DNA from: a virus
Virus record (IMG/VR): IMGVR_UViG_3300033553_000213
Coordinates: 1 to 43,922 of that record
Length of the DNA stretch: 43,922 nt
Direction: 5' to 3' (one strand)
Each line of letters starts with the position of its first letter. Positions within the stretch are counted from its first letter, which is position 1. A program made the position numbers and the translations under genes. Shown here piece by piece: positions 1-43,922 of the stretch. A model generated the notes under the pieces. The model was given only the letters and a program-made list of their open reading frames with translations, was not told the DNA's origin and ran no database searches.

Positions 1-3000
1 GCTTCTAAGTCTTTAAAGTTAACTTCTACCTTACCATCAGTAACCGTAGTACGATCCCATAGCTGATCCTCTAAATAGAGTACACCAGCAATAGCTTTTT
101 CGTCCTTTGGATCAAATCCGTAGTGAAGAAATCTTAACTTAGTGAAATCGCCAATTTTAGATTTATTAAGATGCTTATAAAGATAGTATCCACCAACAGC
201 TACAGCAGCTACTGCAGCCACCCCTAATATAACAGGTAATGAAACAAATGTAGCGAATGCAGTACCGGCAGTAACAAGAGCACCTCCAATGGAAGAGCCT
301 GCAGAAGCCAGGATTGGAGCCGCACGAAGTGCAAGTTGGCCAACCTTCATTAAAGCTGATGTACCTACCTTCTTAGCAACTTTCTTAGCACCGCCTCCAG
401 CTTTACCTAAGCCATTCTTAATAGCCCTACCACCTTTCTTTAGTTTATCGGTAGCACCGGTCTTTTTACCTAGCCACCCTAATATAGAAGCTAAGCCACC
501 AGCTTCGGCAGCAGTACCCACTATATCCATGTCCTCCTCTTCAGTGTCTTCATTAGGATTACCTCCAGCACCTGCTAGACCAGCAAACCCAGCTAATCCG
601 GCAGCTCCAGCGCCCATACCAGCACGTCTACGGTCCATAAGACTTTTACCTTTCTTACGTCCAGTATCTTTCTTACCATAGAGCTTCTCTTTCCAACTAC
701 CTTCTCTGAAATTATCACCATCACTACCATCGTCCCATTTATTGGGTTTAGCCATACGGGCATCAATAAGTGAATGGATCTTATTTAAAGTTACTAATTG
801 ACTTTCGCTAGTAGATCTGTCAGATAAACTATATCCATCAAACTTATCTGTAGCACGATCTTTGGCACTAGCAGCAAAATGATCCTTAGCGCCAGCAGCG
901 GCACCGCCAATAGCTTTACGTCCTTTAGATAACGCTTTACCCAACTGACCGGTTATAAACCCACCAGCAGACTTTGCGGCACTAAATGCACTACCTAATC
1001 TAGATATGTTTCTATTAAGGAATCCTAGAGGTCTACCATTAACATCAACAAGTCCTTTAGTCATATCCTCGTGAGATAAAACTACATTACCGTCTCTGTT
1101 ATATACCGCACCATCAATATCTTTAAATGATTCGATTGGTCGACCAGTAGCACCATTGACATATCCACCATTCTTCATGATGGCTGCTAATAAGCGTGGA
1201 TTAGCCTCACCTTTAACATAGACATCTCTAGGCTTATTAATAAGATCTTTTACAGTATTGTATCCGGCCTTAGCTACAGCGAATAAAGCACGAGTAGGTG
1301 CAGTTGCATATGCATATAAACCAGACGCGCCTTTACCAAGTATAGATAAAAGACCACTGCCTCCAAGTTTATTACCAAAACGATCGTAGATACCTTTAGC
1401 TAACATTGCACTAGTTGCAGCAACCTGTTGAATGCCATCAACCAGGTGCATTACATCACCCTTCAAGCTACGTAGATCATCAACGGTTCTAATAGGTTCA
1501 CCAGTTGAACTATCGAAATATTCCCCTGCCTTAAGACCCATGCCAAATATTACAGCATCTTCAGTTCCTTTAACATAAACATCTACAGCGCCAATCTTAC
1601 TTGACTTATTGAAAAGACTACCAATGCCACCGCCGACCATTCTGCCTGCGCCTTTTAGTATACTCCCTACACCAGAGAATCCACCACCTAACATCTTCAA
1701 TCCGCCCATGTACATGTTACCAGCTGCACCGGCTACATTGCCGATTACTCGACCTGACTTCTTAGCTAGATCTAAAATATTAAACCAGGACTCCTCATCA
1801 CCTTTGGCCATCATTTGTCCAATGGTACTAACATTCTCTAGAATGCTAGAAAGTAAAGCAACTTGAGCTTCTTGTGGGTCTTGTGGTAATTGATCAGCAG
1901 GAGCTAATAATTTACTTAAACCTTGCAGCTCAGTCATTACTCCAGCAGAGTCACCATTAAGACTATCTCTAACTTCAGATAGAATACTAGTCAGATTTTG
2001 ATCACCGGGTTTATTAAGACTTATTGGAGCCGACTCCTCAGTGTCAGCAGTATGATAAACTTCAGGTTCTTCAACACCGCCAACTGCACCGCTTCTACCC
2101 ATATTCTTTAACTTACCAAGAACATCGACAGCTTCAATTTCATCGGTTATATTAGAGAACTCAAAATCTCTTACTTGCTGTGTAATTTTATCACGTGAAG
2201 TCTTAGCTTGAGCTGTACCCTCTTGAACCAATCTCTCAGCAGTACTGCCAACATATTGGTCTTGAGCATATCGTCCTGCTTTAGAGTCAACTACCTTTTG
2301 GCCAGTTTCCTTAGCAAGTTCGGCTGCTGCTTTAACAACACTTTCCAAATTACTATCACCGTACATATCTACAGCTAGCTTTTTAAGGTCTTCGGGTTTA
2401 ACTCTTGAAAGGGCGGCATATTTCTCAATTGCTATTTCCCGTAGAGAGGCTACCGTTACTTCACCGTACTTTTCTTTAGCTGCAGTAGATAGATCATCAA
2501 GAGACATACCCGATGCCTTTACTAAACCATTAGTAAGTGTCTTCTTAAATGCCAATAATGCAGCAGCTTGGCTAGAACCTTTAATGGTATCTATTTTAGC
2601 CTTAACACCTCTACCAGTTTCGGATTCATTAAATGCTTCTAACGTATCGGCACCATATGTACTAGCGGCCTTTACTTTAGTCTCAAGTTCACTATCGTGG
2701 TACTTTTCACCAACAACAGCTTTAAGTTCTTTAAGTTTCTTTTCTAATTCGCTACCTTTATAACGAGCTTGAAGATCCGCTTTGATCTTTTGAACATTGG
2801 TGTGAGTTAATGAGTTAGCTGCATCCTTAGCTATCTGTTTGATACCTTCCAAAGTAATCTCACCATACTTATCTAAAGCGGCCTGCTTTAATTCAGTGGG
2901 AGTCATATTGGTTGCTACGGTATATCTATCAACAACATAGTTTTTAATCTTATCGAAGTGAGCCTGACCACTTTTACCTAAGTCAGAGTTCTGGAAATCG

Positions 3001-5159
3001 TGTATCTTGGTTTCAGCGCCCGATGCTTTAAAGGCACCTCTAGCGTATTTGGATCCCATTTTAAATAATGAGTTACGTCCAGAAGTAGGAGCTTTAATCG
3101 CACCGGATTCATCTCTACCTAATGCACGGTCTTCAGCTGATGTTCTATCACCGTTTTTATTACCTTGCATGTAGATGTCAAATACTTTATCGTAATTTAA
3201 ACTAGCTCTACCAGCTGCACCGTAACTTAATAGTCCCAACTGATCAAGTTCTGACTTATTACCTAATTGTAAATAAGCTTCTACTTGTGCAAGTGGATCT
3301 TTAACGCCTCGATGTAAGTTATTAAAACTCTTTGTACTTTTATTAAGGTCAACATTGTTTTGTAATGAATCTCCAAGATGACGAGTAACATCACCCGTTT
3401 CTTCATCACGTGATTCAGATATACTGAATCTGTTATCCATTAACTGAGCAATCTCAGCCCTGACCTTAGGAGAGACGTCACTAGACCACCCTTGATCCTT
3501 AGTCAAGTTAATGGGGTTAAATTCAGTCTTACTAAAGTGATCCTTTAATAACCTCTTACCCAATGCTTCAACAGCATCTGCAGAAAGTTGGTGATCGGCA
3601 TCTAGAGATTCAACTAAGTCATAAATTGCACCTGTTGCATCGGCAAGATTATTATCACTAAATATTCTTTCACGAGTTACTTCTAATGAATCAGTCCCGG
3701 ACATAAAGTCGCCACGGTTATGGTTGTAAGTTACACGATCATTACCGGGATCTTTATATCCGAAACCCTCACGTACACTTTTTAGCTCACCATGGATTCT
3801 AGAAAGGTAACCAGGAATAATCTCGATTATACTTCTTCTAGTAATCTGATCGAAGATAGCTGGACTAGTACTCTTATCAATACCACTAGTAGCGATAGAG
3901 TCTTCCATTCCAGGGGCACCAAATGTATCACGTAAGAATTCAGCTAGATAACCCATAGGTCCTTCGCCGTCACTATTTTTGATAAAGTCATTTAGCTTTC
4001 TAGGAATATTTTCAACAAAACGTCTAGACTTTAATCCAACCTTAGCTATTTGTGGACTCTTCTCAACTATAGCTTTAAGCTTAGGACTTAGTTTAGCCAT
4101 AGCCATTTGTGAAGCGCCATCACCAGCCAATATAGAAGCTATCTCAGCAGGACTTACTGTACCATCGGATTCAAGCATTTGCTCTAGTCCACCGGCAGCT
4201 GAAGATAGTCCCTCACCCATAGAGCGTGCTCTTTCGGCAACAGTATCCTTAACTTTAGCAAAACCTTTACTAAGATAATTTGCGGAGAAGTCAGATGCCT
4301 TAGATTGTAGATTACCTAATATTGAATCACGGAACATTGCACCACTGGCTTCAGTTAGTTCAATCTTTCTGTATTCTGGTAATGAAGTGTTCTTACTAAT
4401 AGATTGTAATGCTTCTTTAACATCTTTAGCTGATGCTGTTATGACACTACGGATATCGGTTTGGACATAGAGCTGTCTGTAATTAAGCTCTAATACTTTT
4501 CTTTGATATCTTGCAGTAATCTTATCTTGATAAGTTACCTGTCTAGTAATACCCTGACTGATCTCGGCAAGTTGTCCGGACTGAGATACATGACGTTTAC
4601 TATCTAACGTTGCCTGTAAAGTCGCAGTTGCTTCGGATTTATTATGTAGGTCTTGTTGAGCCTCCATATTAGTTTCGAAGATTGCTGCCATATCAGCAGA
4701 AATATTACCTTCACGGATTTGCTCTTTAGATGGTTGTCTTTCTTCGTCATCATCGGTCTTAAGGAAACCTGATAGTTTATCACGAATTCCTTTAGGTAGT
4801 TTATCTCCATGCTTATCTAGGACTTTCGAAGATGCGCGTTTAAAGTCTTTAACGCCTGCCTTAGTTTCATGCGAAATGGTATCGTATAGTTCACTAGCAC
4901 CATTGGCAGCAGAGCTCGCCATATCAATGCTAGTTTCATAGTCGGTAGGTAAGACTCTTCTAATACGTTTTGTAACTTGACTAGGGTCTGTAAGATCGGC
5001 CTTGACACCTTGTGCAAAACCTTGAGAAAGTTTCTTAATGGGATTTCGTTTAGAATCGGTACCCTCGACATCAGTGTCTAGGCCGTCATCACCAAGACTT
5101 ATATCTAAGTCGTCTAGACCATCGTCGTCTAGGTCGTTATTTACTGTTTTTTTGCTCAT
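1..5159 (-). CDS. Giant virion structural protein, tail/inner-virion candidate (partial, C-terminus cut by window)
   Basis: One uninterrupted minus-strand frame runs from ATG at 5159-5157 to the window edge, at least 1719 residues, with no stop codon met. A GAGG Shine-Dalgarno lies just upstream. The N-terminus is acidic (many Asp, residues 8-35). The middle is rich in Ala, Lys and Glu and helix-forming, with a degenerate repeat of the KYGE-x-x-LE type at residues about 750-945. Gly/Ala-rich stretches follow, and there is one strongly hydrophobic segment at about residues 1630-1660 (VILGVAAVAAVAVGGYYLY) followed by a soluble tail. Size, composition and position beside the polymerase and protease genes resemble the very large virion protein gp181 of phiKZ. 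That link is synteny inference; no lytic domain is visible in the part present. Tape-measure function is an alternative. Confidence 0.8.
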   Translation of the reverse strand, partial: MSKKTVNNDLDDDGLDDLDISLGDDGLDTDVEGTDSKRNPIKKLSQGFAQGVKADLTDPSQVTKRIRRVLPTDYETSIDMASSAANGASELYDTISHETKAGVKDFKRASSKVLDKHGDKLPKGIRDKLSGFLKTDDDEERQPSKEQIREGNISADMAAIFETNMEAQQDLHNKSEATATLQATLDSKRHVSQSGQLAEISQGITRQVTYQDKITARYQRKVLELNYRQLYVQTDIRSVITASAKDVKEALQSISKNTSLPEYRKIELTEASGAMFRDSILGNLQSKASDFSANYLSKGFAKVKDTVAERARSMGEGLSSAAGGLEQMLESDGTVSPAEIASILAGDGASQMAMAKLSPKLKAIVEKSPQIAKVGLKSRRFVENIPRKLNDFIKNSDGEGPMGYLAEFLRDTFGAPGMEDSIATSGIDKSTSPAIFDQITRRSIIEIIPGYLSRIHGELKSVREGFGYKDPGNDRVTYNHNRGDFMSGTDSLEVTRERIFSDNNLADATGAIYDLVESLDADHQLSADAVEALGKRLLKDHFSKTEFNPINLTKDQGWSSDVSPKVRAEIAQLMDNRFSISESRDEETGDVTRHLGDSLQNNVDLNKSTKSFNNLHRGVKDPLAQVEAYLQLGNKSELDQLGLLSYGAAGRASLNYDKVFDIYMQGNKNGDRTSAEDRALGRDESGAIKAPTSGRNSLFKMGSKYARGAFKASGAETKIHDFQNSDLGKSGQAHFDKIKNYVVDRYTVATNMTPTELKQAALDKYGEITLEGIKQIAKDAANSLTHTNVQKIKADLQARYKGSELEKKLKELKAVVGEKYHDSELETKVKAASTYGADTLEAFNESETGRGVKAKIDTIKGSSQAAALLAFKKTLTNGLVKASGMSLDDLSTAAKEKYGEVTVASLREIAIEKYAALSRVKPEDLKKLAVDMYGDSNLESVVKAAAELAKETGQKVVDSKAGRYAQDQYVGSTAERLVQEGTAQAKTSRDKITQQVRDFEFSNITDEIEAVDVLGKLKNMGRSGAVGGVEEPEVYHTADTEESAPISLNKPGDQNLTSILSEVRDSLNGDSAGVMTELQGLSKLLAPADQLPQDPQEAQVALLSSILENVSTIGQMMAKGDEESWFNILDLAKKSGRVIGNVAGAAGNMYMGGLKMLGGGFSGVGSILKGAGRMVGGGIGSLFNKSSKIGAVDVYVKGTEDAVIFGMGLKAGEYFDSSTGEPIRTVDDLRSLKGDVMHLVDGIQQVAATSAMLAKGIYDRFGNKLGGSGLLSILGKGASGLYAYATAPTRALFAVAKAGYNTVKDLINKPRDVYVKGEANPRLLAAIMKNGGYVNGATGRPIESFKDIDGAVYNRDGNVVLSHEDMTKGLVDVNGRPLGFLNRNISRLGSAFSAAKSAGGFITGQLGKALSKGRKAIGGAAAGAKDHFAASAKDRATDKFDGYSLSDRSTSESQLVTLNKIHSLIDARMAKPNKWDDGSDGDNFREGSWKEKLYGKKDTGRKKGKSLMDRRRAGMGAGAAGLAGFAGLAGAGGNPNEDTEEEDMDIVGTAAEAGGLASILGWLGKKTGATDKLKKGGRAIKNGLGKAGGGAKKVAKKVGTSALMKVGQLALRAAPILASAGSSIGGALVTAGTAFATFVSLPVILGVAAVAAVAVGGYYLYKHLNKSKIGDFTKLRFLHYGFDPKDEKAIAGVLYLEDQLWDRTTVTDGKVEVNFKDLE

Positions 5160-5228
5160 GTGAATTGCCTCAAAAAAATAAGTATAATGTTTCGTATCAT
5201 AAAATCGCTTGGGTAAAGGAGAAAAAAA
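5160..5228. promoter_or_regulatory. Divergent intergenic region with two ribosome binding sites
   Basis: This 69-base gap separates the minus-strand giant virion gene from the plus-strand polymerase gene. It holds a GAGG site for the former and AAAGGAG (5215-5221) for the latter. An AT-rich core near 5183-5205 (TATAATG and ATGATACGA on opposite strands) could carry back-to-back late promoters. The CTATATTACTA early element is absent here, consistent with late expression. Confidence 0.4.
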
Positions 5229-7304
5229 TTGAAAAGTACTGATTTACCATTTAATATTAAGATTATGACCGTTGATAGAGAGCGAGTTAAAACGCTACGT
5301 CCGGTTTCTTCGACTGACATCATGGGTTCTAGTGGACAGAATTTAAGTCCCATAGATGAAGAGTCGGTTTTACAGTGGTCTGGTGAGAAAAAGCTTTCTT
5401 CCAACTTCCACAATGATGGTTTATTCTCCACTGCTATCTTTGGTAGAGTGGGTGAACCAGATAGAGATAGAAGATTCTCCTATATTGAAATCAAAGTAAC
5501 AATCTTCCATCCAGTTATTTATAAAGCGTTGACTAAACTAAATAGAATTTACCCTGAGATATTGGCGGGTAAACAATATGCAATTTGGGACCCTAAAGAA
5601 AAAGACTTTGTTGTCTCCAATGAAATGGAAGGCAGGACCGGTTATAGTTTCTTTATTAGTCATTGGGCGGATATAAGATTCAAACAAAATAAGAGTCCTA
5701 CTAGAACTGATAGAATTAAACTCATTAATAAGTTTAAGGATATTGCGCTTACCAGTAAGATACTTGTATTGCCTGCAGGGTTACGCGATGTACGTGTTGG
5801 TGCTGGTAACCGATTAGAATTTGATGAAGTAAACGACTTCTATAGAAGAATAGTTGGTATCTCAAGAACCGTTACAAGAAGTGGTGAGGCTATCACATCT
5901 CCTACACTTGATTATAGTCGTACACAGATCCAGAACTCTTTCAATGCCCTTTATGATCATTTTGAAAATATGCTGAAAGGTAAGAAAGGTTTCTTACAAA
6001 ACAAATGGGCTAAGCGTAAAGTATTTAACGGTACTCGTAATGTTATCTCTGCTATGAATACATCTAAGAAAACGTTGGGTGATCCTAATTCCTTTAAGGC
6101 CACCGATACCATCTTAGGTCTATTCCAAGTAATGCGTGGGGCTTTACCATTTACACTTAATAAAGTTCGTAATGGATATCTAGCCGATGCCATGGGTGTG
6201 GGTACATTAAGTAATGCTGCTAATCTTGTAGATCCAGTATCCCTTAAACAAGAGATAGTCAATCTAAATCCCCTTATAAAAGATAAGTGGACTACCATTG
6301 ATGGATTAGAGAAAGTAATCAATAGTTATGAACAAGCGGACAATCGACATAGACCTGTTCTAATTGAAGATAGGTATTTGGCTCTGATATACAAAGGTCC
6401 AGATATGACCTTTAAGGTCTTTGGTGATATTTCTGAACTACCTGATAATCTAGATAAGGCTTTCGTTGAACCTATTACTTTAGTTGAACTATTGTATCTT
6501 TCTGGATATCGTGGTTGGAATACTTTAAAAGTTATTGTTACCCGTTACCCCGTTACTGGGTTAGGTAGTTGTTATCCATCTGATCTTTATGTTAAAACCA
6601 CAACTGTCGGTGAACAACGTAGAGAGTTAGGTCAAGACTGGCTACCGTTAGGAGATGAGTATATTGCAAGTGAGTTTCCAAGAAAAGAATCTGATTCATT
6701 CTTAGAAAGTCAAATTGTAAGTCCTGTGCGCCTTGCCGGCCTAGGTGGTGATTAAAACATATTTAATATGTAAGTCCGGCTAGATAGAAATGTTTAGTCG
6801 TTACTCTTCTAATTGCTGGAAACTCCTAAAGCTGCTTCACCACAATAGTCCCGTAAGGAGATTATGACGGTTTAAAAACGAAGTGGATGTTACAATGGAC
6901 AACCGTGGGTACTAAGTACCCCTTTAGCAGCCAAGGGTCCCTATGGGATCAAGGTTCAACGATCAACCGTTTACCACGGTGTAGGACTCAGTGAGTCTGA
7001 AATGGAGAGCACCTTAACAAGTAATGTTGAAGGTGGTGATATGATCTCGACATGCAGGGAAATCCTGCAGCAGTTCATAAGAGAACGGGCAGTTGCATAA
7101 CGCGCACTGTCGAAGATTTCGTACGATGGTGATACTTGTTCAGCGCTTATTGTTTATTCTGATGACGCTATTAAAGAACAAACCACAGCATTAAATTCCA
7201 GATCTGCATACATTGATGCATCTGGTGGATTAAGGACAAGTGTCAAAACAGATACACTTGCATTAGTCTTAAGAAACATGACAGGGAACTTCCCTAGCAG
7301 TTAA
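5229..7304 (+). CDS. RNA polymerase beta' subunit, N-terminal half (split by group I intron)
   Basis: Exon 1 is 5229-6752 (508 codons) and exon 2 is 7122-7304 (60 codons plus TAA), giving a 568-residue product after splicing. Beta' landmarks: GLFSTAIFGRV near residue 65, GKKGFLQNKWAKRKVFNGTRN near residue 252 (bacterial [21 protein letters not shown] region), RYPVTGLGSCYPSDL (bacterial RAPTLHRLG region), then GGDYDGD across the splice junction, which is the Mg2+-binding NADFDGD motif. The protein ends about 60 residues past this motif, so bridge helix and trigger loop must be in another gene, as in phiKZ-like split polymerases. The start is TTG at 5229, chosen because AAAGGAG ends 7 bases upstream; ATG at 5265 is the alternative. 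Next to structural genes it best fits the virion polymerase (compare phiKZ gp180); that assignment is inference. Confidence 0.9.
6753..7121 (+). ncRNA. Group I intron (IA-like, no internal ORF) in the polymerase active-site codons
   Basis: Visible elements: exon end GGTGAT (6747-6752) can pair with an internal guide GTTACT (6800-6805), leaving the diagnostic U-G pair at the 5' splice site. The P element AATTGCTGGAAAC is at 6811-6823. The R element GGTTCAACGATCA is at 6953-6965, with P7 formed by GATCA (6961-6965) and TGATC (7042-7046). P8 is ACCGT/ACGGT (6966-6980). Hairpins 6985-6997 and 7010-7035 correspond to P7.1 and P7.2, typical of subgroup IA. A P9 hairpin follows near 7052-7070. The last base is G at 7121. 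Removal restores GAT-TAC-GAT-GGT-GAT (DYDGD). Unspliced RNA hits TAA as the first intron codon. At 369 nt it has no room for a homing endonuclease. Confidence 0.92.
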
Positions 7305-7323
7305 AATACCGAGGCTTTAAATT

Positions 7324-10300
7324 ATGTTAACCTATCAACGTTTTTATAAACAGTTTGGTACCCGAAAGATAAGTCAGCTGGAACGGCCAGTTATCAATCG
7401 GTTGGAGGACATTACGTTACCTAGAGATAGTATTTACCATTATCTCCCTGAAGACAGTAGTGTTAGCGGAATTAACTCTGACCATTGGGCTGTACGTGAT
7501 GCTAAACGTCTAGTATTCGTTGACCATGTATTAGAATACCCTTCCCCATTAAATGTAGGTAATCCTAGAAAGGCCTCAGTTAGTTCTAAGGGGCTTGTAA
7601 AAGCTTACCATAAAAGACATCGTAAGTTAAAAGAAGTTAGAGATTTGGATAAAGCTATTAAAGACCCAAAGACTCCGCTGATTGTTAACTATGCCATTCT
7701 TCCACAGCTTTATAATTATACGAAAAGTGTTTACTCTAATTATTATAAGAGACAAAACATCATCCAAGCATTATGGGCTAATATTGAAGCTAAGGGCACT
7801 ACGATACAAAGAGACAACTATATAACCATTGAACTTCCTAAGCGCATACCGTCTATCTCTTTGCTACGTAAAGCTGAAGAAGATTTACCTACTGCATTGA
7901 TGGAAGACTTCCCTGGATTAAGTGATTTAATAATCCTTGATATTTGGAGATGGTTAGGTGAGCATCGTGAAATTAGTATGTTGTCTAAGGTTAGTCAAGT
8001 AGCCATTGATAGAACTGACATTATCCTAAAACGTGATAACCGTTGGGTTCTTATTAACTTAGGTCTCATTGATGAGTGGCGTAAAGGTGTGGAAGATGAC
8101 GGTAACGTAGGACCACGGGCTTTACAGAAGTACTTCCTAAAGTTATTAATCACTTTATTTGAATCTGCTAGTGCACCTCCTGAGACTACTGTTGATGTTA
8201 ACGTAGTTGATAAGGAAGACACTCGTGAGGAGACTACTAAGGAAAAGCTTGAGTCTACTTATGAAGTTGTTGATAAAGCTGAAGTTAAACGAGTCCTTAA
8301 AGAAATTGATAAGGACGAGGAGTTAGATGAAGAGCTAGATGCATTAAATAGAATCTCTGAACAAGCTGAACTAGCTGAACAGGAAGATATATTTACTGTA
8401 GATGGAATTGAGACTGGTGGTGGTATCATTGAGAAAGCAGAAGAGCTAGCTCAAAATGGTACTATCAGTGCTGCTGAATATAAGCGCTATGAAAAAATGG
8501 CTAAGGCACATGAGGAGATTAAGAATCCATACACTGGTAAAGGCTCTTTAATGGACTCTGCTAGTATTGATTTTAAAGATCTAGCCATTGACTCACCTGA
8601 AAAGTTTAAAGATAAAGCACAGGTCATAGATAAGTCTATGTTAGGTTCAACCATAGGTCCCTTTGATAAAGAGTATACCCAGAAAATTCTTCCTAAGGAT
8701 ATCACAGGGGCAATTTTAAATATCACCAAAGCTGGTGTAGCTATAACAGATTATGAAGTTGAGACAGTTGAAGACATTGCAAATGAATATCAAATACACA
8801 CAGTGCGTGTGTCGCCATTGGGCGGTAGTCGCTCTACACTTTCTTTCAAAGTTCCGGTAATTAGTCCTGAAGGTACTTATGTATCCAATGGTATTAAATA
8901 CAGGATGCGTAAGCAGCGTGCTGACATGCCTGTTAGAAAAGTAAACTCTACTAGTGTTGCCTTGACCAGTTATTATGGTAAGGTATTTGTTAAACGTTCA
9001 AGTAAGGTGGTTCATGATTATCAGGGTTGGTTAGCTAAACATATTAGATTAATCAATATGGATAAAGCAGATGAGAGAGTCTCTGATGTAATGATCGCAG
9101 ATAACTTTAAGCTAGATGTTGAAGTACCTAAGCTATATAGTGCTTTGGGTATTAACTTTGAAAGCTTCAAGGCTGATGGTATTACCTTTTATCTTAACCA
9201 TGCTAAACGTGAAGAGTTCTTTAAGATAGATAAAATTAAATCTATTGAAAAGAAAGGCATGGTAGTAATAGGTAAGAAGGGATCTAATTTTATATTGGTT
9301 GACGAGAACGATACACTATATCTGATCAATGGCGAAGAGCCAAAGGTATTAGGTAGAATCGAAGACATATTACAATTAGATAAATCTAAGGCACCAATTG
9401 AAACAGCTGAGATAGGGTTATTCGGCTCCAGTGTACCTCTTGGTTTTGTACTGGCCTATTACGGTGGGTTAGATAAACTAATCAATAGTTTAGGTGGTGA
9501 TGTTAAGAGAATACCTGCCACTGAAAAGTTGGAATTGAGTGATGAAGAATATGCTATCCAGTTTGAAGATGAGTATCTAGTAATCAATAAGGAAGATAAG
9601 TTAATTAGTTTAGTCTTATCTGGCTTTAGGAATTATAAGAAATCTATTAAACGTTTTAGTATCCATGACTTCAATAAGAAAGATGTGTACTTCAATATCT
9701 TAAGTGACTATGGCTTGGGTGTTAGACAACTTAGAGAATTGGACTTATTGAAAGATATGTTCATTGATCCAATTACTTTGGAGATTCTTAAAGAGTTAAA
9801 GCAACCTACTACTTGGATGGGTCTTTTAAAATATGCTGCTGAGTTATTGCTTACAGATTACACTTTAAAAGAAACCGATTTACGTGAAATGCGTATCAAG
9901 GGATATGAGCGTGTTGCAGGTGCTGTCTATAGTGAGTTAGTTCGTTCTATGAGAATGTATAAAGGTAAAGGCGGTATTGGCAATGCTACTATTGACTTGA
10001 ATCCTTATGCAGTATGGAAGACTATTAATAGTGATCCTTCAGTAACTATCTCTGAAGAGTCTAACCCTATTAAAAACGTTAACGAAAAAGAAGCTATTAC
10101 ATTTATGGGTGTTGGTGGTCGTGGAAGAGATTCCATGGTTGGTCGTACACGTATATTCGAAGAAAGTGATATGGGTACAATCTCTGAAGCTACTGTAGAT
10201 TCGGGGGATGTTGCTATTAACACTTATAGTACAGCTAATCCTAAGTTAAGTAATTTACGTGGTGTTACTTCTAGATACGACAAGTCCAAAGACGGACCTG

Positions 10301-11478
10301 CTAGCTTAATGAGTACCGCAGCCTTGATTTCTCCTGCTGCAGATATGGATGATCCAAAGCGTGTTAACTTTATAACTATACAGCATGCTCAAGGTATATC
10401 AGCCAAAGGCTATAAACCTACGCCATTAAGAACTGGCTATGAATATGTAATAGCTGAACGTACCGATGACCTGTATGCAACTACTGCTAAACAGAAAGGT
10501 AAAGTTACTGCTGTTAATAAAGAAGCAATAACTGTTGAGTACGCAGATGGTTCTAAAGTATCTGTACAGTTGGGTAGAAGGTTTGGTACAGCAGCTGGTA
10601 GTGTTTATCCACACTCAGTTGTAACAGACTTTGAAAAAGGTGCAATAGTAGATGTAGGTGATTGTATTGCCTATAATGAAAACTACTTCACTCCAGATGT
10701 ACTGTCACCTAAACAAGTTCTATGGAAGGCCGGTGTGTTGGCTAGGACAGCTATATTAGAATCCTCAGATACATTTGAAGATTCATCTGCTATCTCCGAA
10801 GCAATGGCCAAAGAGCTAGGATCTGACGTAACTAAAGTTAGATATATGTTTGTTGAGTTTGGTCAGACCATTGGTAATTTGGTTAAGGAAGGCGATAAAG
10901 TAGAACCAGAATCTATTTTATGTACTATAGAGGATATGGTAACTTCTGATAACAAACTATTTACTGACGATAACTTAGAAACATTGAAGCTTCTTTCTGG
11001 AAGTGCACCTAAGTCTAAGTACAGTGGTGTAGTAGAGAAGATTGAAGTTGTGTACTATGGTGATAGCGAAGATATGTCAGAGTCTATGAGAGCTCTTGTA
11101 GCCATTACGGATAAAGAACTAGCTAAACAAAGACGTGCACTAGGGAAGAAGATTGTAACTGGTGGTGTAGATGACAGCTTGCGTATCGATAACAAAACAT
11201 TGGAATTGGATACAGCTGTTATTAAAGTTTACATCACTAAGGAAGAGTCAACTGGAACTGGTGATAAGGGCGTATTTGGTAATCAGATGAAAACTATCTT
11301 TGGTCGTATTATGGAGGGTGTTAATGAAACAGAATCGGGTGAGCCAATTGATGCGTTATTCTCGTATCAGTCTATAGCTAACCGTGTTGTTCTTAGTCCT
11401 GAAGTAATGGGTACCACCAATACTTTATTAAGTGTTCTTTCTAAACATGTAGCAGATATCTACTTTGGTAGCAAATAA
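7324..11478 (+). CDS. RNA polymerase beta subunit (multisubunit, phage-encoded)
   Basis: 1384 residues, close to E. coli beta (1342), so apparently unsplit. Recognisable C-terminal landmarks: RIFEESDMGTISEATVDSGD (about residues 942-961) matches the bacterial region HPSHYGRICPIETPEG. GDKGVFGNQMKTIFGRI (from about 1313) matches GDKMAGRHGNKGVISKI. ANRVVLSPEVMGTTNTLL (about 1352-1369) matches PSRMNIGQILETHLG. A charged, repetitive Glu/Lys stretch at about residues 297-360 looks like a linker. The gene follows the beta' N-terminal gene by 19 bases, with a GAGG site upstream, so the two are probably co-transcribed. It probably belongs to the virion-packaged enzyme (compare phiKZ gp178), judged from its structural-gene neighbours; the early (non-virion) enzyme is the alternative. 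Confidence 0.9.
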   Translation: MLTYQRFYKQFGTRKISQLERPVINRLEDITLPRDSIYHYLPEDSSVSGINSDHWAVRDAKRLVFVDHVLEYPSPLNVGNPRKASVSSKGLVKAYHKRHRKLKEVRDLDKAIKDPKTPLIVNYAILPQLYNYTKSVYSNYYKRQNIIQALWANIEAKGTTIQRDNYITIELPKRIPSISLLRKAEEDLPTALMEDFPGLSDLIILDIWRWLGEHREISMLSKVSQVAIDRTDIILKRDNRWVLINLGLIDEWRKGVEDDGNVGPRALQKYFLKLLITLFESASAPPETTVDVNVVDKEDTREETTKEKLESTYEVVDKAEVKRVLKEIDKDEELDEELDALNRISEQAELAEQEDIFTVDGIETGGGIIEKAEELAQNGTISAAEYKRYEKMAKAHEEIKNPYTGKGSLMDSASIDFKDLAIDSPEKFKDKAQVIDKSMLGSTIGPFDKEYTQKILPKDITGAILNITKAGVAITDYEVETVEDIANEYQIHTVRVSPLGGSRSTLSFKVPVISPEGTYVSNGIKYRMRKQRADMPVRKVNSTSVALTSYYGKVFVKRSSKVVHDYQGWLAKHIRLINMDKADERVSDVMIADNFKLDVEVPKLYSALGINFESFKADGITFYLNHAKREEFFKIDKIKSIEKKGMVVIGKKGSNFILVDENDTLYLINGEEPKVLGRIEDILQLDKSKAPIETAEIGLFGSSVPLGFVLAYYGGLDKLINSLGGDVKRIPATEKLELSDEEYAIQFEDEYLVINKEDKLISLVLSGFRNYKKSIKRFSIHDFNKKDVYFNILSDYGLGVRQLRELDLLKDMFIDPITLEILKELKQPTTWMGLLKYAAELLLTDYTLKETDLREMRIKGYERVAGAVYSELVRSMRMYKGKGGIGNATIDLNPYAVWKTINSDPSVTISEESNPIKNVNEKEAITFMGVGGRGRDSMVGRTRIFEESDMGTISEATVDSGDVAINTYSTANPKLSNLRGVTSRYDKSKDGPASLMSTAALISPAADMDDPKRVNFITIQHAQGISAKGYKPTPLRTGYEYVIAERTDDLYATTAKQKGKVTAVNKEAITVEYADGSKVSVQLGRRFGTAAGSVYPHSVVTDFEKGAIVDVGDCIAYNENYFTPDVLSPKQVLWKAGVLARTAILESSDTFEDSSAISEAMAKELGSDVTKVRYMFVEFGQTIGNLVKEGDKVEPESILCTIEDMVTSDNKLFTDDNLETLKLLSGSAPKSKYSGVVEKIEVVYYGDSEDMSESMRALVAITDKELAKQRRALGKKIVTGGVDDSLRIDNKTLELDTAVIKVYITKEESTGTGDKGVFGNQMKTIFGRIMEGVNETESGEPIDALFSYQSIANRVVLSPEVMGTTNTLLSVLSKHVADIYFGSK

Positions 11479-11490
11479 GTTACTATATTC

Positions 11491-11512
11491 AGGTCCCATT
11501 GATTTGGGGTCT
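11491..11512 (+). terminator. Hairpin after the beta gene
   Basis: AGGTCCCA (11491-11498) pairs with TGGGGTCT (11505-11512) using two G-U pairs, followed by GTTTAAAA. It sits 13 bases after the beta stop codon. The weak tail suggests attenuation or processing more than full termination, since the next gene starts 22 bases on. Confidence 0.4.
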
Positions 11513-11533
11513 GTTTAAAACTAAGGAATTATA

Positions 11534-11725
11534 ATGTCAAAAACGAGTGAAACAAATTTAAAGACTTTAAGTCATGCAATTGAGCTGGCTACCAAAGTTA
11601 TCGAAAACGTAGCTAGTGATGCTGTCGCTAATACAGTCGATGGTAAACAAATGGCTAGTAGAGAAATTCAACATGCGGTTGCTGCTAAGATGCAATCTAC
11701 ATTAACTAGGAGTGTAACTAAATGA
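11534..11725 (+). CDS. Small conserved-looking protein, unknown function
   Basis: 63 residues, MSKTSETNLK start, predicted mostly alpha-helical with alternating Ala, Thr and charged residues. No signal peptide or metal motif is seen. The ribosome site AAGGA lies 8 bases upstream. The stop codon overlaps the start of the next gene (ATGATT at 11722), so translation is coupled to the 482-residue virion protein; a small head or assembly partner is a reasonable guess only. Confidence 0.7.
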   Translation: MSKTSETNLKTLSHAIELATKVIENVASDAVANTVDGKQMASREIQHAVAAKMQSTLTRSVTK

Positions 11726-13170
11726 TTAGACAAACAACTCTAGAAGCTGCATTCCCGCTAGCTGAGATCCTTGCTAAAAAGGGACTCCTTATAACTGCCA
11801 TTGATACCACCCCTATCAGTAAGCTTTTAAAAGCCGGACTAATCACCATGCCTACACGCGGTATTGATGATGAAAGCTTCCCTATTGAAGCCCAGATCCT
11901 AAAGGGTAGTCGTGCTGAAGATGCATCTGGTAATGTTACTCACGATGTTGTTATGGAAGAGTTAGTGAATACTATTTCTAGCACTGTCCGTAATAACCTT
12001 AATGTAGCACGCAATGTAGTTAACCCTATCATTAAAGATTCTGTTGCAGAAGCTGAAGAATATCTTTCACATGCAATGTCATTAAAGTCTACACATCTTC
12101 AAGTTAGACCAGTGTTCTTTAAGAATATATTCAACATGCCAAGCTTGCCTGATATGGTTGAACGTTTTAATGAAACACCATTTGCAGATATTAATTTAAA
12201 TATAGATGTACCTACACCTGTTGATCGTGATAGTCTTATTGACTTAGCAAAAACTGGTGGAGTTAATTTTGACGGCGAGTTAGTCTCATTTATGAGTAAG
12301 ATGACTGATGAAGCATTGGTAGGTACTTTTAATTCAGTGTTTGGTGAAAATCCTGTTTACCGTAAGAATTCTTTACGTGAAGTATGTAACATTGATGCTG
12401 ATGCCACTGGTGTCCTATTAGTTCACTTATGGGCACGTAAGCTTATGACAGATGTACCTGAGGGCGTTAAAGTATCCCTTATTGATTATCGTTCATATAT
12501 CTCTAGCATTATTGCACAATCAGGTCGTGCCCTGCTTGCTATCATTAATAAACGTGAAAGTAACATTAAGTATAACCGTCTTATCAATACATATCCACCA
12601 ATTGGTTCGCTGGGTAGTAAGTTACTTACAGTTGAAGTTAATGGCGATGTTTATAACAACTGGTTAAAAGAAGGTGGTTCACCTGAAACGTTATTTGGTG
12701 CAATGATCACTGATCGCGAAACAGGCTTTACTGCATTGATCGAAAAGAAAGATAATTATGAAAAGGAATGGGCTGTACGTGAGCGCATACTAACAACTAA
12801 GAATCGTCTTGAGAAATTCAATGAAGCTGCAGCTGCAATTGAAAGTGCAGTTGCTACACAGATCAATGACATTGACTCTACACTACTACCTGTAGAAAAG
12901 GGTGTATTACATGCACGTCTTAAAACAGTAGTTGGTACTTTGGAAGGCAAGTTCTATGAGAACATGTATTTAACTGTACGCGGTGTGGTTTGTAAAGTAA
13001 TGTTCCCTCACATGAATGCATATGAAATCTTAACAGCTATGGATCAAGTTGCTACTGACTTCCCTAATTTAGATATTAGAGAAGTGGCGTTACTTGCAAC
13101 CATTGAAGTTGTTTCTAGTTGGTGTGCTAAACTTTGTACCTTAGAGAACGTTGCACCTACATCGGAGTAA
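11722..13170 (+). CDS. Probable virion structural protein, head region
   Basis: 482 residues, soluble, no membrane segment. Features seen: an N-terminal helical region, mixed alpha/beta centre (SLIDYRSYISSIIAQSGRALLAI near 251-275) and a helical C-terminus. No catalytic motif is recognised. It overlaps the preceding 63-residue gene by 4 bases and precedes the prohead protease by 3 bases, forming a beta-to-protease operon. In phiKZ the genes between the protease (gp175) and the virion polymerase subunit (gp178) include virion proteins; an equivalent role is inferred from this order alone. Confidence 0.65.
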   Translation: MIRQTTLEAAFPLAEILAKKGLLITAIDTTPISKLLKAGLITMPTRGIDDESFPIEAQILKGSRAEDASGNVTHDVVMEELVNTISSTVRNNLNVARNVVNPIIKDSVAEAEEYLSHAMSLKSTHLQVRPVFFKNIFNMPSLPDMVERFNETPFADINLNIDVPTPVDRDSLIDLAKTGGVNFDGELVSFMSKMTDEALVGTFNSVFGENPVYRKNSLREVCNIDADATGVLLVHLWARKLMTDVPEGVKVSLIDYRSYISSIIAQSGRALLAIINKRESNIKYNRLINTYPPIGSLGSKLLTVEVNGDVYNNWLKEGGSPETLFGAMITDRETGFTALIEKKDNYEKEWAVRERILTTKNRLEKFNEAAAAIESAVATQINDIDSTLLPVEKGVLHARLKTVVGTLEGKFYENMYLTVRGVVCKVMFPHMNAYEILTAMDQVATDFPNLDIREVALLATIEVVSSWCAKLCTLENVAPTSE

Positions 13171-13173
13171 AGA

Positions 13174-13959
13174 ATGGCTGAAGTAAATAGAAGTGCTGTA
13201 TATTCTTGTACAGCTCTAGTGGGTAGTAATAAGACTGGTAAGTTAACCCCTGACGCTGATGGGTATTATACATTAGTTGTCGGTGGGTTAGATGTATATA
13301 ACTCTGCTGGTGCATTCTATCCGCTAAATACAGGTAAGAAAATCTTTGAAGAGTCTAGTAGTCTCATGCGACGAGTTCGTGATGGTGCTTGTAAAGGCGA
13401 GACAGGTCATCCTAAACCGTTACCTGGACAAACTCAACGTGAGTTTATTCAACGTGTAATGATTATTGAGGAAACTAAAGTCTGTGCTCATTTCAAAAGC
13501 TTCTGGTTAGAAGAACGTATGATTAATGGTCAAACGATTATTGCCATCGTTGCAGAAGTTAAACCAGCTGGTGTAAATGGCCCTGCGTTAAAAGAAGCTT
13601 TAGAGAATCGTCATGAAAATGTAGCGTTCTCTATTAGAAGTCTTACACAGGACTACAATACACCTACTGGAATGTTAGTTAAGAACCTAAAAACAGTAAT
13701 TACATTTGATTGGGTTACTGAACCTGGTATCTCAGCTGCTAAGAAATGGAACGCTCCTGCACTAGAGTCGCTGGAGGATCATGTTGTTCTTCCGGAGTAT
13801 CTTACTGCTATTGATAACGTAGCTAAGCTTAGTGGTGTCTCTATGGAGCACTCACTGCTAGATACTGACTCAATCCGAGAAGACTTGGGTTGGCAAGAAT
13901 TACCTAGGAATGATGGTCGAAATGCAGCACCTGCTGTACCTAGATCAGCTAGCTGGTAA
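13174..13959 (+). CDS. Prohead (head maturation) serine protease
   Basis: 261 residues. The catalytic pattern of the T4 gp21/phiKZ gp175 prohead protease family is visible: GETGHP with His79, then ENVAFSIRS with Ser153 (candidate nucleophile) about 75 residues later in a beta-rich context. Family members cleave scaffold and head proteins during capsid maturation, usually after a small-x-Glu motif. The gene starts 3 bases after the upstream virion gene, with GGAG overlapping that gene's stop. The Pro/Ala-rich C-terminus (NAAPAVPRSASW) is probably flexible and may be self-processed. The third catalytic residue cannot be assigned by eye. Confidence 0.82.
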   Translation: MAEVNRSAVYSCTALVGSNKTGKLTPDADGYYTLVVGGLDVYNSAGAFYPLNTGKKIFEESSSLMRRVRDGACKGETGHPKPLPGQTQREFIQRVMIIEETKVCAHFKSFWLEERMINGQTIIAIVAEVKPAGVNGPALKEALENRHENVAFSIRSLTQDYNTPTGMLVKNLKTVITFDWVTEPGISAAKKWNAPALESLEDHVVLPEYLTAIDNVAKLSGVSMEHSLLDTDSIREDLGWQELPRNDGRNAAPAVPRSASW

Positions 13960-13971
13960 TATATAAATATT

Positions 13972-13999
13972 GAGAGGTAGCTTCGGTTACCTCTCTTAT
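13972..13999 (+). terminator. UUCG-loop hairpin followed by TTATG
   Basis: GAGAGGTAGC (13972-13981), tetraloop TTCG, GTTACCTCTC (13986-13995), one G-U pair, then TTATG instead of a U-run. It ends the polymerase-protease operon. Confidence 0.7.
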
Positions 14000-14016
14000 G
14001 TCGTTTAAAGGTTAAT

Positions 14017-14178
14017 ATGAGAAGATTATTACTTGCAGTTGCAATAACTGCCCTATATGGCTGTGCTACTCAGCCTTACATTACAGTGGCCAATGATGCA
14101 ATCCATTACACTGTTATTGGTGCTTTACCAGTTCCTATCTATCTCCAATATAGTTGGGAGTTCTATGGACCGCAGTAA
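14017..14178 (+). CDS. Small lipoprotein, 53 residues
   Basis: Starts ATG at 14017 after AAAGG. The product begins MRRLLLAVAITALYGC: two Arg, a hydrophobic core and lipobox LYGC with lipidation Cys16. The mature part is only 38 residues, neutral, rich in Tyr and Pro. It lies between two hairpin or promoter-bearing gaps, so it is separately expressed. Phage lipoproteins this small are often superinfection-exclusion or outer-membrane receptor-masking factors (such as T5 Llp) or outer-membrane spanins; which one applies here cannot be told. A lone gene far from lysis genes argues mildly against a spanin. Confidence 0.8.
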   Translation: MRRLLLAVAITALYGCATQPYITVANDAIHYTVIGALPVPIYLQYSWEFYGPQ

Positions 14179-14240
14179 AAACGTAGGTACCTGACATATA
14201 ACTTGTATTAAAATCAATTTATATAAACGGAGACACTAAC

Positions 14241-15098
14241 ATGTCAAATGAGCACAACGATACAGAACAACACCCTATTGAAGCTAGTGTGACTACAGTT
14301 TCACCTGAAGACTATGGTAGGCTTCAAGCTATGGAAAACCCACACCCTGATGACTTTAGTGTTCGAGCTGATGAAAATATAACCAAAGAAATGCCAGAAG
14401 GTTTTAAGTACGAAGATGAAGAACCTACACAGGCTAGTGTGGAAGGTGTTGATTGGAATGGCGATGACTCCGATGGTAGTGACGATAATATTGATATGGT
14501 AAGGGCCCATGCTGAATTTGGTAATGATGTCCATGTAACTGACTTTAATTATACTTCAGAAGAGTTAATAGGTTCTATTGAAGAGATTGGTAAAACACTT
14601 AGCATGGAACCTGGATCTCTAGTAAATATAGGTAAAGTTAATGAAAGATGCCAAGCATACTCAGTAGCGCTTGAAGCACTTCGTTTTGTACGTGCCCACG
14701 AGGCTAAGTCACCTGCACCAATAACAATGGCCACGGCTAAGCTAGAAACTCCTAGTGAAGCTCCTGAGGCTTCTGAATATTCTTTAATAGAGAAGAGTTT
14801 CTTAAATGACTTGGCTAACTCTGTAGTTAAAACTGAAGTTGCTATACCTGATATTGTTAAAATGTTATCCGGTATGCAGGCACAGCTTACACAAAACAGA
14901 GCTGACCAAGAAGAACTTGCTGGACTTTTAACCAATGCTATTAAAATGCAGGTTAGTTTAGTCGGCGGCATAAAGGGCATTGAGGCTAAAGTTAATAGTC
15001 TACCTGCACATACTGAAAGTCTATCTACTATCGTCGGGGATATTGGCGGATTAGCTGATGAAATTGCCGGTGTTAAAAACCAAATTAGAAACCTCTAA
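14241..15098 (+). CDS. Acidic coiled-coil protein, possible head-interior protein
   Basis: 285 residues. Residues 1-95 are strongly acidic and low in hydrophobics (DWNGDDSDGSDDNID), so likely disordered. Residues 185-285 have heptad-like spacing of Leu, Ile and Val and probably form a coiled coil. A Ser/Pro/Ala-rich linker joins them (KLETPSEAPEASEYS). Several Ser/Ala-x-Glu tripeptides could be prohead-protease sites. Start ATG 14241 follows CGGAG. The position two genes after the protease would suit an internal head or scaffold-like component, but this is inference; no homologue is recognised. Confidence 0.7.
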   Translation: MSNEHNDTEQHPIEASVTTVSPEDYGRLQAMENPHPDDFSVRADENITKEMPEGFKYEDEEPTQASVEGVDWNGDDSDGSDDNIDMVRAHAEFGNDVHVTDFNYTSEELIGSIEEIGKTLSMEPGSLVNIGKVNERCQAYSVALEALRFVRAHEAKSPAPITMATAKLETPSEAPEASEYSLIEKSFLNDLANSVVKTEVAIPDIVKMLSGMQAQLTQNRADQEELAGLLTNAIKMQVSLVGGIKGIEAKVNSLPAHTESLSTIVGDIGGLADEIAGVKNQIRNL

Positions 15099-15144
15099 TT
15101 AGTCTAGGTAATGTATGTTGAATTGATTCGAAATATTAATAAAC

Positions 15145-15155
15145 CTATATTACTA
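15145..15155 (+). promoter_or_regulatory. Early-promoter element CTATATTACTA (copy 1)
   Basis: Exact 11-base element shared with 26754, 32381 and 42289. It contains TATATTAC, matching the AT-rich early promoter core described for phiKZ. It lies 139 bases before the start codon of the 151-residue gene, leaving a long structured leader. Confidence 0.75.
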
Positions 15156-15183
15156 AGATGAACACAGTACAATAATGTACAAA

Positions 15184-15239
15184 AGAGTTAGTTGCAACTT
15201 ACTCTTAGGCCGTGTATTTTTATACACGTATGACCTAAG
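15184..15239 (+). promoter_or_regulatory. Structured 5' leader with two stacked hairpins
   Basis: Hairpin 1: AGAGTTAGTT/AACTTACTCT (15184-15205, one mismatch). Hairpin 2: outer stem CTTAGG/CCTAAG (15204-15239) enclosing CGTGTAT-TTTT-ATACACG (15211-15228). They share two bases. Mid-leader, between the early element and the ribosome site, they could stabilise the mRNA or control translation. A short GAGATCTC palindrome follows. Confidence 0.6.
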
Positions 15240-15293
15240 ATTTGAGAGAGATCTCGAAAATTAATTAAAAACTTTAAAATTAAAGGAGTAGAA

Positions 15294-15749
15294 ATGTCTA
15301 CTAAAACTTATAGTCAAGAAGTACGTGATGTAGCAGATTCAGTTAAAGCGAAAATGAAACTTGGTGACAATGGTATCGTTACCATGGATAAAGATGCATT
15401 CGAAGCTACGTTGGAAGGTACCGAACTATCGTTGAAAGATTTTAAAGCGTGTCAAAACCACCGTGACCTTTTTGTTGCTGGTCAAGGACTTGCATTGGGT
15501 GAGATCGGTCTTGCTGCAATGAAGAAAGATAAGAAGCTTCCTCAAGTATCTGTTGAAACTAAGATCCACAAAGATAAAGTCTCTGCTGCGTTCACTCGCT
15601 CTAAGATGGTATCAGATGGTAAAGGCGGACAACAAGAAAAGTTTGGTTCATTAGCATCTCGTGTTGTTGCTAATGGCGCAGGTAATCGTGGACAGCATAA
15701 GCTAGTTCGTGTTCACCTAAGCGACTTAGCTAAAGAAGCAATGGGTTAA
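15294..15749 (+). CDS. Early protein, paralogue of the next gene
   Basis: 151 residues. The N-terminal half is alpha/beta with FEATLEGTELSLKDFKACQNH (residues 38-58). The C-terminal half (about 88-151) is basic and Gly-rich, suggesting nucleic-acid or phosphate contact. It aligns along most of its length with the 172-residue product of the following gene (see the finding on this pair). Expression signals are strong: an early element, structured leader, AAAGGAG site and a tight terminator downstream, so it is likely abundant soon after infection. No known family is recognised. Confidence 0.75.
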   Translation: MSTKTYSQEVRDVADSVKAKMKLGDNGIVTMDKDAFEATLEGTELSLKDFKACQNHRDLFVAGQGLALGEIGLAAMKKDKKLPQVSVETKIHKDKVSAAFTRSKMVSDGKGGQQEKFGSLASRVVANGAGNRGQHKLVRVHLSDLAKEAMG

Positions 15750-15772
15750 ACAACTCTGCAGTTAGCAATTCA

Positions 15773-15803
15773 GAAAGCCGACATCGTCGGCTTTCTTTTA
15801 TGT
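15773..15803 (+). terminator. Strong intrinsic terminator
   Basis: GAAAGCCGAC (15773-15782), loop ATC, GTCGGCTTTC (15786-15795), then TTTTATG. A perfect 10-bp stem with a U-run that continues into the TATG signature seen at other gene ends here. Confidence 0.88.
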
Positions 15804-15846
15804 CGCTTATCATTTATTTTTTTAACATTATATTTAAGGAACAATA

Positions 15847-16365
15847 ATGGAAAATACATTTGTAGAACCAAACCGTGGAACTACTGGTCCAGTTACTGTG
15901 GACCCACGTATCATTGAGATGGCTGAAAAGTTCAGCTCTAAGATATACCCTGTAACAGCAGGTGATCCTAATAGATCAATTAGATATACTGCCGATGAGT
16001 ATCTATTTGAGGACTCACTAGATGGTACTGGGATTACAGTGGATATGGTTAAGCGCATCCATGACCATATGGATTTATATTACGCTGCACTGGGACTCAC
16101 TTTAGGTAATAAGCTTATAGATGATTTAGCATCGGAGCACCCTACTAATCCTAAACGTCTGGCACTTAAGCTACATACTGACGTAGCACATCGACGGGTT
16201 CTTACTACCATTAGAAGTCAAGAAGATGCAGATGCTGAACCCCTTCACTGGGATCTGGTTACTAAAGTCTCTTATATGCCTAGTCATAACTCTCCAGTAT
16301 ATGCGGATCTAAGAAAGGGACTAAGTATAAAAATCGCCAAGGTTCGTGAAGTACGTAAACCATAG
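15847..16365 (+). CDS. Paralogue of the upstream 151-residue early protein
   Basis: 172 residues. FEDSLDGTGITVDMVKRIHDH aligns with FEATLEGTELSLKDFKACQNH of its neighbour, and MDLYYAALGLTLGNKLIDDL with RDLFVAGQGLALGEIGLAAM; the following segments also keep spacing. It therefore arose by tandem duplication and has diverged strongly. It lacks the neighbour's Gly-rich tail. AAGGA lies 8 bases before the ATG. The intervening terminator suggests independent or read-through expression. No function is recognised. Confidence 0.72.
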   Translation: MENTFVEPNRGTTGPVTVDPRIIEMAEKFSSKIYPVTAGDPNRSIRYTADEYLFEDSLDGTGITVDMVKRIHDHMDLYYAALGLTLGNKLIDDLASEHPTNPKRLALKLHTDVAHRRVLTTIRSQEDADAEPLHWDLVTKVSYMPSHNSPVYADLRKGLSIKIAKVREVRKP

Positions 16366-16373
16366 TAAGCATT

Positions 16374-16394
16374 GGGGGTGGATATCCATCCCCC
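16374..16394 (+). terminator. GC-rich hairpin after the paralogue pair
   Basis: GGGGG (16374-16378) and TGGATATCCA form a near-perfect palindrome ending in CCCCC (16390-16394) with one bulged T. No U-run follows; it may act as an RNA 3'-end stabiliser. Confidence 0.5.
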
Positions 16395-16489
16395 TCCCCT
16401 CAATAATGTTTCATTTAAAGTTTGTTTTTTAATGTAGTAAAATTTAAGGATTAAGTATAAATTAAATATATTAATTATAAGGAAAGGCA

Positions 16490-16549
16490 ATGGTGTCTAT
16501 TAGAACATTTTTAATAATTGGGTTAAGGCTGCAGGGGTTACAAATATGA
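16490..16549 (+). CDS. Possible 19-residue leader peptide overlapping the next gene
   Basis: ATG 16490 with AAGGAAAGG just upstream encodes MVSIRTFLIIGLRLQGLQI. Its TGA (16547-16549) overlaps the downstream ATG (16546) as ATGA. The upstream ribosome site is better than that of the downstream gene, suggesting translational coupling. It could be a mere chance frame. Confidence 0.4.
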   Translation: MVSIRTFLIIGLRLQGLQI

Positions 16550-17181
16550 CAGATTTAAATAAAGATACGGAAACTAAAGCTGACTCTAGTGTATTTGCAA
16601 AAGAATATGCTCGGTTACATGATTTAAGAATTAATCGTAAGGGTGGATTATTATATTCAGTGGAGCCTACTGGAACTCTCCAAGCTAATCCAACAGATCC
16701 CATTCTCAATAATATCAATGAATCATACGGCTCTACTGGCTGTGGGAAACGGGTAATTGATAGTTATGTTCCAATTGAGTTCCCAATTCCAATGAGTGGT
16801 AAACAGTACTACGCTTTTCGAAAGGAACTTAATGAAACTCGCGCTGAGCTAATTGAACGTGATATGAATACAGCTGGTGTTAGCTTTGATATCTCTCGCC
16901 TTAAAATGTTATATCACTCCCAGTCTGGTGCTCTTGGTGAAGGTACAGTTACTGTTGCAGATACTGAAATGCACAAAGCTTTCAATGATTGGCCTGAACC
17001 AAAGAATGAAACTACGGTTATCAATGATGATAAGCTTAATGAGATAATTGCGTTATTGGACGGTGGTCATTGGCCACAGACCTTTAGTCAAACTGCAATA
17101 TCTTTAACCGCCGCTAAATTGGCCGGTAAGAGATATCACTATAATGGTACACGTTTTACTAGAAAGAAAGGAAAACGATAA
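16546..17181 (+). CDS. Unknown protein, 211 residues
   Basis: Soluble alpha/beta protein with a charged N-terminus (MTDLNKDTETKADSS), a Pro-rich centre (VPIEFPIPMSGKQYYAF near 75-91) and a very basic tail (RYHYNGTRFTRKKGKR), which may contact nucleic acid. Its own ribosome site is weak (AGGGG) and its ATG overlaps the stop of the short leader frame. Its stop overlaps the next start (TAATG at 17181). No family is recognised. Confidence 0.65.
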   Translation: MTDLNKDTETKADSSVFAKEYARLHDLRINRKGGLLYSVEPTGTLQANPTDPILNNINESYGSTGCGKRVIDSYVPIEFPIPMSGKQYYAFRKELNETRAELIERDMNTAGVSFDISRLKMLYHSQSGALGEGTVTVADTEMHKAFNDWPEPKNETTVINDDKLNEIIALLDGGHWPQTFSQTAISLTAAKLAGKRYHYNGTRFTRKKGKR

Positions 17182-17399
17182 TGGCGATCGAGAAAAATAA
17201 CCCTGAAGATAATAGTATTACTGTTACGTATAGAGAAGGCTCCGATCATCCATGGGTAAATAACCCTGAGGTAGATGCATGGGTTAAACGTTTAATGGAA
17301 GCCCCTGAACCTGAACCTCGTGTAGACAAACATGGTGTACCTAGACCACCTAGACGTAAAGGTAGGAATAAAGGTTCTAATAAACAATACGGTAGATAG
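17181..17399 (+). CDS. Small basic-tailed protein, unknown
   Basis: 72 residues; the N-terminal half is acidic and ends near EAPEPEPRVDK, the C-terminal half is Arg/Lys/Pro-rich (PRPPRRKGRNKGSNKQYGR). A short folded start with a disordered cationic tail is likely. The start overlaps the stop of the 211-residue gene, whose C-terminus is also basic, suggesting the two act together. Confidence 0.6.
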   Translation: MAIEKNNPEDNSITVTYREGSDHPWVNNPEVDAWVKRLMEAPEPEPRVDKHGVPRPPRRKGRNKGSNKQYGR

Positions 17400-17434
17400 C
17401 TACCGTATAAAACATTGAAAGAGAGTGTATTAAA

Positions 17435-18094
17435 ATGACAGATGATAATTTTTATTCAAAGAAGGTATCTGACCTAACGGTAGGTGAGCGCATTAGATTA
17501 GAGGGCGAGTTAGAACGTACTAGAATTGCAGTGCGTCCTAGCCGAGATCCAGATGCGCATAGCTGGAAGTCAGATGGGTCGTCAGAGCAACATCCTACCG
17601 ATACCCAACTAACTACACTCAACTCGGGGTTCAACCCGGCTATGCCTAGTCTTAGTGGTTTACAGACAGCTCAACTTTTATTAAGTATGAGTCTCGAGTT
17701 TGGTTCATTGCGGGAAGGTGAGGATAGCCACTACCTTTGGGAAGACTATAGCTTAGAAGGAATGTCAGCATGGTTCTCGACAAAATCATTTGGTGTATAT
17801 TCGGAAGCTGAGATTGCATGCAGTGAACTATTCACTGCAGACGGGACTCTAGAAAACCCATATACTGAAGTTACGTTTGGTGATGGTCTAACATACACAG
17901 TTCGCCTACCAGCGGCTATGGAAAGTACATTAAGGATAGTTACTCATGGAGATGATACGTATCCACGTGATACCCATTGGGCAACAGGCAATAATGGTGA
18001 GTTAGTAATTGATGCCCGACAAATAGATCAATCGCCTACCGAGACATCGGCACCTAATGTAGAATTATATCTTATTCTTGAATTAGCAACTTAA
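17435..18094 (+). CDS. Unknown protein, 219 residues
   Basis: Soluble, beta-rich in the second half (TFGDGLTYTVRLPAAMESTLRIVTHGDD), acidic overall. GAAAGAGAG precedes the ATG. The gene ends 9 bases before a bidirectional hairpin shared with the tail tube gene on the other strand. No motif is recognised; it could be a virion or accessory component. Confidence 0.65.
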   Translation: MTDDNFYSKKVSDLTVGERIRLEGELERTRIAVRPSRDPDAHSWKSDGSSEQHPTDTQLTTLNSGFNPAMPSLSGLQTAQLLLSMSLEFGSLREGEDSHYLWEDYSLEGMSAWFSTKSFGVYSEAEIACSELFTADGTLENPYTEVTFGDGLTYTVRLPAAMESTLRIVTHGDDTYPRDTHWATGNNGELVIDARQIDQSPTETSAPNVELYLILELAT

Positions 18095-18147
18095 CGGCAT
18101 AAAACAGCACTCCATTACGGAGTGCTGTCTATCATGCTTTTTTTTTT
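18095..18147. terminator. Bidirectional terminator between convergent genes
   Basis: ACAGCACTCC (18104-18113), loop of 5, GGAGTGCTGT (18119-18128). On the plus strand it is followed by CTATCATGC and a 10-T run (18138-18147). On the minus strand it is followed by TTTATGCCG. It serves the 219-residue gene and the tail tube gene. Confidence 0.85.
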
Positions 18148-18165
18148 GCCTTCGTTCTAACTTAG

Positions 18166-19065
18166 TTAGACTCCAGGGCCAACAGGCGGTACTTCAACAG
18201 AGTTGGCAGCCATTGCATCAAGTGATTCACTATAACCCACTTCAGCACCCTTAACGTCTTCAGCGATGTCTTTCAAGAAAGCATCTGAAACATTAGGGTT
18301 GGTACCAGTAGTGTTTAGGTTAGCCAAATAGCGTTGAGCTAATTTTCTAACGCCTACACCAGTCTGTGTCAGTGCAGTGAACTCAATAGAATACTGAGTT
18401 AACTCACCGGCAGCTGTTTTATCACGAGCACCAATTACTTCACCACCAGACTTAGGTGACATGTTAGTTGATAACCAAGCTTCAACAACACCAGTGTGCG
18501 TTGGATCTGGTTCAATAAACAATACTGTCATACCGTGGAAGTCAGGTAAGATGTCTGTAACAGGATCTTGTCCTTCACGGGACATGACATTAGGGATCTT
18601 AGTTTCAGGATCCATAATCAAGTTACTAATCCATGCTGTAAAGAAAGCATTGATTGGTTTACCGTATTTCTCTGTCCAGTTAAATACAGGAAGAGAACGT
18701 TCGCGTGTTACGTTAGATGCAGTTTCCTGCATTTCACCGGCACCACCAACGGCTTCTTCTACATACTCAACAGTAAGTGTAGCGTTTAGTCCTTCAATTG
18801 AGTTAGGATGTAACTCAATCAAGTTCTTAAGTGTAGCTACCCACTTCTTAGGCTCCGGTAGGTGTTTAAACCCAGTCGGAGCTTCAATCAAGACAGCAAT
18901 GAGATTACGACGGACGTATGCAGCATTAGAGACGTAACCAGCAAAGTCAGTATGGTGACCATTCTGACCAGACTGTAATTGTGATACGTCAAGCATCCCA
19001 GCAGCATTCTGTCTGTCTTCGCCTTGGACTGTTTGTCCAAGAATTGTTTGTTTAAGGCGTGCCAT
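18166..19065 (-). CDS. Tail tube protein (contractile tail)
   Basis: 299 residues, encoded just downstream of the sheath on the same strand with a 34-base gap, the usual sheath-tube order (phiKZ gp29-gp30). An AGGAGA site precedes the ATG. The middle is beta-rich (ATLTVEYVEEAV; GMTVLFIEPDPTHTGVVEAWLSTNM) as expected for a tube beta-barrel. The C-terminus is helical and ends in a Pro/Val-rich tail. Identification rests on position, size and fold impression, not on a signature motif. Confidence 0.75.
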   Translation of the reverse strand: MARLKQTILGQTVQGEDRQNAAGMLDVSQLQSGQNGHHTDFAGYVSNAAYVRRNLIAVLIEAPTGFKHLPEPKKWVATLKNLIELHPNSIEGLNATLTVEYVEEAVGGAGEMQETASNVTRERSLPVFNWTEKYGKPINAFFTAWISNLIMDPETKIPNVMSREGQDPVTDILPDFHGMTVLFIEPDPTHTGVVEAWLSTNMSPKSGGEVIGARDKTAAGELTQYSIEFTALTQTGVGVRKLAQRYLANLNTTGTNPNVSDAFLKDIAEDVKGAEVGYSESLDAMAANSVEVPPVGPGV

Positions 19066-19099
19066 TAATTTCTCCTATGATCACGGTTAGTACCCTAGA

Positions 19100-21235
19100 T
19101 TACCCTGGGTAATCTTTGATACGGTGAGCAACAATAGTGAATGAACCAACAGTTTTCATGTTAGGCGCATACATGTGAATATTACAGCTCCAGCTATAAC
19201 CACGTTGGTCATCTACTTGAGTATAATGAGTTTCAGGAACGATGATAGCACGACCGTCAAACTTACCACGGGCTTCAGCATCGATCAGGTTATCACTACG
19301 TTCAATGAACTGACCAGGAGTTAGGTATGAAATACCTGTTAGGTCACGCCATACACGTTCTGCAATCTTTTCTAGCTCAACTACAATCATCATGTTAGCT
19401 GCTGAGTTAAGAACTGATGAGTCATCATCATAAACAGTTTGAACAGCAGGGAAGAAGAGGCTACGACGATCGTAGTTCTGTACCCATACAAGCCCAGCAT
19501 CCCATTGCTTACTACGTGCGTTACTACTTAACCATTCAGCATTGACATTTTTAAATAACTTAACTTGGTTATTTGGTGGGGAATCAAACTTCTTACTGTT
19601 CTTCCAGAAACCAGTACCTGCACCCATATAGGCAGCACACTTCTGAGCGAACTCAACAGTGATAGGTAAAAGACCTGTATATGTACTTTGTAGTAATTCA
19701 CCAGAGTGACCCATTACAATAGCACGACAAGTAGAAGTACCATAAACAACAGACTCTGGATACATACGTGCGGCAGTACGAAGTGCCACGGCAATACTTG
19801 TTTCTTCAGAAGGAGTGTTCTGAGGCTGAGACGCATCCTGAGGAGTAACGACCACATATAGATCCTTACGACGGCCCATAGGAACGAACATAGCTTTCTT
19901 AGTAGCGAGAGTAAAGCCTGTATCATAAATAACCGACTGTGGATAAAACGCACTATCCATTAACTTAGCTTCAAGGTCACCATAATTCAATAACTGATGT
20001 TGTACAGCTTTGTCATAATTATCAAAGCTCATTACACCGTCATAACCACCTTGAAGGTAGTGAGTAGATGATTCACCTAAAAGAATACCATCATCAGCAG
20101 GACCCATAACACGGATTGATTCATATGGAATACCATTATGATCGTGTGCACCAAAGATATTCACTAAGTGTTTATCTTCTTCTTTGTCAGAAATAATTCC
20201 GAATGGAGCTTCCTTAAGTTGGATATTAGTTAATACCTGATCTAAGTTACTTTCATAGACGTGAATCTTATTAATAGCCGGAATAATCTCAGGCTGTCCT
20301 GCAGATCCATCCTGACCATATGCTGGTACAACTGCACGATCAATGTGTAATTCAGTTTCTGTACGTGGATTAATAACACCGCGCTTAAAAGTGAAGTCTA
20401 CAAACTGCTCACCAAATAATGTTTCCAATACTTTAGACGATGAATTTGTTTCATTGCGTTCAGTAAGTTGAATACGGAAAAGGTATGCTTTCTGCTCTTC
20501 GATTGTTTCAGCGTCTGCAGGGAATGTAGAGTTAATAGTAGGTGCTGATAGTTTAACACCAAGACGGTTACCCCAGTCACCAAATGAAGAAGCTTCAAGA
20601 TCCATAATAGGATATATAGTAGATTGAATTCCAGTAGGATTAGTCATGAAGCCAACAGAGGCTGCGCCTTGACCAACACTTGTTTCCAAGATACGACTGA
20701 TACCGCTTTCATTTAGTCGGGGATCACCTGATTCAAGTAAACGGCCATCATCAGCTGGAGCAATTGTAGGTCCTACAAGCCAGCGAATTTTACAACCTTG
20801 GATAATATCACCAGTAGGCACTTTAGCACCGTCGGCATCAATTAAGAAACTGCCGTCTGGGTTACGTGAAAAAACTTCAATATCTTCACCGCAACTAACA
20901 TCTACAGATAGACGCATAGTAGCAGCTGGGTTAGCACCAGCAGGTACAAGACGCTGAACCATCATTCGGTTAGCTTCTGCATTGACCATATTGGCCATTA
21001 CTGTTTGGTGAGTAGCGTATTTCTTACGGTAGTCAAAAGTAGGCTTACCATACATACGGATCATTGAATCGCCCGAAACTAACTGAGGTAACGTTGGACC
21101 TCTTTCGGCGAATACGTAAACGTGCGGCAGATGCGTTGGGATCAAATCCGGCTCATTAACCGGAGCTCGACCACTCGAATCTTTTATACCACGTAAAACT
21201 GGACGTGGGGCCGCATTAATAATAGTTTGTGACAT
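19100..21235 (-). CDS. Tail sheath protein
   Basis: 711 residues, near the phiKZ sheath gp29 in size. Sheath-like N-terminus: THLPHVYVFAERGPTLPQLV followed by RMYGKPTFDYRKKYATHQ (about residues 34-78). Sheath-like C-terminus: MMIVVELEKIAERVWRDLTG then FIERSDNLIDAEARGKFDGR and an Ala/Val-rich last strand (TVGSFTIVAHRIKDYPG), which exchanges strands with neighbours in known sheaths. The protein forms the contractile outer layer of the tail. CAGGAG precedes the ATG. A divergent region of 265 bases separates it from three large virion genes. Confidence 0.9.
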   Translation of the reverse strand: MSQTIINAAPRPVLRGIKDSSGRAPVNEPDLIPTHLPHVYVFAERGPTLPQLVSGDSMIRMYGKPTFDYRKKYATHQTVMANMVNAEANRMMVQRLVPAGANPAATMRLSVDVSCGEDIEVFSRNPDGSFLIDADGAKVPTGDIIQGCKIRWLVGPTIAPADDGRLLESGDPRLNESGISRILETSVGQGAASVGFMTNPTGIQSTIYPIMDLEASSFGDWGNRLGVKLSAPTINSTFPADAETIEEQKAYLFRIQLTERNETNSSSKVLETLFGEQFVDFTFKRGVINPRTETELHIDRAVVPAYGQDGSAGQPEIIPAINKIHVYESNLDQVLTNIQLKEAPFGIISDKEEDKHLVNIFGAHDHNGIPYESIRVMGPADDGILLGESSTHYLQGGYDGVMSFDNYDKAVQHQLLNYGDLEAKLMDSAFYPQSVIYDTGFTLATKKAMFVPMGRRKDLYVVVTPQDASQPQNTPSEETSIAVALRTAARMYPESVVYGTSTCRAIVMGHSGELLQSTYTGLLPITVEFAQKCAAYMGAGTGFWKNSKKFDSPPNNQVKLFKNVNAEWLSSNARSKQWDAGLVWVQNYDRRSLFFPAVQTVYDDDSSVLNSAANMMIVVELEKIAERVWRDLTGISYLTPGQFIERSDNLIDAEARGKFDGRAIIVPETHYTQVDDQRGYSWSCNIHMYAPNMKTVGSFTIVAHRIKDYPG

Positions 21236-21500
21236 TTATAAATGCTCCTGTGTAAGGAAATTATTTAAATAATTTTATACTATATCTCACGCTCTAATTT
21301 AGCGCCATGGTCGCACCATCAGAGTTTATGTGAAATGGTATAGTTGGGATTAAACGTTTGCGTCTAAAATCAGCCAAGAAAACTAGGCTAATGATGTTCG
21401 TTTTATTCACTTTAAATTATTTTTTTGGTTTAAAAAAACCAAATTACTCATACAATCAATAGTACTTTATTATTGTTTTATAAATAAAGGAGGTTTTATT
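21236..21500. promoter_or_regulatory. Divergent promoter region between sheath and virion module
   Basis: 265 bases without a gene. It holds the sheath ribosome site, an AT-rich hairpin TTTGGTTT/AAACCAAA (21424-21443), and a strong AAAGGAGG site for the plus-strand gene. Transcription must start in both directions here. No CTATATTACTA element is present, so these are presumably late promoters of another type. The part 21290-21400 shows nothing recognisable. Confidence 0.5.
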
Positions 21501-22400
21501 ATGCATATAACCGCATATACTACAATGGCTTGCCGCTATTATGACATCAGTAAGATTACCAAGGCACTACAATTAGCCGATATTGATGGTACATTACAAC
21601 CCGTTAAGTCACCGGACAAAGGTATCCCTCTAGAAGGTATCCTAGCCGTAATGCCAGGTGACGATGAAATACCTAATTTCTCACATCCTATTAAAGCTGA
21701 GTTTAAATCTGGTACCTATTATGTTATCGATGCTAGGCCATTTTTAAAGCTAGAACGAAATGGCGAAGTTTCTATTACTAATCTTACCGATTATAAGTTC
21801 CTACTATTTAGAGCCGGTTTAAATAATGCATGGGATGGTGAACCTGATGACCTACTAGGTTTGGGTGACTTAGCTACCATTGCTTTCATTAGATGGTTAA
21901 CTAATACACTAACATCTAGATTTGGATTAGATCCAGAGAACCAAGTTCGTTTAACTACGGTTACTATATTTTATTGGTACTCGTTATTTAGAGATGAAGA
22001 GTTTTCTGATAGGGATAAAAATAACATCCTTAAAAAGTTAACTAAGGTTTCATTTGTTCCAATGAGTACGTCGATGACTATGGTAGACGATATTCCATAC
22101 ATGCCTAATATCACTGACTACATTGAAGTCGTCAAGGATGTTGTAGGTAGCTCTAGATTAGAGAACTTAAACATTGGTATTCTTTATTCAATGTTAGGTG
22201 GTAGTTGGTTTGGCTTAAATGCTAAAGAAGTTATTGCTGTTAGTTTAGAACACCCGCCTACATTTATCGCTATGGTACTTTCAGCTTTAGAAAGCAGAAG
22301 CTATAGAAAAACATATATCGGGAAATTAGTACTAGATAATGATAAGCGTGGTATGGGTAATGAATTTACCAAAGGTGTATATTCTTTAATCTATCCTTAA
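21501..22400 (+). CDS. Probable virion/tail structural protein
   Basis: 299 residues, soluble alpha/beta with a helical second half. First of three co-oriented genes (299, 850 and 557 residues) running away from the sheath, an arrangement resembling phiKZ genes 28-27-26 beside gene 29; the match is from order and size only. The strong ribosome site (AAAGGAGG, 10 bases before ATG) predicts high expression. No catalytic motif is seen. Confidence 0.65.
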   Translation: MHITAYTTMACRYYDISKITKALQLADIDGTLQPVKSPDKGIPLEGILAVMPGDDEIPNFSHPIKAEFKSGTYYVIDARPFLKLERNGEVSITNLTDYKFLLFRAGLNNAWDGEPDDLLGLGDLATIAFIRWLTNTLTSRFGLDPENQVRLTTVTIFYWYSLFRDEEFSDRDKNNILKKLTKVSFVPMSTSMTMVDDIPYMPNITDYIEVVKDVVGSSRLENLNIGILYSMLGGSWFGLNAKEVIAVSLEHPPTFIAMVLSALESRSYRKTYIGKLVLDNDKRGMGNEFTKGVYSLIYP

Positions 22401-22444
22401 TAAACCCCACCTCTATCATTAGAGAATTTAAAAGGAAATAAAAC

Positions 22445-24997
22445 GTGAGTAACTATTTATTAGACCACGCTACTAAAAATGTGTGGTGTAGTCCTGAACA
22501 AGATTACCAACACATTTTCCAACCAATGCGCATTACTCCAGATAGAGGTATACGTAATTCGGTAGAGGTAGAGTGGGAAAGGATGTCGTTACCAAAGGCT
22601 ACACCAAAGTATCAGGTTTACCAGATTGGTCAATTGGATCCTAGCATTATAAACTTATTGCAAGATGATTTCAGTTGGTTCTCAGTACAATCGGTTATGA
22701 ATAAACTTAATGTAGTCATCGATGTTTATACTACTGAAGGTAGACAACTGCCTAGAGATGAAGTTTATTTTAGAAAGACTAGAACCCGTAATCTTGTTGT
22801 TGCTATTAGAGAGAATGTAAAAGTCTGTGAATTAGATAAAACAGAAATATTTGTTAGAGTTTACTCTAATGCATTCTTTAACTCTGTAAGAAGTAATGAA
22901 AGACCTGAAAGAATTTATACTCAGACTAAGTACATTAACAATAGTACAGATGTTGTGAACTTTCAGAATGAAGTACTAATCATTAAAGCAAATTGGCATG
23001 GTGAGATATATTTTTACTGGAATGGTTGGCAGGTAGATTCATTTGTCTTAGATAATATTAAGACAGGCGATGTATTGGAATATGTCCATGACACTACTAT
23101 CTATGAAGTCACTGACTATATTGTCAATGACCTAGAAACCTTTAACTCTGATTTAGACCGAGTGCGTAAGTACTTACTTTACAGAAATAAAGAAGGTAAA
23201 GATAAGATTGACTTTAAAGACGATATTGATATATCACTTTATCATGATACACCCACTGGACTTAAAGGAATCTTTTATCATAAGTTTGGCGATAGTGCTA
23301 TGCGTATGGTAACTCACAAAGATTACTCTATTCCAGTATCTGTGATTACTGACGCTGTTAATAGAGTACCTGGTTGGTCTAACCCATTAGGTATTCGTAT
23401 TAGATTACGTATTAGAAAGTCTGGTATGGATAGACCTTTAGTTTATGAGAACAGCCGTATTCATGATCTATTAAGAATGGACGATGATAAAGTTCAGATG
23501 GCTATGATTGGTGCAAACTCAACTTTGGCTGAATGGACTGCTAATAAATTAGAGTCTAGTCTTTATGGTGAGCTAATGCGCTCCGCTATTGGATATGTAA
23601 CTATGCCTATGGTACAAGCTACCTATGGTTATAATGCATGTAGTAAATTGCTAGGTGATACCCCATCTATCCCAGAAACTGTTAATGGTGTATTAGTTGC
23701 CAAGCAACCTATTAAGTTGCAGAATAACTCAACTATGTTTGAGTATGATATCCAAGGCAGACTAATGGGTTATCGTTATAATAACTTAGGGGAACTGTTC
23801 CCAGTAAGTAATGTAGCAGTAGGGTATGTTGAAGGTATGTCTGGTATAGCTGGAAATAGCTGTTCAATTTCTTACAATGAACTTTGTGTACAGATACCTA
23901 CCAATGTAAACTTTGCTTGTTATTATTGTCCATTAGAAAATGGTGCACCAACATACCAATGGGTATTAGGTATACATCGTGAGGACTACATCTATGTAAA
24001 TGATGAAGTCACATGGTTGTTAGATGATACTGTGTTCTACTATGCTGTCAAAACTAATTCTGACTTCCTAGTAAATGAGATGGACATTGCACGAACCGAT
24101 GGTGTATTTAAGTTTACAGTTAATTCTACTGAATTGGTTGGGGGCGAGACTGTAACTGGACCAACATTAATACCACCTGGTAAGATTGATGTGTTTCTAA
24201 ATAAGAGACCACTTATTGAAAACTTGGACTACTATGTTAAATGGCCTGAGGTTCTTATTGTCAACAAACGGTATTTAGATCAAACAACTGAATTGCAGAA
24301 TGTAATTGTAAGATGTAGTGGTTTCTGTACTGACACGATTGAAAGACAACCTATTGCTGAATTTGGTTTTGTTGAACATGGTTTAATGAGCAGTAACAAT
24401 CAATTTGATGTTCGTGCTGATAGAGTAATGAGGTTTGTAGTAGATGGTAGATTGTATCATCCTAAAGAACTTTTGTTTGCTGAGACTGATCAAGGTCTTA
24501 AAATGGAAAGTGTTAGAAATGGTTCACCGTATCAAATTGACGATATTGTGGTGCCCATGAATGAATACATTGACATTGATACTTATGAATATCGTGCAGC
24601 ATCACAGGTACTCGATAAAAAGGTATCTAACTATCTATCACTTTATTACCCGGAGCCTGTCATAGATGGGTTGTCGATTATTGATTCTAGATATGAGGTA
24701 TCAAGTCCTTTCATCAGTAAAGTCCATGATGATCTTGTTACCGGATTCCTATCACCTGATGGTATTAAAGGACAATATGGTGATGACTACATTCGTTCGC
24801 TGATGCGTACCTATGAATGGTTATTGGAATTCGATCCACTTATCCAAGGGTACGATAATCGTTATGTGATTGTACATCCACATACCCACTATATAGAAAC
24901 CGAATTAGGTATTTACGAATATAAGTTCTTAGATAGACTAATTAATCTTTACTTCGGTGAGCAAGTTGATATTACTTCTCACATTAGATTAAAATAA
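22445..24997 (+). CDS. Large virion structural protein, baseplate/tail candidate
   Basis: 850 residues with GTG start at 22445 after AAAGGAAA. Rich in Tyr, Asn, Asp and beta-strand patterns with few Lys/Ala helices, typical of baseplate or fibre-attachment proteins. No membrane segment and no hydrolase motif are seen. It lies 44 bases after the 299-residue gene and 13 bases before the 557-residue gene, so the three form one transcription unit. Placement beside sheath and tube suggests a tail component; exact role unknown. Confidence 0.65.
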   Translation: MSNYLLDHATKNVWCSPEQDYQHIFQPMRITPDRGIRNSVEVEWERMSLPKATPKYQVYQIGQLDPSIINLLQDDFSWFSVQSVMNKLNVVIDVYTTEGRQLPRDEVYFRKTRTRNLVVAIRENVKVCELDKTEIFVRVYSNAFFNSVRSNERPERIYTQTKYINNSTDVVNFQNEVLIIKANWHGEIYFYWNGWQVDSFVLDNIKTGDVLEYVHDTTIYEVTDYIVNDLETFNSDLDRVRKYLLYRNKEGKDKIDFKDDIDISLYHDTPTGLKGIFYHKFGDSAMRMVTHKDYSIPVSVITDAVNRVPGWSNPLGIRIRLRIRKSGMDRPLVYENSRIHDLLRMDDDKVQMAMIGANSTLAEWTANKLESSLYGELMRSAIGYVTMPMVQATYGYNACSKLLGDTPSIPETVNGVLVAKQPIKLQNNSTMFEYDIQGRLMGYRYNNLGELFPVSNVAVGYVEGMSGIAGNSCSISYNELCVQIPTNVNFACYYCPLENGAPTYQWVLGIHREDYIYVNDEVTWLLDDTVFYYAVKTNSDFLVNEMDIARTDGVFKFTVNSTELVGGETVTGPTLIPPGKIDVFLNKRPLIENLDYYVKWPEVLIVNKRYLDQTTELQNVIVRCSGFCTDTIERQPIAEFGFVEHGLMSSNNQFDVRADRVMRFVVDGRLYHPKELLFAETDQGLKMESVRNGSPYQIDDIVVPMNEYIDIDTYEYRAASQVLDKKVSNYLSLYYPEPVIDGLSIIDSRYEVSSPFISKVHDDLVTGFLSPDGIKGQYGDDYIRSLMRTYEWLLEFDPLIQGYDNRYVIVHPHTHYIETELGIYEYKFLDRLINLYFGEQVDITSHIRLK

Positions 24998-25010
24998 GGA
25001 TACATTTAAA

Positions 25011-26684
25011 ATGGCTGAAGCTACTATTGTGCCTATACAAGACCTCAATAGAGGTTTTCGTACCTGGCACATGAAAGAAATATATCAAGGCGCAAGTTCG
25101 GGTAAGTATATCCCGAATGTTGACGACATGGTTTTAGATTGGGACATGGGTTACTTTAGAGTAATTGCTGTGAATGCCACTACCGGTCTCAGTAAGTTAG
25201 AAGAGTGGACAGGGCCTAAGAAGGTTGAATCTATTCCTGATGCAGGGATTTTACTAGGTGTTGACATTGGTGCGCAGGGTGAGTCCTTTAAGGCTTTCCT
25301 AGATACATCTGTTACTCCACATACACTTTCGTGTGATGGGCGACTACATGTTCATGGCTCTAACTACACAAGTATTAAGATATTTGAAGGTTCAGATATT
25401 TCTGATACCGGTAAAGTAATCTCTGCTATGTATGACTCAGGCAATACGTTCTTAGGTGAGAACATCCCACTTGAATTAGTTAAGTATAGTGAGACTACCA
25501 TTGATGGGGCTGCTGTAGTTAATAATGCTATTAAATCTCCACAAACAGGATACACTCTTAAACAACTGCCTGACGGTACACCTGTTATAGCTGTAGTTTA
25601 TGATGACTTAGGCAATGCTAAAAGTTATAGTACTCTTTTAATTAAGAATACTGGATTCATTAGAACTACTGCAGCTAATAAGAAATATATTAGCTCTATT
25701 CATCTTGAGTCTCCTTTAATGGATTCAGCTGATGAAAGAGTTTTAAAGTTTCCTATTAACATGACTGTTGGTGAAGTACCTGCAACTGGAGTTGTTACAT
25801 ATAGCGATGGTACTACACTTAAGTTACCTGCTAATGGTGGTCGTTTTAGTCTTTATGGCTTGGATCACTTTATAGCGTCTATTGTTGGTCAGAAGTTACC
25901 GCTAGTATTGACATACCGTTTGGCTGCTGATGAAGTATCCTACAACGTTGGTGTTGGTGGTGGAGCTGATCATATCTCTGAAGATTATTGGGGTACTACT
26001 ACAGAGTTTGAGAAATCATATTCTCTTAAACTATTCTGTTATCCTGAATGGGTCAATCCTGTTACAGGTTATAAACTGAAGTTCTACCTAGGTAACCTAA
26101 ATCGTTCTGAAATATACGACGTAACAAGTCTTGTAACTCCGACTAGTGTATCTGATGTATTCTCACCACTTATCTTCGGTACTAAGCAAAAGCTGAGCTA
26201 CAGCATTAACATGAATGATGTTAACCCGGCATACAGTCGTTATACTTTTGTACAGACCGTAGAGGTTACTCTAATGGCTCCTGGTACCGTTCAAGGCACT
26301 AAGTGGTTGGTGAACTTTACACCTAATCAAAAATCACCTTATGGAAATAACATAGTTGCTAAGGTTAGTACAGTAAATGCTGATCTATGGTCGGTAGATA
26401 TCTCCAATGGATATAACAGTATGGAAGAATGGGTTCGTAATATTTATTACGGAATTGAACCTCTGTACAATGTCAACAATGAGGTAAATGCCCCAGCTCC
26501 TACTCATCTATTACTTAAAACTAGATTACGCTCTTATGAAGTTCCTGTCATAGACTGGAATAAGGATATAGAGTTTATCAATGATTTACTTGATGGTGAA
26601 AACTTAATTATTGAATTCATTCACCGTGTGTATGAAAACGATATTAAATTAGGTGTAGCAGCAATGCCTATCCGCATTCTGTAG
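25011..26684 (+). CDS. Virion structural protein, tail candidate
   Basis: 557 residues, beta-rich and Gly/Thr/Ser-rich with repeated short strands, and little helix. The N-terminus (MAEATIVPIQDLNRGFRTWHMKEIYQ) lacks a signal peptide. It may be a baseplate or fibre-network protein. Last gene of the three-gene module, ended by a hairpin at 26700. Comparison with phiKZ gp26 is suggested by order only. Confidence 0.62.
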   Translation: MAEATIVPIQDLNRGFRTWHMKEIYQGASSGKYIPNVDDMVLDWDMGYFRVIAVNATTGLSKLEEWTGPKKVESIPDAGILLGVDIGAQGESFKAFLDTSVTPHTLSCDGRLHVHGSNYTSIKIFEGSDISDTGKVISAMYDSGNTFLGENIPLELVKYSETTIDGAAVVNNAIKSPQTGYTLKQLPDGTPVIAVVYDDLGNAKSYSTLLIKNTGFIRTTAANKKYISSIHLESPLMDSADERVLKFPINMTVGEVPATGVVTYSDGTTLKLPANGGRFSLYGLDHFIASIVGQKLPLVLTYRLAADEVSYNVGVGGGADHISEDYWGTTTEFEKSYSLKLFCYPEWVNPVTGYKLKFYLGNLNRSEIYDVTSLVTPTSVSDVFSPLIFGTKQKLSYSINMNDVNPAYSRYTFVQTVEVTLMAPGTVQGTKWLVNFTPNQKSPYGNNIVAKVSTVNADLWSVDISNGYNSMEEWVRNIYYGIEPLYNVNNEVNAPAPTHLLLKTRLRSYEVPVIDWNKDIEFINDLLDGENLIIEFIHRVYENDIKLGVAAMPIRIL

Positions 26685-26699
26685 CATTTAACACATAAA

Positions 26700-26731
26700 A
26701 GAGTACAGGCACAGGCCTGTACTCTCTATGC
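26700..26731 (+). terminator. Hairpin terminator after the virion module
   Basis: AGAGTACAGGC (26700-26710), loop ACAG, GCCTGTACTCT (26715-26725), followed by CTATGCTCG. A perfect 11-bp stem with no U-run; the TATGC tail matches other gene ends in this window. Confidence 0.75.
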
Positions 26732-26753
26732 TCGATTCAAACTAAGGTTACAC

Positions 26754-26764
26754 CTATATTACTA
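26754..26764 (+). promoter_or_regulatory. Early-promoter element CTATATTACTA (copy 2)
   Basis: Exact copy, preceded by CAC and followed by TAATGAATAC. It lies 79 bases before the ATG at 26833 and directly after the terminator of the late module, isolating the 26.8-28.4 kb block as an early unit. Confidence 0.78.
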
Positions 26765-26832
26765 TAATGAATACATAGTACTGTTAACAATTATGTTAAT
26801 GTCCTATAAACTAAATACAAGGAGTATTCATT

Positions 26833-27229
26833 ATGAAACATTCAATGATTAAAAAAACTATATGCTAAGGCAATTGATTTAATAGGTAAGGGTACAATCT
26901 TCGCTGACGTACTAACCGTTATTTGGGTAGATGGTAGACGTACAAAGTTTATCGAAGTTACACACGGTACCCAACGATATTTCATTGACCCTAGTGCTAT
27001 GAGTGCATATGTACAATTGCAGCTAGTTAGTGCTGATTCAGCACTAGAACTTAGTGAATTGGTTAAGGCCAATGACATTAGCTTTACGAATGAAACACCA
27101 ACACTTCAACGTGAAGATGTTTCATTCGTTACAATAGTGGGCGGGTCAGATGAATCTAGCTATTCATATGGTAACCCTCTTCTAGACATGCTGCTTGTGC
27201 CTACACTTACGTTGAAAGATGTAGCCTAA
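26833..27229 (+). pseudogene. Early gene with a frameshift at an A7 run (about 131 residues if corrected)
   Basis: ATG 26833 has an excellent site (AAGGAG, 8 bases upstream), but the frame ends after 11 codons at TAA 26866. The next frame is open right through: counting one A fewer in the A7 run (26851-26857) gives MKHSMIKKLYAKAIDLIG and then a continuous protein to TAG-free TAA at 27229, about 131 residues with beta-rich content (DVLTVIWVDGRRTKFIEV). Without the shift, only an internal ATG at 26999 (76 residues), lacking a good ribosome site, remains. Explanations: sequence error, real mutation, transcript slippage on A7, or +1 frameshifting. No family is recognised. Confidence 0.7.
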
Positions 27230-27271
27230 AAGTAAATGGTTAATGTAGTAAACTTAATTAAATATATTAAA

Positions 27272-27293
27272 GGGTCTTCGTGACCCAAAAGGA
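27272..27293 (+). promoter_or_regulatory. Hairpin plus ribosome site cassette (copy 1)
   Basis: GGGTC-TTCGT-GACCC (27272-27286) is directly followed by AAAAGGATTCAA and the ATG at 27301. The same arrangement, with an identical 12-base site, precedes the gene at 27666. Confidence 0.6.
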
Positions 27294-27300
27294 TTCAAAA

Positions 27301-27624
27301 ATGACAGTTTCAATTGAACGATATAGAGAACTAACTTCTAATTTCAATGGTACATTACGTGATATGCATAATGATGGAGATAAAATCCACCATGATTGTG
27401 CGCTAGCTGTAATTACATTTGAAGATGGACATACTAACTTATGTGGACTTGTACCATATGCAAAGTTCTGTTTGAATAATGTGGACATTGTTAATGGTGA
27501 GTTCCAACTAATGACCTTTTCTGTGGGTGGTACAATCCAACACTTTAATGGTAGTAGTGATTATACTGCTGCAGTTGCGGACTTCAATGAAAGATTTCCA
27601 ACAAGCACATTGACTTTACTATAA
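27301..27624 (+). CDS. Small early protein, unknown, 107 residues
   Basis: Start set at ATG 27301 because AAAAGGA lies 7 bases upstream; a GTG at 27280 in frame would bury the hairpin and ribosome site. Soluble, beta-rich (CALAVITFEDGHTNLCGLV; FQLMTFSVGGTIQHF), with three Cys and several His. Part of the early unit after the element at 26754. No family is recognised. Confidence 0.68.
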   Translation: MTVSIERYRELTSNFNGTLRDMHNDGDKIHHDCALAVITFEDGHTNLCGLVPYAKFCLNNVDIVNGEFQLMTFSVGGTIQHFNGSSDYTAAVADFNERFPTSTLTLL

Positions 27625-27633
27625 ATAAATTAT

Positions 27634-27657
27634 TAGGGGCAGCGCTGCTCCTAAAAG
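27634..27657 (+). promoter_or_regulatory. Hairpin plus ribosome site cassette (copy 2)
   Basis: Inverted repeat TAGGGGCA/TGCTCCTA around GCGC (27634-27653) is followed by AAAAGGATTCAAC and the ATG at 27666. The hairpin differs from copy 1, but the ribosome site is identical. Confidence 0.6.
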
Positions 27658-27665
27658 GATTCAAC

Positions 27666-28397
27666 ATGAAACAATTAAAAGCGTACGATAAAGTAGTAGT
27701 TAAGATAGGAAATCAAACTAATCTTAAAGGTTGCTCGGTTGAAGTGGGTATTGTTATAGGTATCCATGGTTCAGCATATCTGGTTCTTTTATCAAATGGC
27801 CTAGCCCTAGCCAGTACGGCTTATGCAAATGGTGTAGAAGATGGTGTCACTGTAAGTACAGAGTGTGAACATACACTATACGCTACTATGGCATATGAAG
27901 TTGTTGGTGGCGAATGCGTTAATCCGTGGAAGATACCATGGTTTGTATATGCTGATCTAGTTGGTCAGACATCTGTTATCGCAAGTGGCATTACTGATGA
28001 TGAGGTAGCCATTAAACTAGCAGATGAAACTGGAGCGGCTTTGGTAGAACATGTATCACAAGTTACTCCAGAGTTCGTAGATGCATTTGAAGATGAGATT
28101 TTATCAAGTACAGCACATGCTGTAGAAATGTATTCAACAGAATACTTGATGTCAATGACAAATGCTGCATTTATAACTTTATGCGAAACCTCGATAGACA
28201 TCACTAGAGATGAGTGGCCGTTAATAACTGAGATTCTAAACTCTAGAAACTTAGATCCTATTGACCTTCACAAGCTTGCCTACCTGGCATTGAATAAATC
28301 TCTAGCAAGATCAGCTGCTGATATGCCAACTGCCTTAGCAATGTGGAATCAGCAACAACTTAAGCCTGGTGCCGTTATTCCCGTCTACGTAGAATAA
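27666..28397 (+). CDS. Early protein, unknown, 243 residues
   Basis: The N-terminal about 60 residues have a small beta-barrel look (DKVVVKIGNQTNLKGCSVEVGIVIGIHGSAYLVLL), similar in pattern to SH3-like folds. The remainder is helical and acidic, ending in VIPVYVE. It is last in the early unit and closed by a U-run terminator. No enzyme motif is recognised; the barrel reading is a pattern impression only. Confidence 0.68.
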   Translation: MKQLKAYDKVVVKIGNQTNLKGCSVEVGIVIGIHGSAYLVLLSNGLALASTAYANGVEDGVTVSTECEHTLYATMAYEVVGGECVNPWKIPWFVYADLVGQTSVIASGITDDEVAIKLADETGAALVEHVSQVTPEFVDAFEDEILSSTAHAVEMYSTEYLMSMTNAAFITLCETSIDITRDEWPLITEILNSRNLDPIDLHKLAYLALNKSLARSAADMPTALAMWNQQQLKPGAVIPVYVE

Positions 28398-28407
28398 CTA
28401 ATCTATT

Positions 28408-28442
28408 AAGATTGCTCCCATTGTGGAGTAGTCTTTTTTTTT
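28408..28442 (+). terminator. Intrinsic terminator with U-run
   Basis: AAGATTGCTCC (28408-28418) pairs with GGAGTAGTCTT (28425-28435) using G-U pairs, loop of 6, followed by T run to 28442. It closes the early unit before terminase. Confidence 0.85.
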
Positions 28443-28499
28443 GTTAAACGCTTAATCATATAGTTTATTATGTCGTAACTGACTTAAGGAAAAGAGTAT

Positions 28500-30674
28500 A
28501 TGATTTTATTTGAAGAAGACTGGTATAAGTATCCACATGCCATCGCCGATTATAGTACCACCAATGAAACGTTTCTACGAATGGTGGCGCTATATAAAGA
28601 TATGGGTATTTCTAATTGTTTATGGCCTATCTCATTATTACAACCTGAGTTACAGGGAATTGACCCACATGCTGATAACCTGTCCGATGAGATAAAAATA
28701 AAGATTGGTTTAGAGTGTAAATATAACTTCTGGTATTACTTACGTGAAGTAGCTAGGATACCTCCTGTAGCTGGTCCTGTTGCTATCCCCTATAAAGCTA
28801 ACCGTGGTAACCTTGCATTGTCATGGTCGTTTATGTGTAGTATTGATTTTGCATTAATACAACCTCGTCAGACAGGTAAGTCAGTATCAACAGATATTGT
28901 AATGGATTGGTTAATCTACATAGGTGCATCCAATACATTGATTAACATGTTTACTAAAGATAACGACCTACGATCAAAAAACGTAGAGCGTTTAAAAAAG
29001 ATTAGAGACTTACTACCACCTTACATTATCAGTATCTCTAAGCAGGATTCAGATAACCAGATCGGTCTTACATGTTTGGCTCTAGCTAACTCATATGTAA
29101 CTGGTGTTGCACAGAACTCTGAAGCAGCAGCTAACAAGATGGGTCGTGGTTTGACTTCACCTATCATGCACATAGATGAGGCACCCTTCATTAAATATAT
29201 CGGTACTACTATGCCTGCAGCTTTGGCATCTGGTACAGCAGCTAAAGAGGAAGCTAAGTTACACGGTAGACCGTATGGTAACATCTTTACAACTACTGCC
29301 GGTAAGCGTGATGACAGAGATGGCAAGTACATGTATGAGCTAATCACTGGTGGAGCACCTTGGAATGAAGTTTTCTTTGACTCTTATGATAGAGATGAAT
29401 TGGTTAAGCGTGTAGTGAAAAATGGTAGTGGTAGAAAGATGCTAATAAATGGCACCTTTAATCACAGACAGTTAGGTAAGACGGATGAATGGTTATATGC
29501 AGCTATGGCAGATTCCAATGCATCTGGCGATGACGCTGATCGTGATTTCTTTAACGTCTGGACTATGGGTACACAAAGTTCACCTTTGACTGTTGAGTTA
29601 AACAAGACTATTAAAGATAGTGAACTAGATCCTCTATGGAGTGAGATTACTGATGAGTCTTACATTATCAGATGGTACCACACCGAAGCTGAGATAAAGG
29701 AGATGGTACACACTACACAATTTATTCTAGGACTAGATACCTCAGATGCAATTGGTCGTGATGCTTGTGCTTTAGTCTTTATTAATGTAGAGGATTTATC
29801 TGTTGTAGGTGCTGCTACTATTAATGAAACTAACTTGATTAGATTCAGTCACTTCCTTTCCAATATATTAGTTAGATATACCAATACTACACTGATTCCA
29901 GAAAGAAAGAGTTCTGCTCAATCAATTATAGATTCCCTTTTAATTACTCTACCTGAGAAAGGTATTGATCCTTTTAAAAGAATCTTTAACCATGTTGTTG
30001 ATAATCACCATACCAGAGAACGTGAGTTTGCTGAAATTACACAGAGTACGTCTAGGCGTAATAATGCATTCTACGATAGATATAAAAAGGTATTCGGTTT
30101 TAATACAACTGGTGAAAGTCGTGCATTACTTTATTCTACTGTATTACAAAACAGTGCTAAGAATTCAGGACATGTACTTCGTGATAGACCTTTATCTAAT
30201 GAGATTAGGGGACTTATCGTTAAGAACGGCAGGATAGATCATAGCAGTGGCAGTAATGACGATATGGTTATTGCATGGCTAATGACTCAATGGATGCTGG
30301 TTCACGGTAAGAACTTAACGTACTATGGAATAGACGGTAGTCGAGCCCTTAGTAAAGTTAGTAATGTAGGTAAGGAACTTACATTGGAGGATTTGTACGA
30401 TAAGAAGTTACAGGAAGATATTCAACATGAGATGGAAGATATCTATGAAGAGTTAACTACCTGTAATGAGGAATATATGATTGCTAAATATGAGTCACGT
30501 CTACATGCATTAGGCAAGCGTGTTAAACTCTCTGCAGATAACACTCTTAGCATTGACTCTATGATAAGTACCGCAACTGAGCTACGTAAACACAGTAACC
30601 GTAGGAAGGCTATGGAACAACGTCAAGCCAATGTTAGGAATAGACGCCAATCAATGGGTGGTTGGAGAAGATAA
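28500..30674 (+). CDS. terL: Terminase large subunit (DNA packaging motor)
   Basis: 724 residues. ATPase: Walker A PRQTGKS (about residues 122-128) and Walker B IMHIDEA (Asp226, catalytic Glu227), with a following coupling region GNIFTTTAG. C-terminal RNase-H-like nuclease: FILGLDTSD (about residue 408 on), IPERKSSAQS near 465, and the last acidic site SGSNDDMVIAW (about 583-593). It packages genome into proheads at the portal and cuts concatemers. Own transcription unit between two terminators. AAGGAAAAG precedes the ATG. In phiKZ the equivalent is gp25, next to the genes 26-30 module, matching the order here with an early block inserted between. Confidence 0.93.
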   Translation: MILFEEDWYKYPHAIADYSTTNETFLRMVALYKDMGISNCLWPISLLQPELQGIDPHADNLSDEIKIKIGLECKYNFWYYLREVARIPPVAGPVAIPYKANRGNLALSWSFMCSIDFALIQPRQTGKSVSTDIVMDWLIYIGASNTLINMFTKDNDLRSKNVERLKKIRDLLPPYIISISKQDSDNQIGLTCLALANSYVTGVAQNSEAAANKMGRGLTSPIMHIDEAPFIKYIGTTMPAALASGTAAKEEAKLHGRPYGNIFTTTAGKRDDRDGKYMYELITGGAPWNEVFFDSYDRDELVKRVVKNGSGRKMLINGTFNHRQLGKTDEWLYAAMADSNASGDDADRDFFNVWTMGTQSSPLTVELNKTIKDSELDPLWSEITDESYIIRWYHTEAEIKEMVHTTQFILGLDTSDAIGRDACALVFINVEDLSVVGAATINETNLIRFSHFLSNILVRYTNTTLIPERKSSAQSIIDSLLITLPEKGIDPFKRIFNHVVDNHHTREREFAEITQSTSRRNNAFYDRYKKVFGFNTTGESRALLYSTVLQNSAKNSGHVLRDRPLSNEIRGLIVKNGRIDHSSGSNDDMVIAWLMTQWMLVHGKNLTYYGIDGSRALSKVSNVGKELTLEDLYDKKLQEDIQHEMEDIYEELTTCNEEYMIAKYESRLHALGKRVKLSADNTLSIDSMISTATELRKHSNRRKAMEQRQANVRNRRQSMGGWRR

Positions 30675-30712
30675 CATAAAGGGATACTGGCATTTGCCAG
30701 TATCCCTTTATG
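30675..30712. terminator. 17-bp bidirectional terminator ending in TATG
   Basis: CATAAAGGGATACTGGC (30675-30691), loop ATTT, and its perfect complement ending in TTTATG (30696-30712). It separates terminase from the convergent minus-strand gene and gives UUUAUG on both strands. Confidence 0.88.
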
Positions 30713-30727
30713 CTGTTTTATAACTAT

Positions 30728-31081
30728 TTACTTGACCGCTGGTTGCGAATGTTGAACTTCTATCAGTTTTTTAGAAACTAAAAATAAACCAAAATGAATG
30801 GCATCATTAATCTCTTTATCCAAAGATGTTGATCTAAAGGAATGTTCGTAACTGAATGTATCTCCACCAGGTTGTTTAAATAATAAAGATATGTCAATGG
30901 CTCGGATAAATTTAGTGGTACTAAATAACCAATAGTTTGTCACCTCTTTAAATACAGCTTCATTTACCAATACTTTAATACTTGTAATACCTGAATGGTT
31001 TAATGGAGCAATCTTTGTAAATGCCATAATGTTTTCCTTACAATCAGGCATTTCATTAACAGTCTTTTTGAATAGTTTCAT
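30728..31081 (-). CDS. Unknown protein, 117 residues
   Basis: Start set at ATG 31081 (MKLFKKTVNEM), two bases after the upstream stop (TAA-T-ATG); a longer frame from 31120 would overlap the neighbour by 38 bases and lacks a good site. Mixed alpha/beta, with FKEVTNYWLFSTTKFIRAIDISLLF as a hydrophobic strand-rich core. Translationally coupled to the 409-residue gene and likely a functional partner. No family is recognised. Confidence 0.65.
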   Translation of the reverse strand: MKLFKKTVNEMPDCKENIMAFTKIAPLNHSGITSIKVLVNEAVFKEVTNYWLFSTTKFIRAIDISLLFKQPGGDTFSYEHSFRSTSLDKEINDAIHFGLFLVSKKLIEVQHSQPAVK

Positions 31082-31082
31082 A

Positions 31083-32312
31083 TTACACCGACCCCTGATA
31101 ATATTTCTTAGCAAAGGCACGTAACACTATGTATAGTTGTAAACCAGTTCTAACAGATGCTAGTGCTGCTTTATTTCTACTTGAAACACTACGTTTGATA
31201 ATCTTGTTAGATAAGTCTCGCATCTTTAAGAGTTGGTCGTCTGACATACGGGACGCTAAGTAAAGATTCTTTAATTTAATTACTAGCCCACCAATATCCG
31301 ATGAGCTCTGCATGATACCATCGTTATCTGACAAATAACGATAAACGTGTAATAGCGATTCATCAATTAGTTTCTCAACATTCTTATCACCGTGTTTACC
31401 ATAGTTATCAGAACAATATTCCAATGCCTGTAAAAGATATTGCTTATTAACAGTGTGTAAGGCATCTGTAATAATGTCTATAAGCTCTTCTCGTATAAAG
31501 GTAGGCTTGTCTGCAATGATGTCTTTTAAATAGCGTGTATAAGCTGTGTGATCTCGGGTACGATCTAAGATCTCTTTCTCACCATCAAATTCAACAACTG
31601 TTTTAGTACTACTGATTCTAAGATTCTGTTCACGCACTCTATCAAAAACATCTTTCTGTTTCTTAACAATGTTACGCAATCTGTCTTGAATATCAGTAAT
31701 CATGTTAATAACACCTTGGTCATCATTCATCGTACTGTATGTTTTATAATGGATGCCGTGTCTATCAATGATATTTTTAGAGCGATGCTCTAATAGTCCT
31801 TGCCAACTACCTTGTTGCTTAATATCGAACTTACGACTCAAAGCTTCATATGTAGCAATTGCCACTTCTTTATCGGCACGGTATCTAAAGAAATTCCAAA
31901 GTAAACTAGATAGGAACTTATATTGAAGCAATAGACATACTTCCATCATACCTTTTTCTTTATCCTTAGGAGATAAGTCAGAATTATAGATCCTATGAAG
32001 AATATATATGCTGCTAAGGTTTATGAGGTCGTTAGCGCGTACCCAACTAGGGTCTATTGTTTTGATGTCTTTAAGTCCGGGTTTTAAATCCGCTTCGTCA
32101 ATTTCTATTATTTCATCAAACCAATTATCCCTATCTGAACTTTTATACTTAATTGGATTTACACCAATTAGGTTACTAGTAAAAAACTCAAGATGATCTT
32201 CGTTACGGTTCATAAACTCTACACGTAACTCTTTTAAATCTTTTATAAATGATCTATCTATTTTAATATGATCTAAGTTTTTATCGAACAACTCTTTAAT
32301 TTGTTTGGCCAT
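31083..32312 (-). CDS. Unknown helical protein beside terminase, 409 residues
   Basis: Almost wholly alpha-helical and highly charged, with long Lys/Glu/Asp/Arg segments (ITDIQDRLRNIVKKQKDVFDRVREQN around 213-238 suggests a coiled coil). No membrane segment, signal or catalytic motif is visible. It has an AGAGG site upstream and its own promoter region, divergent from the early unit at 32381. Conserved position beside terminase would suit a packaging, head or virion function, but that is inference. Confidence 0.68.
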   Translation of the reverse strand: MAKQIKELFDKNLDHIKIDRSFIKDLKELRVEFMNRNEDHLEFFTSNLIGVNPIKYKSSDRDNWFDEIIEIDEADLKPGLKDIKTIDPSWVRANDLINLSSIYILHRIYNSDLSPKDKEKGMMEVCLLLQYKFLSSLLWNFFRYRADKEVAIATYEALSRKFDIKQQGSWQGLLEHRSKNIIDRHGIHYKTYSTMNDDQGVINMITDIQDRLRNIVKKQKDVFDRVREQNLRISSTKTVVEFDGEKEILDRTRDHTAYTRYLKDIIADKPTFIREELIDIITDALHTVNKQYLLQALEYCSDNYGKHGDKNVEKLIDESLLHVYRYLSDNDGIMQSSSDIGGLVIKLKNLYLASRMSDDQLLKMRDLSNKIIKRSVSSRNKAALASVRTGLQLYIVLRAFAKKYYQGSV

Positions 32313-32380
32313 GATTTAACCTCTTTAAATTTTCTTATCAGAAGATTAGCAAAGTACTTTGATTTAACTGTGAGTCACAC

Positions 32381-32391
32381 CTATATTACTA
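32381..32391 (+). promoter_or_regulatory. Early-promoter element CTATATTACTA (copy 3)
   Basis: Exact copy, preceded by CACAC as copy 2 is preceded by CAC, and followed by GTATGATAAT. It lies 68 bases before the 39-residue gene and is the only early element upstream of the 32.4-40.3 kb array. Confidence 0.78.
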
Positions 32392-32448
32392 GTATGATAA
32401 TAACAAGTGATTGAAGTTAATCCTTTAATCTACAGGACAAAACAAAAT

Positions 32449-32568
32449 ATGACTATAGTGAAATGTACCCTTATTACTATCTTTGTACTTATCCCACTTT
32501 CCTTTGTGGCGGATAAGGTACTTAAGGAAGTAACCGATACTGAAATTTACCATACATATAAAAAATAA
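32449..32568 (+). CDS. Small single-span membrane peptide, 39 residues
   Basis: ATG 32449 after AGGA encodes MTIVKCTLITIFVLIPLSFV followed by a charged tail (ADKVLKEVTDTEIYHTYKK). One membrane segment or uncleaved signal, C-terminal part hydrophilic. It is first after the early element and 13 bases before the cell wall hydrolase gene, so the two are co-transcribed; a chaperone, holin-like or inhibitor role for the hydrolase is possible, but nothing proves it. Confidence 0.6.
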   Translation: MTIVKCTLITIFVLIPLSFVADKVLKEVTDTEIYHTYKK

Positions 32569-32581
32569 TTGAGAGATAATC

Positions 32582-33355
32582 ATGACTAAAGAACTACTTT
32601 TAAGATTAAACAAATATGCAGCAGTGACCTTTTTGACTGTAGTCTCTACGATTACAGTATCGATGGGCATTAACTTATATATAGACCACCGTGATCCAGC
32701 GCCCCTTATTTCATTGTACGAAACTACACCTATGGAAACAGCTGTACATGAATCAGTATTTAAAGCCGTGGATGCACCCATTGAAGACAACGGTATTGAA
32801 TATACTTTTTATACTGAATTAGAGAATGCTACACTTGCAGTAGATACAGTCCTAGCTTTGCCAGATGGTTTAGTTGAAGTTCCTATTATTCTTATGGATG
32901 GTAAGGAAATTGCATTGGATGATGATCTTACGTGTTTAACTATGAATATATATTTCGAAGGAAGAAACCGTTCTGTTAAAATGCGTAAGGGTTCTTCATG
33001 GACTGTAGTAAATAGAATTGGTAGATACCATAATAAAGATATTTGTGATGTGGTAACTAATTCTAGAAAGGATGCTACTAGTGGATTACTTGTTGAAGAT
33101 GAGTGTCACTATTCTTGGTATTGCGATGCACGTGAAATCTTAAAGGTTGGCGAGAATCCAATTGAGAAGCAAGCATATAAAGATTCAGTTAAAATTGCAC
33201 GCACTATTATTAGACAGGCATCTGTGGATAAAGAGAAGTATGACTTTACAAACGGAGCTACACATTACCACAGCATGAACGTATCGCCATACTGGATATC
33301 TAGTATGACATATCTTACAGCCTATGCTGACCACCTGTTTTATCAGGGTTATTAA
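32582..33355 (+). CDS. Membrane-anchored SleB-like cell wall hydrolase
   Basis: 257 residues. An N-terminal anchor (residues 11-33, YAAVTFLTVVSTITVSMGI) places the rest in the periplasm. The C-terminal domain (about 113-257) matches the SleB/Hydrolase_2 family: LTMNIYFEGRN with catalytic-type Glu126, VVNRIGRYHNKDICDVV, HYSWYCD, and the closing GATHYHSMNVSPYW (residues 225-238) then HLFYQ. Family members cut the glycan strands of peptidoglycan. The oddity is placement behind an early-type promoter, unlike a normal late endolysin. It could remodel the wall after entry, resist superinfection, or be a lysis enzyme with delayed activity. Confidence 0.85.
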   Translation: MTKELLLRLNKYAAVTFLTVVSTITVSMGINLYIDHRDPAPLISLYETTPMETAVHESVFKAVDAPIEDNGIEYTFYTELENATLAVDTVLALPDGLVEVPIILMDGKEIALDDDLTCLTMNIYFEGRNRSVKMRKGSSWTVVNRIGRYHNKDICDVVTNSRKDATSGLLVEDECHYSWYCDAREILKVGENPIEKQAYKDSVKIARTIIRQASVDKEKYDFTNGATHYHSMNVSPYWISSMTYLTAYADHLFYQGY

Positions 33356-33358
33356 ATA

Positions 33359-33390
33359 AAAGCCCGGGGATTAGACCCTGGGCTTTATGC
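33359..33390 (+). terminator. GC-rich hairpin followed by TTTATGC
   Basis: AAAGCCCGGGG (33359-33369), loop of 6, CCCTGGGCTTT (33376-33386) with one G-U pair, then ATGCTATT. It separates the hydrolase gene from the unknown-gene array, which has no early element of its own. Confidence 0.8.
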
Positions 33391-33412
33391 TATTAAATAT
33401 GAGGAAACTAAA

Positions 33413-34225
33413 ATGAATAATAATAATAATACACAAAAAAGAAATATAGAGTTGGGAACATATGCGGCTATTATATCCGAGACAATAAAGAGCGGTAAAC
33501 ATTACACACCGATTATTTGGGGTGAGATTCATAATGTCAATGTAACCTGTGACGACGTTGCTCTGCCGGTAGAAATACCTGATGCAGAGTACTGCATTAA
33601 CATTCAGTTATCTGGTAGACTTAATACCTTTATTAAGGAATGGTTTGCACGATATACGTATGAACAAATTCCTGTATCTATCACCAATGGGTTCTTGGGC
33701 CGTGAGCTTTATTTTAATATAACGACTACTGAAAAAACTATGCATATAGTTATTTCAGCCATTGACAATATCTTTAGAGTATTGGCCGATGATATTCAGG
33801 CTAGGCCACATCGCTCTATTGAGAAATGGCCCCTTACTATTGATGCTCTTTTCTTAAGCGATGGTGATTGGAAAATTGTTGATGATCTCGATATTTTTCC
33901 AGCTTACATAATGCATTGTGTTATACCCTCTGGTGTAGAGGTTATGCAACTTAATGCCCACCATGAGTCTGGCGTGATAATGATAGTTCGACATGATCTT
34001 GATTGGTATTATCGTAAGGTACTTAATGGATTGGAAACAGGGAAGGTTTCTCATAAGGCCGGTCTTATTAAATACGGTATCAGTGAAATCTTAATTGCTG
34101 ACTCTGTGGCATTGGCATTAGTAGTAGAGTTCCCAAAAGCTCCATCCGGTACTGATTATCCCAATAGACCAATTGACGGTTTCTGTAAAATGTGTTCAGA
34201 GATTACGGCTAATGGAAATACTTAA
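33413..34225 (+). CDS. Array gene 1: unknown, 270 residues
   Basis: Begins MNNNNNTQKR (AAT run) after GAGGAAA. Contains the array signature INIQLSGRLNTFIKEWF (residues 62-78), a following beta strand (ELYFNITTTEKTMHIVIS) and helix, then DIFPAYIMHCVIP near 165, resembling the second signature IFPIY of later array genes. It ends with Cys-x-x-Cys (FCKMCSE), possibly metal- or disulphide-forming. Soluble, no signal peptide. It may be an early member of the duplicated family at 36-40 kb; function unknown. Confidence 0.66.
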   Translation: MNNNNNTQKRNIELGTYAAIISETIKSGKHYTPIIWGEIHNVNVTCDDVALPVEIPDAEYCINIQLSGRLNTFIKEWFARYTYEQIPVSITNGFLGRELYFNITTTEKTMHIVISAIDNIFRVLADDIQARPHRSIEKWPLTIDALFLSDGDWKIVDDLDIFPAYIMHCVIPSGVEVMQLNAHHESGVIMIVRHDLDWYYRKVLNGLETGKVSHKAGLIKYGISEILIADSVALALVVEFPKAPSGTDYPNRPIDGFCKMCSEITANGNT

Positions 34226-34237
34226 AAAGGAATTAAA

Positions 34238-34489
34238 ATGATATTAATATATTTAGCAATAGGTGCTGCATTAGTTTGGTATCTATATTACTTAGCAAAT
34301 AGAGCCGCAAAGATAGATGGTCCTATTATTGATAGTTGGCCAGATACTTTAAAACTCTCGGTAACGGCTTTAATAGTCGCTATTGTATTAGGACCAATCT
34401 TAATATTTGTACCTATCTTAAATATACTGGTATTGTTATTGCCGGTAGCTCCTATCGTAGGTAAACTCTACCCATATAAATTTTTATAA
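34238..34489 (+). CDS. Small integral membrane protein, 83 residues
   Basis: Two to three hydrophobic spans: residues 2-20 (ILIYLAIGAALVWYLYYLA) and 42-76 (long, LSVTALIVAIVLGPILIFVPILNILVLLLP), joined by a polar loop with IDGPIIDSWPD. AAAAGGAA precedes the ATG. The only membrane protein of the array. Holin-like topology is possible, but the context gives no lysis partner except the upstream SleB-like hydrolase. Confidence 0.66.
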   Translation: MILIYLAIGAALVWYLYYLANRAAKIDGPIIDSWPDTLKLSVTALIVAIVLGPILIFVPILNILVLLLPVAPIVGKLYPYKFL

Positions 34490-34496
34490 GGACAGC

Positions 34497-34889
34497 ATGA
34501 GTATCACACAAGAAGAAGTTAAGAAAAGAAGTTGTATACCTCATGAAGACTTTATTCAATGTAGAGTTCATTCTAAGGCTGCAGCTATTCATAAAGAGAC
34601 TACTAAAGGAATCTCTTTAGCTGATACCATTTATCAGTTCACTGACCTTATTCCAATATATGTAACTGACGATGTTATTGAATTTACAGGAGATGAAAGT
34701 AATGTAGCAGAGATGATTAAGGTTATCTCGCTATGTGTAAACAATGTCCCTGAGGTTCAAGTTAACTCGGGAACTAAATATGTGGATGGGTGTGATAACC
34801 GTATAAACTTCACAGTGTTTCTCTTTCCAACTGAAGATAGTGTTATCCACTTAGAAAGAATATTGGATAGTCACCTAACTAGTATATAG
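34497..34889 (+). CDS. Array gene: unknown, 130 residues
   Basis: Soluble alpha/beta protein, 7 bases after the membrane protein gene with AAGGA overlapping its end. Contains IEFTGDESNVAEMIKVI (61-77) and a late strand-helix INFTVFLFPTEDSVIHLERILDSHL, the same order (G-D motif, strand, helix) as other array products, but weakly similar. Membership in the duplicated family is uncertain. Confidence 0.6.
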   Translation: MSITQEEVKKRSCIPHEDFIQCRVHSKAAAIHKETTKGISLADTIYQFTDLIPIYVTDDVIEFTGDESNVAEMIKVISLCVNNVPEVQVNSGTKYVDGCDNRINFTVFLFPTEDSVIHLERILDSHLTSI

Positions 34890-34902
34890 CTAAGGGAGTC
34901 AT

Positions 34903-35433
34903 ATGGCTAATAAACAAAAAAAGGCAATTGAAATAAATCCAGTAGCTCAACTATTATTCAATAATCAAGGAAATGGTCGTGTAACTCGAACATTAGAATT
35001 GGTTAGCTGTAGTAGATTGGGTGTTGTTAAGACTATTGCTCGATGGGATCAGGGTATTAAAAGTGCAAAACCATTACTGAAGCGATTACATGGTGACAAT
35101 AAACTACACGTGCTTTTTCCGGTATGTAAGGATATGTTTAATCGTGTAATCCTTGCTCCAATCGGACCTACGGATATTGAGCGTCATCTAGACAATAGCC
35201 CACCAATCATTAGTGAACGGGAACTATTGTCATTAAAGCTACTAACCTTAAATATTGATGGGGCGTTTATTGAGTTAAATAACCACCGAGCGGATGGGTT
35301 TGGGTTTTGTCTAGTTACTTATGAAGTTAAGGGAATGGTACCAAGTACTAAAAGTATGGCACAACCAGCCCCAGATGTATATATGGTAGAGGCTGATTTG
35401 AGAAGTGTCATACCACTTTATGCAGATTTTTAA
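34903..35433 (+). CDS. Array-region gene: unknown, 176 residues
   Basis: Basic N-terminus (MANKQKKAIEINP), then alpha/beta segments (NKLHVLFPVCKDMFNRVILAPIGPTDIERHL). It does not show the G-D/N-L signature of its neighbours clearly. TAAGGGAG precedes the ATG. A small hairpin follows at 35458. No family is recognised. Confidence 0.6.
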   Translation: MANKQKKAIEINPVAQLLFNNQGNGRVTRTLELVSCSRLGVVKTIARWDQGIKSAKPLLKRLHGDNKLHVLFPVCKDMFNRVILAPIGPTDIERHLDNSPPIISERELLSLKLLTLNIDGAFIELNNHRADGFGFCLVTYEVKGMVPSTKSMAQPAPDVYMVEADLRSVIPLYADF

Positions 35434-35457
35434 ACCACTTAGATGATATATCATTAC

Positions 35458-35479
35458 ATACTCTAATAGAAGAGAGTAT
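35458..35479 (+). terminator. Weak intergenic hairpin
   Basis: ATACTCT (35458-35464) and AGAGTAT (35473-35479) with an 8-base loop, followed by TAAG. Also nearby is the palindrome ATGATATATCAT. Likely an attenuator or RNA-processing site inside the array. Confidence 0.4.
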
Positions 35480-35527
35480 TAAGTTAATGAATATCTGCGA
35501 AACTATAACTAAAGAAGGGTTATTCAA

Positions 35528-36088
35528 ATGTTAAAATTTAATGATTTATTTACTTTTAAGAAATGTGATATTAATACTTATACGGAAACCAGTGACCCTA
35601 TTATAGTACCGATCATAGAGGTGAAGTATGAAGTTGCTGACTTAGTGCGCCCAACAGCAACTGCGGCATTAATCCAAATGGTTACCGATTGCCAAGCTGG
35701 TGAATACACTATGGAAGATGATTCGTGGGGTGGTGATCCCTCAATATCATTGTTTTATGAAGCAAGTCCATACAACAAAGCTGATATAAAGAAATCAGTT
35801 ATGGAAACCTTTAATAAATTATACGAAAGTATAAAAATTATTGGTGTGACTGTGAGTCATGGTGATTTAGTAATAGCTTTACCTAAACCTAATAGACACT
35901 ATCATGTAATTAACCACATGGTAGATGTGTTAGGTATAACACCACCTATAGGTCACGGTGACCAAGGTTTTTATTTAAGTGATGGAACGTACTTAAATAG
36001 AGAAGCTGCACGTGACTATGCCTTGGTGATTGGTCAGGTAGAAACAACTGATCACGATAGAGAGTTGTTCTCGGAAGACTTGTGGTAA
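35528..36088 (+). CDS. Array-region gene: unknown, 186 residues
   Basis: Soluble, acidic C-terminus (ETTDHDRELFSEDLW). Mixed alpha/beta with IKIIGVTVSHGDLVIALPKPNRHYHVINHMVDVLGI (about 97-132) as its best-defined strand-helix unit, vaguely like the array module. A 15-codon frame ending over its start (35488-35533) might be a leader, but has a poor ribosome site. AGAAGGG precedes the ATG. Confidence 0.6.
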   Translation: MLKFNDLFTFKKCDINTYTETSDPIIVPIIEVKYEVADLVRPTATAALIQMVTDCQAGEYTMEDDSWGGDPSISLFYEASPYNKADIKKSVMETFNKLYESIKIIGVTVSHGDLVIALPKPNRHYHVINHMVDVLGITPPIGHGDQGFYLSDGTYLNREAARDYALVIGQVETTDHDRELFSEDLW

Positions 36089-36112
36089 CTGTCTATAGTT
36101 TTAAGATACTGT

Positions 36113-36125
36113 GGTGTTTGACACC
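36113..36125 (+). other. Small hairpin upstream of the 90-residue gene
   Basis: GGTGT-TTG-ACACC (36113-36125), 26 bases before the ATG at 36151 and before the AAGGGG site. Too short to terminate alone; may mark RNA processing. Confidence 0.35.
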
Positions 36126-36150
36126 CAAACAATAAAACAAGGGGACTAAC

Positions 36151-36423
36151 ATGTCTAGAACTATGAGAGAAACATTAGAAATAATCCTTAGAGAATGTGC
36201 TGGAGATACGATAACCCTTACACGTTTCGTGGACGCTGGTAATGGTCCAGTTAAAGCTTTACTTACTGGCGATGTTGAAAAACTTATTGAATTTAAACAT
36301 GAGTTTAAATATGCCAGAGTTGAGGCTGGTATACCTGTAGGAAAATATGTAACATTATATTTCACACGTAAAACTGCTGACAGCACCTTTAATTCAATAG
36401 AACTTATTCTATTAACCTTTTAA
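36151..36423 (+). CDS. Array module protein, single copy, 90 residues
   Basis: Shortest form of the array module: VKALLTGDVEKLIEF (residues 34-48), then a strand VTLYFTRKTADS and a terminal hydrophobic segment. Basic/acidic mix with no membrane span. Aligns in order with ILHGNLSALTIF and SLEGNIRVLSMV of the 227- and 231-residue products. AAGGGGA lies 10 bases upstream. Function unknown. Confidence 0.6.
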   Translation: MSRTMRETLEIILRECAGDTITLTRFVDAGNGPVKALLTGDVEKLIEFKHEFKYARVEAGIPVGKYVTLYFTRKTADSTFNSIELILLTF

Positions 36424-36440
36424 TTAAAAGAGAGACCAAT

Positions 36441-37397
36441 ATGACTACACCCAAATATAAGAAAACTGATTTAATAGAACTTGTTAAAAAATATACAGGT
36501 GACTATGCCGCAATTGAGATTCTAGAGCAAGAAGGAACGGATGATGCAGTGGTAGTCAAGATAGGTGGCGACTATGCTGTATTGGCTGAAAACGTTGATC
36601 GTATCCGCCACGGTATGATCTATCAGGTAAATGAAAATGATGATTATGCTTTTCTATCATTCAGTATTAATGATGCTGATGATGTCTTAGACGATATTGC
36701 CGATATATTAATTCAAGCCAAGGCTGAAGTGGAAGCATTGGGTAAACTTAAAAGCAATGGTGAGATATTAGATGTTGTTAATGCAGCTATTACTAGTAAA
36801 TCATTGGAGCCTTTTGTTATCGTAACTAAGGTTAATATCAGTCGCTCTGGATTAGTGTTTAATTTTACATCTAATCTAGAAGGGCTTGTCAATGAGTTAA
36901 CTTCCTGGAATGAAGGACGCTCTAGAAAGGCTGTGGTAGAAGATGTAGATGAAGGATATAGCCTTTATCTTGAAATGGATATAGTAGACTTCCCGAAGTT
37001 TATATGTAAGTTTAACGAGCTATTAGTTCTTACAGGTGAGATCCCTGAAATTAAAAGTATTGTTAGTTCTATTACAATGATCAAAAATGATATCCCTCTA
37101 GCACTATCAATGTCTGGGGAGTTTGTGGATGAACATATTTCTGTAGCACTTCAGGGTGAGTTATCGAAGTTTGTAAATCCTAATGGCCGTACTGAAGTTG
37201 CCGGTATGTTTAAAGATGAAGTTATCATCGTTAACGTGATATCGCTTGATGAACACATTGTGCGTGATCTAAAAACTGTGTGTCAATCTTCCATTGATAT
37301 CCCTGAGTTACCTGAAGGTTACACAGGTGTTCAAGCACACATTCCTAAAGATGGATGGGAACTTTTCACTGTAGCATTGGCTACAGTAAGCGAATAA
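36441..37397 (+). CDS. Array module protein, apparently multi-copy, 318 residues
   Basis: The longest array product. Three segments repeat the pattern of strand, Gly-acidic-aliphatic turn, strand, helix: around residues 36-92 (VVVKIGGDYAVL ... FLSFSINDADDVLDDIADIL), 128-200 (FNFTSNLEGLVNEL ... LYLEMDIVDFPKFICKFNELL) and 228-285 (ISVALQGELSKFV ... VIIVNVISLDEHIVRDL). It looks like an internal triplication of the module. Acidic, soluble. AAAAGAGAG precedes the ATG. Confidence 0.62.
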   Translation: MTTPKYKKTDLIELVKKYTGDYAAIEILEQEGTDDAVVVKIGGDYAVLAENVDRIRHGMIYQVNENDDYAFLSFSINDADDVLDDIADILIQAKAEVEALGKLKSNGEILDVVNAAITSKSLEPFVIVTKVNISRSGLVFNFTSNLEGLVNELTSWNEGRSRKAVVEDVDEGYSLYLEMDIVDFPKFICKFNELLVLTGEIPEIKSIVSSITMIKNDIPLALSMSGEFVDEHISVALQGELSKFVNPNGRTEVAGMFKDEVIIVNVISLDEHIVRDLKTVCQSSIDIPELPEGYTGVQAHIPKDGWELFTVALATVSE

Positions 37398-37419
37398 AAA
37401 AAAAAGAAGGGTACAAAAA

Positions 37420-38103
37420 ATGACAAATTCACAAGAACTAATGCCAATGGCCGATCTTACCAATGAACTACAGGGTAAGATTAATAAACAATCATTATCT
37501 ACAGTGATTAATCTATCAGAGGTAGAGAATTATAAAGATCTAGTTAGAGTTATTCTACATGGTAACTTAAGTGCATTAACTATTTTCGAAAAACGGGATA
37601 GTAAAATTCGCACTACCTTTCTATCAGGTTTACTTGGAAGTCAAGATGCTGTCACCATTGTATTTAACGCAAATATGTGGACAGAGTTCACCAATCTCTT
37701 TGATGAGATGCTAGAGGTATTAATTCAGAGACCTGCAGTCAATGTGGCGCTAAGTGCCAATGCTATTAATGATGTACTTACTATTAGTCCTGAAAAGTTT
37801 AATGAATGTCAAAGTGTATATTTCAATACACCTACTGATGAGCTTTTTGATATACTGACACTTATTGAAGATATGCCTACATATCTAGTTCCTGTGCAGT
37901 GGGATGAAACTGAGCTAGCTGTAGTTTGTGGTCGCAATGCCGATAGTGAATTAATCGAACTACTTAGACTACTAGATAGTATCGAGGAAATTAATTGGTG
38001 CGTGGCTACATTTATCGTTCACTCAGATAAAACGCCGGTACTTTATTTTAGGTTTAGAACCCCTACTGAAAAAGAAGTGGTGTTTGAACTATTAACAAGA
38101 TAA
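37420..38103 (+). CDS. Array module protein, 227 residues
   Basis: DLVRVILHGNLSALTIF at residues 40-56 aligns position for position with DLIRLSLEGNIRVLSMV in the 231-residue product. It is followed by VTIVFNANMWTEFTNLFDEMLEVL, then a second half with DELFDILTLIEDMP and LYFRFRTPTEKEVVFELL. GAAGGG lies 9 bases upstream after an A-rich run. Soluble and acidic. No enzyme motif. Confidence 0.64.
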   Translation: MTNSQELMPMADLTNELQGKINKQSLSTVINLSEVENYKDLVRVILHGNLSALTIFEKRDSKIRTTFLSGLLGSQDAVTIVFNANMWTEFTNLFDEMLEVLIQRPAVNVALSANAINDVLTISPEKFNECQSVYFNTPTDELFDILTLIEDMPTYLVPVQWDETELAVVCGRNADSELIELLRLLDSIEEINWCVATFIVHSDKTPVLYFRFRTPTEKEVVFELLTR

Positions 38104-38119
38104 TTAGGAGATAGTGAAG

Positions 38120-38602
38120 ATGCCAGAATTTAACGAAGTGATGCACCTATACTTAGAAGGAATTACATTAAATACAGCGCATGTCTCAAATAGACTTTGT
38201 GTAGATAGAGATATGTTTTCTAGTTGGGAAGACACGGTTGGGGATATTCCTGAAAATGCAGCTAGGATCAATTGTCATCATTACGACATATGCCCTACTG
38301 GATTTGTAGCCATTGATCAACGTGGCATGGACTTTACATTTGTTATATCTGAAGATAGGGCATGTAATTTACATAGAATTATTTATCAGATGGCAGATAT
38401 ACCTAATCTATCTTGGGTGCCATATAGATTTCAGCTTTATGGTGAAGTGTATAATGCCATGCGTATTACTGCAAATGATTTAGGTACTCATCCAGGAAGT
38501 GCCATTGATATGTTTAGGGAATTATTGTGGGATGGTTTAGAGCCACCTGCAAAAAAACCTAAAATGTCAGTAGATGGACAGACCCTAAATATAGAAACTT
38601 AA
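38120..38602 (+). CDS. Array-region protein, 160 residues
   Basis: Start set at ATG 38120, nine bases after TAGGAG; a GTG at 38114 is too close to that site. Contains several Cys and His (INCHHYDICPTGF near 51-63) and FTFVISEDRACNLHRIIYQMADI, comparable to the strand-helix of the array module. A basic stretch KKPKMS occurs near the C-terminus. Clear family membership cannot be shown by eye. Confidence 0.6.
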   Translation: MPEFNEVMHLYLEGITLNTAHVSNRLCVDRDMFSSWEDTVGDIPENAARINCHHYDICPTGFVAIDQRGMDFTFVISEDRACNLHRIIYQMADIPNLSWVPYRFQLYGEVYNAMRITANDLGTHPGSAIDMFRELLWDGLEPPAKKPKMSVDGQTLNIET

Positions 38603-38611
38603 GGAGGTAAC

Positions 38612-39307
38612 ATGGAAACAGCTATTACAGAACGAGGCTTCGAACTAATGAAGACTAAGATTAGTGCATTGATGTACAATACTCCAATTAGTCATTCTAT
38701 CATTAGAATGTTCATTAATTCTGAACAGGACTTAATAAGACTTTCTTTGGAAGGTAATATAAGAGTGTTGTCGATGGTGCTAAAGGGTAGTGAGTTTGTC
38801 GTCTATGTTGAGCTTGTACCTGAAGGAGTTGATGAGGTTGCAATTTACTATAAGCAACACCAATGGAGTAGGCTACTCCAGTTACTGACATCTACTTTTA
38901 ATGACATTAATGAAAAGGCCATTAATGCCGCCATTGAGGCTGAAGAGTATAGTCACTATAAATGGGGGCGGCCTTCAGAGGTAGCACTGGTATCACTAAA
39001 TGAACAGGCGATCAACTGTGGCCTGGATGACATATATCCTATCTACAGTGTACTAGAGGCTCTACCTAGAGGTTCTTTTGTCATTGGTAACAGTGGTTCA
39101 AATATATCTATTGTATTTGCCAACACAGGTACTGATGAACGCATGGACATTATATTTGGGCTCAGTCAAAATGAAAACTACGATGTCTGGTTAGTGAATA
39201 CCATTGTAACTGAAACTAAGGTAAAGGCAATGGTAATTAATAGTGCAGATAAAGGACCACTAGATATGGAAATTCTAGCTGGTAATATTCATGATTGTTT
39301 AAAGTGA
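38612..39307 (+). CDS. Array module protein, 231 residues
   Basis: First signature DLIRLSLEGNIRVLSMV (40-56), strand-helix VAIYYKQHQWSRLLQLLTSTF, second signature DDIYPIYSVLEALP (about 139-152) shared with EAIFPIYDSLSEIR of the 218-residue product. AAGGAGG precedes the ATG, one of the strongest ribosome sites in the array. Soluble, acidic. Function unknown. Confidence 0.64.
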   Translation: METAITERGFELMKTKISALMYNTPISHSIIRMFINSEQDLIRLSLEGNIRVLSMVLKGSEFVVYVELVPEGVDEVAIYYKQHQWSRLLQLLTSTFNDINEKAINAAIEAEEYSHYKWGRPSEVALVSLNEQAINCGLDDIYPIYSVLEALPRGSFVIGNSGSNISIVFANTGTDERMDIIFGLSQNENYDVWLVNTIVTETKVKAMVINSADKGPLDMEILAGNIHDCLK

Positions 39308-39317
39308 GGACTTAACA

Positions 39318-39647
39318 ATGGAAAATGAAAAGGATACCGATGAGGCCATTGAAGTAATAATGGCTAGAATTAAGTATACACTAATTACGCTGTTTATGCA
39401 TAGTGGGATGATGCCTGCTGTAGACATTAGAGTTATGCATAAGTCAGTACGTATGAGTGTTCAGGGGGATGTTAAGTGGTTCTTAGATACTGAGTTTGAT
39501 TACCCAAAGGTAAGAATCAATATCGTACCCCAAGAACCTCAATTAAGGGATTTGCTTATGTTCGCTGTAGCTGTTGAAGATGCTAGTGAATTTGCAGATG
39601 CTTTATTTCAACAGTTAGCTAAAATCAAAGGAGCTACCACCGGGTAG
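39318..39647 (+). CDS. Array module protein, single copy, 109 residues
   Basis: SVRMSVQGDVKWFLDTEF (43-60), VRINIVPQEP, then LLMFAVAVEDASEFADALFQQL. It is a half-length form equal to the first half of the 218-residue product that follows (ARVTIEGGLTADFIASGF, KMSVIPTS, LLVCPYTELIGLAESI), which is the clearest adjacent pair. TGAGGA lies upstream. Confidence 0.64.
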   Translation: MENEKDTDEAIEVIMARIKYTLITLFMHSGMMPAVDIRVMHKSVRMSVQGDVKWFLDTEFDYPKVRINIVPQEPQLRDLLMFAVAVEDASEFADALFQQLAKIKGATTG

Positions 39648-39664
39648 TTCAGGGGGGGTATTAA

Positions 39665-40321
39665 ATGAATAATGATAAAATTCTTACCGAAGCACATATG
39701 GTCAGACCAGTACTTAGAAATCTATTTACTAAATACACCAAAGGTTCGGTAGTTCCAAACGTAGATGTTAAAGTTTGTTATGGATATGCAAGAGTTACAA
39801 TTGAAGGTGGGTTAACTGCTGACTTTATTGCCTCTGGATTTACACACCCTAAATGTAAGATGTCAGTTATACCAACGTCTCATTACTATGGTCAGTCTGT
39901 TCTTTTAGTTTGTCCATATACTGAACTCATTGGTTTAGCCGAATCTATTAGACTAGTTATGCGGTATATGACATATCAATTAGAGTTTAGTGGTTATGTT
40001 ACTCACCAACGGCTTATGGAGATTAAAGGATCGCTTTTATGTGATTCTTTACATATGGGTGAGTCTTTACCCTTTATATTAGTTGCTCCAGAGGCTATCT
40101 TCCCAATCTATGATAGTCTTAGTGAGATACGCTTTGCTATAGGTGGGTATGATTCACCTAGTTCATATTTGTGGCTTTCTGAGCTTGCTACTAAGGTTGG
40201 TGCTAGGCTGACATCTATTCCTTCAACTAGTTCTGATTACGATTATCCATTCTTTAGACTGGATATTCCTGATATAGAAGTTAGAGAAGCTTATATTGAG
40301 GAACTTGAATTAATGGAGTAG
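39665..40321 (+). CDS. Array module protein, last gene, 218 residues
   Basis: First signature ARVTIEGGLTADFIASGF (42-59), strand-helix LLVCPYTELIGLAESIRLVM, second signature EAIFPIYDSLSEIR near 142-155. Its ribosome region is unusual: a seven-G run (GGGGGGG) 7 bases before the ATG instead of AGGAG. It ends the array; a long hairpin with a T10 run follows. Confidence 0.63.
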   Translation: MNNDKILTEAHMVRPVLRNLFTKYTKGSVVPNVDVKVCYGYARVTIEGGLTADFIASGFTHPKCKMSVIPTSHYYGQSVLLVCPYTELIGLAESIRLVMRYMTYQLEFSGYVTHQRLMEIKGSLLCDSLHMGESLPFILVAPEAIFPIYDSLSEIRFAIGGYDSPSSYLWLSELATKVGARLTSIPSTSSDYDYPFFRLDIPDIEVREAYIEELELME

Positions 40322-40363
40322 GATTCCTTTTTAAGAAGTTTGCTGCTTAATATTTATAAGCAT

Positions 40364-40424
40364 AAAAGAAGGCCAATACCTACCTAGCGATAAGCTAAGT
40401 AAGTACTAGTCTTCTTTTTTTTTT
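40364..40424 (+). terminator. Long imperfect hairpin with T10 run, end of the array
   Basis: Arms 40364-40388 and 40394-40418 pair over about 25 positions with several mismatches, loop GATAA, and the T run ends at 40424. The 5' flank again reads GCATAAAAG. Confidence 0.8.
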
Positions 40425-40720
40425 GTCTTGTCATGTATTTTTAAACAACACTCGGTATAGTGTGGCGAATGCTTAGGGTAGTAGTGTAAGGGGCTCCGCC
40501 CCTTACACAGCTGTTCCATTTGGCTAACTCCGTTCACTCCGTTCTCTACATTAGTTATTACTACATAATTATAAGAATAGAAATTAAAAAATACTTCTTA
40601 AAGAAAATCCTAATACCTTTTCTCTCTTCATGGGGTGAAGAGAAAAGGATTAGAAGCTGTTAAGTTAAAATCCATTTCATAGTGGGATTGTTCTTACCCA
40701 AACGTCTAGTGGGGGCGGGG
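40425..40720. other. Structured noncoding region
   Basis: About 300 bases with no credible gene on either strand. It contains a perfect 11-bp hairpin GTGTAAGGGGC/GCCCCTTACAC (40484-40508), a tandem direct repeat ACTCCGTTC (40527-40544), and a longer hairpin (40610-40653, CCTTTTCTCTCTTCA opposite TGAAGAGAAAAGG with a 2-nt bulge). The GC-rich hairpin stands out in the AT-rich surroundings. A noncoding RNA, origin or recognition site are all possible. Confidence 0.5.
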
Positions 40721-40749
40721 CATAAGAGAGCACCGTGAAGGCACTCTCT
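40721..40749 (-). terminator. Minus-strand hairpin terminator with TTATGC
   Basis: On the minus strand AGAGAGTGCC, loop TTCAC, GGTGCTCTCT (40749 to 40725) pairs fully using two G-U pairs, then TTATGCCCC. On the plus strand the same positions give C-A mismatches, so the signal is directional for the minus-strand gene ending at 40758. Confidence 0.75.
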
Positions 40750-40757
40750 ATAGTTTA

Positions 40758-41405
40758 CTATGCTTTGATACTAACCAAGCGTTTTGTATTAAGCTTGCCC
40801 TTCTGTACGAACTGTAACATCTTAGAACGAACTAAGTCATAAGGCTTAACTCTACTAGCAACTTTCTTACTATACATCTTGATACCACTAGCACGAAGTA
40901 TCTCAGTTACGAACTCAGAACAAATCATGCTTTCTTTATTGGTATTGAAGATATCCATATTAAAGATTGCATTAATTAACCCTAAATGATTATATCTAGT
41001 TTTCTCTTCATTGGATGCCAACTCAATTAATTTCTCACTTACAGTAACATGCATTTTATCAGAGACTGAAACTTTATAGAGCGAGAACTTAACTCCATCC
41101 ATTTCCTCTACATCTTCTTTTGTAATACCACCAAATATCCCATTCTTACTATTAGATAGGCTATATGCATATATCCCATCAAAGTTAGGTTCTAGCATTA
41201 TTGATACGTGGTTATAGGGATCACCAGTAATGAACTTAGCTATCTTACTAAACCTAGTATTGGTATCAGTTAGTAGTATGTACAATGCCTTTTTCTTTTT
41301 AGGATTAGTCTTAGCATCAAGCATCGCTAGAGTTTCAGCAGAATAGATAGCCTCTAAGGATATATACTCCTCCTCTGGAAAATACTGAATTAGTTTCTTA
41401 GCCAT
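40758..41405 (-). CDS. Permuted papain-fold (YiiX/NlpC-P60-like) cysteine hydrolase, putative
   Basis: 215 residues. The order His then Cys is that of circularly permuted papain-like enzymes: GDPYNHVSIML with His66, and ESMICSEFVTEIL with Cys162 and following Glu164. In that superfamily the enzymes cleave peptide or acyl-amide bonds in cell wall or lipid substrates. A stretch of Lys (NPKKKKALYILLTDTNTRFSKIAKFITG) precedes the His motif as in family members (ILLTxxxxxxSxxIxxxTG). Its ATG overlaps the stop of the 268-residue gene, so they are coupled; this suggests a virion-borne wall or processing enzyme. The actual substrate is unknown. Confidence 0.72.
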   Translation of the reverse strand: MAKKLIQYFPEEEYISLEAIYSAETLAMLDAKTNPKKKKALYILLTDTNTRFSKIAKFITGDPYNHVSIMLEPNFDGIYAYSLSNSKNGIFGGITKEDVEEMDGVKFSLYKVSVSDKMHVTVSEKLIELASNEEKTRYNHLGLINAIFNMDIFNTNKESMICSEFVTEILRASGIKMYSKKVASRVKPYDLVRSKMLQFVQKGKLNTKRLVSIKA

Positions 41406-42211
41406 TATCGTCTACCTACTATCATTTTTAAATGCCTGCGCTTAGCTTCTGTATCAGATAGGATTGCTACACGACGCCAAGTGTCCTTTAGGTACTCTTG
41501 ATACATCTCATTTGAATCAGCATACCCATCTACTATCTCTAGGAATCTACCTAACTCACGACCACCTTCCAATTGAGCAGAGTCAATTTGTAAGATCAAT
41601 GTATTGTAGATATAAGCCTTTGTAGCCAATTCAACTAACTTAGAGAACTTAGGTACCGATGCAGCAGGTAAATTATTAAATTCAGAATCATTTTCTAGTA
41701 CACATCTTAAGAATAGAGATGGGTTAGAGGGATACAGTTGATCAGCCATTATAGTGTTCTCACCAATCAGTCTAATATTCGCATTTGAAATATTAGGAAT
41801 TGATTTCCAACTATCTAGCAATCCATCGGCAGCACTACTTAATTCACCACCACCCTGCATATTGGTATTCAATGAAGCTGAATTATAACCAGTACCGATG
41901 ATTAAAGAATATACTTTAGTTATCTTTCTATTGCTAGTTAGGTCAAAAGGTATACGCCAAACCGTTCTGTTTAGAGGGAAATGCTCAGGGACTACATTTG
42001 CCATTGGGATTGTTGTTTCTTGGCCACTGACTAGGTTTACATCAGCCATAACTCTAGCTTCTACGATCTCTTCACGAATACGGTAATCAATAGATACTGG
42101 GCTACGGTGGTTTATCATACCAAAGCCCGATTGCTCTACAAATGCGGCTTCTAGTATTGCTTTTGGGATTAGATACTTCAAATCCGATATGGACTTTTGT
42201 ATGGCATTCAT
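41405..42211 (-). CDS. Probable virion protein, 268 residues
   Basis: Soluble alpha/beta protein: an N-terminal helical region, beta-rich centre (TVWRIPFDLTSNRKITKVYSLIIGTGYNSAS), helical C-terminus with basic end (RRHLKMIVGRR). TAGGAG lies upstream. It overlaps the papain-fold gene and shares a late-type divergent gap with the PhuZ promoter region. Composition is like phiKZ-group virion proteins; a neck or tail completion role would be a guess. Confidence 0.62.
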   Translation of the reverse strand: MNAIQKSISDLKYLIPKAILEAAFVEQSGFGMINHRSPVSIDYRIREEIVEARVMADVNLVSGQETTIPMANVVPEHFPLNRTVWRIPFDLTSNRKITKVYSLIIGTGYNSASLNTNMQGGGELSSAADGLLDSWKSIPNISNANIRLIGENTIMADQLYPSNPSLFLRCVLENDSEFNNLPAASVPKFSKLVELATKAYIYNTLILQIDSAQLEGGRELGRFLEIVDGYADSNEMYQEYLKDTWRRVAILSDTEAKRRHLKMIVGRR

Positions 42212-42288
42212 ATTGCATACTCCTATAATTAAAAAATTCTATACAGAAAATAGTAGTAAAAAAACTTAGATTCGAAAAAGTAATAGAA

Positions 42289-42299
42289 CTATATTACTA
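42289..42299 (+). promoter_or_regulatory. Early-promoter element CTATATTACTA (copy 4)
   Basis: Exact copy, here preceded by AGAA rather than CAC and followed by TATGGAGTAAT. It lies 119 bases before the tubulin-like gene, consistent with early PhuZ expression. Confidence 0.76.
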
Positions 42300-42407
42300 T
42301 ATGGAGTAATAAACCAATTACTTAATTAGTCTAAATCCAACTAACCTTACAGAACATATCTTTTGTACAGTTATACAAATATTTTATCGAAAAAGGGAAA
42401 ATACATT

Positions 42408-43373
42408 ATGTCACAAGAACATGGTACGTTACGCATTTACGGCGCTGGTGGAACTGGTGTTAATATTGCATCTTATTTTAACAATGCTTCTAAGGAGCCA
42501 AACTGCGCAGACCTAAAGGTTTGTTATATTGATACAAGTCGATCTAATATCGACAGTAATATGAATGATGAAGACATCTTTGTATTACCGGGTGTTAATG
42601 GTTCAGGTAAATTCCGAGCTGAGAATGCTGGTGATATTGATAACGTAACAAAGAAGATTGTACTTGATTACCCACCTGAAAACTTCAACGTTGTTGTCTT
42701 CAGTGCATCTGGCGGTTCAGGTTCAGTTATCGGTCCTCTAATTATGCGTGAGCTTTTAAGTCGTGGTGAAAGTGCTGTAGCTGTTGTTATCGGTGGTGAT
42801 GAATCTGTTATCGAAGCTAATAACACATTGAATACTTTAAAGACGTTGGAAGCAATTTCACAAAAAGCTGATAAGCCATTAGTTATGTACTATGAACATA
42901 ATGAAGGTAAGCGTTCAGCAATCGATTCACAAGTCCAGTTAGCGATCAGTGCCCTTGCTGTATTAGCAAGTCAAGAAAACAAGCACTTAGATTCAATGGA
43001 TATTTCTAATTGGTTAAACTTCAGCAAGACCACTACTGTTCAACCTCAGTTAGCACAACTTGAAATCTATGTAGATGCCGAGACAGCTAATAAAGTACAA
43101 GATCCAATCTCTGTTGTAAGTATCTATGAAGATGCTGATCAAGATACATTGAAGTCTGTACCTGAGTATGCGGCGGTTGGTTACTTAAGTTCTAAGCCAG
43201 ATCGTTTTGATCAGTTCCATTACTTAATCAGTATTGATCAGGTTTCTAACATCGCATCAACTATCCAATCTACTTTATCTGAATATCAGACTCGACGTGA
43301 CAGTCGTGTTAAACAAGGTAGCATTGTTAGTAAAGGCGACTCAGTAAGTGACAATGGTTTAATTCTAGGCTAG
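42408..43373 (+). CDS. phuZ: PhuZ-type tubulin/FtsZ-like protein
   Basis: Start set at ATG 42408 (MSQEHGTLRI) after AAAAGGGAAA; an in-frame TTG at 42363 adds 15 residues without a site. 321 residues, like known PhuZ proteins. GTPase motifs: glycine loop YGAGGTGVNI (11-20), tubulin signature variant FSASGGSGSV (98-107) in place of GGGTGSG, and a T7-like loop HLDSMDIS (193-200), where Asp195 and Asp198 match the NxDxxD activating residues of FtsZ. PhuZ filaments centre and rotate the phage nucleus and carry capsids. The polar C-terminal tail (residues 295-321) is the usual site of filament contacts. Divergent; a TubZ-like plasmid-type protein is the alternative. Confidence 0.85.
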   Translation: MSQEHGTLRIYGAGGTGVNIASYFNNASKEPNCADLKVCYIDTSRSNIDSNMNDEDIFVLPGVNGSGKFRAENAGDIDNVTKKIVLDYPPENFNVVVFSASGGSGSVIGPLIMRELLSRGESAVAVVIGGDESVIEANNTLNTLKTLEAISQKADKPLVMYYEHNEGKRSAIDSQVQLAISALAVLASQENKHLDSMDISNWLNFSKTTTVQPQLAQLEIYVDAETANKVQDPISVVSIYEDADQDTLKSVPEYAAVGYLSSKPDRFDQFHYLISIDQVSNIASTIQSTLSEYQTRRDSRVKQGSIVSKGDSVSDNGLILG

Positions 43374-43394
43374 TCGGTGGAACTGCATCGACTA
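43371..43394 (+). other. Hairpin overlapping the PhuZ stop codon
   Basis: TAGTCG (43371-43376, includes the stop) and CGACTA (43389-43394). It sits between PhuZ and the zinc-ribbon gene and could reduce downstream expression. Confidence 0.4.
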
Positions 43395-43416
43395 AATAAT
43401 AAAAGGAGTATACATC

Positions 43417-43623
43417 ATGGACTTAATGGTTTGTGATCAGTGTAACCATGTCGATGCTATTGAGTTAGCATACCCCAATGGCCCATTGGATCATGGTAGA
43501 CCCCGTGAACATTGGGTATGTACAATGTGTCAGATAGGTGTTTGGCACGATAAGTTTGAGTATGTTAAATTCAGACCAGGCTTTGATCATGTACAGAATC
43601 GACCAAATGGATTATCCTTCTAA
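43417..43623 (+). CDS. Small zinc-ribbon protein, 68 residues
   Basis: Two Cys-x-x-Cys knuckles, Cys6/Cys9 and Cys35/Cys38, with 25 residues between, the pattern of a zinc ribbon; His11, His26 and His32 lie between. The C-terminal 30 residues are aromatic and polar. AAAAGGAG precedes the ATG. Co-directional with PhuZ and 43 bases after it. Such small phage ribbons often bind host polymerase, nucleases or nucleic acid, but nothing specific can be read here. Confidence 0.72.
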   Translation: MDLMVCDQCNHVDAIELAYPNGPLDHGRPREHWVCTMCQIGVWHDKFEYVKFRPGFDHVQNRPNGLSF

Positions 43624-43841
43624 GTAAAAACATACTTAGAAGTGTATCATATAGACACATAAGCTTTACCACAACGACTCGTTAAATACGGACAGTTAAG
43701 AGTAAGCGGTAAAATGGTCTACTATTAGTGCACTACCTCAAGTAGTGCACTTCCACCAATGATTTAAATAATAGATTATTAGTGGAAGTGTATTTGTTGG
43801 ATTAATAGGCTTCGTGATTCAAGTTCCTTCCAGGCTGGTAA
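43618..43841 (+). other. Gene-free tail of the contig with several hairpins
   Basis: TTCTAAGTA/TACTTAGAA (43618-43641) spans the zinc-ribbon stop codon and may terminate transcription. AGTGCACTAC/GTAGTGCACT (43727-43751) is a perfect 10-bp stem with a 5-base loop. CTTCCAC (43750-43756) and GTGGAAG (43782-43788) enclose a smaller AT stem. No credible gene is seen. This is likely an intergenic control region cut by the assembly end. Confidence 0.55.
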
Positions 43842-43922
43842 CTGTCTCTTATACACATCTCCGAGCCCACGAGACGCTCATGAATCTCGTATGCCGTCTT
43901 CTGCTTGAAAAAAAAAAAAAAA
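43842..43922 (+). other. Illumina Nextera adapter read-through (artefact)
   Basis: 43842-43860 is the transposase mosaic end CTGTCTCTTATACACATCT, followed by the read-2 adapter CCGAGCCCACGAGAC, an 8-base index (43876-43883, GCTCATGA), the start of the P7 flow-cell sequence and a poly-A tail from 43908. It is not phage DNA. Confidence 0.98.

Follow-up and report, generated by a model that had tools for sequence, protein, structure and literature searches.

Gene content and genomic setting of the array

The window analysed here is a virus record of 43,922 bases and covers part of the genome of an uncultivated phiKZ-like phage (chimallivirus). It carries a phiKZ-type TerL gene (28500-30674) followed by a phiKZ gp32 homologue, a DUF7484 gene and the PhuZ tubulin gene, in the conserved order found in phiKZ-type genomes. 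The jumbo-phage setting proposed in an earlier sequence-only reading was correct. Xanthomonas phage LucasX is closest to the window's TerL among phage records (51%) and likewise gives the best match to its PhuZ (44%), while the gp32 homologue belongs to a cluster of 60 members. About 14 genes extend from this homologue to DUF7484 and PhuZ, and almost none of them has a known family. The features of this interval are collected in Table 1.

Table 1. Features between the gp32 homologue and PhuZ. Held-out ranks refer to module profiles from which the tested product and its partner had been removed.
Feature	Positions	Strand	Evidence or remark
phiKZ gp32 homologue, conserved left border	31083..32312	-	30-37% identity to phiKZ, PhiPA3, LucasX and others
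phiKZ-type promoter motif TATATTAC, upstream of hydrolase-array operon	32382..32389	+	motif count
Gene of a cell-wall hydrolase (PF07486) lacking the module; first large gene past the promoter motif	32582..33355	+	Pfam E 2.3e-8
Strong hairpin in the hydrolase/array interval	33359..33386	+	-20.2 kcal/mol, z -2.9
270 aa product	33413..34225	+	module pattern visible, QLSGRL at residue 65; homology not established
Interspersed gene	35528-36088		C-terminal 65 residues match phrog_839 (function unknown), E 5.7e-8
90 aa product, one module	36151..36423	+	held-out rank 9/1868, E 2.3; z 4.0 to 39318 product
318 aa product with a minimum of two modules, perhaps three	36441..37397	+	held-out rank 10/1817, E 0.6
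227 aa product, N-terminal module and second half	37420..38103	+	paralogue of 38612, BLASTP E 6e-6
162 aa product, between two paralogues	38114..38602	+	module not matched
231 aa product, IYPIYSVL at residue 141	38612..39307	+	paralogue of 37420
109 aa product, single module	39318..39647	+	paralogue of 39665 N-terminal half, BLASTP E 3e-8
218 aa product, N-terminal module and second half, IFPIYDSL at residue 145	39665..40321	+	paralogue of 39318
DUF7484 gene (phiKZ gp42 homologue), conserved right border	41405..42211	-	Pfam 1e-80 and alignment
PhuZ tubulin gene	42363..43373	+	second promoter motif at 42290 upstream

The sequence-only reading had listed seven genes of this interval (33413, 36151, 36441, 37420, 38612, 39318 and 39665, named here by their first position) as built from one module, in which a strand and a glycine motif are followed by a helix. 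All seven genes were confirmed, and the motifs ILHGNL, SLEGNI and TIEGGL each begin exactly at residue 45, as had been described. Its assignment of one, two or three modules according to product size is plausible for the 90, 109 and 318 aa products. In the 218-231 residue products, the module profile finds no match in the second half. A second motif, IYPIYSVL or IFPIYDSL, recurs in the 231 and 218 aa products as stated; taken by itself, this resemblance falls short of significance (phmmer E 0.12-0.13). Most array products are acidic (pI 4.4-5.4), as are many other proteins of the window.

Sequence similarity within the array

Two pairs of products proved to be related by sequence, with phmmer, BLASTP and shuffled-score tests in agreement. 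The 37420 and 38612 products share 20% identity over 190 residues (phmmer E 8.5e-6) and resemble each other in their second halves also, and the 39318 and 39665 products share 27% identity over 73 residues. Both pairs gave a shuffled-score z of about 11-12 and phmmer E-values of about 1e-5 among 1802 genes. In contrast, the other 53 array pairs had a mean z of 0.34, compared with 0.08 for decoys (P ~0.04), and a comparison of the two pair profiles by hhalign gave P 0.41.

Modules were then delimited by hand and made into leave-one-out profiles, which excluded the tested protein as well as its partner and were used to rank about 1850 proteins. The held-out 37420, 36441 and 36151 products ranked ninth, tenth and ninth, respectively, with E-values of 0.6-2.3, and the held-out 39318 and 38612 products fell within the top 4%. 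The 39665 product was not recovered among these proteins when its pair was held out. Nor did the module profiles convincingly recover the 270 aa product of 33413, in which the pattern is visual only. The claim of a module shared by all seven products is partly confirmed: similarity is significant for the two pairs, the remaining pairs are near chance, the held-out products reach E 0.6 at best or are not recovered, and 33413 is unsupported.

In an alternative reading, 37420/38612 and 39318/39665 would be two independent duplications among otherwise unrelated accessory genes, the strand-Gly-helix pattern being a common local motif of small alpha+beta proteins, noticed by eye. Significance is limited to these two pairs, similarity elsewhere in the array being near chance, which counts against the common unit favoured below, and all leave-one-out E-values are at least 0.6. 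On the other hand, independent duplications leave the placing of three held-out products among the ten best of some 1850 proteins to be accounted for. We consider this alternative doubtful but quite conceivable.

No known family was found for the array products in Pfam, PHROGs or PADLOC, in agreement with the sequence-only reading, save for the C-terminus of the 35528 product. Weak PADLOC hits to Cas8a (0.0022), GajA (0.016) and SspE (0.04) covered short profile parts and were taken as chance. Scans of IMG/VR with the 36441, 38612 and 39665 products and tblastn of two of these three against phage records detected no relatives, nor did the 37420/38612 pair profile in 50 chimallivirus records, a search whose empty result carries no weight in itself, having no positive control. 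Searches of PDB sequences gave chance matches only.

Predicted fold of the proposed repeated unit

The 109 aa product of 39318 was modelled with AlphaFold2 from a seven-row alignment of window modules with this product at its head, resulting in a model with a pLDDT of 81.2 and a pTM of 0.72. Its elements (H2-27, E34-39, E43-50, H53-58, E65-70, E78-85 and H86-108) follow the order alpha-beta-beta-alpha-beta-beta-alpha, and the glycine of the ILHGNL/SLEGNI/TIEGGL-type motif marks the end of strand 2. A pLDDT of 81 does not prove the homology of the other modules, because the 39318 product was modelled from the mixed-module alignment. The 318 aa product of 36441, modelled from its single sequence, gave a whole-model pLDDT of only 39; within it, residues 106-197 (block pLDDT ~40-67) show a helix-strand-strand-helix-strand-strand-helix arrangement. 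A common fold is favoured since this block, folded independently, has the same element order as the 39318 model.

Both models also bear on the alternative of two independent duplications: the 318 aa product displays the element order without help from the other modules, and the mixed-module alignment yielded a confident model rather than a confused one. Similar Foldseek scores from many unrelated viral proteins, however, suit that alternative. Combined, the models make one shared fold likely for six products, 33413 being left out, and the case for it reasonable though unproven. The repeated duplication and rapid divergence claimed previously are borne out in sequence by the two pairs, and for about six products would be likely at the level of the fold only.

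Among solved structures, the top Foldseek matches of the 39318 model include SigE, an archaeal RNA polymerase subunit, SycE, SpcS and ARPC2. These matches are weak (best E 0.024, TM-scores 0.2-0.45), and since none falls below E 0.02 they offer no more than a lead to the fold class. In SCOP, SigE, SycE, SpcS and ARPC2 share the secretion-chaperone-like fold class. The type III secretion chaperones SigE, SycE and SpcS (PDB 1k3s, 1k6z and 4jmf) resemble the model in the order of helices and strands, but their TM-scores to it are 0.3-0.4 (0.28-0.37, below the 0.5 mark), they share no sequence similarity with it, and there is no secretion system. The secretion-chaperone fold also has one extra strand compared with the array unit.

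The LAGLIDADG homing endonuclease fold has the order alpha-beta-beta-alpha-beta-beta-alpha, equal to that of the array unit, and the poor model of the 318-residue product matched it with low scores. Unlike these endonucleases, the array products show no LAGLIDADG motif; for the 39318 model, one low-probability LAGLIDADG entry appeared among the 50 viral matches listed, and the 50 PDB matches listed contained no such entry. The Foldseek matches of the 318-residue model were discarded, the model being of low confidence. Separate modelling covered two products, with a confident 39318 model from the module alignment and a consistent 36441 model at low confidence.

The 39318 model also matched I7DNP3 of Pseudomonas phage PA7 (133 aa, TMq 0.54), which could be the counterpart of a candidate at phiKZ 213678-214079, also of 133 aa. 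Gp100, Gp200, Gp312, Gp671 and Gp674 of Bacillus phage G recur among the viral structure matches listed for this model; these five proteins are perhaps another expanded family with a similar topology.

A variable slot shared by chimalliviruses

The interval was compared across 80 IMG/VR loci and 11 named loci. The border genes occur in much the same order throughout, while the intervening genes vary and conservation is lower inside the slot than around it: homologues in another phage group exist for 89 of 232 slot genes (38%), compared with 884 of 1412 other genes (63%). For the called slot genes of the window, the number with such a homologue in the 91-locus comparison is zero. Private accessory genes between the gp32 homologue and PhuZ are common in chimalliviruses, and most chimallivirus accessory genes lack names.

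Tandem pairs were found in the slots of other phages as well. Klebsiella phage Eowyn and loci L012, L052, L074, L076 and L091 carry diverged paralogues in tandem, as pairs or triples, in the matching genome region near TerL/PhuZ, but these belong to protein families unrelated to the window array and usually comprise two or three copies; the module profile was not enriched in the slot genes of other chimalliviruses (P 0.54). In Eowyn (L003, 6458-12069), two separate diverged tandem pairs lie upstream of PhuZ. In L012 (18640-20086), a tandem pair whose first member is LamG-like (PF13385) lies between TerL and the gp32 homologue. L074 has three tandem paralogues of 310-319 aa in this interval (12981-15969, minus strand), and a family search with one of the three found none.

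Accessory arrays of this kind are expected in phiKZ-like phages, and the array is a new private case of a known phenomenon, the expansion of accessory genes within a variable slot of jumbo phages. To call it an undescribed system, as had been suggested, is an overstatement, because private slot genes are common in chimalliviruses and tandem pairs occur in the slots of other phages.

Expression context and proposed function

The window contains eight copies of the motif TATATTAC, against an expectation of 5.1. Four of the eight lie in intergenic DNA, which makes up 9% of the window; these four (15146, 26755, 32382 and 42290) are all plus-strand copies, and three of them have the extended consensus TATATTACTAnnATGA in common. 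TATATTAC is listed as the phiKZ promoter (PMC7058600), and AT-rich motifs like it are a mark of early operons in jumbo phages that encode an RNAP (PMC7598289). The hairpin beyond the hydrolase gene has no long T run and is a possible terminator or processing site. To judge from these elements, early expression of the array is only likely, because a hairpin of -20 kcal/mol separates the hydrolase gene from the array.

In phiKZ, the equivalent slot contains the gene for Dip (gp37, PDB 5ft0), an inhibitor that binds RNase E at its RNA-binding sites and was without homologues when it was described (PMC4980113). Like the array, Dip is acidic and encoded between the gp32 homologue and PhuZ; unlike the array, it is a single gene and not a run of paralogues, and only Dip has an established function. 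From the slot position, the variability, the promoter context and the presence of Dip in the phiKZ slot, we infer that the array products would be host-directed protein-binding factors, probably tools against the host, in keeping with the host-facing or counter-defence role suggested in the sequence-only reading. The array would best be read as a set of host-takeover factors that bind proteins and have expanded privately in this lineage.

The explanation we favour, to which we give a little less than an even chance, is a lineage-private, host-targeting accessory array in a hypervariable chimallivirus slot, with several products built on one duplicated protein-binding unit. The alpha-beta-beta-alpha-beta-beta-alpha unit of about 90-100 residues would have been duplicated in tandem and have diverged beyond sequence recognition. 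It might serve as a protein-binding scaffold, its element order resembling secretion-chaperone-like folds, and separate copies could bind, and then block or redirect, separate host proteins, as Dip does with RNase E. That the array represents an undescribed phage protein family, with one to three copies of such an adaptor each binding a different host or defence protein, as a modular toolkit in the position of Dip in phiKZ, is rather unlikely. If one small fold does lie behind many unrecognisable proteins, the Dip-type slot becomes a hunting ground for inhibitors of host machinery, to be read by fold-level rather than sequence-level comparison.

As an alternative to host takeover, the array could encode minor proteins of the virion or proteins of late assembly. 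The phiKZ slot also contains gp34 and gp35, virion proteins by annotation, the hairpin stands between the promoter motif and the array, and the sequence past the hairpin contains TATG, which forms the core of late promoters in phiKZ. A virion role is nevertheless improbable, given that a phiKZ-type promoter motif precedes the operon and that the products show strong divergence and have no detected relatives, both unusual in virion core proteins. It is very improbable that the products are remote members of the Dip family: they share its slot, are mostly acidic and are similar by eye to some Dip stretches, but phmmer and profile searches found no similarity to phiKZ gp37, the Dip structures 5ft0/5ft1 are absent from the 50 Foldseek PDB matches listed for the 39318 model, and acidity is widespread among the window's proteins.

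Elsewhere in the window, the neighbouring 151 and 172 aa products of 15294-16365 are diverged paralogues too (BLASTP E 1e-7 over 40 residues; phmmer 9.5e-5); the first matches phrog_9746, with the promoter motif at 15146 upstream. The product of the gene adjoining DUF7484 (40758-41405, minus strand) resembles a C92 permuted papain-like amidase, with a match to PF05708 below the cut-off (E 0.016) and one to phrog_1128 at E 1.1e-11.
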